A DNA stretch of 64,000 nt, from positions 62,001 through 126,000 of the forward strand of contig JAJEKV010000537.1 of the NCBI GenBank assembly GCA_021234155.1, read 5' to 3'. This stretch comes from Isoetes taiwanensis. Lineage: Eukaryota; Streptophyta; Lycopodiopsida; Isoetales; Isoetaceae. Position numbers and translations under genes: made by a program. This document shows, one piece after another, positions 1 to 64,000 of this stretch (position 1 is the first letter of the stretch; the number at the start of each line of letters is the position of its first letter). The notes under the pieces are model-generated. The model was not told where the DNA came from, did not search any database, and worked only from the letters and a program-made list of their open reading frames with translations.

Positions 1-300
1 AAAGATGCAACAAGATGCAAGGTATGGTGAGGCACTTGATTAGTTTGACATTTGGTGAGATACACATGAAATCTTTCTACATATTGATGAATAGTCTCAC
101 CATTTCTAATATGGAAAGTTTGTAATTCAAAAACAAGATCTTGAGGATCATAAACCTTTCCAAACCTTGCTAGGAATCTTTTGATAATCTCATCCCATGT
201 GTTAGTTCCATCACTTATCACATATTCCAACCAAGCTCTTACTTCATCATTTTTGAAGCACTTCTTGAATTGATGAACTTGGTACCTTTCTTGTGGCCAT
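1..300 (-). mobile_element. Ty3/gypsy-type gag fragment
   Basis: Read on the minus strand, the first ~290 bases are one open frame that runs off the left edge. It contains RAWLEYVISDGTNTWDEIIK, then a FLARFG stretch, LVFELQTF and HQYVERFHVYL. This is the usual layout of the retrotransposon gag capsid domain (a tryptophan-rich start, then a block ending in Q..xxxxVxxYxxxF). An upstream WPQERYQVHQFKKCF segment is in the same frame. No protease, RT or integrase lies in the window, so only part of gag is present. Family-level assignment is from motif layout only; a copia-type gag is less likely. Confidence 0.65.
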
Positions 301-3041
301 ATTCTTGATAATACTCATCAAAACCTTGAGAAAATTGTTAGCACTCATAGTAGAATCAAATGTAGGAGCGAGGAATGGGAACATTAGGTTCAAAGTATTG
401 GCTTGACACCGCAGATTGTGTTTAGATTCCGATTTGTTGAGATGTCTGAGACATACCTTGGGGTGTAGCTTGTACCTCTGCATTATCTTGTACCTCGGCA
501 TGTTAGGATGTCTCGACATTTAGTCTAGGAGCCATAGTTCCCAAGAACCGGGGTGGATCTCGGTAGGAGCCTCCAAGATGTTGAGGGTATTCGGCAATCC
601 CTCAAGCTGGAATGGTATAGGACCTCGAGGTTGCTTTAGGCAACCACTCTTTGCTCAAAATTTGCAGAAACAACTTTCAAGGAATCTGTTAGAACCCGGT
701 TTCCCAAATTGGAAAAAAATACAGTACTAACCTTTTGATTACGAGCAATATAAATTGAATTTTCTCCTGAAATCAATGCAATAGTATACTAGACAATTGA
801 TGTGAAATATGTGCAAAATATATTCTGAAGTCGGATATCATTTGGCACTTTAAAATCACCTGGTGACTAGGTCAAAATTTGGTCAATGTTCTCTCGTGAC
901 TCCTTTTTGAAATTCTTTAAGAATAACTTTTTGAATGAAACCACGGGGAAGTGTTAAAAGGGTCTAAAAGGGTCACGTGCAAACACTCATCTGAGTCTAA
1001 AGATGAAGATATTTTTGGGCTGTGGGATTTTATGGCCCGGCGGACTATGTTTTTGCCCGCAGAGAGAATGCTTTTTAAAATTTTGTCGATATTTAGGTAG
1101 GAAAACTATGTAAAAGGAACAATAGAGATATTCTAAATCAACCCTTGCTATTAAAATCACTAAAGCTTCGAGGAGTTCAACTTCTGAGTATGCAAATGGT
1201 GCGATTCGGTGATGAGATATGGAATGGCATTATGGTGAGCGAGTTTTTTCCTTTATTAACCATAGAAGCGGTGTTGATTGATATGCATACTAGTTGAAAG
1301 AAAGCGAAATAATCTATTTTTGAATTTTCTTTAGTCTTTATGCAATATAAAAGCTATTTGAGCTATTTTTGGAATTTCAAAAATTTCAAAGGGAAAGATA
1401 TTACCAAATTGGATTTTCATTCACTTGATATAACAAATTGGAGGAATCACATCATTTTCGATGCCCACGGTTAATGAGCAAAGCATATTTCGAAAAAAGC
1501 GGGGCCATTTATGGTGAACTTTCTTGATCAACAATCACTTTGAGCGGCAAGGAGGGTCGAATCCAGCGGCGAGGAGATCACTTTTGCATGTACTTCACAC
1601 CGGCAATCTTCGGTTTAGCATAAAAGCCCCTAACTTTCGCATAGAGATTTGCCCTCTTTAAAAGGCCACATTACGGTTGAAATTCTTGAATCTACGGCCG
1701 GATCCTTTGTCTTTTAGCTTTGATTTGGTTTTCTTGATGTTGCGGAGGTGGGTTGGAAGGTAATGATGAGAATTTGTGGTCGGATATGACCAAAAATTCC
1801 GTTTCTTGGTTGGCAAAAATTAAGGGTTCTTGGCTTCCTTCAGCAGATATATATCCCAGGCCAAGAGCAAAAAAGTTAAACAAGGATATAAATAGACTTA
1901 AAGCCGGTTTCAACTAATTGCGTGGTCTCCTCCACGCCCGGCGTCGATTTCGTGATTCGACCGCACGCTGAGGGGGCCACTTGGCGGAAAAATGAGAGGG
2001 TAGATAGATGGGGGTAGATGTAGGTAGGTTTTGCCATTTTTCCAAAGAAGGCACGTTTTTCAAGAAGTAGCTTAAGGAGGTCCAAATAAACTCAATTTGA
2101 AAAATTTTTTGTGTGCCGGTGGCATATTTTCACAAAAAGGGCTACCGGTGGTTTTGTCAAAAGATGATTTGGAGCACTTTGATTTTTTGTCAAAAGAGTG
2201 AAGGGGTGACTAGGCATAAATTTTGGTGAAGTGGCAAATGTACTGCTGATGTGGTACCATTGGATGACAAAAGAACTTTCCCCTAGTCAAAATGTTTTAA
2301 TGAGGTGGATATGGAATGAAAATGATGTGGGTTGACACGTGTGAATAGTGATGTGGACTTGTGAGTGATGATGTGGGCATAAAAAAATACTTTTGCCAAC
2401 TAGACATAGGTGACAACCTTTCCTCAACCTAGTGATCATTTTAACCCTAGGTTTTTTGAAGTGAGAGAAAGTAGGGTAAAGCCTCAAAATTTTTTTGTTT
2501 CTTTTGGTAAACTTGTGAATGTATGGATGGATCATGAGTGTGTGGGTCATTTTGACTAGGGAAAAGTGATTTGAACAATCCCAAGGTATGGTATGATGAA
2601 ATATAGGTATATGGGAAATGATAGTATGAAGTGTAGAGATGACAAGAGATAGGAAGGTGGAATATGAGTCAAATGGCTATAAAAATGGGAAATTGGCTGG
2701 GCAAAACTCTTGCAACATCAAGAATCCAAACTTCAAATGCTCAAATCATGAAATAGACTTCATACCATGCTCATGCCTCGCAATTCTTCAACAAGTGACT
2801 TCAAATCTTGTAGGAGTGATCTCTAGTACTTTGGATGATAATCAAAAACCTTGTCCATCCTCCAATTTTGAGATAACCAAGTGAATGTCCTTCTTTGGTT
2901 CTTCTAAACATTTGTTCCTTTTGCTGTTTGACTGAGTCTTCAAGTGCTTCTGAAAGCCAATGGTCTTCATATTTCGTCATGCAATCAATGAGCCAAATGT
3001 CAGATATGTCTAGGCTCTTCTATGCTGCCATGAGTGGCAGC
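300..3041. other. Intergenic, no gene recognised
   Basis: About 2.7 kb of AT-rich sequence. Small open frames occur on both strands (for example near 1.7-2.1 kb and 2.64-2.88 kb), but none carries a domain I recognise. It may include the LTR or leader of the gag fragment to its left; I did not find a matching second LTR. It ends abruptly where retroelement copy 1 begins at 3,042. Confidence 0.5.
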
Positions 3042-3189
3042 ATTCCTATTATGCCGTTTCGGCCGAACAAACTTAATTCATTCCCCAAAATGAGGATACA
3101 TTAATATTTATGCCAGAAATCAAGTCAATGATTTAAAACCCAAAGTATAGGTTTAGAGAAATAATAAGTACCTCGATTCATATCAAAAC

Positions 3190-4800
3190 CTTAGGGTAGT
3201 TGGTTTGACCGCAGTGGCCCGTGCATGTGCTTCCCCTATTGGTTTATTGACTGAGTGCTCCATGCTGTCGATATTGGTAAAATTTTTGGAGGTACCTCAG
3301 ATACACACATGCAGAGCTTGAAGTTGCATATGGTTTTTTCTTAAACTTAGGAGGCATGATAACCTCGATTTCATCGTCCAGTTTCTGCTTTCTCTTATGC
3401 ATAGGATACCTTTGCTGCGTGTCCCTTTCTTCCAATTCAAGGAATCGTTGAGAAACTTTCTAGGTCTTATTGTTTTTCCGAATATCAATTTGTTTGGTGT
3501 TACCAAATTCACTTTTAAGAAAGTGTGTTATCCTCGGCATACTTGGCGGTCATCTTGACCATGGTTTCCCGAACCTTCAAGTAGCCAATATAGGCTCTTT
3601 GCTCAGCCCGCGATACCCTCGAATTCATCAATTTATGGCTGATAAAACCGGTTGCACGGAAGACTTGTTGGGCGGTTTTTGTCGATTACTATTCATTATG
3701 TACCATCTTGCCTGGTCATACGGTGTGATAGTGTCTTGCAATTATTGACTCGCAGACGCCATGCCGTCGCCAGTTAAAGTGATTTTTGAAAAAGGACAAA
3801 AAGTCGCCGGATTTTTCCTTGCATGAGATCATCATGCGCCCTCACTTGTCTTAGCCATGTGGCCTTTTGTCCGGATATACATGCCATTATTAGGTTACAT
3901 TTTTACCAAAGAATGCGTGGTAAATGGCATGTTCAACACAATCCTATCAATTCTTTTGGTGAAGGTATCGGCATCCTTTAAGGATTGTTTTATTTCTTCC
4001 TCTGTAATGTCTTGACAAGCTTATGAGAACGTTGGTGCTAACCGGGGCCAAGACCAAAGAGATTATGTGTGTTCCAAAACCCTTGGTCACATTTGACACC
4101 TTGTAATTTCGCCAATCTTGCCGACAAGTATGGGAAAATGATAACAATTGTAGAGAGTAAGCCTTTTGATATCATAGTTTTCAGATCGTCCTGAAACTTC
4201 CCGTAATTCGGGTTCCAATTCCTTAGTTGGCTCAAGTTCCAAAACCGTTCTCGCTCCTCTTGACAAACATACTTATGTTGAATAGGCAATTATTCATTAT
4301 CACATTCGCTCTCGGCTTCTTTTTTGGGTTGTGTCACCTTTTGGGTTTGTTGATGGGTGGATACATGACATTAAGACCATTTGCTTTACGAATAGCGATT
4401 ACCCCTTTGACAAATGTAAGGATATCCTTGGCCTCATTAAGCTCAAACCTCATAATTCTTTGGCAAAGATGTTGTAAACCTAAATCCACAATACTCATGC
4501 ATGTAGGTATATCATTTTCAGTCTTGTTAATCCACGGAGACCGGATCGAACATATTGTTCATTCCCAAGAAGGTAACTTCGTAAATGTCTCCATCTTCAG
4601 GCCACTTCTTCCTTTTTGATGAAATACTTGTGCATTTCAGGTTTGATGATGCAACCAATCATTAGTTGCACAGCCTTGTTGGGGGGCCAGATCCGTGTGC
4701 TGCCATAGCCAAAGCTTGCAATATCCGTGTACCAATCAGGAGCATCCATAAGAGGCAGCTGTAAAACTACCAAATCAGGGTTTAATGGTTCCTCCTCATT
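3190..4800 (-). pseudogene. Family 1 ~540-residue exon, copy 1 (broken)
   Basis: This is the copy-1 counterpart of the intact exon at 19.01-20.65 kb. Several short frames carry recognisable pieces, such as GVKCDQGFWNTHN near 4.07 kb and a lysine/arginine-rich HKRKQKLDDE piece near 3.38 kb. Frame changes separate the pieces. Many differences from copy 3 sit at CAG/CTG sites, so some may be consensus errors rather than real mutations. Confidence 0.7.
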
Positions 4801-6339
4801 GATAGTATGTAAAGCTTCCTATAAAAGACCATCAGAATATAAGTATCATATACTTAAAAAATTGGATAGAAGCCACCAGACCTCATGCCCTTATTACAGA
4901 TAATCAATTCATAAGCAGAATGTTTGCTATCAGTAATGCAAAAGGCTGCAAACTCCACTTTACATGTCATCTTTTTACACCTATGAACTGGACATGGTCC
5001 TTAAAATCCACAATGGTTCTACCATTGTTCTGAAATTAGAAATTATATATTCGTTTCCCTTTCGGTTCTTCGTTTAACCTACTCGAGATATCCATCCATA
5101 CCATCACGGATGTCGATTTATCGGATCTTGACCAAAGTCAAGAGAATCTAAGGACCGATCCGGTTCCATTTTTAGTTAACCATTATTTCTATATCACATT
5201 CTATGTCCAAGACTTAAACAAGCAAAATTTTATCCCAAAAACTGGACCAGAGCCCTGTATATCAGGTGTTTCCATAAAATTCCAAATGCATATGCATCAT
5301 TTCCTAGGCAACATTTTAGCTATGCCTATTGTACCATTTACCCTTTACTATTGTTCCTTTTTAATTAACCATTTTTATCTCATATTCAATGTTCCAGATT
5401 GGAGCAGTTAGACCACTAAAATTTTATGCCAAACTAGAGCAAGGCCCTGGATACTAGGTGTCTCCATAAATCTCCTTTAAAAATTCAAAAAGCATATGCA
5501 TCATTTCTAATGCAGTATACCATATAGCCCTTTTCCCCATGCATAGAATAAAGCATTTATGAATTCCCAATTATGGTGAACCCATTTCCAGAAATATTCC
5601 CAGGATTTATGCCATTTGTGATTATCCTACATACATCCCGAACTTTTCAGTTTCTTTTTATGTGCTTCACACCATATATCGTATGCTAAATATTCAGGAA
5701 AACAAGATTCTATGTCTTTGCGAATCCTGCAATCAGATCCATCTATTTGAAGAGCATTCTATAATGCTACATGAATAAGCATACAATTACTATCAAGGAT
5801 TCAATTACTGTATTATCAAACCAGCATATGCAAATGATAGACCTTCCATTAATCGATTATGTTCATGATAAATCACATTCAAAACTTGCGTTATGGAATA
5901 AACCCATCATTTCTTTTGCGAACATTCTGGAGCATATCCATTCATGTAATATATGCTAATGTCTGCGTTTGAGAAACACTTACCACAATATAGCAGAAAG
6001 CATATACTACTATTTTGCAAAAAGGAAACAAATATCGTCACCCAAAATGGCCACAATTGCAAGGCCCTTTGTAGAAGTCAGATTCCCCATTCAAAACGAA
6101 TTTGGAGGAGTTAGACGGGTTACCTGCAGTGAAACCATAGCAAATTAGCCTTAATCAGGGTAACAAACTAAGCCACTAGCAGGTAAGCTATCGTCTATAC
6201 TCGGCTCTTAAGCCCTTCACCAAATTAAAGGCGAAAAACCACTATTAAACCGTTTTTGATAATCAGTTGTGCTAAAAAGTTGAGAACCTGAACTTTATAG
6301 CCATACAAACACTTTAATTTTACTTAACTACAAGGTTTA

Positions 6340-6960
6340 GAACAGCAGAAGAAGCCTGCTGAACCTGGTTTAACGCGATTGGATCGCTTTCATCCGGATC
6401 CAGCTCATAAGCTTGATTAAAATCCACTTGCTTTCGGCCGGAGAATCAGCAATCTTTGGTAATCTCGAGGTTGGCCCTCTCCACGCTAGTAGATTCTATT
6501 CCCAAGTTGCCCTTAAAGAAATTCGTGACAGTGCCTGCCTTGGCCTGGGTTTTGCCAATTAGATTAAATCTATGCACAATCTTTTCCAGAAACACCTTGC
6601 CTGGTTGAGCAATGTTTTCCCCTACGCTTTTACATGGCGCCGGATCCGGTGACCTTATCAATCAAATCTAGCAATTTAGCTCTTGTAAAACCCAGTTACG
6701 TGTTCCATCGGCCTCGGCATGGCCCGCGGGGAGCAGCAAGATGTGGCAAAGTAGAAAGAAATGGGTGTTCCCCTTGCCTATAAAGCCCCGACCAGTTCCA
6801 ATCCTATGGAAGTTTCCCGAAAACATTCTAAATAGAGCCCATATTTTTCTGTTATACCTTTTCCGCTGGCATGGTTCCTCCGGCCGGTTCGTTTGCATGA
6901 TGCCATTCTACCGGCAACATCCTATCCCTTGGATTGCTCTCATAAGCTGTTAGAGGCCCA
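6340..6960 (-). pseudogene. Family 1 5' ORF, copy 1 (broken)
   Basis: Counterpart of the intact 225-codon ORF at 22.16-22.84 kb. Frames here keep FLEKIVHRFNLIGKTQAKAG and the RKIWALFRMFSGNFHRIGTG block, but they are shifted relative to each other. The sequence around 6.6-6.73 kb, which should join them, has several small indels. The function is unknown, as for the intact copy. Confidence 0.7.
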
Positions 6961-7445
6961 ATCCGGGCGCCTCCAGCGATCTTTGCTATTACGCATGCAT
7001 TAGGTCTTCAAAGCAAACCCTAGACTAATAGTACTCACCAGTATCGTGTATGTGTTCATCCACTTATTTGTTAATTCCTTACAAATAAACGTATTTTGTC
7101 ATACTACCAAATTATCCATTGTTAGTAATTTCGGCCAGTACCTATGGCCATGTTTTCAATACCATAAAAATTGCACCATGCCCTTAGCACGGTCCTTTTG
7201 CATGTTAATTTTCTTTGGGTAGCAGTTCATGTTGCAGACCTTGAAAACCTGGTGCTCCTGCTTCATGGTCTTAAAGGGTCCTGTATTCCAATGTTAATTG
7301 CACTATTGTCAACATTTGTAAAATGCCTTACCTTTCAGGTGTGTATCTGCTGTTTATGGTTCAAACACCTAGTAGTTAGTCTCCGTTACTTAATCCTGTT
7401 ATCTTAAGCTGTAAGACAAGGATCAAAACAAATTTCGTTTGGATA

Positions 7446-7975
7446 TCAATCATATATATGTTCTTATGTTTGTCGCGCTTATCCGTAGATTGATCAGAGA
7501 TCCGGCGGCTTTAAATTAACTTTAGGAAGTATCACGTGGTCGGATGGAATTTGGGAGTTCTTATATACATTCTATATAGACGATCCTACGGTCCAGGCTG
7601 ATTTGATTGTATATAATTCTAACATATATATGTTCTTATGTTTGTCCCATTCAATCCGACCGTTGATTCAAGATCCTACGGCTCACGTGGCTTTGGGAAG
7701 TATCCTACGGCCCAGATGGCTTGGGAGTTTGTATATAGACTATGTAATCGACCCTACGGCCCAGGTTGCTCTTGATCCTGATCGTCGATCCGAGATCCTA
7801 TGGCTCATGTTGCTTGGGACATATCTTACGGTCCACATGGCTTTGGGAATTATATGTAATAGATCCTACGGCTCATATTGCTTTTATATGGTGAGATCTT
7901 GATCGTTGATCGAGTCTAAGATCCTAAGGCTCATGTTGAATGCTCGTCCCTTAAGGAAAGGCTTTTAAAAATTTT
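7446..7975. repeat. Degenerate tandem repeat, GATCCTACGG units
   Basis: The phrase GATCCTACGGCYCA, followed by a TTGCTT or GGCTTTGGGA stretch, recurs about nine times between 7.49 and 7.94 kb. A longer pair starting ATATATATGTTCTTATGTTT occurs at about 7.45 and 7.62 kb. The repeat sits between element copy 1 and the SINE head. It may be the SINE body or the target into which copy 1 inserted. No coding frame of interest. Confidence 0.65.
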
Positions 7976-8050
7976 TATGTTTTTGGGGGGATTCGAACCC
8001 TGATCCTCAACACCCCAAACCCGCCACTCTAACCACTAGACCAAGCATTA
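7976..8050 (-). mobile_element. tRNA-derived SINE head
   Basis: On the minus strand there is an A box TGGTCTAGTGG (8,033-8,043) and a B box GGTTCGAATCC (7,989-7,999), spaced as in a tRNA gene. Both fit the RNA polymerase III internal promoter consensus (TRGYNNANNNG and GGTTCGANTCC). I could not fold a full acceptor stem, and AT-rich sequence follows, so a SINE head is more likely than a working tRNA gene. The repetitive DNA at 7.45-7.97 kb would be its body. Confidence 0.6.
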
Positions 8051-8119
8051 ATTATATGAATGATTTATGTTTCAAATATACTTAAGGGTAATGTTCCCAT
8101 TAAGATAAAATAGACTATA

Positions 8120-9070
8120 ACATTCTAGCTAGTTCAAGAAAGTTCTAGAATGTTCTGGAAGGCTCTAGAAAGTTCTAGAATCTTCTAAAATGTTCTAGAA
8201 CATAAGAGAATCTAGGGGGGATCTAAGAAAATTCTTCCAGAAAGTTCCAAATTGTTCTAATAAGTTTTAGAATGTTCTAGAATGCGGGGAATCTATGGGA
8301 ATGTAAAAATCTAGGAAATACTTTGGAAAGTTCTAGAATATTTTGAAAGTCTTAGAATGTTCGAGAAAGTCTTAGAATGTTCTAAAAAGTTCTAGAATGT
8401 AAAGGAATCGAGGAAGAATCTAATAGAATGTAAGAAAATCTCATAAAATGTAAGAGAATCTAGGCGGGATCTAAGAAAATTCTTCCAGAAAGTTCCAAAT
8501 TGTTCTAATAAGTTTTAGAATGTTCTAGAATGCAGGGGAATCTATGGGAATGTAAGGAAATCTAGGGAAATACTTTCAGAAAGTTCTAGAATATTTTGAA
8601 AGTCTTAGAATGTTTCAGAAAGTCTTAGAATGTTCTAAAAAGTTCTAGAATGTAAAAGGAATCGAGGAGGAATCTAATAGAATGTAAGAAAATCTTATAA
8701 AATGTAAGAGAATCTAGGAAAATATTTACAAGCCTAAGGGAATCTCTTAAAATCTGGAGGATCTAAAGGAATCTTCATAAAATCTAAGGAATCTAAGAAA
8801 ATGTTGATGCTCTTAGAGTATCTAAGGGAATCTTTATAGAATCTCTTTGAATCTCATGTAATGTAAAAGGGAACCTAGGGCAATCTCATAAAATCTAAAA
8901 AAGGGATCTAAGGGGATCTTCATAGAATCTTGGAGAATCTAGGGAAATCTAATGGAATCTAGAGGGAATCTTATAAAATTTAAAGGAATGCTCACGAAAC
9001 CTCCAAGAGAACCTTGGTAGAATCTTAGAGAATCTATGAATTTAGAGTATTCTCAAGAGATTCTTTTAGA
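8120..9070. repeat. TTCTAGAA satellite / higher-order repeat
   Basis: Short units such as AGTTCTAGAATGTTCTAGAA and GGAATCTAAGGGAATCT repeat with variation over almost 1 kb. A larger unit of about 249 bp is duplicated: the phrase GATCTAAGAAAATTCTTCC recurs near 8.22 and 8.47 kb. At 8,131-8,200 the sequence is fourteen 5-bp units alternating nnTTC and nnGAA in perfect phase. No coding potential is seen. Confidence 0.85.
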
Positions 9071-9145
9071 ATGTAGAGACCTGACAAGAACTTGCGACAT
9101 AGGAACATGCTACAAAACTTCGAACATGCAAGTAGGGGCATTAAA

Positions 9146-9182
9146 TTTCTTGTATATATATATGTATATATATATACAAGTA
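9146..9182. repeat. TA tract joining two element ends
   Basis: CTTGTATATATATATG followed by TATATATATATACAAG forms an imperfect palindrome. On each strand it is the end of a different repeat: a plus-strand sequence ending AATTTCTTGTATATA, and the minus-strand 3' end of family 1 copy 2, ending GGGCTTACTTGTATATA. Confidence 0.75.
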
Positions 9183-9461
9183 AGCCCTACCTCCTTCCGG
9201 AAGGCAAGAGCTGGTCAAAATGTAGTAAAGGGGTGGGAGGGTCCCTATACTACATAGAGACCCTCCCTGCCCACTAAGCTTATTCATAGATGTCACTAGT
9301 GCAAATATCTATCACTGATCATGATCGATCATTGAGTTTTAAGGACTCGAATAACAGCTGATAAGTCAAATTTCAAACCAGGGTAATTACCTATCTCCAG
9401 TGTTCTGTAGACAGCCCGTTCAATATCCATTTTCTTGAAGCCTTTTTAATGAATGCTTGCA

Positions 9462-10061
9462 TTAGCCTATACAAGTCCTCGTTTTACCTTGAGGGTTGGG
9501 TGTAATGCGTAAAGGTGCTGCATCACTGCTTGAGATGATTATATTTACGGCCCAATGATAAGGTCTGCAAGCATCAGCATGCACATACTTAGATATATGG
9601 AATGACAATTTCTCCCGTTTGTCATAATGATATGTTTGGAAAATTCCATGATACGGGTCCATGATGACAATGGTCATATTGAGGAAGTTGGCCCTCCTTC
9701 CTCTGCTTTCCAGTCCGGTGTAATTTCCCCAATACTCAGTTTCATCCTCAATCTTTAGGTAGTTCAGATTGTAAATTGTGCCTAATAAACTGTCATCAGC
9801 TTGAAGCCCAAGAGCTTTTCTAATGTAGGCATTATTGACCTCGATTATGTCATCCATATATACTTTGGTGTCGGCCAAAGCAGTGACCTCATTGTACATG
9901 CCAACGCGTACCAACACGAGAATAAATTGCGGCTCAAACCATGCGGTACAAATTGCACCAAAATTTGGGCTCTTTGGAGAATCCATGGGGATTCCTTTAG
10001 CTACCCCTCCATATCTGTTGCCCATCTCGTAAGAAGCGGTTTGCAACAACCGAGAATTCAT
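9462..10061 (-). pseudogene. RT C-terminal half, copy 2 (open for 199 codons)
   Basis: Here the C-terminal half of the reverse transcriptase is open in one frame, unlike copy 3. It carries motif B (AKGIPM, about residues 21-26), AICTAWFE, and the catalytic YMDD box at residues 68-71 (about 9,849-9,860). After that come a YNLNYLKIEDE stretch and a YDKREKLSFHISKYVHAD block typical of the palm/thumb boundary in Penelope-like RTs. The two aspartates of YMDD are present. The reading frame is lost at the 3' end near 9,480. The N-terminal half lies upstream in other frames (10.1-11.4 kb). Confidence 0.8.
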
Positions 10062-10099
10062 ACTTACAAAAGCATTTTCATTGATGCAAACCCAATTAT

Positions 10100-11400
10100 T
10101 ACTTTACGGTTTTGTGCCTCCATGTGACTTTAACTATTTTGTTACTCCCAACTTTATACCACGAGGTTATTGTTGGAGTATTTCTTATTTTGATACTTCA
10201 AACACAAGAAATTATACTTTCCATCACCCTACATATGCCGTCTTGCCCTCGAGAGGGATATTCTCATAGCATTTGGTGACATACGCATACAAACACATCC
10301 GTGATCCTTTGGGGTAGATTACATACCACATCATATATGGAATTAATTATCCATGAAGCTCTAATCTTGTGCTTTTGGAGCAGTTAATTTTTACCCGACT
10401 TTTCTTCACAAATATTTGGCCATAAGTCACATAGATTGTTCAAGCGGTGCAACCAAGGATGCCGGTTGTGAAAAAGATAGATTCATGGCGCTAGTGATCC
10501 CACTGTAACTATTCTTGTGGGCTTTGAAGATGCCCGAGCATATAGGGTAACTCAATGTTTCCAAGGTCGGTCATGTAGATAAGGTTGTATTTCGGACTGA
10601 TTTTATTTATCAACTCAAGCGGGCTGATTTCAATTGCATGGAAGTCACTACTATTTGCTTTGGCGGGGGCTTCATCCCTAATATGCTTGGGCATATAAAA
10701 GAAGGATTATTAGCGCCTTATCGATTCGAAATGTAGAAATTTGTTACCGGCCGGTTTATGTTGCTTATTCTTTGTAACATCATTGATTGGAAATTTCTTT
10801 TTGAGCGTTTTTCCTTTAATATGCTTCTGGGCTAAGGAACAAGCCTTTCTCAACATTTCCTTTTTACACTCAGCAATAATCTGTTTATCAATATCATATG
10901 TATTATGCTGGTGCACTGTAAAAAATTGCTCAATTGCCTTACTGATCTCAATTCTGAGCTACTTGGTGGTGAAAGGTGCATGCGGTATGTGGTTGAGACC
11001 AATACCCAACCAACCCTTGAGGGCTTTGCTGTGGACCAGTTTTAGACTAGTTGTTCTAATGTGGCCAATCTCAGCACAGACATATTCCTTGAGAGATGGA
11101 TTTGCGCAAGGGCATGGGGCTTCATAATCCTGAGCAAAAACCAATTTAGGTTTATACAGCATGCTTTTGAGGTTGGCATTGAATTTCCATCCGAAAATGG
11201 TATCCGACCACATTTTATCTCCTGCCTCACCTAGATAGGTGATGAGCACATCCCTAAAGGCACCTTGAACCTAATCTTCTCCACACTTTTGGAGAAAGAA
11301 ATTGACATAATACAAATTTACTTTTCTCATTTTCCTTAAGCGTTACCGGTCTCCATTTTGTTTCGACATCTTTGAGCAAGATCCTTTTTTTTACTCTGTA
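10100..11400 (-). pseudogene. RT N-terminal half, copy 2 (broken)
   Basis: Counterpart of the long RT frame at 16.98-18.51 kb. Pieces keep GHIRTTSLKLVHSKALKGWL near 11.03 kb, ECKKEMLRKACSLAQKHIKG near 10.85 kb and SSDFHAIEISPLELINKISP near 10.62 kb. Each is separated from the next by a small indel. The motif A region near 10.25 kb is also shifted. Confidence 0.7.
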
Positions 11401-11944
11401 AATTTAACATTTCAAAGCTTACAGTTAACATGAGTTACTTGCTTGATGGACAAATTGAAACAATCTTACCACCGCCCATTTATTTTTTTAAAAAAAAACT
11501 ACGAGAATTTGATCTGCGGGGATAGGCGGTTGCCCTTGTATTTTTCTTTTAGGCTTAAAAGCCATTCGATCTTGGCATAATAGCCGTAACCCTTTTGGTT
11601 TAATAACCTTAGGGAGGGAACCGGAGGTCCAATGTTTTTATGGCATAATAGCCATAAAAATTTGAGCAACTCTGCCATACTCATGGCTCTCGGCTTAATT
11701 GGCGGGTAGTCATTTCTTAGCCACCAAAAAGGTTTTCAAGCGGTTATCTGTTAGGCCTATGACATTACATCCTAGGTTTTAATGGCGAAATTCCTATTAT
11801 GCCGTTTCGCCCGAACAAACTTAATTCATTCCCAAAATGAGGATACATTAATATTTATGCGGAAATCAAAGTCAATGATTTAAAACCCAAAGTATAGGTT
11901 TAGAGAAATATAAATTACCTCGATTCATATCAAAACCTTAGGGT

Positions 11945-13575
11945 AGTTGGTTTGTAGCGCTGATGGCGTGCATGTGCTTCCCTATTGGTTTATTATTTGA
12001 GTGCTCCATCTTTGTCGATATTGGTAAAGGCTGGAGGTACCTCGGATACACTGTACGAGCTTAGCGAAGTTGCATATGGTTTTTTCTTAAACTTAGGAGG
12101 CATGATAACCTCGATTTCATCGTCCAGTTTCTGCTTTCTCTTATGCATAGGATACCTTTGCTGCGTGTCCCTTTCTTCCAATTCCAAGGAATCGTTGAGA
12201 AACTTTCTAGGTCTTATTGTTTTTCGAATATCGAATTTGTTTTGGTGTTACCAAATTCCTGCTTAAGAGAAAGTGTGTTATCCTCAGCATACTTGCTGGT
12301 CATCTTGACCATGGTTTCCCGAACCTTCAAGTAGCCAATATAGGCTACTGCTCCAGCCCGCATACCCTCCGAATTCATCAATTTATGAAACTGATAAAAC
12401 CGGTACCTGGAAGACTTGTTGGGCCAGATTTTGTCAGTACTATTCATTATGTACCATACTGCCTGGTCATACCAGGTGATAGTGTCTTTGCAATTATTGA
12501 CTCGTTCCTGCCATACCTGTCGCAGCACTTGAAAAAAGGACAAAAAGTGCGCCAGATTTTCCTTGCATACAGATCATGTCTGCCCTCACTTGTCTTAGCC
12601 ATGTGGCCTTTTTGTCCGATATACATGCCATTATTCCGGTTACATTTTTTACCAAAGAACTGCGTGGTAAATGGCATGTTCAACACAATCCTATCAATTC
12701 TTTTGGTGAAGGTATCAGCATCCTTTAAGGATTGTTTTATTTCTTCCTCTGTAATCTTTGCACAAGCTTATGAAGGTGGTGCTATTGCTAGGGGCTTTTC
12801 CACCGAGATTATGTGTGTTCCAAAACCCTTGGTCACATTTGACACCTTGTAATTCTGCCAATCTTGCCGACAGTATGGGAAAATGATAACAATTGTAGAG
12901 AGTAAGCCTTTTGATATCATAGTTTTCGGATCGTCTGAACTTCACAGCCAATTACGGTTCCAATTCCTTAGTTGGCTCAAGTTCCAAAACTTAGTTCGCT
13001 CCTCTTGAACTGACATACTTATGTTGAATAGGCAATTATTCATTATCACATTACCTCTGGCTTCTTTTTGGGTTGTGTCACCTTTTTGGGTTTGTTGATG
13101 GGTGGATACATGACATTAAGACCATTTGCTTTCTGAATAGCAGTTACCCCTTTGACAAATGTAAGGATATCCTTGGCCTCATTAAGCTCAGCCTCATAGT
13201 AATTTCTTTGGCGACATGTTTGTAAACCTAAATCCACAATACTCATGCATGTAGGTATATCATTTTGAGTCTTGTTAATCCACGGAGACGGATCGAACAT
13301 ATTGTTCATTCCCAAGAAGGTAACTTCTGAGAAATGTCTCCATCTTCAAAGGCCAGCTTCCTTTTTGATGAAATACTTGTGCATTTCAGGTTTGATGATG
13401 CAACCAATCATTAGTTGCCCTGACCTTGTTGGGGGGCGGATCAGGTGTCTTTGCCATAGCCAAAGCTTGCAATATCAGGTACCAATCGGGGAGCATCCAT
13501 AAGAAGGCATTTGTAAAACTACCAAATCGAGGGGTTTAATGGTTCCTCCTCATTGATAGTATGTAAAGCTTCCTA
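11945..13575 (-). pseudogene. Family 1 ~540-residue exon, copy 2 (broken)
   Basis: Collinear with the intact exon at 19.01-20.65 kb but interrupted by small differences. Pieces include NMPFTTQFFGKKCNRNNG near 12.65 kb, KLMNSEGMRAGAVAYIGYLK near 12.35 kb and GMNNMFD near 13.3 kb. The splice-acceptor-like TATAG before GAAGCTTTACATAC is kept near 13.57 kb. Confidence 0.7.
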
Positions 13576-15116
13576 TAAAGACCATCGGAATATAAGTATC
13601 ATATACTTAAAAAATTGGATAAAGCCACGGACCTCATGCCCTTATTACAGATAATCAATTCATAAGCAGAATGTTTGCTATCAGTAATGCAAAAGGCTGC
13701 AAACTCCACTTTACATGTCATCTTTTTACACCTATGAACTGGACATGGTCCTTAAAATCCACAATGGTTCTACCATTGTTCTGAAATTAGAAATTATATA
13801 TTCGTTTCCCTTTTCGGTTCCCAGAACCTACTCCGAGATATCCATCCATACCATCACGGCATGTCAGGATTTATCAGATCTTGACCAAAGTCAAGAGAAT
13901 CCTAAGGACCAGTCCAGTTCCATTTTTAGTTAACCATTATTTCTATATCACATTCTATGTCCAAGACTTAAACAAGCAAAATTTTATCCCAAAAATTTGG
14001 ACGAGCCACAGTATATCGTGTGTTTCCATAAAATTCCAAATGCATATGCATCATTTCCTAGGCAACATTTTAGCTATGCCTATTGTACCATTTACCCTTT
14101 ACTATTGTTCCTTTTTAATTAACCATTTTTATCTCATATTCAATGTTCCAGATTGGAGCAGTTAGACCACTAAAATTTTATGCCAAACTAGAGCAAGGCC
14201 CTGGATACTAGGTGTCTCCATAAATCTCCTTTAAAAATTCAAAAAGCATATGCATCATTTCTAATGCAGTATACCATATAGCCCTTTTCCCCATGCATAG
14301 AATAAAGCATTTATGAATTCCCAATTATGGTGAACCCATTTCCAGAAATATTCCCAGTATTTATGCCATTTGTGATTATCCTACATACATCCCGAACTTT
14401 TCAGTTTCTTTTTATGTGCTTCACACCATATATCGTATGCTAAATATTCAGGAAAACAAGATTCTATGTCTTTGCGAATCCTGCAATCAGATCCATCTAT
14501 TTGAAGAGCATTCTATAATGCTACATGAATAAGCATACAATTACTATCAAGGATTCAATTACTGTATTATCAAACCAGCATATGCAAATGATAGACCTTC
14601 CATTAATCGATTATGTTCATGATAAATCACATTCAAAAACTTGCGTTATGGAATAAACCCATCATTTCTTGTCGAACATTCTGGAGCATATCCATTCATG
14701 TAATATATGCTAATGTCACACGTTTGAGAAACACTTACCAATATAGCGAAGCATATACTACTATTTTAAAAAAAAGGAAACAAATATCTCGTCACCCAAA
14801 ATGGCCACAATTGCAAGGCCCTTTGTGAAATCGATTCCCCATTCAAAACGAATTTGGAGGAGTTAGGCGGGTTACTGCGGTGAAACCATAGCAAATTAGC
14901 CTTAATCAGGGTAACAAACTAAGCCACTAGCAGGTAAGCTATCGTCTATACTCGGCTCTTCGCCCTTCACCAAATTAAAGACTGAAAAACCACTATTAAA
15001 CCGTTTTGATAATCGGTATGTGCTAAAAGTTGGCCCGAACTTTATAGCCATACAAACACTTTAATTTTACTTAACTACAAGGTTTAGAACAGCAGAAGAA
15101 GCCTGCTGAACCTGGT

Positions 15117-15758
15117 TTAACGCGATTGGATCGCTTTCATCCGGATCCAGCTCATAAGCTTGATTAAAATCCACTTGCTTTCGGCAAACCGGAGAATCAG
15201 CAATCTTTGGTAATCTCGGGGTTGGCCCTCTCCACCGCTAGTAGATTCTATTCCCAAGTTGCCCTTAAAGAAATTAGGTGAGCCGATTTTGCACGCCTTG
15301 GCACGGGTTTTGCCAATTAGATTAAATCTATGCACAATCTTTTCCAGGAACACCTTGCCTGGTTGAGCAATGTTTTCCCCTTCTGCTTTACATAGCGCCT
15401 TCAGATCCAGCCCGGCCTTATCAATCAAATCTAGCAATTTAGCTCTTGTAAAACCCCGGTTCTGTGTTCCATCCGGCCTCGGCATGGCCGGGGCAGCGTA
15501 TGTAAAGATGTGGCAAAGTAGAAAGAAATGGGTGTTCCCCTTGCCTATAAAGCCCCGACCAGTTCCAATCCTATGGAAGTTTCCCGAAAACATTCTAAAT
15601 AGAGCCCATATTTTTCTGTTATACCTTTTCCGCTGGCATGGTTCCTCCAGCCAGTTCGTTGCATGATGCCATTCACGGCAACATCCTATCCCTTGGATTG
15701 CTCTCATAACTGTTAGAGGCCTAATCGGAGCGCCTCCAGCGATCTTGCTATAACGCAT
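15117..15758 (-). pseudogene. Family 1 5' ORF, copy 2 (213 codons, open)
   Basis: This frame stays open and matches the 225-codon ORF of copy 3 over nearly its whole length. Shared blocks include GGAPIRPLTVMRAIQGIGCC, RKIWALFRMFSGNFHRIGTG and DKAGLDLKALCKAEGENIAQ. The C-terminal part differs (it ends ESKWILIKLMSWIRMKAIQSR, apparently frameshifted), so its last ~40 residues are probably not the native ones. It starts at an in-frame ATG (MRYSKIAGG). Confidence 0.65.
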
Positions 15759-16206
15759 GCATTAGGTCTTCAAAGCAAACCCTAGACTAATAGTACTCAC
15801 CCGATTATCGTGTATGTGTTCATCCACTTATTTGTTAATTCCTTACAAATAAACGTATTTTGTCATACTACCAAATTATCCATTGTTAGTAATTTCGGCC
15901 AGTACCTATGGCCATGTTTTCAATACCATAAAAATTGCACCATGCCCTTAGCACGGTCCTTTTGCATGTTAATTTTCTTTGGGTAGCAGTTCATGTTGCA
16001 GACCTTGAAAACCTGGTGCTCCTGCTTCATGGTCTTAAAGGGTCCTGTATTCCAATGTTAATTGCACTATTGTCAACATTTGTAAAATGCCTTACCTTTC
16101 AGGTGTGTATCTGCTGTTTATGGTTCAAACACCTAGTAGTTAGTCTCCGTTACTTAATCCTGTTATCTTAAGCTGTAAGACAAGGATCAAAACAAATTTC
16201 GTTTGG

Positions 16207-16207
<1 letters not shown>

Positions 16208-16241
<34 letters not shown>

Positions 16242-16244
16242 CAA
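16208..16244. repeat. (TA)n between copies 2 and 3
   Basis: A short run of TA repeats with one G interruption is the only sequence between the 5' end of copy 2 and the 3' end of copy 3. Tandem copies joined through the target repeat would be expected if a new copy inserts into the (TA)n next to an older one. Confidence 0.85.
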
Positions 16245-16393
16245 GTAAGCCCTACCTCCTTCCGGAAGGCAAGAGCTGGTCAAAATGTAGTAAAGGGGTG
16301 GGAGGGTCCCTATACTACATAGAGACCCTCCCTGCCCACTAAGCTTATTCATAGATGTCACTAGTGCAAATATCTATCACTGATCATGATCGA

Positions 16394-16972
16394 TCATTGA
16401 GTTTTAAGGACTCGAATAACAGCTGATAAGTCGAATTTCAAACCAGGGTAATTACCTATCTCCAGTGTTCTGTAGACAGCCCGTTCAATATCCATTTTCT
16501 TGAAGCCTTTTTTAATGAATGCTTGCATTAGCCTATACAAGTCCTCGGCGGTACCTGCGGGGGGTTGGTGTAATGCGTAAAGGTGCGGCATCACTGCTTG
16601 AGATGATTATATTTACGGCCCAATGATAAGGATGCGCAAGCATCGGCATGCACATACTTAGATATATGGAATGACAATTTCTCAGGTTTGTCATAATGAT
16701 ATGTTTGGAAAATTCCATGATACGGGTCCATGATGACAATGGTCATATTGAGGAAGTTGGCCCTCCTTCTCTGCTTTCGGTCCGGTGTAATTTCCCCAAT
16801 ACTCAGTTTCATCCTCAATCTTTAGGTAGTTCAGATTGTAAATTGTGCCTAATAAACTGTCATCAGCTTGAAGCCCAAGAGCTTTTCTAATGTAGGCATT
16901 ATTGACACTCAGTATGTCATCCATATACCGGGCTGGTGTGTCGAAGAAAGGCAGACTGACCTCATTGTACAT
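16394..16972 (-). pseudogene. Reverse transcriptase C-terminal part, copy 3 (frameshifted)
   Basis: Continuation of the RT, split over several frames. It has ARYMDDILSVNN (YMDD at 16,916-16,927, catalytic motif C), GTIYNLNYLKIEDETEYWGN, an FLNMTIVIMDPYHGIFQTYH and HISKYVHAD block, and a final frame DLYRLMQAFIKKGFKKMDIE ending at a stop at 16,394. No GIY-YIG, zinc finger or other domain follows the RT. Copy 2 has the same region mostly in one frame, so at least some shifts here are private and may be sequencing errors. Confidence 0.8.
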
Positions 16973-16981
16973 GCCAACACA

Positions 16982-18511
16982 TTACCAACACGAGAATAAA
17001 TTGCGCTCAAACCATGCGGTACAAATTGCACAAAGGCGGATTTCTTTGGAGAATCCCATGGGGATTCCTTTAGCCTGCCTCCATATCCTGTTGCCCATCT
17101 GTAAGAAGCAGTTTTGCAACAACCAGGAATTCATACTTACAAAAGCATTTTCATTGATGCAAACCCAATTATTACTTTCTGGTTTTTTGTGCCTCCATGT
17201 GACTTTAACTTGGCTGTTACTCCCAACTTTATACCACAGGTTATTGTTGGAGTATTTCTTATTTTGATACTTCCAAACACAAGAAATTATACTTTCCATC
17301 ACCCTACATATGCCGTCTTGCCCCTCGAGAGGGATATTCTCATAGCATTTGGTGACATCTGCCACAAACACATCCGTGATCCTTTGGGGTAGATTACATG
17401 CCACATCATATATGGAATTAATTATCCATGAAGCTCTAATCTTGTGCTTTTGGAACAGATTAATTTTAGCCAGCTTTTCTTCACAAATATTTGGCCATAA
17501 GTCACATAGATTGTTCAAGCAGGCTGCAACCAAGGATGCCAGTTGTGAAAAGATAGATTCATGCGCGCTAGTGATCCACCTGTAACTATTCTTGTGGGCT
17601 TTGAAGATGCCCAGCATATAGGGTAACTCCAATGTTTCCAAGGTCCAGTCATGTAGATAAGGTTGTATTTCCAGACTGATTTTATTTATCAACTCAAGCG
17701 GGCTGATTTCAATTGCATGGAAGTCACTACTATTTAGCCTGAGCAGGGCTTCATCCCTAATATGCTTCGGGCATATAAAAGAAGGATTATTAGCCGCCTT
17801 ATCGATTCCAGAAATGTAGAAATTTGTTACCAGCCAGTTTATGTTGCTTATTACTGTAACATCATTGATTGGAAATTTCTTTTGAACGTTTTTTCCTTTA
17901 ATATGCTTCTGGGCTAAGGAACAAGCCTTTCTCAACATTTCCTTTTTACACTCAGCAATAATCTGTTTATCAATATCATATGTATTGTGCTGGTGCACTG
18001 TAAAAAATTGCTCAATTGCCTTACTGATCTCAATTCTGAACTGCAGGCTGGTGAAAGGTCTGTCTGGTATGTGGTTGAGACCAATACCCAACCAACCCTT
18101 GAGGGCTTTGCTGTGGACCAGTTTTAGACTAGTTGTTCTAATGTGGCCAATCTCAGCACAGACATATTCCTTGAGAGATGGATTTGCGCAAGGGCATGGG
18201 GCTTCATAATCCTGAGCAAAAACCAATTTAGGTTTATACAGCATGCTTTTGAGGTTGGCATTGAATTTCCATCCGAAAATGGTATCCGACCACATTTTAT
18301 CTCCTGCCTCACCTAGATAGGTGATGAGCACATCCCTAAAGGCCTGCTTGAACCTAATCTTCTCCACACTTTTGGAGAAGAAATTGACATGTACAAATTT
18401 ACTTTTCTCATTTTCCTTAACTGTTACCAGTCTCCATTTGTTTTCAGCATCTTTGAGCAAGATCCTTTTTTTACTCTGTAAATTTAACATTTCAAAGCTT
18501 ACAGTTAACAT
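16982..18511 (-). CDS. Penelope/TERT-like reverse transcriptase, N-terminal part
   Basis: A 509-codon frame; the true exon probably starts at SKKRILLKD after ACAG at 18,476. Upstream of the RT core is a CPC...C segment (residues 106-118) and GHIRTTSLKLVHSKALKGWL followed by GLNHIP. RT motifs follow: LPYMLGIFKAHKNSYRWIT (296-314, finger motifs 1/2), VADVTKCYENIP (383-394, motif A with catalytic D385) and KGIPMG (481-486, motif B) with AICTAWFE after it. DV..CY..IP and GIPMG are typical of Penelope-like RTs and resemble TERT. It would copy element RNA at a DNA target. The frame breaks after FERNLF, just before the YMDD box, which is found at 16.92 kb in the next frame. Confidence 0.85.
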   Translation of the reverse strand: MLTVSFEMLNLQSKKRILLKDAENKWRLVTVKENEKSKFVHVNFFSKSVEKIRFKQAFRDVLITYLGEAGDKMWSDTIFGWKFNANLKSMLYKPKLVFAQDYEAPCPCANPSLKEYVCAEIGHIRTTSLKLVHSKALKGWLGIGLNHIPDRPFTSLQFRIEISKAIEQFFTVHQHNTYDIDKQIIAECKKEMLRKACSLAQKHIKGKNVQKKFPINDVTVISNINWLVTNFYISGIDKAANNPSFICPKHIRDEALLRLNSSDFHAIEISPLELINKISLEIQPYLHDWTLETLELPYMLGIFKAHKNSYRWITSAHESIFSQLASLVAACLNNLCDLWPNICEEKLAKINLFQKHKIRASWIINSIYDVACNLPQRITDVFVADVTKCYENIPLEGQDGICRVMESIISCVWKYQNKKYSNNNLWYKVGSNSQVKVTWRHKKPESNNWVCINENAFVSMNSWLLQNCFLQMGNRIWRQAKGIPMGFSKEIRLCAICTAWFERNLFSCW

Positions 18512-19018
18512 GAGTTACTTGCTTGATGGACAAATTGAAACAATCTTACCACCCCCATTTATTTTTTTAAAAAAAAACTACCAGAATTTGATCTGCAGGA
18601 TACGGGCGTTGCCCTTGTATTTTTCTTTTAGGCTTAAAAGCCATTCTGATCTTGGCATAATAGCCGTAACCCTTTTGGTTTAATAACCTTAGGGAACTTC
18701 TGGAGGTCCAATGTTTTTATGGCATAATAGCCATAAAAATTTAGGCAACTCTGCCATACTCATGGCTCTCCTGGCTTAATTGGCAGGTAGTCATTTCTTA
18801 GCCACCAAAAGGTTTTCAACGGTTATCCTGTTAGGCCTATGACATTACATCCTAGGTTTTAATGACAGAAATTCCTATTATGCCGTTTCGGCCGAACAAA
18901 CTTAATTCATTCCCCAAAATGAGGATACATTAATATTTATGCCAGAAATCAAGTCAATGATTTAAAACCCAAAGTATAGGTTTAGAGAAATAATAAGTAC
19001 CTCGATTCATATCAAAAC
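18476..19018 (-). other. Probable intron between central and RT exons
   Basis: Between the central exon (donor-like AAG|GTTTTG at about 19,018) and the RT exon (acceptor-like TTTACAG|AG, exon start 18,475) there are about 540 bases with no long minus-strand frame. There are poly-T runs near the acceptor side. Exact ends are inferred from splice consensus only. Confidence 0.5.
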
Positions 19019-20650
19019 CTTAGGGTAGTTGGTTTGACCGCAGTGGCCCGTGCATGTGCTTCCCCTATTGGTTTATTGACTGAGTGCTCCATGCTGTCGA
19101 TATTGGTAAGGCTGGAGGTACCTCCAGATACACCTGTACCAGAGCTTGAAGTTGCATATGGTTTTTTCTTAAACTTAGGAGGCATGATAACCTCGATTTC
19201 ATCGTCCAGTTTCTGCTTTCTCTTATGCATAGGATACCTTTGCTGCGTGTCCCTTTCTTCCAATTCCAAGGAATCGTTGAGAAACTTTCTAGGTCTTATT
19301 GTTTTTTCCAGAATATCAGCTGTTTTGGTGTTACCAAATTCCTGCTTAAGAGAAAGTGTGTTATCCTCAGCATACTTGCTGGTCATCTTGACCATGGTTT
19401 CCCGAACCTTCAAGTAGCCAATATAGGCTACTGCTCCAGCCCGCATACCCTCCGAATTCATCAATTTATGAAACTGATAAAACCGGTACCTGGAAGACTT
19501 GTTGGGCCAGATTTTGTCAGTACTATTCATTATGTACCATACTGCCTGGTCATACCAGGTGATAGTGTCTTTGCAATTATTGACTCCGTTCCTGCCATAC
19601 CTGTCGCAGCAGCACTTGAAAAAAGGACAAAAAGTGCGCCAGATTTTCCTTGCATACAGATCATGTCTGCCCTCACTTGTCTTAGCCATGTGGCCTTTTT
19701 GTCCGATATACATGCCATTATTCCGGTTACATTTTTTACCAAAGAACTGCGTGGTAAATGGCATGTTCAACACAATCCTATCAATTCTTTTGGTGAAGGT
19801 ATCAGCATCCTTTAAGGATTGTTTTATTTCTTCCTCTGTAATGCTGCACAAGCTTATGAGAACGCTGGTGCTAACCGGGGCCAGCACCCCGAGATTATGT
19901 GTGTTCCAAAACCCTTGGTCACATTTGACACCTTGTAATTCTGCCAATCTTGCCGACAGTATGGGAAAATGATAACAATTGTAGAGAGTAAGCCTTTTGA
20001 TATCATAGTTTTCCAGATCGTCCTGAACTTCCTGTAATTCTGGTTCCAATTCCTTAGTTGGCTCAAGTTCCAAAACTTCGTTCTGCTCCTCTTCAGACAG
20101 CATACTTATGTTGAATAGGCAATTATTCATTATCACATTCTGCTCTGGCTTCTTTTTGGGTTGTGTCACCTTTTTGGGTTTGTTGATGGGTGGATACATG
20201 ACATTAAGACCATTTGCTTTCTGAATAGCAGTTACCCCTTTGACAAATGTAAGGATATCCTTGGCCTCATTAAGCTCAGCCTCATAATGTGCTGCTGGCA
20301 GCATGTTGTAAACCTCGTCCACAATACTCATGCATGTAGGTATATCATTTTCAGTCTTGTTAATCCTGGAGACCAGATCGAACATATTGTTCATTCCCAA
20401 GAAGGTAACTACAGAAATGTCTCCATCTTCAAGGCCAGCTTCCTTTTTGATGAAATACTTGTGCATTTCAGGTTTGATGATGCAACCAATCATTAGTTGC
20501 ACAGCCTTGTTGGGGGGCCAGATCCGTGTGCTGCCATAGCCAAAGCTTGCAATATCCGTGTACCAATCAGGAGCATCCATAAGAGGCAGCTGTAAAACTA
20601 CCAAATCAGGGTTTAATGGTTCCTCCTCATTGATAGTATGTAAAGCTTCC
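19012..20650 (-). CDS. Family 1 central exon, ~545 residues, unknown function
   Basis: An open frame from a splice-acceptor-like TTTTATAG at 20,651, or from the first Met (MVVLQLPLMD) at 20,604. In order it has a W-containing start (APDWYTDIASFGYG), a Pro/Lys segment around residue 140, an acidic Glu-rich stretch around residue 180, a Cys/Arg/Trp-rich middle (KCNRNNGMYIGQKGHMAKTS, then FCPFFKCCCDRYGRNG) and a basic tail with HKRKQK and PPKFKKKP that could be a nuclear signal. An AAG|GTTTTG donor-like site lies just before the stop. GMYIGQ recalls the YIG half of GIY-YIG nucleases, but no GIY half is visible. The function is unknown. It always sits directly upstream of the RT exon. Confidence 0.65.
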
Positions 20651-20684
20651 TATAAAAGACCATCAGAATATAAGTATCATATAC

Positions 20685-20801
20685 TTAAAAAATTGGATAG
20701 AAGCCACCAGACCTCATGCCCTTATTACAGATAATCAATTCATAAGCAGAATGTTTGCTATCAGTAATGCAAAAGGCTGCAAACTCCACTTTACATGTCA
20801 T
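20685..20801 (-). CDS. Short conserved exon (MTCKVEF...)
   Basis: A 38-codon frame, MTCKVEFAAFCITDSKHSAY and onward to a stop, followed ~35 bases later by a splice-acceptor-like TTTTATAG before the next exon. The same stretch is conserved in copies 1 and 2 (ATG at 4,970 and 13,721). Family 2 has a similarly placed MTCVVKYVVGLFVG frame at 37.40 kb. A GAG|GTCTGG donor-like site lies inside the frame, so the true 3' boundary is uncertain and the join to the next exon is not resolved. Confidence 0.4.
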   Translation of the reverse strand: MTCKVEFAAFCITDSKHSAYELIICNKGMRSGGFYPIF

Positions 20802-22157
20802 CTTTTTACACCTATGAACTGGACATGGTCCTTAAAATCCACAATGGTTCTACCATTGTTCTGAAATTAGAAATTATATATTCGTTTCCCTTTTCGGTTC
20901 CCAGAACCTACTCCGAGATATCCATCCATACCATCACGGCATGTCAGGATTTATCAGATCTTGACCAAAGTCAAGAGAATCCTAAGGACCAGTCCAGTTC
21001 CATTTTTAGTTAACCATTATTTCTATATCACATTCTATGTCCAAGACTTAAACAAGCAAAATTTTATCCCAAAAACTGGACCAGAGCCCTGTATATCAGG
21101 TGTTTCCATAAAATTCCAAATGCATATGCATCATTTCCTAGGCAACATTTTAGCTATGCCTATTGTACCATTTACCCTTTACTATTGTTCCTTTTTAATT
21201 AACCATTTTTATCTCATATTCAATGTTCCAGATTGGAGCAGTTAGACCACTAAAATTTTATGCCAAACTAGAGCAAGGCCCTGGATACTAGGTGTCTCCA
21301 TAAATCTCCTTTAAAAATTCAAAAAGCATATGCATCATTTCTAATGCAGTATACCATATAGCCCTTTTCCCCATGCATAGAATAAAGCATTTATGAATTC
21401 CCAATTATGGTGAACCCATTTCCAGAAATATTCCCAGTATTTATGCCATTTGTGATTATCCTACATACATCCCGAACTTTTCAGTTTCTTTTTATGTGCT
21501 TCACACCATATATCGTATGCTAAATATTCAGGAAAACAAGATTCTATGTCTTTGCGAATCCTGCAATCAGATCCATCTATTTGAAGAGCATTCTATAATG
21601 CTACATGAATAAACATACAATTACTATCAAGGATTCAATTACTGTATTATCAAACCAGCATATGCAAATGATAGACCTTCCATTAATCGATTATGTTCAT
21701 GATAAATCACATTCAAAAACTTGCAGTATGGAATAAACCCATCATTTCTTGTCTGAACATTCCTGGAGCATATCCATTCATGTAATATATGCTAATGTCA
21801 CACGTTTGAGAAACACTTACCCTGTATAGCAGAAAGCATATACTACTATTTTGCAAAAAAGGAAACAAATATCTCGTCACCCAAAATGGCCACAATTGCA
21901 AGGCCCTTTGTAGAAGTCAGATTCCCCATTCAAAACGAATTTGGAGGAGTTAGACGGGTTACCTGCAGTGAAACCATAGCAAATTAGCCTTAATCAGGGT
22001 AACAAACTAAGCCACTAGCAGGTAAGCTATCGTCTATACTCGGCTCTTCGCCCTTCACCAAATTAAAGACTGAAAAACCACTATTAAACCGTTTTGATAA
22101 TCAGCTGTGCTAAAAAGTTGAGAAACTGAACTTTATAGCCATACAAACACTTTAATT

Positions 22158-22835
22158 TTACTTAACTACAAGGTTTAGAACAGCAGAAGAAGCCTGCTGA
22201 ACCTGGTTTAACGCGATTGGATCGCTTTCATCCGGATCCAGCTCATAAGCTTGATTAAAATCCACTTGCTCAGCTTCAGGAGAATCAGCAATGCTGGTAA
22301 TCTCAGGGTTGGCCCTCTCCCTGCTAGTAGATTCTATTCCCAAGTTGCCCTTAAAGAAATTCGTGACAGTGCCTGCCTTGGCCTGGGTTTTGCCAATTAG
22401 ATTAAATCTATGCACAATCTTTTCCAGAAACACCTTGCCTGGTTGAGCAATGTTTTCCCCTTCTGCTTTACATAGCGCCTTCAGATCCAGCCCAGCCTTA
22501 TCAATCAAATCTAGCAATTTAGCTCTTGTAAAACCCCGGTTCTGTGTTCCATCCGGCCTCGGCATGACCGGCAGGAGCAGCAAGATGTGGCAAAGTAGAA
22601 AGAAATGGGTGTTCCCCTTGCCTATAAAGCCCCGACCAGTTCCAATCCTATGGAAGTTTCCCGAAAACATTCTAAATAGAGCCCATATTTTTCTGTTATA
22701 CCTTTTCCGCTGGCATGGTTCCTCCAGCCAGTTCGTTGCATGATGCCATTCACGGCAACATCCTATCCCTTGGATTGCTCTCATAACTGTTAGAGGCCTA
22801 ATCGGAGCGCCTCCAACGATCTTGCTATTCTGCAT
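22158..22835 (-). CDS. Family 1 5' ORF, 225 residues, unknown function
   Basis: First long frame of the element, starting at MQNSKIVGG. The N-terminal ~85 residues are basic and rich in Cys/His/Trp (GCCREWHHATNWLEEPCQRK), which could be metal- or nucleic-acid-binding but matches no motif I know. Residues ~105-165 (DKAGLDLKALCKAEGENIAQ, then FLEKIVHRFNLIGKTQAK) are conserved in family 2, where the match is AGIDLQALCKKEEEAFAQPS at 35.84 kb. That conservation supports real coding. The C-terminal part is acidic (ELDPDESDPIAL). It may continue by splicing into the exon at 20.8 kb. It is not a GIY-YIG endonuclease or a recognisable gag. Confidence 0.6.
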   Translation of the reverse strand: MQNSKIVGGAPIRPLTVMRAIQGIGCCREWHHATNWLEEPCQRKRYNRKIWALFRMFSGNFHRIGTGRGFIGKGNTHFFLLCHILLLLPVMPRPDGTQNRGFTRAKLLDLIDKAGLDLKALCKAEGENIAQPGKVFLEKIVHRFNLIGKTQAKAGTVTNFFKGNLGIESTSRERANPEITSIADSPEAEQVDFNQAYELDPDESDPIALNQVQQASSAVLNLVVK

Positions 22836-23283
22836 GCATTAGGTCTTCAAAGCAAACCCTAGACTAATAGTACTCACCAGTATCGTGTATGTGTTCATCC
22901 ACTTATTTGTTAATTCCTTACAAATAAACGTATTTTGTCATACTACCAAATTATCCATTGTTAGTAATTTCGGCCAGTACCTATGGCCATGTTTTCAATA
23001 CCATAAAAATTGCACCATGCCCTTAGCACGGTCCTTTTGCATGTTAATTTTCTTTGGGTAGCAGTTCATGTTGCAGACCTTGAAAACCTGGTGCTCCTGC
23101 TTCATGGTCTTAAAGGGTCATGTATTCCAATGTTAATTGCACTATTGTCAACATTTGTAAAATGCCTTACCTTTCAGGTGTGTATCTGCTGTTTATGGTT
23201 CAAACACCTAGTAGTTAGTCTCCGTTACTTAATCCTGTTATCTTAAGCTGTAAGACAAGGATCAAAACAAATTTCGTTGGGAT

Positions 23284-23310
23284 ATATATCTGTTATATAT
23301 ATACAATAAC
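23284..23310. repeat. TA-rich junction at the 5' end of copy 3
   Basis: The string TATATCTGTTATATATATAC here occurs again at 33.77 kb, in front of family 2 copy A. It lies between the 5' end of copy 3 and a MITE. Confidence 0.7.
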
Positions 23311-23425
23311 TTAAGCTGCCCCCTTATGGATAGAGATTTGGGTGTCGCCATTTGGGCCGTCCAAATTCGAGATCGACGGTCTACGCAATGACACCCAAAT
23401 CTCTATCCATAAGGGGGCAGCTTAA
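23311..23425. mobile_element. MITE with perfect 36-bp terminal inverted repeats
   Basis: The left arm (23,311-23,346, starting TTAAGCTGCCCCCTTATGG) and right arm (23,390-23,425) are exact reverse complements, around a 43-bp centre containing GGGCCGTCC and GATCGACGGTC. There is no coding capacity. Shorter relatives of the GGATAGAGATTTGGG arm occur at about 27.46 and 62.12 kb. Confidence 0.9.
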
Positions 23426-23779
23426 TTCAGATTGATCTCAGCCATGGAATGTGCTGCATCAACGGCTGAGGTTTAGCCACATTTTTTCATAGCATTTAAT
23501 GCTACTTGATGAGGTGGCACTAAGCAGCCCCTTATTTGGGGCTTTTAATCTGGGCCGTCAAATGTGTTGCATCAATGGCCCTTACGTTGCCACATATCTG
23601 GAGTGCAATTAATGCTACACGATGAGGTGGCACTCAGGTGTACAAGTGGCAGATTATATTAATGGTTAAAAAGCCATTGAAATTAATGCTTAACCTCATG
23701 AGGTGGCGCCGTCTCGTGTTGTTTTTAATTTTATCCTAAAAGCCTTAAGGTGGCATATTCTATTCTATTCTATTCTATG
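23426..23779. repeat. GGGGCTTTTAATC / GGCCGTC repeat and (TTCTA)n
   Basis: This holds CCTTATTTGGGGCTTTTAATC and GGGCCGTCAAATGTG, phrases shared with repeats at 47.53, 55.09 and 62.84 kb. It also has two copies of a CTACxxGATGAGGTGGCACT phrase (about 23.50 and 23.61 kb). It ends with five TTCTA units at about 23,755-23,777. No gene. Confidence 0.65.
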
Positions 23780-25750
23780 GCGTGGCTGCCCGTTCATTTT
23801 CGACCCATTTTTTATTTCTTAGCAATGTTGGAGCTGCTATATCGGCGCCTGGAGATGGTGAAGCTTTGCAGTGCTATTTGCCGGGTCCTTTCTGTGTTTG
23901 TTTTTCTGCATATTCAGGCATTTCAACAATGCACAAAGGGAAAAAAAATTTGCATGCAACAGAGCATTCCGAAGTTCTTCCGAGGTGCAGCAGGGTCCCT
24001 AAAACGCTATTACAAGCAGCATTGCTCTGCTCGGAATTGAAGAGGGCCTTTGATCCCTCAGTTTTTGCCAGACCCTTGGCTGCCAGATTGGGTTCTCTTT
24101 TCGTATGCTATGTTGAAGACCATGCCTTCCTATATGGTTATTTTTGTGAAAGGAAAATTGCCTGCAGCTAACTTAGTGTTCGCCAGAGGTGATCTGGAGT
24201 TTTGTACTTAGTTTTAAGTATGATATGTGCTTATTCCATAAGATTGTTGCAGGAAAATATGATTGTGGCCAGCAAGAAACATTACTGTTCGTGGTCCACT
24301 CCCGTCTAAGTTGCCGTAGCTGAGGGCAGCATAGCGATATGATGAAGGTTCATTTCTTTTAAATGCGGCTCTGATTAGTCTTAACAACTTCAAAAAATAC
24401 CCTGTTAACAGCTTTCGCTGCTGGATGGGATGAACCACTCTTTAAATTTCGGCAGGTTAGCAGAGCAGCGAAACTAGGGTAACCGATTTTGCGTTCAACA
24501 GGGAAGACAACGATTTAATGCAGGTTCATTTCTTCTGCTGCTTTCTTCATTTTGGCTTGGCACTTCAAGGCATAGCCGGTGTGTTACAATGTATTTGGAA
24601 ACAAGGAGTTGTATGAAGCCGCATTTGGGAACCAATTACAGAGATTTTTCTGAGATGGAGAGTCCAGCTCTTAGAAAACGGCAGTCAACTGCTTGATTTT
24701 GGTCCCTGAGGTTTAATGCATTCATGCAAGTTAGCAATTTCAAAAGAATTCAGACTGTGCAAGCCTTTGATCTGATGCAGGAGAATTCTCCAAAGCGTTA
24801 TCTAAATCATGCTTTCTAATCAGCATATGCACCTGACCAGGCATATGAGATGATGGCAGTAACTGGCAGTAAATATGCAGCATTGTAATTGCAATGAAAA
24901 AGATCTGTGAAGATGAGGTTATCTTCTTTGCTTATTCTCATCAACTGTGAGCACTCTTATGTTCACGGCTTATCCATAAGCATAAGTCTCTGACACTGAT
25001 TATGGCAGGAATTATGTTGAATGGTGCTTCCCTGTTGTGCATGCCAACATGGAACATTTAAAGAAGCTGACACTGCAATTCGATATGCTAGAGTTGCACG
25101 CAAGCTGATGCTTTCTATACTATATGCATTCGTACATTTTTTGAAGCATGCCCACTGGGTTCTGTTAGCCATGTCTCAGAGCTAAACAAATCAACTGGGA
25201 GAGATTTGTAACGTGCTTATTTAGGAATTACTGCCGTGAAGGATCGGCAATTCAATCAAATGTTTTTTTCCAGGCTGCTTTTCTTCCTTTTAATGTCAGA
25301 TGGCCTCTAGTTTAATGGCCAATTTAGAATGCAGGGGCTTTACCTCATCTCCATCGCATGCAAAAGGATAGGAAACAATTGTCTCACTGGTACTGACCAT
25401 TTTTTTCTGAGGCTTGTGTGTCTGAGAATTGTGTGTTTAGTAGGCTACATTGTTTACAGCTATGTTTCTCATCTATGTGTTTTCTGGTATTGTTGAAATA
25501 ATCAAGAAAGGCATATGTTCAAAATTCGCAGGAATCCAGCTCAGCAAGGAAAGGAGCATGTTGCTGCTTTTGGTGCCTGGCAAAGGGAAGCTCAAAAAAT
25601 TGCAAAAACTATCTGCAAAAGCAATCGTGTATGTATTTTGCTTGCAGCTTTGGCTTTGAGAGCCAAGTGCATAATATGTCTCGCGTGACATATTGCTTTG
25701 GGAGGTGGTTTACCAAAGGATCGCATTGTTGAGGTCTGTTACTCAAAAAT
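23780..25750 (+). other. Unidentified, probably genic tract
   Basis: The composition differs from the surrounding repeats: CAG, CTG and GC-rich codons are plentiful. An open frame at 23,782-24,171 (129 codons) carries PKTLLQAALLCSELKRAFDP and ARPLAARLGSLF. Further pieces are DTAIRYARVARKLM near 25.07 kb and, after an acceptor-like GCAG near 25.53 kb, GKEHVAAFGAWQREAQK with a GTATGT donor-like site after it. I recognise no family, and the pieces are not in one frame. A broken multi-exon gene is my best reading; a non-coding transcript is possible. Confidence 0.3.
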
Positions 25751-27300
25751 CTGATATTGTTTTTAGTGTCAAATTTATTGGTCTGTGTTGTCCAGTGCTC
25801 TTGCTTTTACGCTTCCATAATCTCTAAAAACGTTCCTTGTGTGATCGGACTGTTATCTACATGAAATTTTATACGGGCTCTTAAGACACTTGATGTTCTT
25901 ATTAGGAAAGGGGCAATGATGCTCTTCATTGCAGTGATGTATTTTCTTGATATAAAATCCATTGTTCATTGATTGGGCAGTTGTGTTGTAATTTATAAAT
26001 GCCCCTCATCACACCAACACTAAGTTCAATTCTGGCAATTATTTGTAATGGTTTGCACAATGACTTATACTCAAGACCCATTAGAAGATATGGCAAATGT
26101 ATAGCCTTGCACGAAGGAATTTAAAAAGCAAATGTATAGACAAATCTGAAAAGCAACTCAATTTCTTGAGGAGATGCTTTATAAAGATGTGATTTGTTGT
26201 TGCAAAAAGGCTTCGCTTTGTTCGTCATTTTGCATTTTAGGAAATTACGGACAATATTATAACATGCGTACCAATGTCAAACGGATTTGCATGAAGGTAG
26301 AACAAACTAGTGAACACAATGCAATGACTCCATTACGTTAATATAGCGCACGAAACAGATGACTTGCAACGCCAGAACTCACACCAAGCAAATATGCATG
26401 ACTCCAAACATTCAAACGACATAGTCATATTGTTATTGCTAGTAGAACTTTGATGGACATATATTCCATGTGTTTGTTCAACAATCAGCTCAGTCTAAGT
26501 CAGAAACAACAGATTCAATAACATTATGGATCAATGTCTTTGGTTTCCAAATGGGACATAGTCTCATCAATTTGACGCATCATGGCTTATGTTTAATGGA
26601 GGTCTTTGACATTATTATTTGTTCTAGACTCAAAAGTTTCTGTACATTCTAGAATTTTATCTAGACTTACAATTTTATGCAGTTGGACGAAGCAAGTCTT
26701 GGAATGTTACAACTTTCCATATCGTACATCTCATGGTCTAATCCAATGTAGATATGCATTTTGCATGAATAGTTAACGTCTATCGTATCTCCAAACTAGA
26801 AGTAATAATGAATAACATCAACACATCAAGTAATTGAAATACACATTTATTCTCAAATGCGCTAGTAGTGAGTAAATGTGATTAACTCAAATTATTTTGG
26901 TCTTCCTTCTATATGCCGGAATTCATCTTCCTTCTATATGCCAGAATGCATTTCTAGGTGATGAGACACATGATCTTTCAAAATTTTATGACTATCAACA
27001 ACTACATATTTTCAACACTAGTGAGCCAAATCTCGATGTAGAAAGGGGCAAGCTAAAATCTTAAAGAAGATATATATGCGTTAAAGGCACTATCAATTCT
27101 CTCTGTATAGTTGGGTTGTATTTCCAGTGGGAATTGTACATCATTTAATTGACGCTAGAAGCTACAAAAAAGTCAACATATCTTGATTAGGTGTCTGTGT
27201 ACAACTCTCTCTCTCTCTCTACATCATGTGGTGCGATACAATAATGGCACTCATAGAGATAGCATTGACAGTGGCGTGCATATTATGAGGTCATAGTGCA
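25751..27300. other. Intergenic, nothing recognised
   Basis: AT-rich single-copy-looking DNA with only short frames and no visible domain. It has a short CT run near 27.21 kb. Confidence 0.5.
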
Positions 27301-27444
27301 ACTCAATTGAATTCTTGACACTCAACTTTAGACCTTGATATGTTTAAGCTTGGATTTTGTTCCCAGATATTCATGAAACATAGTTCGTACACCCATTGAT
27401 AGTACAAGAACTTGTATATATATGTATCTACTATATATATAAAA
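27301..27444 (+). repeat. Dispersed repeat end, ...ACTTGTATATATA
   Basis: About 110 bp ending in CATTGATAGTACAAGAACTTGTATATATA. Related ends occur at 33.65-33.77, 47.33-47.44, 54.86-54.97 and 62.62-62.72 kb, all in plus orientation and all running into TA-rich DNA. This reads as the conserved 3' end of a retroelement family. Confidence 0.7.
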
Positions 27445-27740
27445 TTATTAGGATGCCCCCTTGCGCATAGAGATTTGGATGTACCCATGCGATATAGAGA
27501 TTAATGCCAGCCGTCCAATTGAAAATGGAAGGCCATGATGCCGCCACCTCATGGGAGAGATCATGCATGGGCATAGAAATGTAATGGGGGGCATGCATGG
27601 GCATGCATGGGGGCATGCACCACATCCCCGAGCCTGAGATTTGGGTATAGAGATTGATCCTGGCCGTCCATCTCGGATTTGGACGGCCCACAAGAAAAGC
27701 CCCAATCTGATGCTTTTGCATTTTTTTTTACTCTCTGTAT
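27445..27740. repeat. GGCCGTCC repeat with CATGCATG cluster
   Basis: It contains GCATAGAGATTTGG, several GGGCATGCATGGG units (about 27.56-27.62 kb), and GGCCGTCCATCTCGGATTTG running into a GGACGGCCC inverted match. The same last phrase occurs at 47.64 and 55.34 kb, each followed by CACAA.AAAAGCCCCAA. Confidence 0.7.
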
Positions 27741-29060
27741 TTGGGGTTACGCCCGCGAGCGATATGGCCCTTTGTATGATTTGTTGGATGCGGATGCGCA
27801 GTGCGTGGATGCGATGCTCGATTTTGTATGGGAACCCTAAGCGGTGACCGGCTTTGCGGATTCGACCGAAATAGGTCGGCCGGGTTTTAGTATCTGGGAA
27901 AATGGATTTCGGTTTAAAATTTTTAGTGACAGTTTTACTCGGTTTTAAAACTTAATTCTTGTTCGCTAATGGTGCAAGCGACCTTTACCGCTTATAGTGC
28001 TAGAGAAATTCTAGATCCAGTATCTGTGCTTCCTTGCCGGATCTGGCGGTCGGATGGTAAGCGGCTATGCCGAGTTATAGAAGGATTTCCCTCCTTTTTT
28101 TTTTTTGTATGTGAGGGGGGGCATTCCGGCCGATAAATCTCATGTCCGACATTTTGGAAAGAGATCCGGAAGTAGTCGGATTAGGGTCCCCGGGCCGACG
28201 AGAGGGTTTTTTGAAATTGTTAGGTTTGAAGATGTTACTTACGGATTATAAACCTTATGGCTTGCATTCCATTCACCATTTTAACCATTTTATTGAATAC
28301 ACGTGACGGCGACCATCTGTTTGGATGAAATTGCAGCAAGGTAGATGAAAGTCATTCACATGCAGAACTTTGTATGACAATCGTAATTTCCCTCTTTTGT
28401 TGTCTTTGGATATGATGGATCAAGGGCATTCTCAAGGATTAGCTTCCTAGGGGAAACATGTGGACTATGTCTTATGCCCACGTTTTGAAATAAAAATCCT
28501 AGGGAAATCTTAAATGTCAGAAGCTTTTCTTATCTTGCATGTGTTGATATATTGTTTGACGATAAATACGGCTTGGATTCATGATGGTAAAGTTCTTAGG
28601 CGTTGATCACAGATATAGATTGTTTGACCTAAGATACACTTTTTCTTTCAGATTGGATATTAAGGCTTGGAGTGTGCAGCTTGAGAATATCGTTGATTCC
28701 TTAAAAAGGAACAAATGTCTTTTTGCGTATTAGACAAGTAAGACCTTCTAACTCAAGCTCAGTGCCTTAGTCAAATGGTAAATCGCCATAGCCATGTTTT
28801 GATGTTGCAACTTTGTTGGCGATCATTGCAAGATTGAGCTTCCTCCTATCGGACAAGCGCTGTGTGCAGTTTTGTCCATGAATAGACATATTAGTAGAGG
28901 AGATATAAGTTCGTCGAAGTGTTGCTCTCTTTTGACTACAGTATTGAAGGTACATTTTTAAAAAAATTCCTTCGTTGCATGATGTCTTATGTGTTTATCC
29001 GGGTTATGCCCTTCAAAGAAGTGTAATACAGACCTTATGACTAAAGCATGTATAACACTT
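27741..29060. other. No gene recognised; upstream of WW-domain pseudogene
   Basis: A G-rich then AT-rich stretch with a poly-T run near 28.1 kb. Exon-like pieces may exist near 28.65-28.75 kb (LDIKAWSVQLENIVDSLKRN after an acceptor-like CAG), but I cannot tie them to a family. Confidence 0.35.
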
Positions 29061-29067
29061 TTTTCAG

Positions 29068-29565
29068 AGTGTTTCGGCAACTATAGCAGCAGCATCTGAT
29101 TGGCAGGAAGATATAGCCCCAGATGGCAGAAGGTTATTTGTTTTCCTCTCCTTTTTGTTTTTTTTTTGGTTACATGGCTTACGTGCATCACATTTTTTTA
29201 TGGCTTATGCAGGTATTATTACAACAAAAGATCAAAGCAATCTAGGTAGGAAAAACCTTGCGTAATTGATGACTCCTACCGAGGTACTTAATGTGTAGTC
29301 ATAAGATATTTTAAATGTTTGTGTCTTTGTCTTTGGTTTATTTTTAACAAACCGAAGTCTTGTGCCCGTTTTCTTCTTTTTACAGGCGTGATGCATCTAC
29401 AAGATGGAAGGAATTCACCACCGCAGATGGTCGAAAAGTATGTACTCCTTTTGTATAAAATGTTCTTTGCATGTTTGGGGCATCAATACTGAGAAGGTAT
29501 ACATTAATAGGTACTATTACAAGAAGGAAACGGCGATCAAAATGGACAATGCGGAGGAGATGAAG
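29068..29565 (+). pseudogene. PRP40-like tandem WW-domain pseudogene fragment
   Basis: Four short exons with splice-like borders. 29,068-29,132 gives SDWQEDIAPDGRR. 29,213-29,283 gives YYYNKRSKQSR, a stop where the second WW tryptophan belongs, then EKP and (after a frame change) LMTPTE. 29,396 to ~29,437 gives DASTRWKEFTTADGRK. 29,511-29,565 gives YYYKKETAIKMDNAEEMK. Two WW domains joined by LMTPxER.DAST.WKEFTT is the arrangement of the pre-mRNA splicing factor PRP40, which binds the splicing factor SF1/BBP and the RNA polymerase II C-terminal domain. The TGG-to-TAG change (29,247-29,249), the frameshift and the lost second-domain tryptophan indicate a pseudogene. No FF domains were found downstream. 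Confidence 0.65.
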
Positions 29566-29599
29566 GTACGAACCAAAATAAACCCATTTGTAAAACTTT

Positions 29600-31350
29600 T
29601 AAGCGGGCATTTGTAATGGGAAATGGAAAGTTGGGTAATATGGTTGTGAAGAATGCATTCCCTAAAAGGACCTTTCTAAGGAGAAAGATTATATTAACAT
29701 CTACAAGAGACCACTTGGGTCTATGAGACCATTTATCTGACAATCATGCAAACCTAGGGGTGCATTTGCAGTTTCTAGAGATGACATAAAAATGTAAAAG
29801 AAAAACTAAACGATGAAATCAGGATTTTCCTTTACTGCCCGTTTTCTTCTTCTTGACACTTTCATGGTTACCCCTCTTGGGATCAAATTAGATGGTCCAG
29901 GAAGGGGATCTGATTCCGTTTATTATTATTATCACCTCCAATGAGAAAGAGAGCAGTCTGCCTTTGTGTAAGGTCATTTTCCTGCATTTACATAGATCAT
30001 TACTATCATTCTTCTGCAGGTAGTGTTTAAGGATTGCGGTTATCCTAGGAAGTCGTAATATTCCAAATATGACAAGTATATTATCAAGCCAAAATTCTCT
30101 ACCTACTCGGAGCTGTATGCTTTGAAATCAGAAAACATAAAGGAACTTTTTAATAATCATTATTCGTTTGTATCTGTCAAGACCAACTTTTGTGGAATGG
30201 AATTTTAGCATTGTTTTTGTTGGATGGTTGTCTAGAAGGATGGAGAAAAATAACGGCATGTTCTAACATACGGGCAGACATGTGCTACACAGGTCTGTGG
30301 GCTGTTGCTACTGGAACGTCCGACTGTTTCTTTTGGCCCCGATCTGTTACGAGTATTTGTCATTTGCCAAGAACCATGCTCTTTTGTTGCCATGGTGTTC
30401 TTTGTCAGAACTTATCATGGAATTAGATACGTTCTAAAGTGAGGGTTTGAGCTTTTTACAATCCGGACATTGTTTGGGATTTAATTTGATCTATTGGCAT
30501 TCATGGTTTTCTACTATAACTTGGATTTTGTTTTCAGCTCTAGTGCCAAGCTTGGGCATTTACTATGTTCTTGGTCTTCGGCTGGGTTGCAATGGCTACA
30601 AGACGCCAATAATATGGCGGTAAACATGTTTTTCAACTCGGAACTTTTGCGGATTTAACATCCTTGGTGTCACGTGAACACGATGCGACCAAAGAGCACA
30701 TATTCTAGAATGGCTTCACAAAATCAGGTACCAAGTTTTTGAGAAGCATTCATAGATCGTTGTTGTTCGGATGCTTGCACTTTGATAATGTATGTAGTTG
30801 TATAAAGATGCCATTCTTAGAGATCGCATCCACTATGCATATAAATGATTTTATTTTCAAGGGCGACTAGTTGGATTTGCCTTACCTTATACATCTTAAA
30901 GCAAAGAACAACAAAGCGTGCTAGGTAGAGTGATGACCATCGCTGAGCATTGGTCTCGACATGATTAAGGCTAAACCAATGGAGTATCTAGCGGGATGAG
31001 TTTTGTGCAACATCAAAGCTGAAAGCAGTCTATGGTCCTTTGTGGAAAACTCCTTATCATGCCATTCGGATCTCCTGTTTTGTGTTGTAAGCACAGTATG
31101 ATTGTAATAACGTTTTCAGAGGTCTAACATACAATGTGTTTCTTTTTAGGCCCTCGAGCAAATGGTGGCAATAGTTCCGAAATTGTTTCAAAACAATGAG
31201 CTGTTGAACCAAGCAAAGTTATTCCTTGGCTTCGAAGGGATACTGGTAAGCTCAAGGCTCAATCGGGTTTGAGCTTTAGGCGACTTGATGAGTTCTATTT
31301 TTGGGGAAGGTAGCGGTGTGAATCTTCCCATTCGAGAGCCTTCTCAAGAG
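29600..31350 (+). other. Exon-like pieces of unknown origin
   Basis: Intron-like borders surround a few open stretches: SSAKLGHLLCSWSSAGLQWL near 30.54 kb, bounded by CAG and GTAAAC, and ALEQMVAIVPKLFQNNELLN near 31.15 kb, bounded by TTTAG and GTAAGC. They do not match the FF domains expected downstream of PRP40 WW domains. They may belong to an older degraded gene or transposon. I could not name them. Confidence 0.3.
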
Positions 31351-32308
31351 ATGCAAGCCAACCAGTTTTTTTGAAAGAATACCGTAATATAGAATGTTTC
31401 CATTGCACTTTTACATAATCTCTTTAAATTCTTTCCTCACTGCAAAATCCATCTCAAAGTGACCCCTTGAACATACAGTCGTATTCCACCAAGGTGGATT
31501 CTTGAGTCATAATCACCAATTGTCTTCACACCAAGATGTGATACGCTATTACAACACAGTCCCAAATATCCTCTGCATGATGTTCTTCGTTTCCTCCCAC
31601 CCATCATGTTTCAATGCCCAGCTTGGATGTAAAAGAGGTATGCCTCAACCATTGCAACCTCCTGTTATCCAAAACTTCGACCACACCTGCATCGATGACA
31701 CAGAGCGGGACTTATATTATACGTGTCTTTGAGCAAATCTAATTTCTCTGAAGAAGTCTGGACATTTACCTCAACTTGATTCTCTATGAAGTTTTTACCA
31801 GATTGTAGCTAGGCCATGAGGAACAATTGGTGGTAACTGGTGAACTTTTTCATGTGACAGTAGTGACCCAAATGTATGGATTTTTATTTTTGGAAAATAA
31901 CATGCATTCGACACCAATAAAGTCCAACCCTCTTTGTCAATGTCCCTCGCCTTATTGAAGCAAAGTAGATAAATTTTACCAGCAATTGCTATACATTTGG
32001 GGTAGCCACAGAAAATTTGACATTTTCGCATTAAATTTTCCCAAGTTTTTACTAGTTCTTGCTAGCTTAAGAGGAAACATGAAGCAAGCAGAATATACAA
32101 AAATATAATAGGATAAGAGGATAAAGATATCCCCATTCTTAATGCTAACTTCTCTGTTATCATTTAAATATGGTAGCACTTAGCTATTATAGGACAATGA
32201 GACAAAATGCCAGCCCACAAGTGTGGAGCTTCAAAAATGCTATTTGCAAGTTCATATTCATCAAATAGAAAATAAATTATATTTTATAAGATAGGAAATA
32301 TTAGAACC
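31351..32308. other. Intergenic, nothing recognised
   Basis: AT-rich DNA with a 76-codon plus frame at 31.50-31.73 kb that shows no known domain. Confidence 0.45.
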
Positions 32309-32530
32309 ATGGGCACACTTGGCACATTTGGCACACTTGGTACATTTGGTGATGGAATCAAAATTCTACAACTTTTGTTTGCCTTCTGTAGCACACTTGG
32401 CACATTTGGTGATGGAATCAAAATTCTACAACTTTTGTTTGCCTTCTGTAGCACACTTGGCAATGGAATCGAAATTCTACAACTTTTATTTGCCTTGTGT
32501 AGCACACTTGGCACATTTGGTGATGGAATC
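32309..32530. repeat. 60-bp minisatellite
   Basis: Units of 60 bp (GCACACTTGGCACATTTGGT, then GATGGAATCAAAATTCTACA, then ACTTTTGTTTGCCTTCTGTA) repeat about four times. The third unit is shortened to about 50 bp. Because 60 is a multiple of three and the unit lacks stops in several frames, long repetitive frames appear on both strands. They have no other coding support. Confidence 0.9.
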
Positions 32531-32559
32531 CCTGTCCACGGGGTACTCGTTTTTCCAAG

Positions 32560-33400
32560 CAAAGTGGGGCTTTGATCGTTGGCCCATTTAAATACATGTT
32601 ATTCTTTATGTCATGGCTTAATCACAATGACACATCTACATGTAAAATTGACATTGCAGTGCTAGATTTGAGCCATTTGATAGCCTATAAGGCTTTTGCA
32701 AAACAACATATTTTCCAGACGATGTTTTTACATATAAACAAATGGGCGAAAAACTAAATTAAGTTACTATAGATTACCAAAGAGGGCCATTATGGATGAG
32801 AAACAAGCTTTTAGTATACCACTTCGACACGACATTGAATCACTCTTATTTTGTGGGCGAAGAAGTTCTAATAAACCTATTTGTGAGCCTTTGACTACTT
32901 AAAGTTCTAATAAAGAATGGTGAGTTTCATTGAATGGCTATCAGAGATTTTAGTTTAAAACTTCATGACTTTGAAGTAGATGCATACTGTTATTTGTGTG
33001 ATGGGACAATTGAGAAGGACCATTGAATCATTTCTTATTTTGTAGACGAAGAAGTTCTAATAATAAACGGTGAGTTCGCTAAGCGATTTAGCTTAAAGCT
33101 TCATGACTTTCAACTAGATGCATACTGCCATTTAAAAAGGTAAAATCTCAAACAAGATATGCACTAAAGACATTAATAGTCTGCAATGTGATGACAACAA
33201 ATTAGTGGATTATGACACTCGAATTCAACTTGAACAAACAATATTTTAGAAGCCATCTATGACTATATGTTAAGAGAAATACTATGAAATTGTATGCAGT
33301 AAACATGGATTAGTTTAAATAAAAGCTTTGGCTTTGAATTATTCATTTAACTTAACTCTTTCAATTTAATTCAAATTTAGGTTTGCTTTTCGATTTAATC
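32560..33400. other. Intergenic with a local ~170-bp duplication
   Basis: The phrase GACGAAGAAGTTCTAATAA and its flanks occur at about 32.86 and 33.04 kb, so a block of roughly 170 bp is duplicated. No gene recognised. Confidence 0.5.
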
Positions 33401-33409
33401 TCACCCATT

Positions 33410-33410
<1 letters not shown>

Positions 33411-33497
<87 letters not shown>
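33411..33497. repeat. (GATA)n microsatellite
   Basis: About 22 uninterrupted GATA units, changing to TA repeats at the right end. Confidence 0.98.
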
Positions 33498-33499
<2 letters not shown>

Positions 33500-33649
33500 T
33501 ATATATATAGGTCCACAAGAACTAAGGTAACTTCAACTTTCAACTTTGTTAATAAACTCTTCACCGAAAAGTTCTAATAAACAATTTGGATGACTATTAG
33601 AAAGGGATTTAGCTTACGACTAGATGCATACTGCTTTGTTTTTTACCTA

Positions 33650-33793
33650 TGACTTCTTCTAACTTAATTCTTAACACTCAACTTTAGATACTGATGTAGA
33701 CTTTACTCCCATATGTTCGTAAACTATAGCTGATAAACCCATTGATAGTACAAAAACTTGTATATCTGTTATATATATACATATATATATATA
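33650..33793 (+). repeat. Dispersed repeat end with TA tract before family 2
   Basis: It resembles 27.30-27.44 kb: ACACTCAACTTTAGA, then CCCATTGATAGTACAAAAACTTGTATAT, then TA-rich DNA including TATATCTGTTATATATATAC. It abuts the 5' end of family 2 copy A. Confidence 0.7.
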
Positions 33794-35479
33794 TCAAATT
33801 AACGGATGGTTTTGCCCAGTACAAGGCTCAGAAGTTAATTTAAAAACCTATCTTTGATAGTGTCTCAAATTATCACGCATACTAACATTTGGGTAAGAAT
33901 CGTGAGGCGATCGAAAAAATACAATCGCGGGCCGCATGACATCTCGGATAGGGCACAAAGACATGGCCCTTGGTAAGTTTAATAAGGATACACCACGTAA
34001 CATTGTGGAAAAATGGTAGGTGCATTTTTCGAAAGCATGGGCAACATAGCCTAGTTGGTGGTCTACCCTACTCAAAGACAAGCATTAGCGGGCAAGACGG
34101 AATAACATGACGAGATGTGAAAATAAGGGCATGACCCAAGAAGGTTTGTTTTAGAAATAATTGAGCTTTGTTTTAGAAACATTTGAGGAGACACGAGTAT
34201 TAAGATGTTATACGGTATGTGGGTGGCATCTCTAGTCTTAATGATGGAGCCAAGTTCGGGCTAAGGAGAATTAAAATATCGTAAAGTCTTATCTAGACTA
34301 ATGCACCTCCCTATAAAGGAATATGGCTGTCTGCCAAAGTTAATGCCTAAGGGCATAAATACAATGCCTATGGGCATAAATACAAAGGTTGAACACATCT
34401 TTGGACACCAAGAAGATGGAAATTAAACAAGCAAGGGTGGACATTATAAAAACGCAGAGGTGACCACAAGCAAGGTATAGTTGGCAAAATATTTTGGGGA
34501 TGGCAAAGGCATGGCCCTACATGAGTAATAGATTAAAGCATTTTTCACATTAATGGCTATGGCTAGGAGACATAAAAGAAGATGAGCGTCTTGCCGCGAG
34601 ATGCATATGGGAAGGACTAACACATAGCATATGTTCAAGATATCGCTACGGAATGTTATGCCCAAAGGTTGCCTAGTCTACCAAACAGTAGCATGTTGGT
34701 AAAAGCTTGAATAACATGGCGGTTGCAACATAGGTGCATATGATCTACTGCATTTGAGTATATTTCAATAACATCTCCGGATAGCACACAAGGACATGAC
34801 CCTAAAGAAGTAATAAGAGCAAAGATAGCATACAAAGAAGTTAACTCTACATGTAACTTAGGTTGGTGATATCGTTTTGCAATGTTAAGCCTAGATGGAT
34901 GGCGCTCTACTAAAGCACAAGCACAAAGCGGCAAGAATGAACAACAGGGAGATGTAAAACAAGGGCGCCCATAAAATGTTATCTTTAGCAATAACCGATA
35001 AACCATGTAGCATTAAAATGTTTAAGTGTATAGGTTCAAACATCTCCGGTCTTAAATTACCCGGTGGGCTTGCTTTCGGGCTAAGGAGAATCACAATACT
35101 TGTAGGGTCTCCTCTAGACTAATATGCACTTTCCCCATAAGGGAATATGGTTTTCCGTTAAAATTAATGCTTATGGGCATAATTGCAAAGTTTGACACAA
35201 AGTCGTGCACCGAGAAGGATGGAAATTAAACAAGCAAAAGGTGGACAATTTCTTTTTTAAAAATATGTAGAGGTGACTAGAAGCCGATATAAGGGCATAA
35301 CATTTTTCGGATTGCATAAACCATGAAAAATGCTGGTTTTTTTACATACTAACATTTGGGTAAATTCGTGAGATAGAGCAGAAAAAAAATACAATCTTTG
35401 GATGTTTAGGGTTCGTGGTATCTCTAGGATTTAATCTCCCGAGGCCCTAAGTTCTCGATAATGGCGGAAATGGCTGCAA

Positions 35480-35995
35480 GTACTCATCCGATATGGTATC
35501 ATGGTAAAGAATGCCGCATCGTCATTGGGCATGGACAAGTTCCGCCTAGCAGATGCCGATCATGCAAATCGACTCCATCTCGGAACGGGTACTTCTTCAT
35601 CCCGCTAAATTTACATGGCTTTCTATTTTAGCTAAAGCAAATCATGGAGGCGACATGGCTAACGATGCATGAGACCACATGGTCAAAAGCGAGAGAGGCT
35701 GCTTCACGGCGACATTTTAGCATTTAATCTTGCCAAACACATCCGGAAACCGCCTTGGTTCTTGGAGAAAGCCTTTGGTTCTTGCCGTTCAAATGGCCAA
35801 GAGCAAATTAACAAGGCGGCGATAGGTCCGATCAAAGGGGCCGGAATTGATCTACAAGCCCTTTGCAAGAAAGAGGAGGAAGCCTTTGCTCAACCTAGCA
35901 AAATGTTTCTAATGAGCATTGTAGAGAAGCATCGGTGGCAAAAGCCCCAACACAAGGAAGGGTGGAGATGTCGGCTAATATATCACAGCAACTAG
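35480..35995 (+). pseudogene. Family 2 homologue of the 5' ORF, copy A
   Basis: The frame from 35,669 (MRPHGQKRERLLHGD) carries GAGIDLQALCKKEEEAFAQP then SKMFLMSIVEKH, which aligns with KAGLDLKALCKAEGENIAQP then GKVFLEKIVHRF of family 1. Upstream pieces contain an RCRSCKS cysteine pair. The frame is disturbed on both sides, so its full extent cannot be given. This is the clearest protein-level link between the two families. Confidence 0.65.
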
Positions 35996-36849
35996 CGCAG
36001 AGTGGAGGATACACGGTTATCAAGCACATGGAGCAAGACCTAAATACAACAAGTGCGGGAACAATGAGGACTTAAATGGATTTGGAGCTTCAACCGAATC
36101 GGTTCTTTATGAATTAAAAATGTTATTCGATTTTACAGAGGCAACCGGTTATGCTTTGCCTAAATAACAATAAATTAACCCTTAAATCTAGGCTGGTCAC
36201 ATGGTGTATAACTCGTAATGGGGCAAAGCAGCAAGTAAATTATATCTTGAACATGGAGTAAATGCGGAAGAATAGATGTAAACTTCATTTAATCTTGAAT
36301 ATCCGGGTTGCAGAACAGGTATATCTAAATGGTAAGGTTTATCCGCATTTAGTATGCATAGGCTTGGCCCTGAAAGGATAGCCATAGGTGGAGGCAACTC
36401 GCGCCATCACGACCAGCAATGGCACAAGAAAGCCGATGGGGCAATCGCGCTTTGTACCGTGGCTCATATGAACCAACCTTGAGTTAACAGAACTGATATA
36501 TCACAACAACCAAATAGTGCAATGCAAAATGAGTTATGATTGGGTATTTATTACAATAGAATTACGGGACTCGTTCCCCTTTGGAATTCGGATTGGTCCC
36601 GTGGGAGACCATAGGCCCTATCTTTGAAATTTAACCGCTATTATTCGACTATGATATAGCTGAGTATTATGTGCTGAATTCTTTATTTGAGCTATCTTAA
36701 ATATCGAATTATTTGGATTATATTATGAAGTATATAATTTGGTGAAGGGGTTAAGCCGTGCTTGACTATTCTTACACCGCTAATCCTCTCTTGGTTACCC
36801 ATTAGGCTAACACTTGACTGGTTGGATTGCGTGTAACCGGTCTTGCACC

Positions 36850-37102
36850 TCCGCATTCCTTGCATTTTTTGGATGTTTTGGATATTTTGGATATTATGGA
36901 TGCAAAGGAAACTATAAAACCAAGTAAAAGACTGGAAGTATGTGGACCTGGCAAGACATTTTTTGACGATTTCTATGAAATCTTGTTGTTAATTGCATCG
37001 ACTGAAGGTACAACTTTTACAATATTACAATTTCTTTTCAAGTATATGAACCAGGCTATCCATTTACGGATCAGCCCGGAGTTGACTTTGGAAAACCGTT
37101 AA
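36850..37102 (+). pseudogene. Family 2 conserved frame, unknown function, copy A
   Basis: A frame with LDVLDILDIMDAKETIKPSK and a later FYEILLLIAS that is also present, with differences, at 41.43-41.65 kb, both ending LTLENR. Copy B seems nearer the original (ITISFQVYEPGYPF). Shared protein-level structure suggests it once coded. No family recognised and no clear match found in family 1. Confidence 0.4.
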
Positions 37103-37399
37103 GCTAATGATGTAATTTTTTTTCACGTAAGCATTTATCAAGTTGTTTGGTATCTCTTGGTCCTAAGAACTATATATGCGAGATATAGCAAAATTGAAAG
37201 GAAAAGTTAAGCTGGTACAATAAGCGACCTATGGGGTCATGTTACCGTGGATTAGAACGGTTTGGACTAGTAAAGAAATGTGATAATCTAAGGAAATATA
37301 AATGAATTGGAAGTAATGCGTGAGTGAAACCGTGGAGATCACTTGAATTAATATAAACATGAAAGAAAAATCACATAATGATAGAGCATTATACCTAGG

Positions 37400-37510
37400 A
37401 TGACTTGTGTAGTTAAGTATGTAGTAGGCCTTTTTGTTGGGCCTATAGTGCATGGTCCTCACATAGATGATTGTTGTATGAAAGGATGTATAAAACATTG
37501 TCAAGGTAGA
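37400..37510 (+). pseudogene. Family 2 counterpart of the MTCKVEF exon
   Basis: MTCVVKYVVGLFVGPIVHGP, then HIDDCCMKG, sits in the same place relative to the next exon as the family 1 MTCKVEF exon, and its start is similar. It is at 41,951 in copy B, where a shorter T run shifts the frame. The similarity is weak beyond the first residues. Confidence 0.35.
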
Positions 37511-37797
37511 AAAGGCTATGCATTGAAAATAGCAATAAATGTTGGATCTCAAGGCTATCGACTTTATGGTGAGGAACCGATAATTTCTAAAGCCCATGGT
37601 TTAGAAAGCCAAGTCTTTGGTCAAGGCTTTGGCAAGTTTATATATTCCCCGACTTGATTACCCCGGTTTAACTAGTGTGAGTCTTGGAGATCCAACTCTA
37701 GTAATATGTACAGACTGATGAACATGTGGAGCGGCATGACTTGTTGTTGCAGATTTGATGCATGTGTTTGATAATATACTAAGCATTCTTTCTAGCA

Positions 37798-37965
37798 GGG
37801 AAGCAAATATGGATAACAACTATGATATCTTACGGGGAAGCTATAGATCAACAAGATACTCTTGGTCAGAAATGGATTGATAGTATATGGCGCTGCAAAA
37901 CAAGGACTAATGCATGCATTACAGAGAAAAGGATGGTCATTGGAGGCATGCACATTCTAGGTAAT
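37798..37965 (+). pseudogene. Family 2 start of the central exon, copy A
   Basis: After an acceptor-like AGCAG comes a frame with an EANM.NNYDIL start, QQDTLGQKWIDSIW, then TEKRMVIGGMHIL. It parallels the start of the family 1 central exon (EALHTINEEE, PDWYTDI, NKAVQLMIGC). It then stops matching, which marks the internal deletion. Confidence 0.45.
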
Positions 37966-38229
37966 GCCCTACCTTAAAAAGTTTTTTTCAAAAAGCATAT
38001 GCTAAAATAAGTGAGCAAACTGTGTATGACTAGACTACAAAAGTGCGGCCTTTGGGCAAAAACATAGCAAGCCCCTCGGTAACATTAAAAAGCAAATATG
38101 CCAGCGGGATATGCGTATTGGGCTATGGTTCTTAACATTAGTATAGTCAAGGGGGGATCCCTATGAGTATAGGATCCCTCTGTCCTATACTCACAGGTAT
38201 TCCACGCCTTAGGTTGGAGGTAGGGTTTA

Positions 38230-42807
<4,578 letters not shown>

Positions 42808-42860
42808 GGGCATGCATGGGAGCATGCATAAGCATGCATGGAGCATGCACCACATCTTTA
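42808..42860. repeat. CATGCATG cluster
   Basis: GGCATGCATGGGAGCATGC, then AAGCATGCATGGAGCATGC, then ACCACATC. The same arrangement occurs at 27.58-27.63 kb. CATGCA is the RY motif bound by B3-domain factors in plants. Here it may simply be part of a repeat. Confidence 0.7.
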
Positions 42861-43230
42861 GAACGTCGGATCAAAAATGAAGACAAAATCCTAGCCCTTA
42901 AAATGTTTTATGGAATGTGTAAGGAAGGTGCAGCTTTGGGATATAATTAAGGCATTGAATGAAATGAAGTGGCACGCATATTTTATTTCGTATTAAATAG
43001 GGAAATGAAAACGTGGCGCATCCCTCTGGCGACATCTATTGGTATGCATGACTAGATATTCTGGAAGCACAAACGTTAGAAGCTTTATGAGGGAGTGTAC
43101 GAAATTGATTTAGCATTTTTTTTGGCGACGTGGCAGAAATTAACACATCTGATTTCGCTTTTCTCTCGGGCAACAGCTAGCCGCCATAGCCAAGCTTCTA
43201 TCTAATGCCGCTAGCCGCTTCTGCAGCTTC
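42861..43230. other. Intergenic, upstream of an unidentified gene
   Basis: No feature recognised. CAG/CTG sites become frequent again toward 43.2 kb. Confidence 0.4.
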
Positions 43231-43236
43231 TATCTA

Positions 43237-44075
43237 ATGCCGGATCTGCTGGCATTGCGCCTCTGCTTGAAGGCCCGCTCAGCTGTGCGTTTCAAGGATC
43301 TTATAAGAGCAGCAAAGCATGCATGGCCTCTGTCTATGTTATTCTTTGAATCTATGGAGCTCCCTGTTATATCTCATATCTGTTGTTTCTTTTCCTCTAT
43401 TGCAGTACGCTCGGCCAGAAACTCGGGATTCAACAATATGTCAAATGCCCTTACTATTATGGGTTAGAATTTTTTCATTAGCTTCTGCGGTTTTCCTCCG
43501 TCCATTCCAAATCCTTAGCAAAAACGCACATAATCGTGCCCAAACTCTGTTTCTGCTTAGCATTGCCCATGGAGTTGCAACTCTAAAAAATGCCTACTGG
43601 AAGGGCATATCTCCCAAGCTCGTTTTTCTGACAGCTTTCCTTGATTATCATTAACGAAAAATGCAGGTAAAGCATTTGAAGGGATTTTAGGTATGCTATT
43701 GAATGTTGGAGTGATTTTTCCTCCGTTGGCTATGGTTCAGGGCTCTGCCGGAATGGCCACCCTAGGTCGCTGCAGCTATGGCAGGTCATTTATTTTGAAC
43801 ATTTCAATGACTCCATTCGTCTTGCGGATTATTGAGCTAAATAATCTCATGTTCTCTGGTATGAATGCATTGTTTGGCATTATGTAATCCGTTTTTGTTC
43901 CTCTATTTTTTCTAACTTGCATTTGATTCCTCTATTTTTAACTTGCAACAGGTTATTGGTATCATCAGCTCGATAATCTGGAGCTGTGTCTGTGCCTTAG
44001 CATTTTATAATGCGAGAAGAGAGCTTATGATACCATCTGCCACTGTTGAAGTACTATCTGATGCAGAACATATCT
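43237..44075 (+). other. Unidentified gene-like tract, possible membrane protein
   Basis: The first frame (MPDLLALRLCLKARSAVRFK) continues with WPLSMLFFESMELPVISH and SARNSGFNNMSN. After an acceptor-like GCAG near 43.67 kb comes GVIFPPLAMVQGSAGMATLG. After CAACAG near 43.95 kb comes IGIISSIIWSCVCALAFYNA, ending SATVEVLSDAEHI and a stop at about 44,076. Two hydrophobic segments suggest membrane insertion. The pieces have plausible splice borders but are not proven to join. No family recognised. Confidence 0.35.
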
Positions 44076-44595
44076 GAGGTAATTGATTTTTTTTACTATT
44101 CAATAGTTTGTTTATGAGGTGGTCAGCATGCTCTAAAGAATGGACATAGTGATACTGGCCATGGAAAGGAAGGAATTCCACCATATTGCCTTCTTTCTCA
44201 AGTTTTTTTAAGCTCCTAATAGTCAATGCAAGGATGAAAAGTCCCCCCGGAAATAGATAGTATTTTCCTCCTTCGTCCGGTGCCTTTTTGCTAATTAACT
44301 ACATAAATCATGTGAGTATCAGTACTCACTTCTCCTTACATTGAATCGCATTGATGAAACTATTCAACACAGCTGAATTTGGTTTCGTGTGCCTGTTCCC
44401 TGTACACATAAAGCTGCAGGAACACGAAGTTTTAAATTTCTCACAAAAATATTTGCATTGCCTAGCCCAATTATTTTTCTATGTCAAATAAGCAATTTTA
44501 ACTTACATCGGTTTTCTTATTTGTTTGGTATTAGACAAAGTGCTGTAGTAGATTTACAACATAACCGTTCTGATGAAAGGACCATTTGCCCTGCA

Positions 44596-45361
44596 GTTTG
44601 ACGATCCCATATGGGTCGAAAATCAAGAAAGGGGAGCATTTTGTGCCAGATGCTAAACATTTTCAAGATATTAAGAATCTTCAGCACAAAAGACAATACT
44701 AGATGTCTTTTATGAATTCAAGTAAAGATATGGACAAGAACAAGGATAGGTTGCGCCAAAGTTGGTAGCCAATCCACAAGAAACGTTTCTGCACTGGAGT
44801 CATCCGCCCACTACAGATATTGGAGGCATGCCTGTATCAAACCTATTATCTTTCCAATGTGATCAAGCAGCTAGAGTCATGGAAAATGTTGGCGAAATAA
44901 TGGAGATTGTGATAAATGATGACACGAGTTTTCTGCTACTGCTTCATGTCATTTCTCATTGTCTGATGTTGGAGCTGCTGCAAACGTTGACATGTTCGAA
45001 GGTGGTAATGAACATGTAACAGGGAATAACATGTTGAATTCTGGCTGGGAAATTAGTGACCTTGAGGATGTAGAATACTTTTTCCGGTAAACTGTCCAAC
45101 TTCTCCTGCTGTGTTTTCTTGCTTATTTTCACTGGCTCATTGTTAAATTTCTTTCTTTACGTCAGAGATGATGACTCATCTTTTCGACAAGCCACACCAG
45201 GCACTGTGCCCCTAAGATATGCAACATCCTTAGATGGTCACAGAAATAGCTCAGAAGATGAGTATGAAGAATCTCATTCCTCTAGGAGAAAAAATGAATT
45301 TTATCAACAGGAACAGGGAAATTCTTTACTTTATGGAAAGGAAGATCAGATTTTATTCTAG
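44596..45361 (+). other. Unidentified gene-like tract, faint LNK-like motif
   Basis: After CTGCAG near 44.60 kb comes FDDPIWVENQERGAF. Later, around 45.0 kb, a frame gives GNNMLNSGWEISDLEDVEYF; it is interrupted by a 100-base intron-like gap (donor GTAAAC, acceptor GTCAG near 45.17 kb), then DDDSSFRQATPGTVPLRY and SSEDEYEESHSSRRKNEF to a stop at 45,361. GW.I..LEDVE.FFR..DSSF recalls the GWxxIGxFxDVDRxFxxxDxxF pattern of the clock-associated LNK proteins, but this is from memory and weak. Stops and frame changes lie between the pieces. Confidence 0.25.
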
Positions 45362-47329
45362 GTATTTATATGATCATAACAGGGTTCATAACAACACTCT
45401 CTTGCGTTTAAAGCTAAATGTTTATTGGTTACTAGTTTCATATGGTGAGGTTGTGTCTAATTGCTACTTTCATATTGTTGCTATGAATATAATACGACTG
45501 CAGTTTTGCAGCAGTATGTAATAAATGATTTATTTCCAGTTATTTATGCATTCACAAAAAAAGAACTAGGCAAATAATTATATACTGTAAATTTACCAAT
45601 CTTGATAAAAGAGGGACAAAATCAAGCTTGCTTATTACTGTTTAGTGAGTACAGGACGTGACAAAGAAAGGGCATATGGACATTCTACTCCACTAATTTC
45701 AATCTATATTTCATATCCAGTCATTGCCAATATGATTCTTGATGCCTGTTTTATGCGATATGGTGGGAATTCAATGCTTTCTTATGGGGTATGGTGGGAA
45801 TTCAATGCTTACTTCTAGGAAAGTTTTTAGTCCCCCCTTTTTTTTCGATGGTTATCATTGTATACATCTCAAGGGTGCATCTAGCATTTATGAATTGCTA
45901 AAATTTCAAGTGTAATATGTGGAAATGAAGGTGACATATGTTCTATTACCTATGTATCCATTGGGGGCATCTCACAAAAGGAATGTGATGGAGAACATAA
46001 TATGTAAATTCAACTTTGTACACTCCCATGTAGCACAAACCCTTTATAAAATTTCCATGAGATTTTGAATACTAATGAAGTCCTCGATGTATTTAATAAT
46101 ATCTTATTGAAATCCTTATGGATACTTTAACAAAATCTAGAACAACCTTGAAGAAATCTTACGACCTGGAATCTTCACATTTGCAATGTTGGGTAGTAGA
46201 ATTGACAATCTAGAATAGGTACATTTAACTCCGTACAACCGTAGAAAAATATCATTCCCACCATTTTGTGTCATTTGTTAGGCTTTTCATTGGAAGATTT
46301 GTCACCATACGACATAATTGTGTTAAACAACTCTCCTTCATGGATATCTTTCTCAAACATCTTAACTATCCATACAATATGGAGATTACATGTCAAAGGC
46401 TAGTGTGTCAAATACTCTTATATTTTGCTCTGTAATTTGCCAAAGCTATAAGCCATAAGCAATCCCCCTCTGATTTATGTTGCTACGAGATCATATATAT
46501 GGAGAAAGCAATCGATCGAAGGGAGGCAAGGATTCCAATTTATTTAGATTGTATTATATAAGTTGCTAAAATTTCAAGAGTAATATGTGGAAATCAAGGT
46601 TACATATGTTCTATTAGTTATGTATCTATTAGGCGCATCTCATACCGGGGACTCTCATAACCCAGAACAATCTTGAAATCTCGCTAAAACCTAGACAACA
46701 TTAGCTCATACAATTGTCTGTCCAGTATTCAAAATAAACACATTCGAGTTTGTGCAGACCTTAAAGCCCCCTATATGTCTCCAAGAAAAAACAAGGTCAA
46801 TAATGCAAATTCCATGGTTGTTATGAGGAATGTGTTTCTATCCTATAGACATGAGAACATAAGGCACTAGCATAGGTTCCAATTGTCCATATTTTTAGAT
46901 TGACACGCATCCATTATTACTGGATGGAAAGGCAAATGTTTGCCCCAAGAATACTCCTCTTTAGTAACTCACTCCACCAAATACAAAGGAGTCGGGAAAG
47001 AGAAATGTTCATGGCAAAAAATGAGAACCTCTTTAAGAGAAAGGTTCTTATAGAGTGCCCATAACTTCTTTTAATCTATTTTGGAACGATCTCTTGATCA
47101 TTCTATGGTAACCATCATTTAGAAAGTCTATCAAAATCCTGCTAATTTCATGGAAAGTTGTATAAAAACTCTATGATCCCTAAATTATGATCTCCTTCTA
47201 TATCGTCTTAAGGCAATTCATAGAGATTGATCCTTTTTGCATCGTATGACTAATATAACCGCATAGGTATATAACATTCTTTATGAGATCTTAAGGAATA
47301 TATACAATACTTTGAGAATATTCATGTTG
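45362..47329. other. Intergenic with small internal duplications
   Basis: It contains a ~31-bp direct duplication (GGTGGGAATTCAATGCTT at about 45.76 and 45.79 kb) and a diverged ~85-bp pair beginning GCTAAAATTTCAAG (about 45.90 and 46.57 kb). No gene recognised. Confidence 0.5.
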
Positions 47330-47700
<371 letters not shown>

Positions 47701-49229
47701 ATCTCATCTCACCCTTACCCCCTTGACGCTAGAGAGCCGATTTGGCTATGCCGGGGCTATCGCCTAAATTGCATCTTCGACATTCGCCTTTGCTTCAAGG
47801 CACTGGGGCCGTGCATTTTGAGGTCGTACTAAAGAACTATTCAGTTTGCATTTTTTTTAACACCTCTATTATTTGGAAGGATCTCGATTACATTGTTTTT
47901 GCCCGACCTTAAGAAGATAAATGAGATCGAGGCATTGGATGCTTTCCTAGGAATTCTTATTTGTGAAAAGCCGGTTTAGTTTGGTAGATTACAACATTTA
48001 CCGGTGTGGATGATTACCGAAAGTTATATCGCCCATTTTTCTTTGACAATGAATGGCTATAGTGATACGCCATCTTGGTTTTTGAGATATTATTCCTCAT
48101 AAACAACATTCTCCCATTTGACAAATTTCCCCTTTCCAATATGCATTGCTAGGAAGGTCGCCTTCACAGATTATAATATTGTAGAAGCATCGAAAATGGT
48201 GGCTTTACGCTCCTATTGGGCTTGATTATTTAAATGAATGCTCCATGATATTTCTATGAAAACAAAGAATTACCGAAGTTTGAGTTAGCCCTTCCCATGT
48301 TTTCAAATCCCCTTGCTTCGTTATGACACGACATGGAGTGGATGACAAGTACTTCCATGATTTGCAGTGCATGCCGAGATGTGCGCAATAGCAAAATATG
48401 GTCTTACAATGTATGCCAAAGAATAGAAACTCTTGCACTCATTATGGAGAAACGTCGTAGAAGCAAATCAAGATCAAACCGAGATGGAAAAGGTAATGTT
48501 ACTAATCGAAGATATAGGTTGGATCAATCGATAACATAAGCCGCATCCTATTGTTGATTAGGTCTAAATCTATTGTACTTCATCGCGGATTGTCTTCCAT
48601 GATCAAGACAAAATAGTTTATTCTATATTGTTGACATTTTTGCTATTTCATTTACTCGGTGTTTCGTCGACTTAGAATATTTACGGTTGGGTCCACATCT
48701 CCTTTCAACGGAAACGATAATATGGGTTGAAAATGTTATCGATTGATTCAAGCTTTCCTCATGCCCTCAATATGTTTGCGTACTATAGCCTTTATTCCAT
48801 CGCGTCTCAACAAGAAATGGCTTTGCAAATTTTTGTGTCAACGAAGGGGAATTGTGCAACTTGATCTGCATTTCAAGGCCAAAGATATTGGTGAGATATC
48901 TTTCTTATGTACATGTGGTGACAAATTTTTGGGTCATTTGGGAGAGCAGTAAGAGGAGTCAAAGCCATGAAATTAAAAGATGGTGATAAGAATCTTTGCC
49001 ATCATTCAAGGAAGCAGATTAAGGGAAAGAAAGCAGGTTAGTGTTGTCCTTTATAGTGTATTTCATTTCAAACAAGTAATCGTGTTTCTCTTCTAGAAGT
49101 GAAGAAAACATAGAGCCTTGGCTTCTTTTTCTCAAAGAGAATGGATATGGCAAGCGTGTTCTGTTGACTCATTTCCTAGACACAACCTTAACAAAGTTGG
49201 CATAATAGGATGCAAGGTGTGCATATATT
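47701..49229. other. No gene recognised
   Basis: Short frames only. A stretch near 48.31-48.40 kb (MTRHGVDDKYFHDLQCMPRC) stays open for a while but matches nothing I know. Confidence 0.4.
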
Positions 49230-49445
49230 TTGCCAATAGTTGATTACATGGTAGCTCATTTGACGGTTCTCGTGCTAATAAGTTCTTCGTTTTACAATTC
49301 GAAAGTGGGAGACCGAAGCACTTCTTTGTTTGTTGTAGGTTTGACAATCCCGTGTAATATACTTTTACAATTCCGAGGCAGGAGACCGACTTGCTTCTTT
49401 GTTTGTTGTAGGTTTGACAATCCCAGGTAACATACTAGGTAACAT
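49230..49445. repeat. Tandem duplication of ~80 bp
   Basis: TTTGTTTGTTGTAGGTTTGA with GGAGACCGA upstream occurs twice, about 80 bp apart (49.31 and 49.38 kb). The phrase CCCAGGTAACATACTAGGTAACATACTACCC is a further short duplication. Confidence 0.7.
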
Positions 49446-49814
49446 ACTACCCGGGCTGATGTCCATCATTATTTGTTGTCTTCTGCCGCCCTAGTTTTGC
49501 ACTTTGGATCCTATATGTATGATTGTGGGTTCGGATAATGAGAGTGGAGAAGAAGTTGTAAAACAAACTAAGAGCGCACTTCTTTGATATGGCACTTCTC
49601 CTCCGCACTATGATGCGTGAGGAAAGCTTTCCCAACTTTGATTATCTCTTTTGTTCCATCACTAGAGACTAGCAGGTTATTTGTGGTAAGCTTTTATCTT
49701 GATTCTCAATTTTTATTCTTGCTAACCCTAGGTTTTCCAACAGAACCTTCTTGCTCGGCAACATTCTTGAGAGATATAATAAATCAGGTATGTTCCAATT
49801 TAAGTTCTAATTTG

Positions 49815-51750
49815 AGTTACTCTTTTTGTTGTGGGTACGATATTCATAATAAAAGTGGCCTTGAATTGAGAAGCATTCTGGTTTATTTGACGTATTTACT
49901 TAATGAATTTGAAAATGCGCATTAGCTAGCGACTTTCTTAGATCATTCTTTCAGCTTTTCAATGCATGCTCATGCTTGAGAAAAACAGAGTTTGCTTGCT
50001 GAAGTTATGGCCTCTCAAAAAAAAGCTGTAAAATTAGAACAGAAAATGTGTTTTGCCATATTTGGACCATTTATCATATGAATCTGGAAATTGTGTGCCT
50101 AGCAATATGTTTAGGTCTTCCCTTCATCTTTCCAAGGGATACTCTTGCTGCAAAGATAGAGTTTGCATTTGAAAGTTATGTTTAAGTTCTTACTGCCAGC
50201 CAGAAAGCAAGCCTTGGATTTAGAAACATTTTTGGTTTATTTGACATGTTTACATAATGAATTTGAAAAAAATATGCACCTAACGACTTTGGTAGATCAT
50301 TCTTTGAGCTTTTCAATGCATGCTCATATTTGAGAAACAGAATTTGCTTGCTCAAGTTATGGCTCTCTTTCTACACTGCTGTAAAATTAGAACAGCAAAT
50401 GCATTTTGCCATGTTTGGTCCATTTACAGTAGGAATCTGAAATTTGTGTCCCTAGCAATATTCTTAGGTCTTCCCTTGATCTTTTCAACGGATACTCTTG
50501 CTGTGAAGATAGAGCTCGTGATTTGAAAGTTATGTTAGATTTCACGGCCGGGTCAACAAGCTTCAAAATGGTGAAAGGTAAAGTTGCGCTTTTCCACAAT
50601 AATAGGTACCGTTAAGAGTTGCGTTAAGAGACGGAAGTTCGGTTCATAATATGCCAGAAAGGTGGTAACAATATTTGGGCCAATGAGGTTTATGTGAAAT
50701 TGTCGTGTTAACGTAGTCCGGCCATGATCCTCTTTACTATTGCCATCTTTTGTTGAATGATTCAAATTGCCTCGGCTTTTGCGTGTTATTTGTCCTTTAT
50801 TTGTTTGTTTTTTGGCGATAGGTCTGTTTGTAATGCTTCACAAAGTAGCAAATCCTTATATGTAGGCAAGTGCATGTACAAAAGAAGCCGATTAATTTGT
50901 TGTTTGTTGGAGATGGAATAGGCAAAATGATCATCCCACAATAATAGGTACCCGTTAAGAGTTGCGTTAAAGAGACGGAAGTTCGGTTCATAATATGCCG
51001 AAAAGGTAACAATATTTGGGCCAATGGGGTTTATGTGAAATTGTCGTGTTATGTAGTCCGTGCCATGATCCTCTTACTATTGCCATCTTTTGTTGAATGA
51101 TTCAAATTGCCCTTTGGCTTTTTGCGTTATTTGTCCTTTATTTGTTTGTTTTTGGCGTAGGGAAAATTTCTCCTTTCCAAGAATGCCACAATCAGTCCAT
51201 CTCTGCACATAGGTGAATGCCTTTTCCACCTCACTATTAGTAGGTCTGTTTGTAATGCTTTTCACAAAGTAGCAAATCCTTATATGTAGGCAAGTGCATG
51301 TACAAAAGAAGCTGATTAATTTGTTGTTTGTTGTAGGCAAAATGATCATCTGCAAAGATAGAGTTTGCATTTGAAGTTATGTTTAAGTTCTTCTGCCAGC
51401 CAAAAAGCAAGCCTTGGATTTAGAAACATTCGGGTTTATTTGACATGTTTATATAATGAATTTGAAAAATATGCACCTAACGACTTTGGTAGATCATTCT
51501 TTGAGCTTTCCAATGCATGCTCATATTTGAGAAACAGAGTTTGCTTGCTCAAGTTATGGCTCTCTTTCTACATCTGCTGTAAAATTAGAACAAAGAAATG
51601 CATTTTGCCATGTTTGGCCCATTTACAGTTGGAATCTGAAATTTGTGTTCCTAGCAATATTCTTAGGTCTTCCCTTCATCTTTTCAACGGATACTCTTTG
51701 CTGTGAAGATAGAGCTTGCATTTGAAAGTTATGTTAGATTTCTACGGCCA
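49815..51750 (+). repeat. Array of ~300-bp repeats and a ~390-bp duplication
   Basis: A unit with TGACATGTTTA, AATGCATGCTCATATTTGAG, CTGTAAAATTAGAACA and AATGCATTTTGCCAT occurs at about 49.82-50.19, 50.20-50.54 and 51.36-51.75 kb. A fourth copy is at 56.48-56.80 kb. Between the second and third, a second unit starting CACAATAATAGGTACC is duplicated (about 50.60 and 50.94 kb). No protein frame is shared by all copies. Confidence 0.8.
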
Positions 51751-54700
51751 CTTTCATAATTGAACCACTTTCTTACTGAACCACTTTCATAGATGTTCAC
51801 GGAAGCTGCCATCATTTTAGAATTGTATTCCTTTTAAAAATAAGAGAGCTGAGATATGCTTACAATGCTTCAGAGGCCATCTGAGATTATAAGGCGGAAA
51901 CAAGCATGTGCAGTTTGGTTCCCCATACATTGATCGACCGCTCATGAATTGTCTTTCTCAACCCGCAGCTAACATGCAGTATGGAAATCTAAAGAAGTCC
52001 CTCGAAACGCCATTGCAAAACCATTTAACTCAAATAAGCCTTGAGAAGCTGGGTTTTGCCCTCTTAGCAAATTGTTTTGATTATTAATCTTTATGATGGT
52101 TACATAGATGAGGAAGGATTCAGAGGATGTGCACTTACTTGCTCGGGTTTATCCTGTTTGAAGTGGGATCTCATTGGGGGAGCCAAGTTGGTCTTCAATC
52201 ACGGATGAGGGAATCCTTATGGATGTCTCAAGCATATAAAATTCAATGGTTTTGCCACTTTATAAATGTAACATTTCGCCAAAGGTTGCAATCCAGTGGA
52301 ACTGTGGGTCCGCTTTGCCTTTTATTTATCAAGGTAAAAGTGTGAATGCCAAATCTCGCATATGCCTCAGAAGTTCCATGGATCCCCACGCCATCAAAAA
52401 AGAAGGTAAACATGTCCGGGATCCCAACATTTTTAATTGTTGACCCAGAGGTGAAAATAGGTTCGCCGAAAAAAAAGGAACGCAAAAACAGACCTCAAAC
52501 AATACGAGCTAGATTGTGACTAAGGTGTGCAAAGATCTTTCTTCAACTTTGCCGGTTTTGCCCGACTAAGGCCTAAAATTTGCGCTCAAACAAAAACAAC
52601 TTGAGGATTAACTAATATATAAAAATAAATGAATGTAATTTTAAATTCTCATTTTAAGAGTTGGTAAACATACGTTTGAAAATCCCTACTCCAACTCATG
52701 CATCCAAGAAAGTTATAATAGCACCCAAATATTTATATGAAAAATTAACATGTAGAATATACTATTAGATGCACCACTAGCATTTTAACAAGAATAATAC
52801 CAACCAACACGCAGATGACTTACAATGACCCATTCTGATTTCCAAGGAAAAAAAACAAGCCATCGCTCACGGTCGATCACTGCTCGCTGGTGAGATAAGG
52901 AAAAACACAAGCCACGCTCTCACAATTGGATCAATTGCTCGCCGCTGAGATAATATTAACCAACACCTTGCGGCAAAACGTGAAGCATAAGTAAATATAA
53001 ATAACAAAAAAATGCAGCCATGGAAAGGGCTGGTAAATAAGACCAAACGGGTAAAGCGAGAAGTTTGAATAAGAAAATGAATCATCAAAGGAATCTCGAG
53101 TTTATATATACCCATTAGTGTAGAAGTTTCTAAGTGCAAGAATCCTCATCAATGTCCATAAGAAAAGCAATGGAGCAAACAAAGCAACGAATTACTCGCA
53201 AATCCAAATGGCTCTGCATGTTTGGACAGTAGCGTGTCTCATATCGTATAAATTCTCTAAGGTATGTTGCTCCTTTGCCAAATAGTCATTTCATGGAAGC
53301 ATAATATTCTTAAGGCACAATTTGCCTTATAGTGTCAACAAAAATAAAATATGTTGAACATAAGACCTCTAGGAAATTTTCTAAGATCTTCTATTGAAAT
53401 TGATTTATGTGCAAGAGCCATATTACCGTAGCCTTTTTTTAAAAAAAAATTAGGGCCAATGGCCATGTAGGGTTTCGACATGGCTAACTGTGCTCGCATA
53501 TGAAGGAGATACGGCTTCCAAGCTTTTAACACATACAAATGCCACAACCGATTTACTTGTGAAATTTGTATCTAATTCGGATTTAACTTTAAGAATCGTG
53601 TTTGGATGAAATGCTCAATCAGAGGGATCATGTTGCAAAACCATCGGGGATGATACAAATGCCCCGTTATTTATATGATGATGAGAGAATAAGCCGCTTT
53701 TACGGGGTTACAAGGCATACCGTATATGCTTCCAGGCAGAATATAGACTGGAGGATGGATCTATATGCTAGCTTAGGCATTTTGGTACTACTTCATGTTT
53801 GACATTCTCAGTTCAAACTTTAAGTTAGACGTTGAAAATATTATATAAGAAATAATAATGACCAACCTTACACCGGCCTAAATTTTATCCGAAACTTTTG
53901 CATGGGATGATAGAACTTTAGTTCCTTTGCAATGTTCCACATTTTTTATGACTAAAATGGCAGAGACCAGTGCATGATATGAAGAAAAGAACTCGAATTT
54001 TTTTCTAGTTTTGAGTACCATGATCTTTAGTGTGGATGGTAGTTGAAGAATGTACACGGTGACCACTTTATGGAAACCTAATGTTCAGGAGTCCAAGCAA
54101 AATTTTTATGTGGTAAAAGAAAATCACCGTGTTGATGGAGGGTTGTTTGCAACCAGGTCTTGACTTTGACTTCTTATGTGTAGCTTGACCTTTTAAAGTG
54201 CAATTCAAATTAAACTTAACGATTCAATTTGAGCTTGCCCACTACAGTGACTTTGACGTAAAATCGTTATACTCACTTTTTCCTCTAAGCTTCCTAGCAA
54301 TGCACAACCTCAACTTAGATGGTCTGACCTTTTTACCATCAATGTCAATTAATTTGTTAAATTATTTTGCACCTTTACGCTTGTTGAGGTTTCTTTATGA
54401 AAGAAGACATTGAATTTGACTTATCTAATATAAAGCCACACCGCAATTGATCGACCTTAATTGGGCATGGTCCTTTTGTTGGGGCCCTTATTGGGCATGG
54501 TACTTACTTTAGCAAATGCATGGTCCCTGTGTTTCGAAAAAATTGGGCCATCTTTATCTTAGGAAAGAACAACTCTTTGCTTCTATTAACATTTTCAAGA
54601 TTTCAAGGTTATCAAATCCCAAATACTATGGCAATTTTTTTTTTAGGGTAGTTGAAGAATATATGTAGCGACCACTTTAATGAAAGCCAATATTGAGCAA

Positions 54701-54860
54701 TCCAATGACAAATTTTGGGAAGTATAGGAAACAAACAAAGACTTGCAAGAGAGCATTGACAATATGTGACTGGCATTATGGCTAGGGGTTTGACTATAAG
54801 TTTGACAAAATGGATGATTCAGAGTTTGTGCAGGTGTTGATCACAATTAGAGCTTTGTCT
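51751..54860. other. Mostly unannotated; small frames only
   Basis: A short frame at about 51.97-52.08 kb (NMQYGNLKKSLETPLQNHL, then LEKLGFALLANCF) and another at 53.60-53.80 kb (MDEMLNQRDHVAKPSG) show no known domain. Otherwise AT-rich DNA. Confidence 0.4.
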
Positions 54861-55390
54861 TTAACTTCCTAGCTGTAGCTTTGATTGGGTTTTGCACTAC
54901 GTTGACTTTGACATCTTAGCAAGCTACTAGTTGACTTGATACTCCCTAATAGTACAAATACTTGTATATATATCCTTATCCTTATATATATACAATTATA
55001 TGGTGTCCTGATGATGGTGTATCGATTGATCGGCCCATCCATCGAGACGGACGTGCGAGCACGTGCCCACCGTAACACCCCAAGCATCCCCCTTATTTGG
55101 GGCTTTTAATCCTGCCCTCGCCGGTGGGGCATTTTATCCAGAACCGGCCCATTAAAATTATTTGGGGCTTTTCATATGGAGCGTCAGAAAAAAGGGAAGG
55201 TCAAATCTTGGCCATCAATTTTGGATAGGAAGTTGCGGGGAAGGTGATAGAATTGGGGCTTTTAATCCAGATCATTCGGGCCGTCGAATGTGCGAGATCG
55301 ACGGCCCAGATGTGGACCTTTATTTGGGGCATTTGATCTCGACCGTCCATCTCGGATTTGGACGGCCCACAACAAAAGCCCCAAATTCTC
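54861..55390 (+). repeat. Composite repeat: ACTTGTATATA end plus GGGGCTTTTAATC block
   Basis: Matches 62.62-63.03 kb on both sides of the TA-rich centre. Shared phrases are TACAATTATATGG, GTAACACCCCAAGCATCCCC, TTATTTGGGGCTTTTAATCC and AATTATTTGGGGCTTTT. It ends with CGACCGTCCATCTCGGATTT and GGACGGCCCACAACAAAAGC, immediately before a possible first exon. Confidence 0.8.
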
Positions 55391-57650
55391 TTCTCACGCC
55401 GGAGCAGAGCTCGAAACTTGGATTTCTTCGTGTCTGTGTTATGGCTGCAATGTGGAGCGCCATTCGAGTTTCGGTTTGTTGCTGATGGCTGCTCATTTCC
55501 ATTCTTAGACGAAAATATTCACTGCACTCAGAGCATTGTTGCCAAGTTACCCATATATTTTTCAAGTACGAATTTTACCAGCTCTTTGGTAAACCATTGT
55601 TTGCAAATGGGGTCGAGCTTATGAACTGGCCGATTGGAGAGATGGTGTGCACCTTGTGCATGTAAGCTTAAGTTTTCCTTTTTTTGTTTTCTTAATTTCT
55701 ATTGGGATGCCTAGGATTTGCTAAATCCGATGCCTCTGGGCTGCAAAGTTCAGGGTTATAAGGGCCTGTTATATTGATGAGGCTTCGACCAAGTTTGGAT
55801 ACGGCATGATGGAGCTGCCATAGTCGACCGAACTTTGCAATAAATGGGCCGAAATTGCCTGGATGGTGCTTCTTTGAGCAGTAGAAATCGAAATTATATC
55901 TCTGGCATGCTTTTTGGAAAGCGGTATCAGAGATGGATTCAGGGCTCCGGAGATTTTTCTCTAGCTTATAATCTGTTAAATAATTTTAAGGTAAAAGCTT
56001 TAGTAGCAGCATCTCTGAAGGTGACCCACTGACGGTTTTGGCCAGTCTGAATGCTGCGAAACATATGATTGGGTTTCAGTTTCTTAACATAGTGTGTGGA
56101 ACAAGCTTTTGGGGACAAGATACTGTGCTGTTCAAATACCCATCAGCATAGCTTCCAGCAAGATTCGATTGCATATCCAGCTACTAAGAAGGTAATTTTT
56201 CTGAGAACAAAATTTGCAAAACAGAGTAGTTATCTCTAGATTCTATCTATTGTTCTATAGTTTTCAAGCACTACCGTATGGTTTTTTCGGAAGATCCACT
56301 GGTATTCTTTGATGAGCAAAATAAGTAGAAAGATCTAGAATTAGAGTTAAAACTGTTGATACTGTTAATGGGTTGGAATAAAGCATTTTAGAATGGGTCG
56401 GCTGGTATGGGCAGCGATCACATATGGTCTGTTTGCTATTTTTGAGGCTACAACCATGGCAAAGTATCAAAGCTGGAGATTCGTTTTGCTGCATTTGAAC
56501 CCATTTGTACTATGAATTTGGAAAAGATGTACCTAACATCTTTTATAGGCTACTCTATAAGCTTTCTAATGCATGCTTATGTTTTAGAAATGGAGCTTCC
56601 TTGTTGAAGCTAGGCCCCTGTTATTACTCTGCTGTAAAATTAGAGCAGCAAATGCATTTTGTCATATTCGACATATTTAGATTAGGAATTTGAAAATTGT
56701 GTGCCTAGTGTTACTTTCAGGTCTTTCCTTAAGCTTCCAAATGAATGCTCCTGTTGGCAAAACAGAGCTTGCATTTGCAAGGTATGGCAATCCTACCATA
56801 GGCATTGTCTTGTTTGGGATGGACAGACAGCTGTCGTTGATATTATGAAGAGGTAGTTAACCTATTTACATGCTTTTAGTTTGTAAGCTGAATGTTAATG
56901 GAGTGAATACAGGCATTTGGAATTAAATTCATCCATGTTTATATGTTTGCCTGGCGTTAGAACCGGCAAGAGGTTTTATGTATGAAAGCCTCACGGAATA
57001 TGGATCTAATTCTCCTCCCTGGCTTGCTATGTCAGTCATGTTCTAGATTCTGTTGGGCCTCTTCTTTGCTATATCAGAACATGCTAGATGGCTTGCAGAT
57101 CATTTAGCAGTTGGTATTGTACGTTATAAGTGGCTCGTTCTAGTTTTGTTTCTCCAGGTTGCCTTGCTGATGCCATGATTTGTGAGTACCCATTTCTGAG
57201 TTTTACCCGGATCAGAGTTTGAAGTGGTCCTTGAACTTGGTCAGAAGGCCAATGCACTGTAGCAGTTAATGTCTTTTATGAAGAACAATCTTCACAAGTC
57301 TTCACAAGACAGTGTGCCAAATAAAAGGCGTTAATTTACGTTATGCCAGTTCAGTTAGTAAGTTAATGATCTAGCATGATATTTACTCTTGCTCAAGGAT
57401 TACTTTAACTGTTGTTCTGGTCTTGCAGTTGGTAAGGCTCATTGCCCATGTCTCCTGTGGAAGGCTCTCCATCAGTGTTTCACGTAATTTGCAACCTTCC
57501 TATAGGATAATATGATGAATGAATGTTCTTTTATAGGATGTTTAGAACTTGAGGCCAAAAACACCACTAAAAATGGCATTTTTTAAGCCATCTCTTTCAT
57601 AGATTTTTTGGCCTCTGTTTTTGTTATTATTAATTGTTTCTTTGATAACT
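55391..57650 (+). other. Upstream part of the FLV region, not resolved
   Basis: A start MAAMWSAIRVSVCC at 55,441 follows the repeat and could be a first exon. The metallo-beta-lactamase half expected before the FLV exons (an HxExDH motif) was not found here. One copy of the ~300-bp repeat lies at 56.48-56.80 kb. CAG and CTG are frequent, as in the other genic-looking tracts. Confidence 0.35.
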
Positions 57651-57658
57651 TTCTTGCA

Positions 57659-57924
57659 GTCCTTTTTCTTCTGGTAGGTGGAATTTTCGTCGAAAGTTGC
57701 TTGATGAAACCAAATTCCCGGTCTGTTCTAACTGCTCTTAAAAGGATTGAGCCAATAAATTTCACAGTTATAGCAACAGGATCTGGTCCACTTTTTACGC
57801 TATAATGTTGTCGAGCTTATATACAAATATGAAACTTGGAGTAAGAAGGCGTTAGAAAAGCAGCTAGCTAGTGTCGCTGTTCTTTATGTTTCTGACTATG
57901 GGGTTTAGTGACCGTCTTTCTCAA
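57659..57924 (+). pseudogene. Flavodiiron protein (FLV) exon, end of diiron domain to flavodoxin start
   Basis: Reads CLMKPNSRSVLTALKRIEPI, FTVIATGSGPL, then after a +1 shift RYNVVELIYKYETWSKKALE and KQLASVAVLYVSDYG, then after another +1 shift FSDRLSQ with a GTAAGT donor. This is the junction of the diiron (beta-lactamase-like) domain and the flavodoxin domain of plant/cyanobacterial FLV proteins. In plastids they reduce oxygen to water with electrons from photosystem I as a safety valve under changing light. The shifts fall in T5 (57,792-57,796) and G4 (57,900-57,903) runs, so they may be consensus errors. FLVA versus FLVB is not decided. Confidence 0.8.
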
Positions 57925-58194
57925 GTAAGTACTCCCCTTTCATGTCATTTGAACTTATTACATATAACAATGGCTTATGTATAGCTTTATTGCCTTTGAG
58001 AAGCATAAATATTCATGATCTTTGTCATTGAAACATCACGGGAACTTCTTTGGACCAAATTGTACGCTTATTATTATTTTAATCCAGGCTGCTCCACAGA
58101 AACATAAGTTATCCACATCATTGCATTTATGAACTGCATGTCATAGTATTCTGTTGAGGATTTGAAAATGGAGTTTCTTACTTTATACCTTCAG

Positions 58195-58360
58195 GCACTG
58201 GCAAGAGGATTGACAAAAGCGAATGAGGGAGTTGAGATGATCAATTTGAATTCCGTGGACACACAGGAATTAGTGGAAACAATAGGAAAGAATGGTGTTG
58301 TAGTTGTAATCGCACCACCAAGTTCTGGATCTGCTAATGCAATAGTCAGCACTACCAAGT
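58195..58360 (+). pseudogene. FLV exon, flavodoxin domain middle
   Basis: After an acceptor-like CTTCAG: ALARGLTKANEGVEMINLNS, VDTQELVETIGKNGVVVVIA, PPSSGSANAIVST. This continues SDRLSQ of the previous exon directly and matches the FLV pattern ...DL....(D)PQEL.E.IG....VV...PP.SG. The phrase ACCAAGTTCTGGATCTG is duplicated at the end (58,318 and 58,355), so the true exon end is unclear. Confidence 0.75.
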
Positions 58361-58702
58361 TCTGGATCTGTAAAACCCAATATCGAGAACATCATGTTTT
58401 CGTTTTTATATTATTTTCTCCATACAGCAAATTTTCCCATGTTTTTCCTAGTTTGCTATTAAAGTGCAGGTCATATGACACGTCTTATGCCTGTGTCATC
58501 TATGCTTCCTTCTGCCATAATTTTTCTACGTAAGGCATCTCATGCAGCCAGACTCTTGGTTGCTGGGACATTTGGCAGCAGGTATATCTGGCATGCCCTT
58601 GTGACTTTACAGTATGCGGCTATCCTGATTTTACAGTATATGAATATCCTAAATTGTGATTTGTTTGAAAAGATGTAACCTCTTTGCAACTGGATTTTGC
58701 AG

Positions 58703-58817
58703 CTTGTTCTAATAGCAGAGAGCTATGGTGGTGATGACCAACCAGTTGATACACTACTTCAGCGATTTCTTGAAGCTGGACTTTCTTCTGCCCTTCCCTC
58801 TTTAAGGGTTAAGGAAT
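58703..58817 (+). pseudogene. FLV exon, flavodoxin domain end
   Basis: After TTTTGCAG: LVLIAESYGGDDQPVDTLLQ, RFLEAGLSSALPSLRVKE. This fits the FLV stretch ending the flavodoxin domain (E.GG.D.PVD.L...F...GL..A.P..RVKE). The next expected part (TPT...CEEAGTD...) and the flavin-reductase domain were not seen downstream. The locus is therefore partial in this window or broken. Confidence 0.75.
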
Positions 58818-61800
58818 GTTTTGTTCTTACTTAGAAGATTTCTCCTCCTCAAGAATAGCAAATCAGCGCATCTGCGCATAGGTAAATGCCCTTTTCATCT
58901 GACTATTACTATTTTAAAGGCTTACGTTCTTATTATTTTGCACTTGCAATGCGCATGGAATGCAGATGTGCCATCTTGAAGTGGCTCTTAGCAGCAAGGC
59001 AACATGTCTTATTATATTAGAGAATTGGTTCATTTTTTACCAATAGAGGTTAGATACTCTATCCCTGAAACCTCACTTACGTTTTAATTATTATAGGAGA
59101 ATTTGTGCTCAGCCTATTTCTTACACAACGATAGCAACTTGCTACTGTGGATAACTTGTGCATCATTGCGGGAGATGCCTTTGCAATTCATTGATAAGTC
59201 ATTTTCGATTGGATCTACTATCTGTGGATGTTGTCTCAGGTATTCTGATGCAAAGTTTTATTTTTGTACTATTTGATCTTCACTGCGCTGTAAATTTGTC
59301 TACAAAACCTTCAGGTTGTTGAGACACAAAGATGATTCAGAAATATTTAATACTAGTTTGATGGTTTGCAGACTTGGCAGTGGCAATCTTTAACTTTGCA
59401 TCTGTTGTAGCTGACGTTGATCTTGTGGTAAGTACACATGTTTTGTTTAAACTAATATATAAAGACTATGAAAAGTTTGGCTGGGCTATTATTCTCACAT
59501 TTCCCATTTGGGCAGGGCCTTCAAAATGTTGGCAAGGGAGCACATCTGGGTAAGGTAACTCCCATGCTTAAAAAGATCCAAGATCCAAGATCCCAAGGTA
59601 AATGGGTCTGCTCATACCGAGGGCTTCATAGAAACCTTCTTGGCATAGATTGCAGGATGCAAATTTTATGTATACAAAACTCAGGGTCTAAACAGGGCGG
59701 TGGCATAATTGAGGGGAGCAAACGAGTTCCAGCTATGAAAGGTGCTTATTTATTTTGAGGCAACTTTTAGGTTCTTTTTGCTCAGAGAAAGTCAAGCACA
59801 GTATATCTGATATGGGTCAAATGCAATCCAGTTGCATTGTACTTTGCACTCTGTTTTTTTGTATCATGGCTTCTATCTTGATTTTCAACATTGTGAACCA
59901 GATTCATGTATGTCTTCCCATGTGTTTTATGGCGAATCAATCTATTGTTCAATGCTTGTTTTGACATTTACCGTTGTCTTTCTCTCCTTTTAGGGACACA
60001 GAGTCTATAGGGCCATTCAACTTTCTATATGATTTTTTCTCTCTAGATTTCTTAAAATTTACAATAATGTTAGCAGTCAATATTTTGAAGGCTTATTGGT
60101 AAGTTGAGTCATGTTTTTAGTAAATATCTGCATGGAGGGCAACTTCACTTGGGTTGGTGGTTCTGTGATGTAGGCTTAGGTCCTTGATGCAAATGTAGAG
60201 ACTGTAAATTGAGTTGTTGCATTTTGTTTTGGGGTTAGAATTTGCTCTAGATTTAGCAACATATATTGGAAAGAATTAAGTTCGCTCACTAATCTCATTA
60301 TGGGTGCACATGTGCCTAAAGTGGATCTTCATGCATGCATAGTATTAATTTTGCTATTGCAAGCATTTGAAATGAGAAATGTGTCATCCTGATATTGAGG
60401 TTGGTATATTGTTACTGCACACCGTGTAGTTTCTTGCAAGATGCCTAGCTTGCTGTGATGAATGCTGCATCATGCATAAATGGATGTTACGGTAAAAATG
60501 GCTGTATTTTGGCATTTTGTGTTGTGTTGGTATTGTTACCGCATTCTCTAATAGGCCATTCTTTTTGCAGATTCTAGATGCAGTTCTAAAGTGGGTTATT
60601 TGAATCACTGCAAAAGGGAGCATATCTTGACTTGAGTAGTTTGTTTCACTTAGATGGGCATATTTTGGTAATGCTCAAGCTCTGGAGAGTCAATGCGAAT
60701 GGCTTTTTGAACATTATTTATCAAGAACCTGTTCCTTTTTGCAGCTACTTATTCATGGCAGGAGTAATAAGAGAATGATGATTGAACAGTTTAGTCATTT
60801 CTAAGTCAGTATGATGCAAGATGCATTCATAGAAAAGGCAGGCATGGCTAAACCTCTTAAACATCAGCTAATTAGGGCTATACATTAACATGTCTGTTGC
60901 ACTACTCTGCATGTGACAATACTTTGCAACAGACATTGCTCAAGCATTTTAGAGTGTACATCCAAATAAATGTGTATAAATGCCTTCACATATGTTTGAA
61001 CACATGTATAGTGTCTGAATACATTGCCTGTACGTCGCCTAGAAATGGCTAAACTAGCAGAAAGATTTGTAGAGAAGAATAGTTGATAAACTGCATTTAG
61101 ATTATTAAATTGTTTGATTAAGGCTCATTTGTAGATATTTCATGCCAAGATAATAGTTATTGTTGGAGCACAATTTTGCTCATGCAGGGCTCTATTTTAT
61201 ATTCTGATTCACCAATACCCGCTCATGTTGTCTAGATGTCGTTTTAGAGCGGCTAAAACTTTTACATTCAATCTTTTGACTGTTTAAGTCTATTTATTGA
61301 TCCCGTTGCCATTTATAGTGACTTTATCCCTTATAGGGTAAGTTTAGCATTGCCGTTCATACTATTTGATAAATTTGTGGTTTTGCGGCCCCGGTTTTGG
61401 CGATAAGAGTAAATCGTGTCATTTTTTTTTAGCAAGGGGTTTCCTCTCAATTAGGCTTCTTTTTTCGCAGACGATCTCTTGATCCCTAGGTTCTTGTGAT
61501 CCGTTGTTTTGCATTTTCACGCCGTGGTGAACTCTTAGAACTAGCCTTTTTAGAGCTATTGGGGCGATTATGTTTCTATTTGATCTGTATTTGATCTCTT
61601 CCGATACCGACTTGATTTGTCGATGCAATTACCCGTGTCTTGATGCCTTTATGTTTCAAATACTTGCCATGGAAAGTGGGTCGCGCCCGAAGTGGGTCAT
61701 GATTCGCGGCGATACTTGCTAAGATAGCGTGACTACCATTTATAAAAAATGCAACTAACCAACTTTCCTCTAGGCTTTATGTTGCTATTTTCTTAAATAA

Positions 61801-62025
61801 AGATCTCCTATCTTTTTTTTTTATTCCAATTAGCATTTGAAGTAAAATTTTAGTATTTTATTCCAACTGGGGAGCTTAAATTCATTGGTTTAGCATTAGA
61901 AAATAGCAATTATATCTTTTAATTGCATGAGTTGCACAATGTGCCTTTTAATCAGAATTGTCATATGAAACAAATATTTATCCAACTTCATCTATTAAAA
62001 ACATGGGGAAATATCATAATTTCTT
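58818..62025 (+). other. No gene recognised downstream of FLV
   Basis: Exon-like pieces near 59.37 kb (LAVAIFNFASVVADVDLV with a GTAAGT donor) and 59.51 kb (LQNVGKGAHLGKV after GCAG) do not match the FLV C-terminus or anything else I know. The rest is AT-rich, with a phrase near 58.87 kb (GCATCTGCGCATAGGTAAATGCC) resembling 51.21 kb. Confidence 0.35.
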
Positions 62026-62046
62026 AGAATAGAATAGAATAGAATA
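62026..62046. repeat. (AGAAT)n
   Basis: Four AGAAT/TAGAA units; the complement of the TTCTA run near 23.76 kb. Confidence 0.85.
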
Positions 62047-62109
62047 GTTTCTAAAGATAATTTCTAAAGATCTCCCAAGTTCCACTCCACCATTGCATTG
62101 AAGTTGATT

Positions 62110-62290
62110 CCCTTTTTATAGAGATTTGGGTGGCGCCTGCGGGCCGGGCCCGTGATCCGAGATCGATGGTTCGGATGGTGTCACCTCAATCCAGGCCAAG
62201 CACCCCCCTTCTTTATAGAGATTGATCCTGGCCGTCGGTGTATGAAATGACGGTCTACAATAAAAGCCCAAATTAGCAGCCATCGCCGCT
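62110..62290. repeat. GGCCGTC / AGAGATT repeat
   Basis: TATAGAGATTTGGGTGGCGCC, GAGATCGATGGT, then TATAGAGATTGATCCTGGCCGTC and ACAATAAAAGCCCAAATT. It combines parts of the MITE at 23.31 kb and the repeat at 27.65 kb. Confidence 0.65.
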
Positions 62291-62619
62291 TTTATTTCTT
62301 CCATCTTGTGCTTGTGTCTATTTTTGGTACAATTTGTCTTGCATAAATTATGGCATATATTATGGCATGGAGAGTATGTTTTGCTTTGCATTTTTGTGTA
62401 CATGCCATCCATGGCATTGCCCTTCTTTGTCCATAAAATAAGTGACGGGTTTGCAGATTTTGTCACCAAGTTGCGAGGAGAATCTTGCAATTATCAATTC
62501 ATCTCTACTCTTAAATAAATTGCATTTCTCGTTGCGTGTGTTTGAAAGTAGGCATATGCCTTTAAATGCTATATAATGGCAAGTTGGTATTAGTCCAACA
62601 AATGAAATTTTTAGACTAG
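62291..62619. other. No gene recognised
   Basis: A 70-codon plus frame at 62,306-62,518 is hydrophobic but has no known domain. Confidence 0.35.
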
Positions 62620-63150
62620 CTTAGTTTAGGCCTTGATTTATTTAAGCTTGAATTTTGTTCCCGGATGTTTATGGACCATAGTTCATAGACCATCGATAGT
62701 ACAAAGACTTGTATATATATATCCTTATATTTATACAATTATATGGAGGTCGGATCATGGTGTAGAATTGAGTCTACCATCCATCTACCGGGATGGACGC
62801 TGACCCAGCGGCATTCCTCGTAACACCCCAAGCATCCCCCTTATTTGGGCTTTTAATGGCCCCTCCAAATTGGGGCATTTTATCTAGGCCCGCCGATTAA
62901 AATTATTTGGGGCTTTTATGGGCCTTCGGTTAAAAGGGAAGGTCAAATCTTGGGGTCATTAATTTTGGATAGGTAGTTGCAAGAAGGTGATAGAACCGGG
63001 CTTTTAATCCAAATCATTGGAATTGGGGTTCTAATCTTTCCTTGATTTAAAAGTCAAGGAAATTTAATGTCCACCTTCATGAGGTGGCAATGCACATTAA
63101 TTAAAAAATCATCAAAGGATATTTTCCATTTTTCTCGCTCGGTTCCTTTG
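62620..63150 (+). repeat. Composite repeat, second copy
   Basis: Counterpart of 54.86-55.26 kb: CGATAGTACAAAGACTTGTATATA, then TACAATTATATGG, GTAACACCCCAAGCATCCCC and TTATTTGGGCTTTTAATGG. It differs by many small changes and lacks the final GGACGGCCC block. Confidence 0.8.
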
Positions 63151-64000
63151 CCTTGTGGTCAGGGCTATGGCGGAGAGCGGGGATATCCCCGATAACCTGT
63201 AATTGATTTGAAGCTCGACTTTAGAGTATAGTTTCAACATTTCATTCCATTAGAATCTAATTAGCATAAATACTTTCGGTGCATTTCTAATCGATTGCCA
63301 CAGTATTGTGTTTACCGTGGAAAATTTACTCGGATTCATGGAGCGGGTCATTTCTTCCGCATAGGGTTAAACTTGGAACAATTTAAGGGCACAATGGATC
63401 AAACTTGATTTTCGTGAAAGGTCGAGAGAGGATCGACTTTTGTGTTGCGGACTTTCATTTGAGTTGGATTTCATATTTAGCAAGCAGAGGAAGTAAACTA
63501 TTAAGGCTCTTGCTTTTGCATTGCTTGATTTATCTATCGCTTATGAGAAACACACGACTAATTATCCCTCTGCTTTCATTGCATTTAGATCAAAGCATCG
63601 AGCATGCAACATTTTTCCGAAATGTAGATTCGGTGTTTGTCCGGTGCCCGTAGATTCGAACTCAATAGCACAAAAAAGGTGATATTTTTCGCTTCCATTC
63701 TTTATATCAACTATTTGAGTGGCTTTTTTTGGATGCGTTGTGTTGTTCTCAAATCATGCCTTTGAGCTGTAGTTTATCCTATGCATATCATTTCTTCAAT
63801 CCGGCGGATCCGCATCCAAAGACATCCGGACCCGCCAGCCATTTACATGCTCGTTTTTATTACTTGGGCGATTCTTTGTTCTTCACACGATGTCCGTAGA
63901 AGGAGCAGGGGCAGGGCCCCATTTTTTTCCTCCGTGGGCTTGCAAGCAATGTGGATTGGGGCCGATTTGGTCTAAAAAGTAGCCGGTTTGTGTGGAATCC
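63151..64000. other. No gene recognised to the right edge
   Basis: Open frames at 63.41-63.65 and 63.78-63.98 kb show no recognisable domain. Confidence 0.35.

Follow-up and report, generated by a model that had tools for sequence, protein, structure and literature searches.

On balance, a segment of the genome of the lycophyte Isoetes taiwanensis is probably best read as a Penelope-like retroelement that lacks an endonuclease. Its reverse transcription would begin inside a read-through RNA, at a TA site where this RNA pairs with TA-repeat DNA. This reading comes from sequence comparison between a 64,000-nucleotide stretch of one contig (the window) and relatives found by searching 1.66 Gb of genome, and the likeness to Penelope is drawn from layout, the RVT_1 match of the reverse transcriptase (RT), motif spacing and published descriptions. 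Genome copies are usually inserted in the arrangement (TA)n–R–internal–R–(TA)n, in which the direct repeat R, ~2.4 kb long, holds a first exon of ~120 aa and a covarying structured RNA. The internal part comprises a 545-aa protein, an RT of ~700 aa, a hairpin that is highly conserved at the 3' end and a TA block.

The minus strand of the window carries two complete, adjoining units of ~7.07 kb each, B (9153-16222) and C (16218-23285, R plus internal part, with limits set from genome copies), and an interrupted third copy, A (3042-7459, unit positions 1-4415, delimited by BLAST and comparison with genome copies). When window positions 16201-23320 (unit C plus its edges) were searched against the window by BLAST, unit B was returned at 9153-16229 and copy A at 3042-7446, each with 94.8% identity, across 7,164 and 4,462 columns, respectively, which bears out the three head-to-tail copies of ~7 kb in the preliminary description, copy A being interrupted. 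About 1.7 kb of other DNA (approximately 7460-9152) separates A from B, and the RT part of A (locus L012, unit positions 4517-6866) lies outside the window on the same contig, at C261:51488-53833, about 11 kb further on. A (TA)n block (16207-16241, minus strand) joins the 3' end of unit C to the 5' end of unit B. The R of unit C spans 20875-23285 on the minus strand (unit positions 1-2411), its right end being set from second R copies at seven genome loci. The earlier label of "tandem" is correct for these head-to-tail arrays, but largely describes an R–internal–R element with long terminal direct repeats.

Three predicted exons lie on the minus strand of unit C. Exon 1, or ORF1 (22565-22203; ~121 codons, MPRPDGTQNRGF...LNQ, then a CAG|GT donor), lies inside R, so that R includes the start of the coding sequence. 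The ORF2 exon (19012-20649) follows a TAG|GAAGC acceptor and encodes 545 aa with no known domain, while the RT exon (16374-18475, its 3' limit approximate) follows the acceptor AATTTACAG| and has a frame that is interrupted from about 17000 onwards. Of the pair of large upstream proteins first proposed, the 545-residue one stands; the 225-aa version of ORF1 was rejected, as just its last ~120-140 residues are kept and the longer frame is lost in several relatives, leaving the conserved ~120-aa exon that begins at 22565. Comparison of genomic sequences indicates that the splice signals are kept among relatives. The dN/dS values are 0.036-0.142 for the RT, 0.046-0.089 for ORF2 and 0.12-0.26 for ORF1 (16 of 28, 6 of 10 and 11 of 15 pairs computable, respectively, the rest being saturated), and by this measure all three frames are under strong purifying selection.

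The RT motifs quoted previously were found again, with LPYMLGIFKAHK..YRWIT, VADVTKCYENIP and KGIPMG in unit C and YMDD in unit B and, in another frame, in unit C. A Pfam scan of the window's broken RT frames gave no RVT_1 match; in an intact relative, RVT_1 was matched at E=8.2e-7 (29.4 bits, 0.2 bits under the Pfam cut-off of 29.6), and in two further intact relatives at E=7.8e-6 and 3.4e-5, which supports the proposal that the protein is a real RT. The RVT_1 matches of two of these three relatives (L009 and L018) take up 157 and 161 residues over 93 and 97 model positions, with ~64 extra residues between RT motifs A and C. Telomerase and Penelope RTs carry an insertion between these same motifs. 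RVT_1 was the sole Pfam match in the RT proteins scanned, with no GIY-YIG, integrase, protease or RNase H, and for ORF2 Pfam returned nothing even with the limit set at E=10; the earlier remark that no endonuclease is visible therefore holds for what Pfam recognises in the RT proteins and ORF2. For ORF1, Pfam gave one sub-threshold match (DUF4820, E=0.12). Searches of PDB by sequence and profile returned nothing credible, and PHROGs returned weak matches alone (E 0.08 or worse).

The structured RNA within R lies on the minus strand at 21940-22062 in unit C (covariance model E=9e-37, C being part of the model), and the model also places it at 14853-14974 in unit B and 6101-6224 in copy A. It comprises 43 pairs, 11 of them with double changes, and 96.7% of cells are paired, compared with 30-42% if the alignment is slid. 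Double-change cells number 37 against 13.8 after shuffling, a value reached in none of 500 shuffles; one of the five covariation measures, further pair types, did not exceed the shuffles (478 of 500 as high). At gathering score, Rfam gave no match at all in the whole window, and hence no hammerhead or other ribozyme. Lax Rfam searches of the unit 3' end, the 5' end, the junction between D and E (described below) and the RNA element gave 24, 4, 17 and 1 matches, none a hammerhead and all far under gathering scores (best E=0.014, within a TA repeat).

The genome also contains RT-less families that have R, the structured RNA, the 3' end and TA targets in common with the RT-bearing ones, and in which R is about 4 kb long. 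One such element is present on the plus strand of the window. Its first part, D (33780-38235), consists of an R (33780-37891) and an internal part of ~345 bp, and holds an ORF1-like exon (35831-35962; 53% over 47 columns, E=1e-6), the structured RNA (36738-36855; E=2e-8, not used in the model) and the 3' signature GGAGGTAGGGTTTA (38216-38229), followed by (TA)n at 38233-38335. The second R, E (38336-42453), comes next, and is followed in turn by (TA)n at 42453-42550. The covariance model finds the RNA in other RT-less loci as well as in D.

Both ends of the element are fixed in the genome copies. In unit C, the conserved 3' hairpin GGGAGGGTCTCTATGTAGTATAGGGACCCTCCC (16300-16332, minus strand; 9235-9267, minus strand, in unit B) and the 3' signature GGAGGTAGGGCTTA (16246-16259, minus strand) precede the TA block; the signature is present in 18 of 20 fetched copies, with the unit's own 5' start directly after it in 15 of the 20. 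Second and first R are 94.7-99.8% identical with gaps left out (14 segments, 9 loci). In all seven loci read, the second R stops no more than about 25 nt from the R/internal boundary, and (TA)n adjoins its right end in six of these, contig C812 being the exception. Left flanks are TA-rich in 12 of 12 cases (one an array junction), where the TA may partly be the element's own block, and a target-site duplication is not strictly definable within TA repeats. Target palindromes were rejected as a rule, since just one of the seven insertions with both flanks read (L022) lies within a palindrome. Locus L017 is a clean single-R insertion, with no R within 2,985 bases downstream. Two other single-R copies, L024 and L025, were rejected as independent insertions because they match each other at 98% across 7.9 kb and have in common 565 bp (99.5%) past the 3' signature; their left flanks are unlike. 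This pattern could reflect 3' transduction and is no test of the priming model. A genome census gave 4,739 first-look candidates, and 38 of the 63 scored were without a stop. The element family is large and apparently recently active.

We propose a mechanism that would account for these features. Transcription from the left R into the right R would give a terminally redundant RNA. The conserved CAG|GT donor following exon 1 shares phase 0 with the acceptors of both ORF2 and RT, so that exon 1 could be spliced to ORF2 (about 665 aa) or, if exon 2 is skipped, to RT (about 810 aa). The RT would bind the structured RNA and the hairpin, towards the 3' side of the transcript, and the end of broken or nicked TA-repeat DNA would pair with the internal UAUAUA (unit position ~2411) and prime reverse transcription there, so that the right end would be fixed. 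The left end would be fixed once the TA block that precedes R had paired with the TA flank on the other side. If priming took place at the TA block instead, single-R insertions would result. Arrays such as C-B-A would arise when the element inserts into a TA block of its own, and RT-less families, having R, RNA and 3' end in common with it, would be mobilised in trans.

The fixed ends and nearly identical R pairs would also suit an undescribed, LTR-like retroelement order whose RT merely resembles Penelope/TERT, and in which strand transfers produce a double-stranded R–internal–R DNA that is joined into TA-repeat breaks. A purine-rich stretch and hairpin precede the right R, and a conserved CAATGGTAGAACCATTG-type hairpin immediately follows the left R, in the places where LTR elements have their primer sites. 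Nonetheless, we consider this origin unlikely: Pfam matched no integrase, protease or RNase H, R holds a coding exon and, by its splice signals, introns, and the single-R insertion L017, ending at the TA block, is unexpected as a primary product.

The size of the unit, its partial tandems and its TA-rich sites are reminiscent of endogenous plant pararetroviruses, although the passages of PMC526188 that were consulted did not contain the AT-repeat point. The copies might on that basis derive from an integrated circular reverse-transcribing DNA virus, with a 7 kb circle present as units redundant at their ends. This is highly improbable, as Pfam matched neither RNase H nor protease, nor a movement or coat protein, and the apparent introns and fixed left end favour a genomic element. 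Searches of viral contigs and genome_contigs with RT, the RT second half, ORF2 and alignment patterns found no relatives, a weak negative because the patterns covered little of the RT catalytic core.

The near identity of units B and C outside CAG/CTG sites raises the question of whether the array is an artefact of assembly. Differences between B and C are concentrated at these sites, with 87 of 127 merged differences touching a CAG/CTG of C (32.5 expected, a maximum of 47 in 200 random draws). The clustered differences among A, B and C look like nanopore errors, and many of the frame breaks in A and B look like sequencing errors. To call copies A and B dead is unsafe, because the differences cluster at CAG/CTG and the same depletion is seen by region across the window. 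An assembly artefact is hardly credible, however, as the R–internal–R layout recurs at independent loci with differing divergence and flanks. Finally, an immobile, tandemly duplicated host gene family with an RT-derived domain, which the apparent introns and strong purifying selection might suggest, can be dismissed almost entirely given copies dispersed over many contigs in TA repeats (L022 inside a palindromic repeat), paired high-identity R repeats and RT-less derivatives.

A Penelope-like origin for the Isoetes element would have wider significance. Few classes of eukaryotic retroelement are as poorly understood as Penelope-like elements, and their record in plants is patchy. A diverse family whose frames are intact and whose ends are defined, with repeats in pairs and partners that lack the RT, would make the Penelope-like mechanism testable, because ends, RNA signal and TA target are all visible in the sequence. 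The structured RNA, common to RT-bearing and RT-less families, is a candidate recognition signal for the RT. Were TA repeats used in the absence of a recognisable endonuclease, retrotransposition would be tied to fragile, cruciform-forming DNA.

Several known systems invite comparison. LTR retrotransposons (Ty1/Ty3) likewise have long, near-identical terminal direct repeats and RT-less relatives with the same ends, but the Isoetes element has no protease, RNase H or integrase match, a weak RVT_1 and a coding exon in the repeat. In contrast to LINEs, it has terminal repeats and no APE or restriction-like endonuclease match; when its profile was compared with a LINE from this genome, no RT alignment resulted, a weak test given how little diversity the profile holds. 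Telomerase RT is likely the nearest cellular RT; the genome's own TERT candidate matches Telomerase_RBD (E=1.1e-31), whereas the element's RT leaves this Pfam domain unmatched. Athena and Coprina are endonuclease-lacking Penelope-like elements. In the portions of the literature consulted, such elements, similarly with an RT and no recognisable endonuclease, are reported from another lycophyte, Selaginella, and from conifers (PMC9033089), and those of Selaginella and rotifers are telomere-associated (PMC12477314). The Isoetes element lies in TA repeats instead, and no telomeric (TTTAGGG)2 was present in 47 loci and the window.

The closest resemblance in layout is to EN+ Penelope-like elements (Penelope/Poseidon, Anolis PAc, Adineta Pen and conifer Dryad), which, in the sections of two reports that we draw on, also have head-to-tail or partial tandems, direct pseudo-LTRs with the ORF start and AT-rich targets, together with tolerated introns and an internal start of reverse transcription, two traits that the Isoetes element may share (PMC11167929, PMC3846280). 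The same sections describe an Anolis element in tandem or partial tandem that cuts the AT-rich ORF-pLTR junction and starts reverse transcription internally (PMC11167929), and Adineta elements whose pLTR holds the ORF start, with introns kept and AT-rich targets (PMC3846280). By analogy, the Anolis element would be a counterpart working much like the mechanism proposed here. The pseudo-LTRs of EN+ elements are about 200 bp long, against ~2.4 kb here and about 4 kb in the RT-less relatives, and the Isoetes element has no detected GIY-YIG, no detected hammerhead of the type that many Penelope-like clades carry in the pseudo-LTR, an extra ORF1 exon and the 545-aa ORF2. In the partial tandems described for Penelope, one copy is truncated at its 5' end, whereas both ends are fixed here, nearer to LTR elements. 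As far as its sequence can indicate, the layout appears like that of animal Penelope elements yet unlike any published description found. We therefore raise, as a tentative and rather doubtful suggestion, a distinct lineage sister to or outside the described Penelope-like elements, in which kilobase terminal repeats would hold a coding exon as well as a structured RNA dedicated to the element, and the second conserved protein might have a new fold. A single leader exon would be spliced alternatively to ORF2 or to RT, integration would take place without an endonuclease at breaks in cruciform-prone TA repeats, and RT-less satellites would make use of the same cis-acting parts.

The three head-to-tail copies claimed in the preliminary description were borne out when window positions 16201-23320 (unit C) were compared by BLAST with the window itself, which returned unit B (9153-16229) and copy A (3042-7446) besides C, both on the minus strand and each 94.8% identical to the query; the RT motifs named there are likewise present. 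An (AT)n block joins units B and C, and with R, the ~2.4 kb direct repeat, in common the order along the window is R-internal-R-internal-1.7 kb spacer-R-internal. Copy A has no RT inside the window, its remainder lying outside at C261:51488-53583. Its two parts are separated by ~11 kb of other DNA, including an integrase-like frame (by eye, among the frames of fetched locus L012) and a Retrotrans_gag frame (window 3-314, E=4.5e-10), and ~100 bp of the unit are absent at the break. The spacer between B and A (7460-9152) has the ends TATATACAAG... and ...GGGACAAACATAAGAACATATAT, which by eye recur beside the insertions L014, L017 and L022; it is perhaps a second repeat family also located in TA repeats. 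A tRNA-like stretch with A and B boxes can be read by eye within it (7990-8055, minus strand); an ARAGORN scan of the window returned no tRNA.

In element sense, the order is (TA)n, R (unit positions 1-2411), the internal part (to 7068) and, in most copies fetched, a second R. TA-rich left flanks were found in 12 of 12 cases, one being an array junction. Among the 20 genome copies compared in detail, the 3' signature is present in 18 (absent from L012 and L018), and in 15 of the 20 the unit's own 5' start follows it directly. Seven loci have a readable far end, and in each the second R ends within ~25 nt of one shared boundary, marked by GGTTCTGGGAACCGAAAAGGGAAACGAATATATA or its variant; (TA)n follows in six of these, the locus on C812 having no TA flank. 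Paired R sequences are 94.7-99.8% identical with gaps left out (14 segments, nine loci). No second R was seen in L024 or L025, both on C908, over the 688 and 673 bases examined. These two loci are 98% identical over 7.9 kb, and because 565 bp past the 3' signature are common to both (99.5%) with different left flanks, we regard them as related copies, perhaps by 3' transduction.

We propose that TA-repeat DNA ends would prime reverse transcription on internal UAUAUA sites of the element RNA, because a right end fixed at an ATATAT within the element and a TA block at the left end would both fit such priming. The same proposal draws on L017 (C1041), a single-R insertion that ends at this TA block, and on the growth of arrays at the element's own TA block. 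The flanks of L017 have ~36 bp in common (TTGTGTGTGTGTATATA...), a possible target-site duplication. No endonuclease that could open DNA was recognised in the element. Of seven insertions, L022 alone lies centrally in a palindrome, whose ~170-bp arms are 88% alike; this position would be compatible with breakage at a cruciform. Another palindrome, in the window at 42551-42807, has 127-bp arms that are 100% complementary and adjoins the (TA)n that closes copy E; one half of it looks, by eye, like the sequence on the right side of L024. A (TA)n of 95 bp at window 47420-47534, whose left flank ACAAAGACTTG is like those of copy D and L025, is a possible unoccupied target.

ORF1 is an exon of ~120 aa (M[PG][RK].EG[ST]QN[RK]G.TRAKLLDLIDxAGxDLKALC...NQ) with a CAG|GT donor after it in all six copies checked. 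The start of ORF2 (545 aa) is preceded by [TC]AG|GA[AG]GC in 12 of the 15 rows shown, the remaining three (L024, L025 and L026) beginning at a frame start and not at the acceptor; ORF2 has no Pfam match. AATTTACAG directly precedes the RT exon (~700 aa) in 12 of 14 rows, this acceptor not being found in the scanned part of L014 and L019. Neither ORF2 nor the RT exon has a conserved Met at its start. All junctions are phase 0, such that exon 1 is joinable to ORF2 or RT, and another donor-like site, GGTA, lies behind the ORF2 stop. From this arrangement we infer alternative splicing, in which exon 1 would be joined to either downstream frame. Estimates of dN/dS are 0.036-0.142 for RT (16 of 28 pairs, the others saturated), 0.046-0.089 for ORF2 (6 of 10 pairs) and 0.12-0.26 for ORF1 (11 of 15 pairs). 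RVT_1 was matched in three relatives slightly below the Pfam cut-off (E=8.2e-7, 7.8e-6 and 3.4e-5), with no match from the window's own broken frames. Similar RTs occur in other green plants or algae.

R also carries a structured RNA element of ~122 bases (near unit positions 1217-1340). In an alignment of 12 copies, both partners have changed in 11 of 43 predicted pairs, and 96.7% of cells are paired versus 30-42% with slid partners. Double-change cells number 37, compared with 13.8 after shuffling, and none of 500 shuffles reached that number; a single covariation measure out of five, that of further pair types, did not exceed the shuffled values. The element has no Rfam family at gathering score and none useful below it. 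A covariance model placed it in window copies A, B, C and D and in the RT-less loci L042, L043, L045, L046 and L047, with E-values of 2e-8 for D (L041) and down to 2e-23 for those RT-less loci; both R of L047 matched. Copy E (L044) and the two TERT loci were not among the matches listed. The 3' hairpin is almost invariant among the RT-bearing copies fetched, and a different but similar one is present in six of seven RT-less loci scanned. L048, at 54% RT identity, likewise has a similar but different hairpin, with an unchanged GGAGGTAGGG, a TA block and an apparent next 5' start behind it.

The RT-less D/E pair (window 33780-42453, plus strand) has an R of ~4.1 kb around an internal part of ~345 bp, and carries an ORF1-like exon, the structured RNA and the 3' signature; tblastn found no RT in it. 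Close relatives lie on C1058, C627, C1047 and C963. In L047, R spans 1-4020 and 5297-9295 (97.2% identity), with an ORF1-like frame LQALCKK...LNQ read by eye. L041, L042, L043, L045, L046 and L047 gave no RT match in stretches of 6-10 kb.

The assembly searched comprises 1,658,258,908 bases in 1,110 contigs. The RT exon as a DNA query gave at least 49 matches, a lower bound with 40 of 528 candidates scored, and 26 of these cover more than 2,000 of 2,270 bases. The intact RT protein of L028 gave 4,739 first-look candidates; the 63 scored all have E <1e-254 at 52-100% identity, and 38 have a stop-free frame (the query counted, one partial). Among the 20 compared copies, an RT frame reaching 640 aa or more is present in 13 and a complete ORF2 of 545-559 aa in eight. 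With at most two mismatches allowed, 27 occurrences of the 33-base 3' hairpin were counted (21 exact; reversed control 0), and the looser signature, GGAGGTAGGG plus TA, occurs 135 times versus 1 in the control. Among the matches listed, looser signatures are in places regularly spaced at 4-9 kb: ~9.2 kb apart at C952:9837104, 9846295 and 9855473, ~4.4 kb at C1055:9932268-9940993 and ~4.8 kb at C1066:9005389-9015027. This spacing suggests further tandem arrays of other subfamilies. Telomerase_RBD matched at two places, C1056:11072773 and C1062:4065477 (L039, L040); one looks like the plant's TERT, and the other, which has extended stretches of N and S, is possibly contamination or a pseudogene.

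Differences between the units concentrate at CAG/CTG. Between B and C, 87 of 127 merged differences touch CAG/CTG of C (32.5 expected, and no more than 47 in any of 200 draws) and only 26 touch CAG/CTG in B; between A and C, 61 of 88 lie at CAG/CTG of C (21.3 expected). Densities per kb are 33.4 in C, 20.8 in B and 20.9 in A. Depletion as in A and B extends over much of the window: only seven of 32 bins, those at 16-26 and 56-60 kb, hold 60-82 per 2 kb, the others 13-56. The genome is reported as 1658.30 Mb in 204 scaffolds and 909 contigs from nanopore reads (PMC8566536), and we infer that CHG-methylated sites were probably miscalled, in which case CAG/CTG counts may map unmethylated DNA in the window.

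Tests for a hammerhead ribozyme and for GIY-YIG were negative, and we found no published description of the R-internal-R layout in the literature searched, and an earlier one may exist outside it; the main text of the genome paper does not contain the word 'Penelope' (PMC8566536). The Isoetes element works like a Penelope-like element in layout, a putative class assignment for which an RT tree is the defining test. Endonuclease-lacking Penelope elements are described from Selaginella and conifers (PMC9033089). Those of Selaginella are reported as telomere-associated (PMC12477314); a telomere-type repeat was looked for beside the Isoetes copies and none was found. Adineta Penelope elements are described with direct pLTRs containing the ORF start, retained introns and a preference for AT-rich targets (PMC3846280). 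The nearest worked-out parallel to the proposed mechanism is the Anolis Penelope-like element, for which tandem or partial tandem units, cutting at an AT-rich ORF-pLTR junction and reverse transcription starting inside the RNA, not at its end, are reported (PMC11167929).
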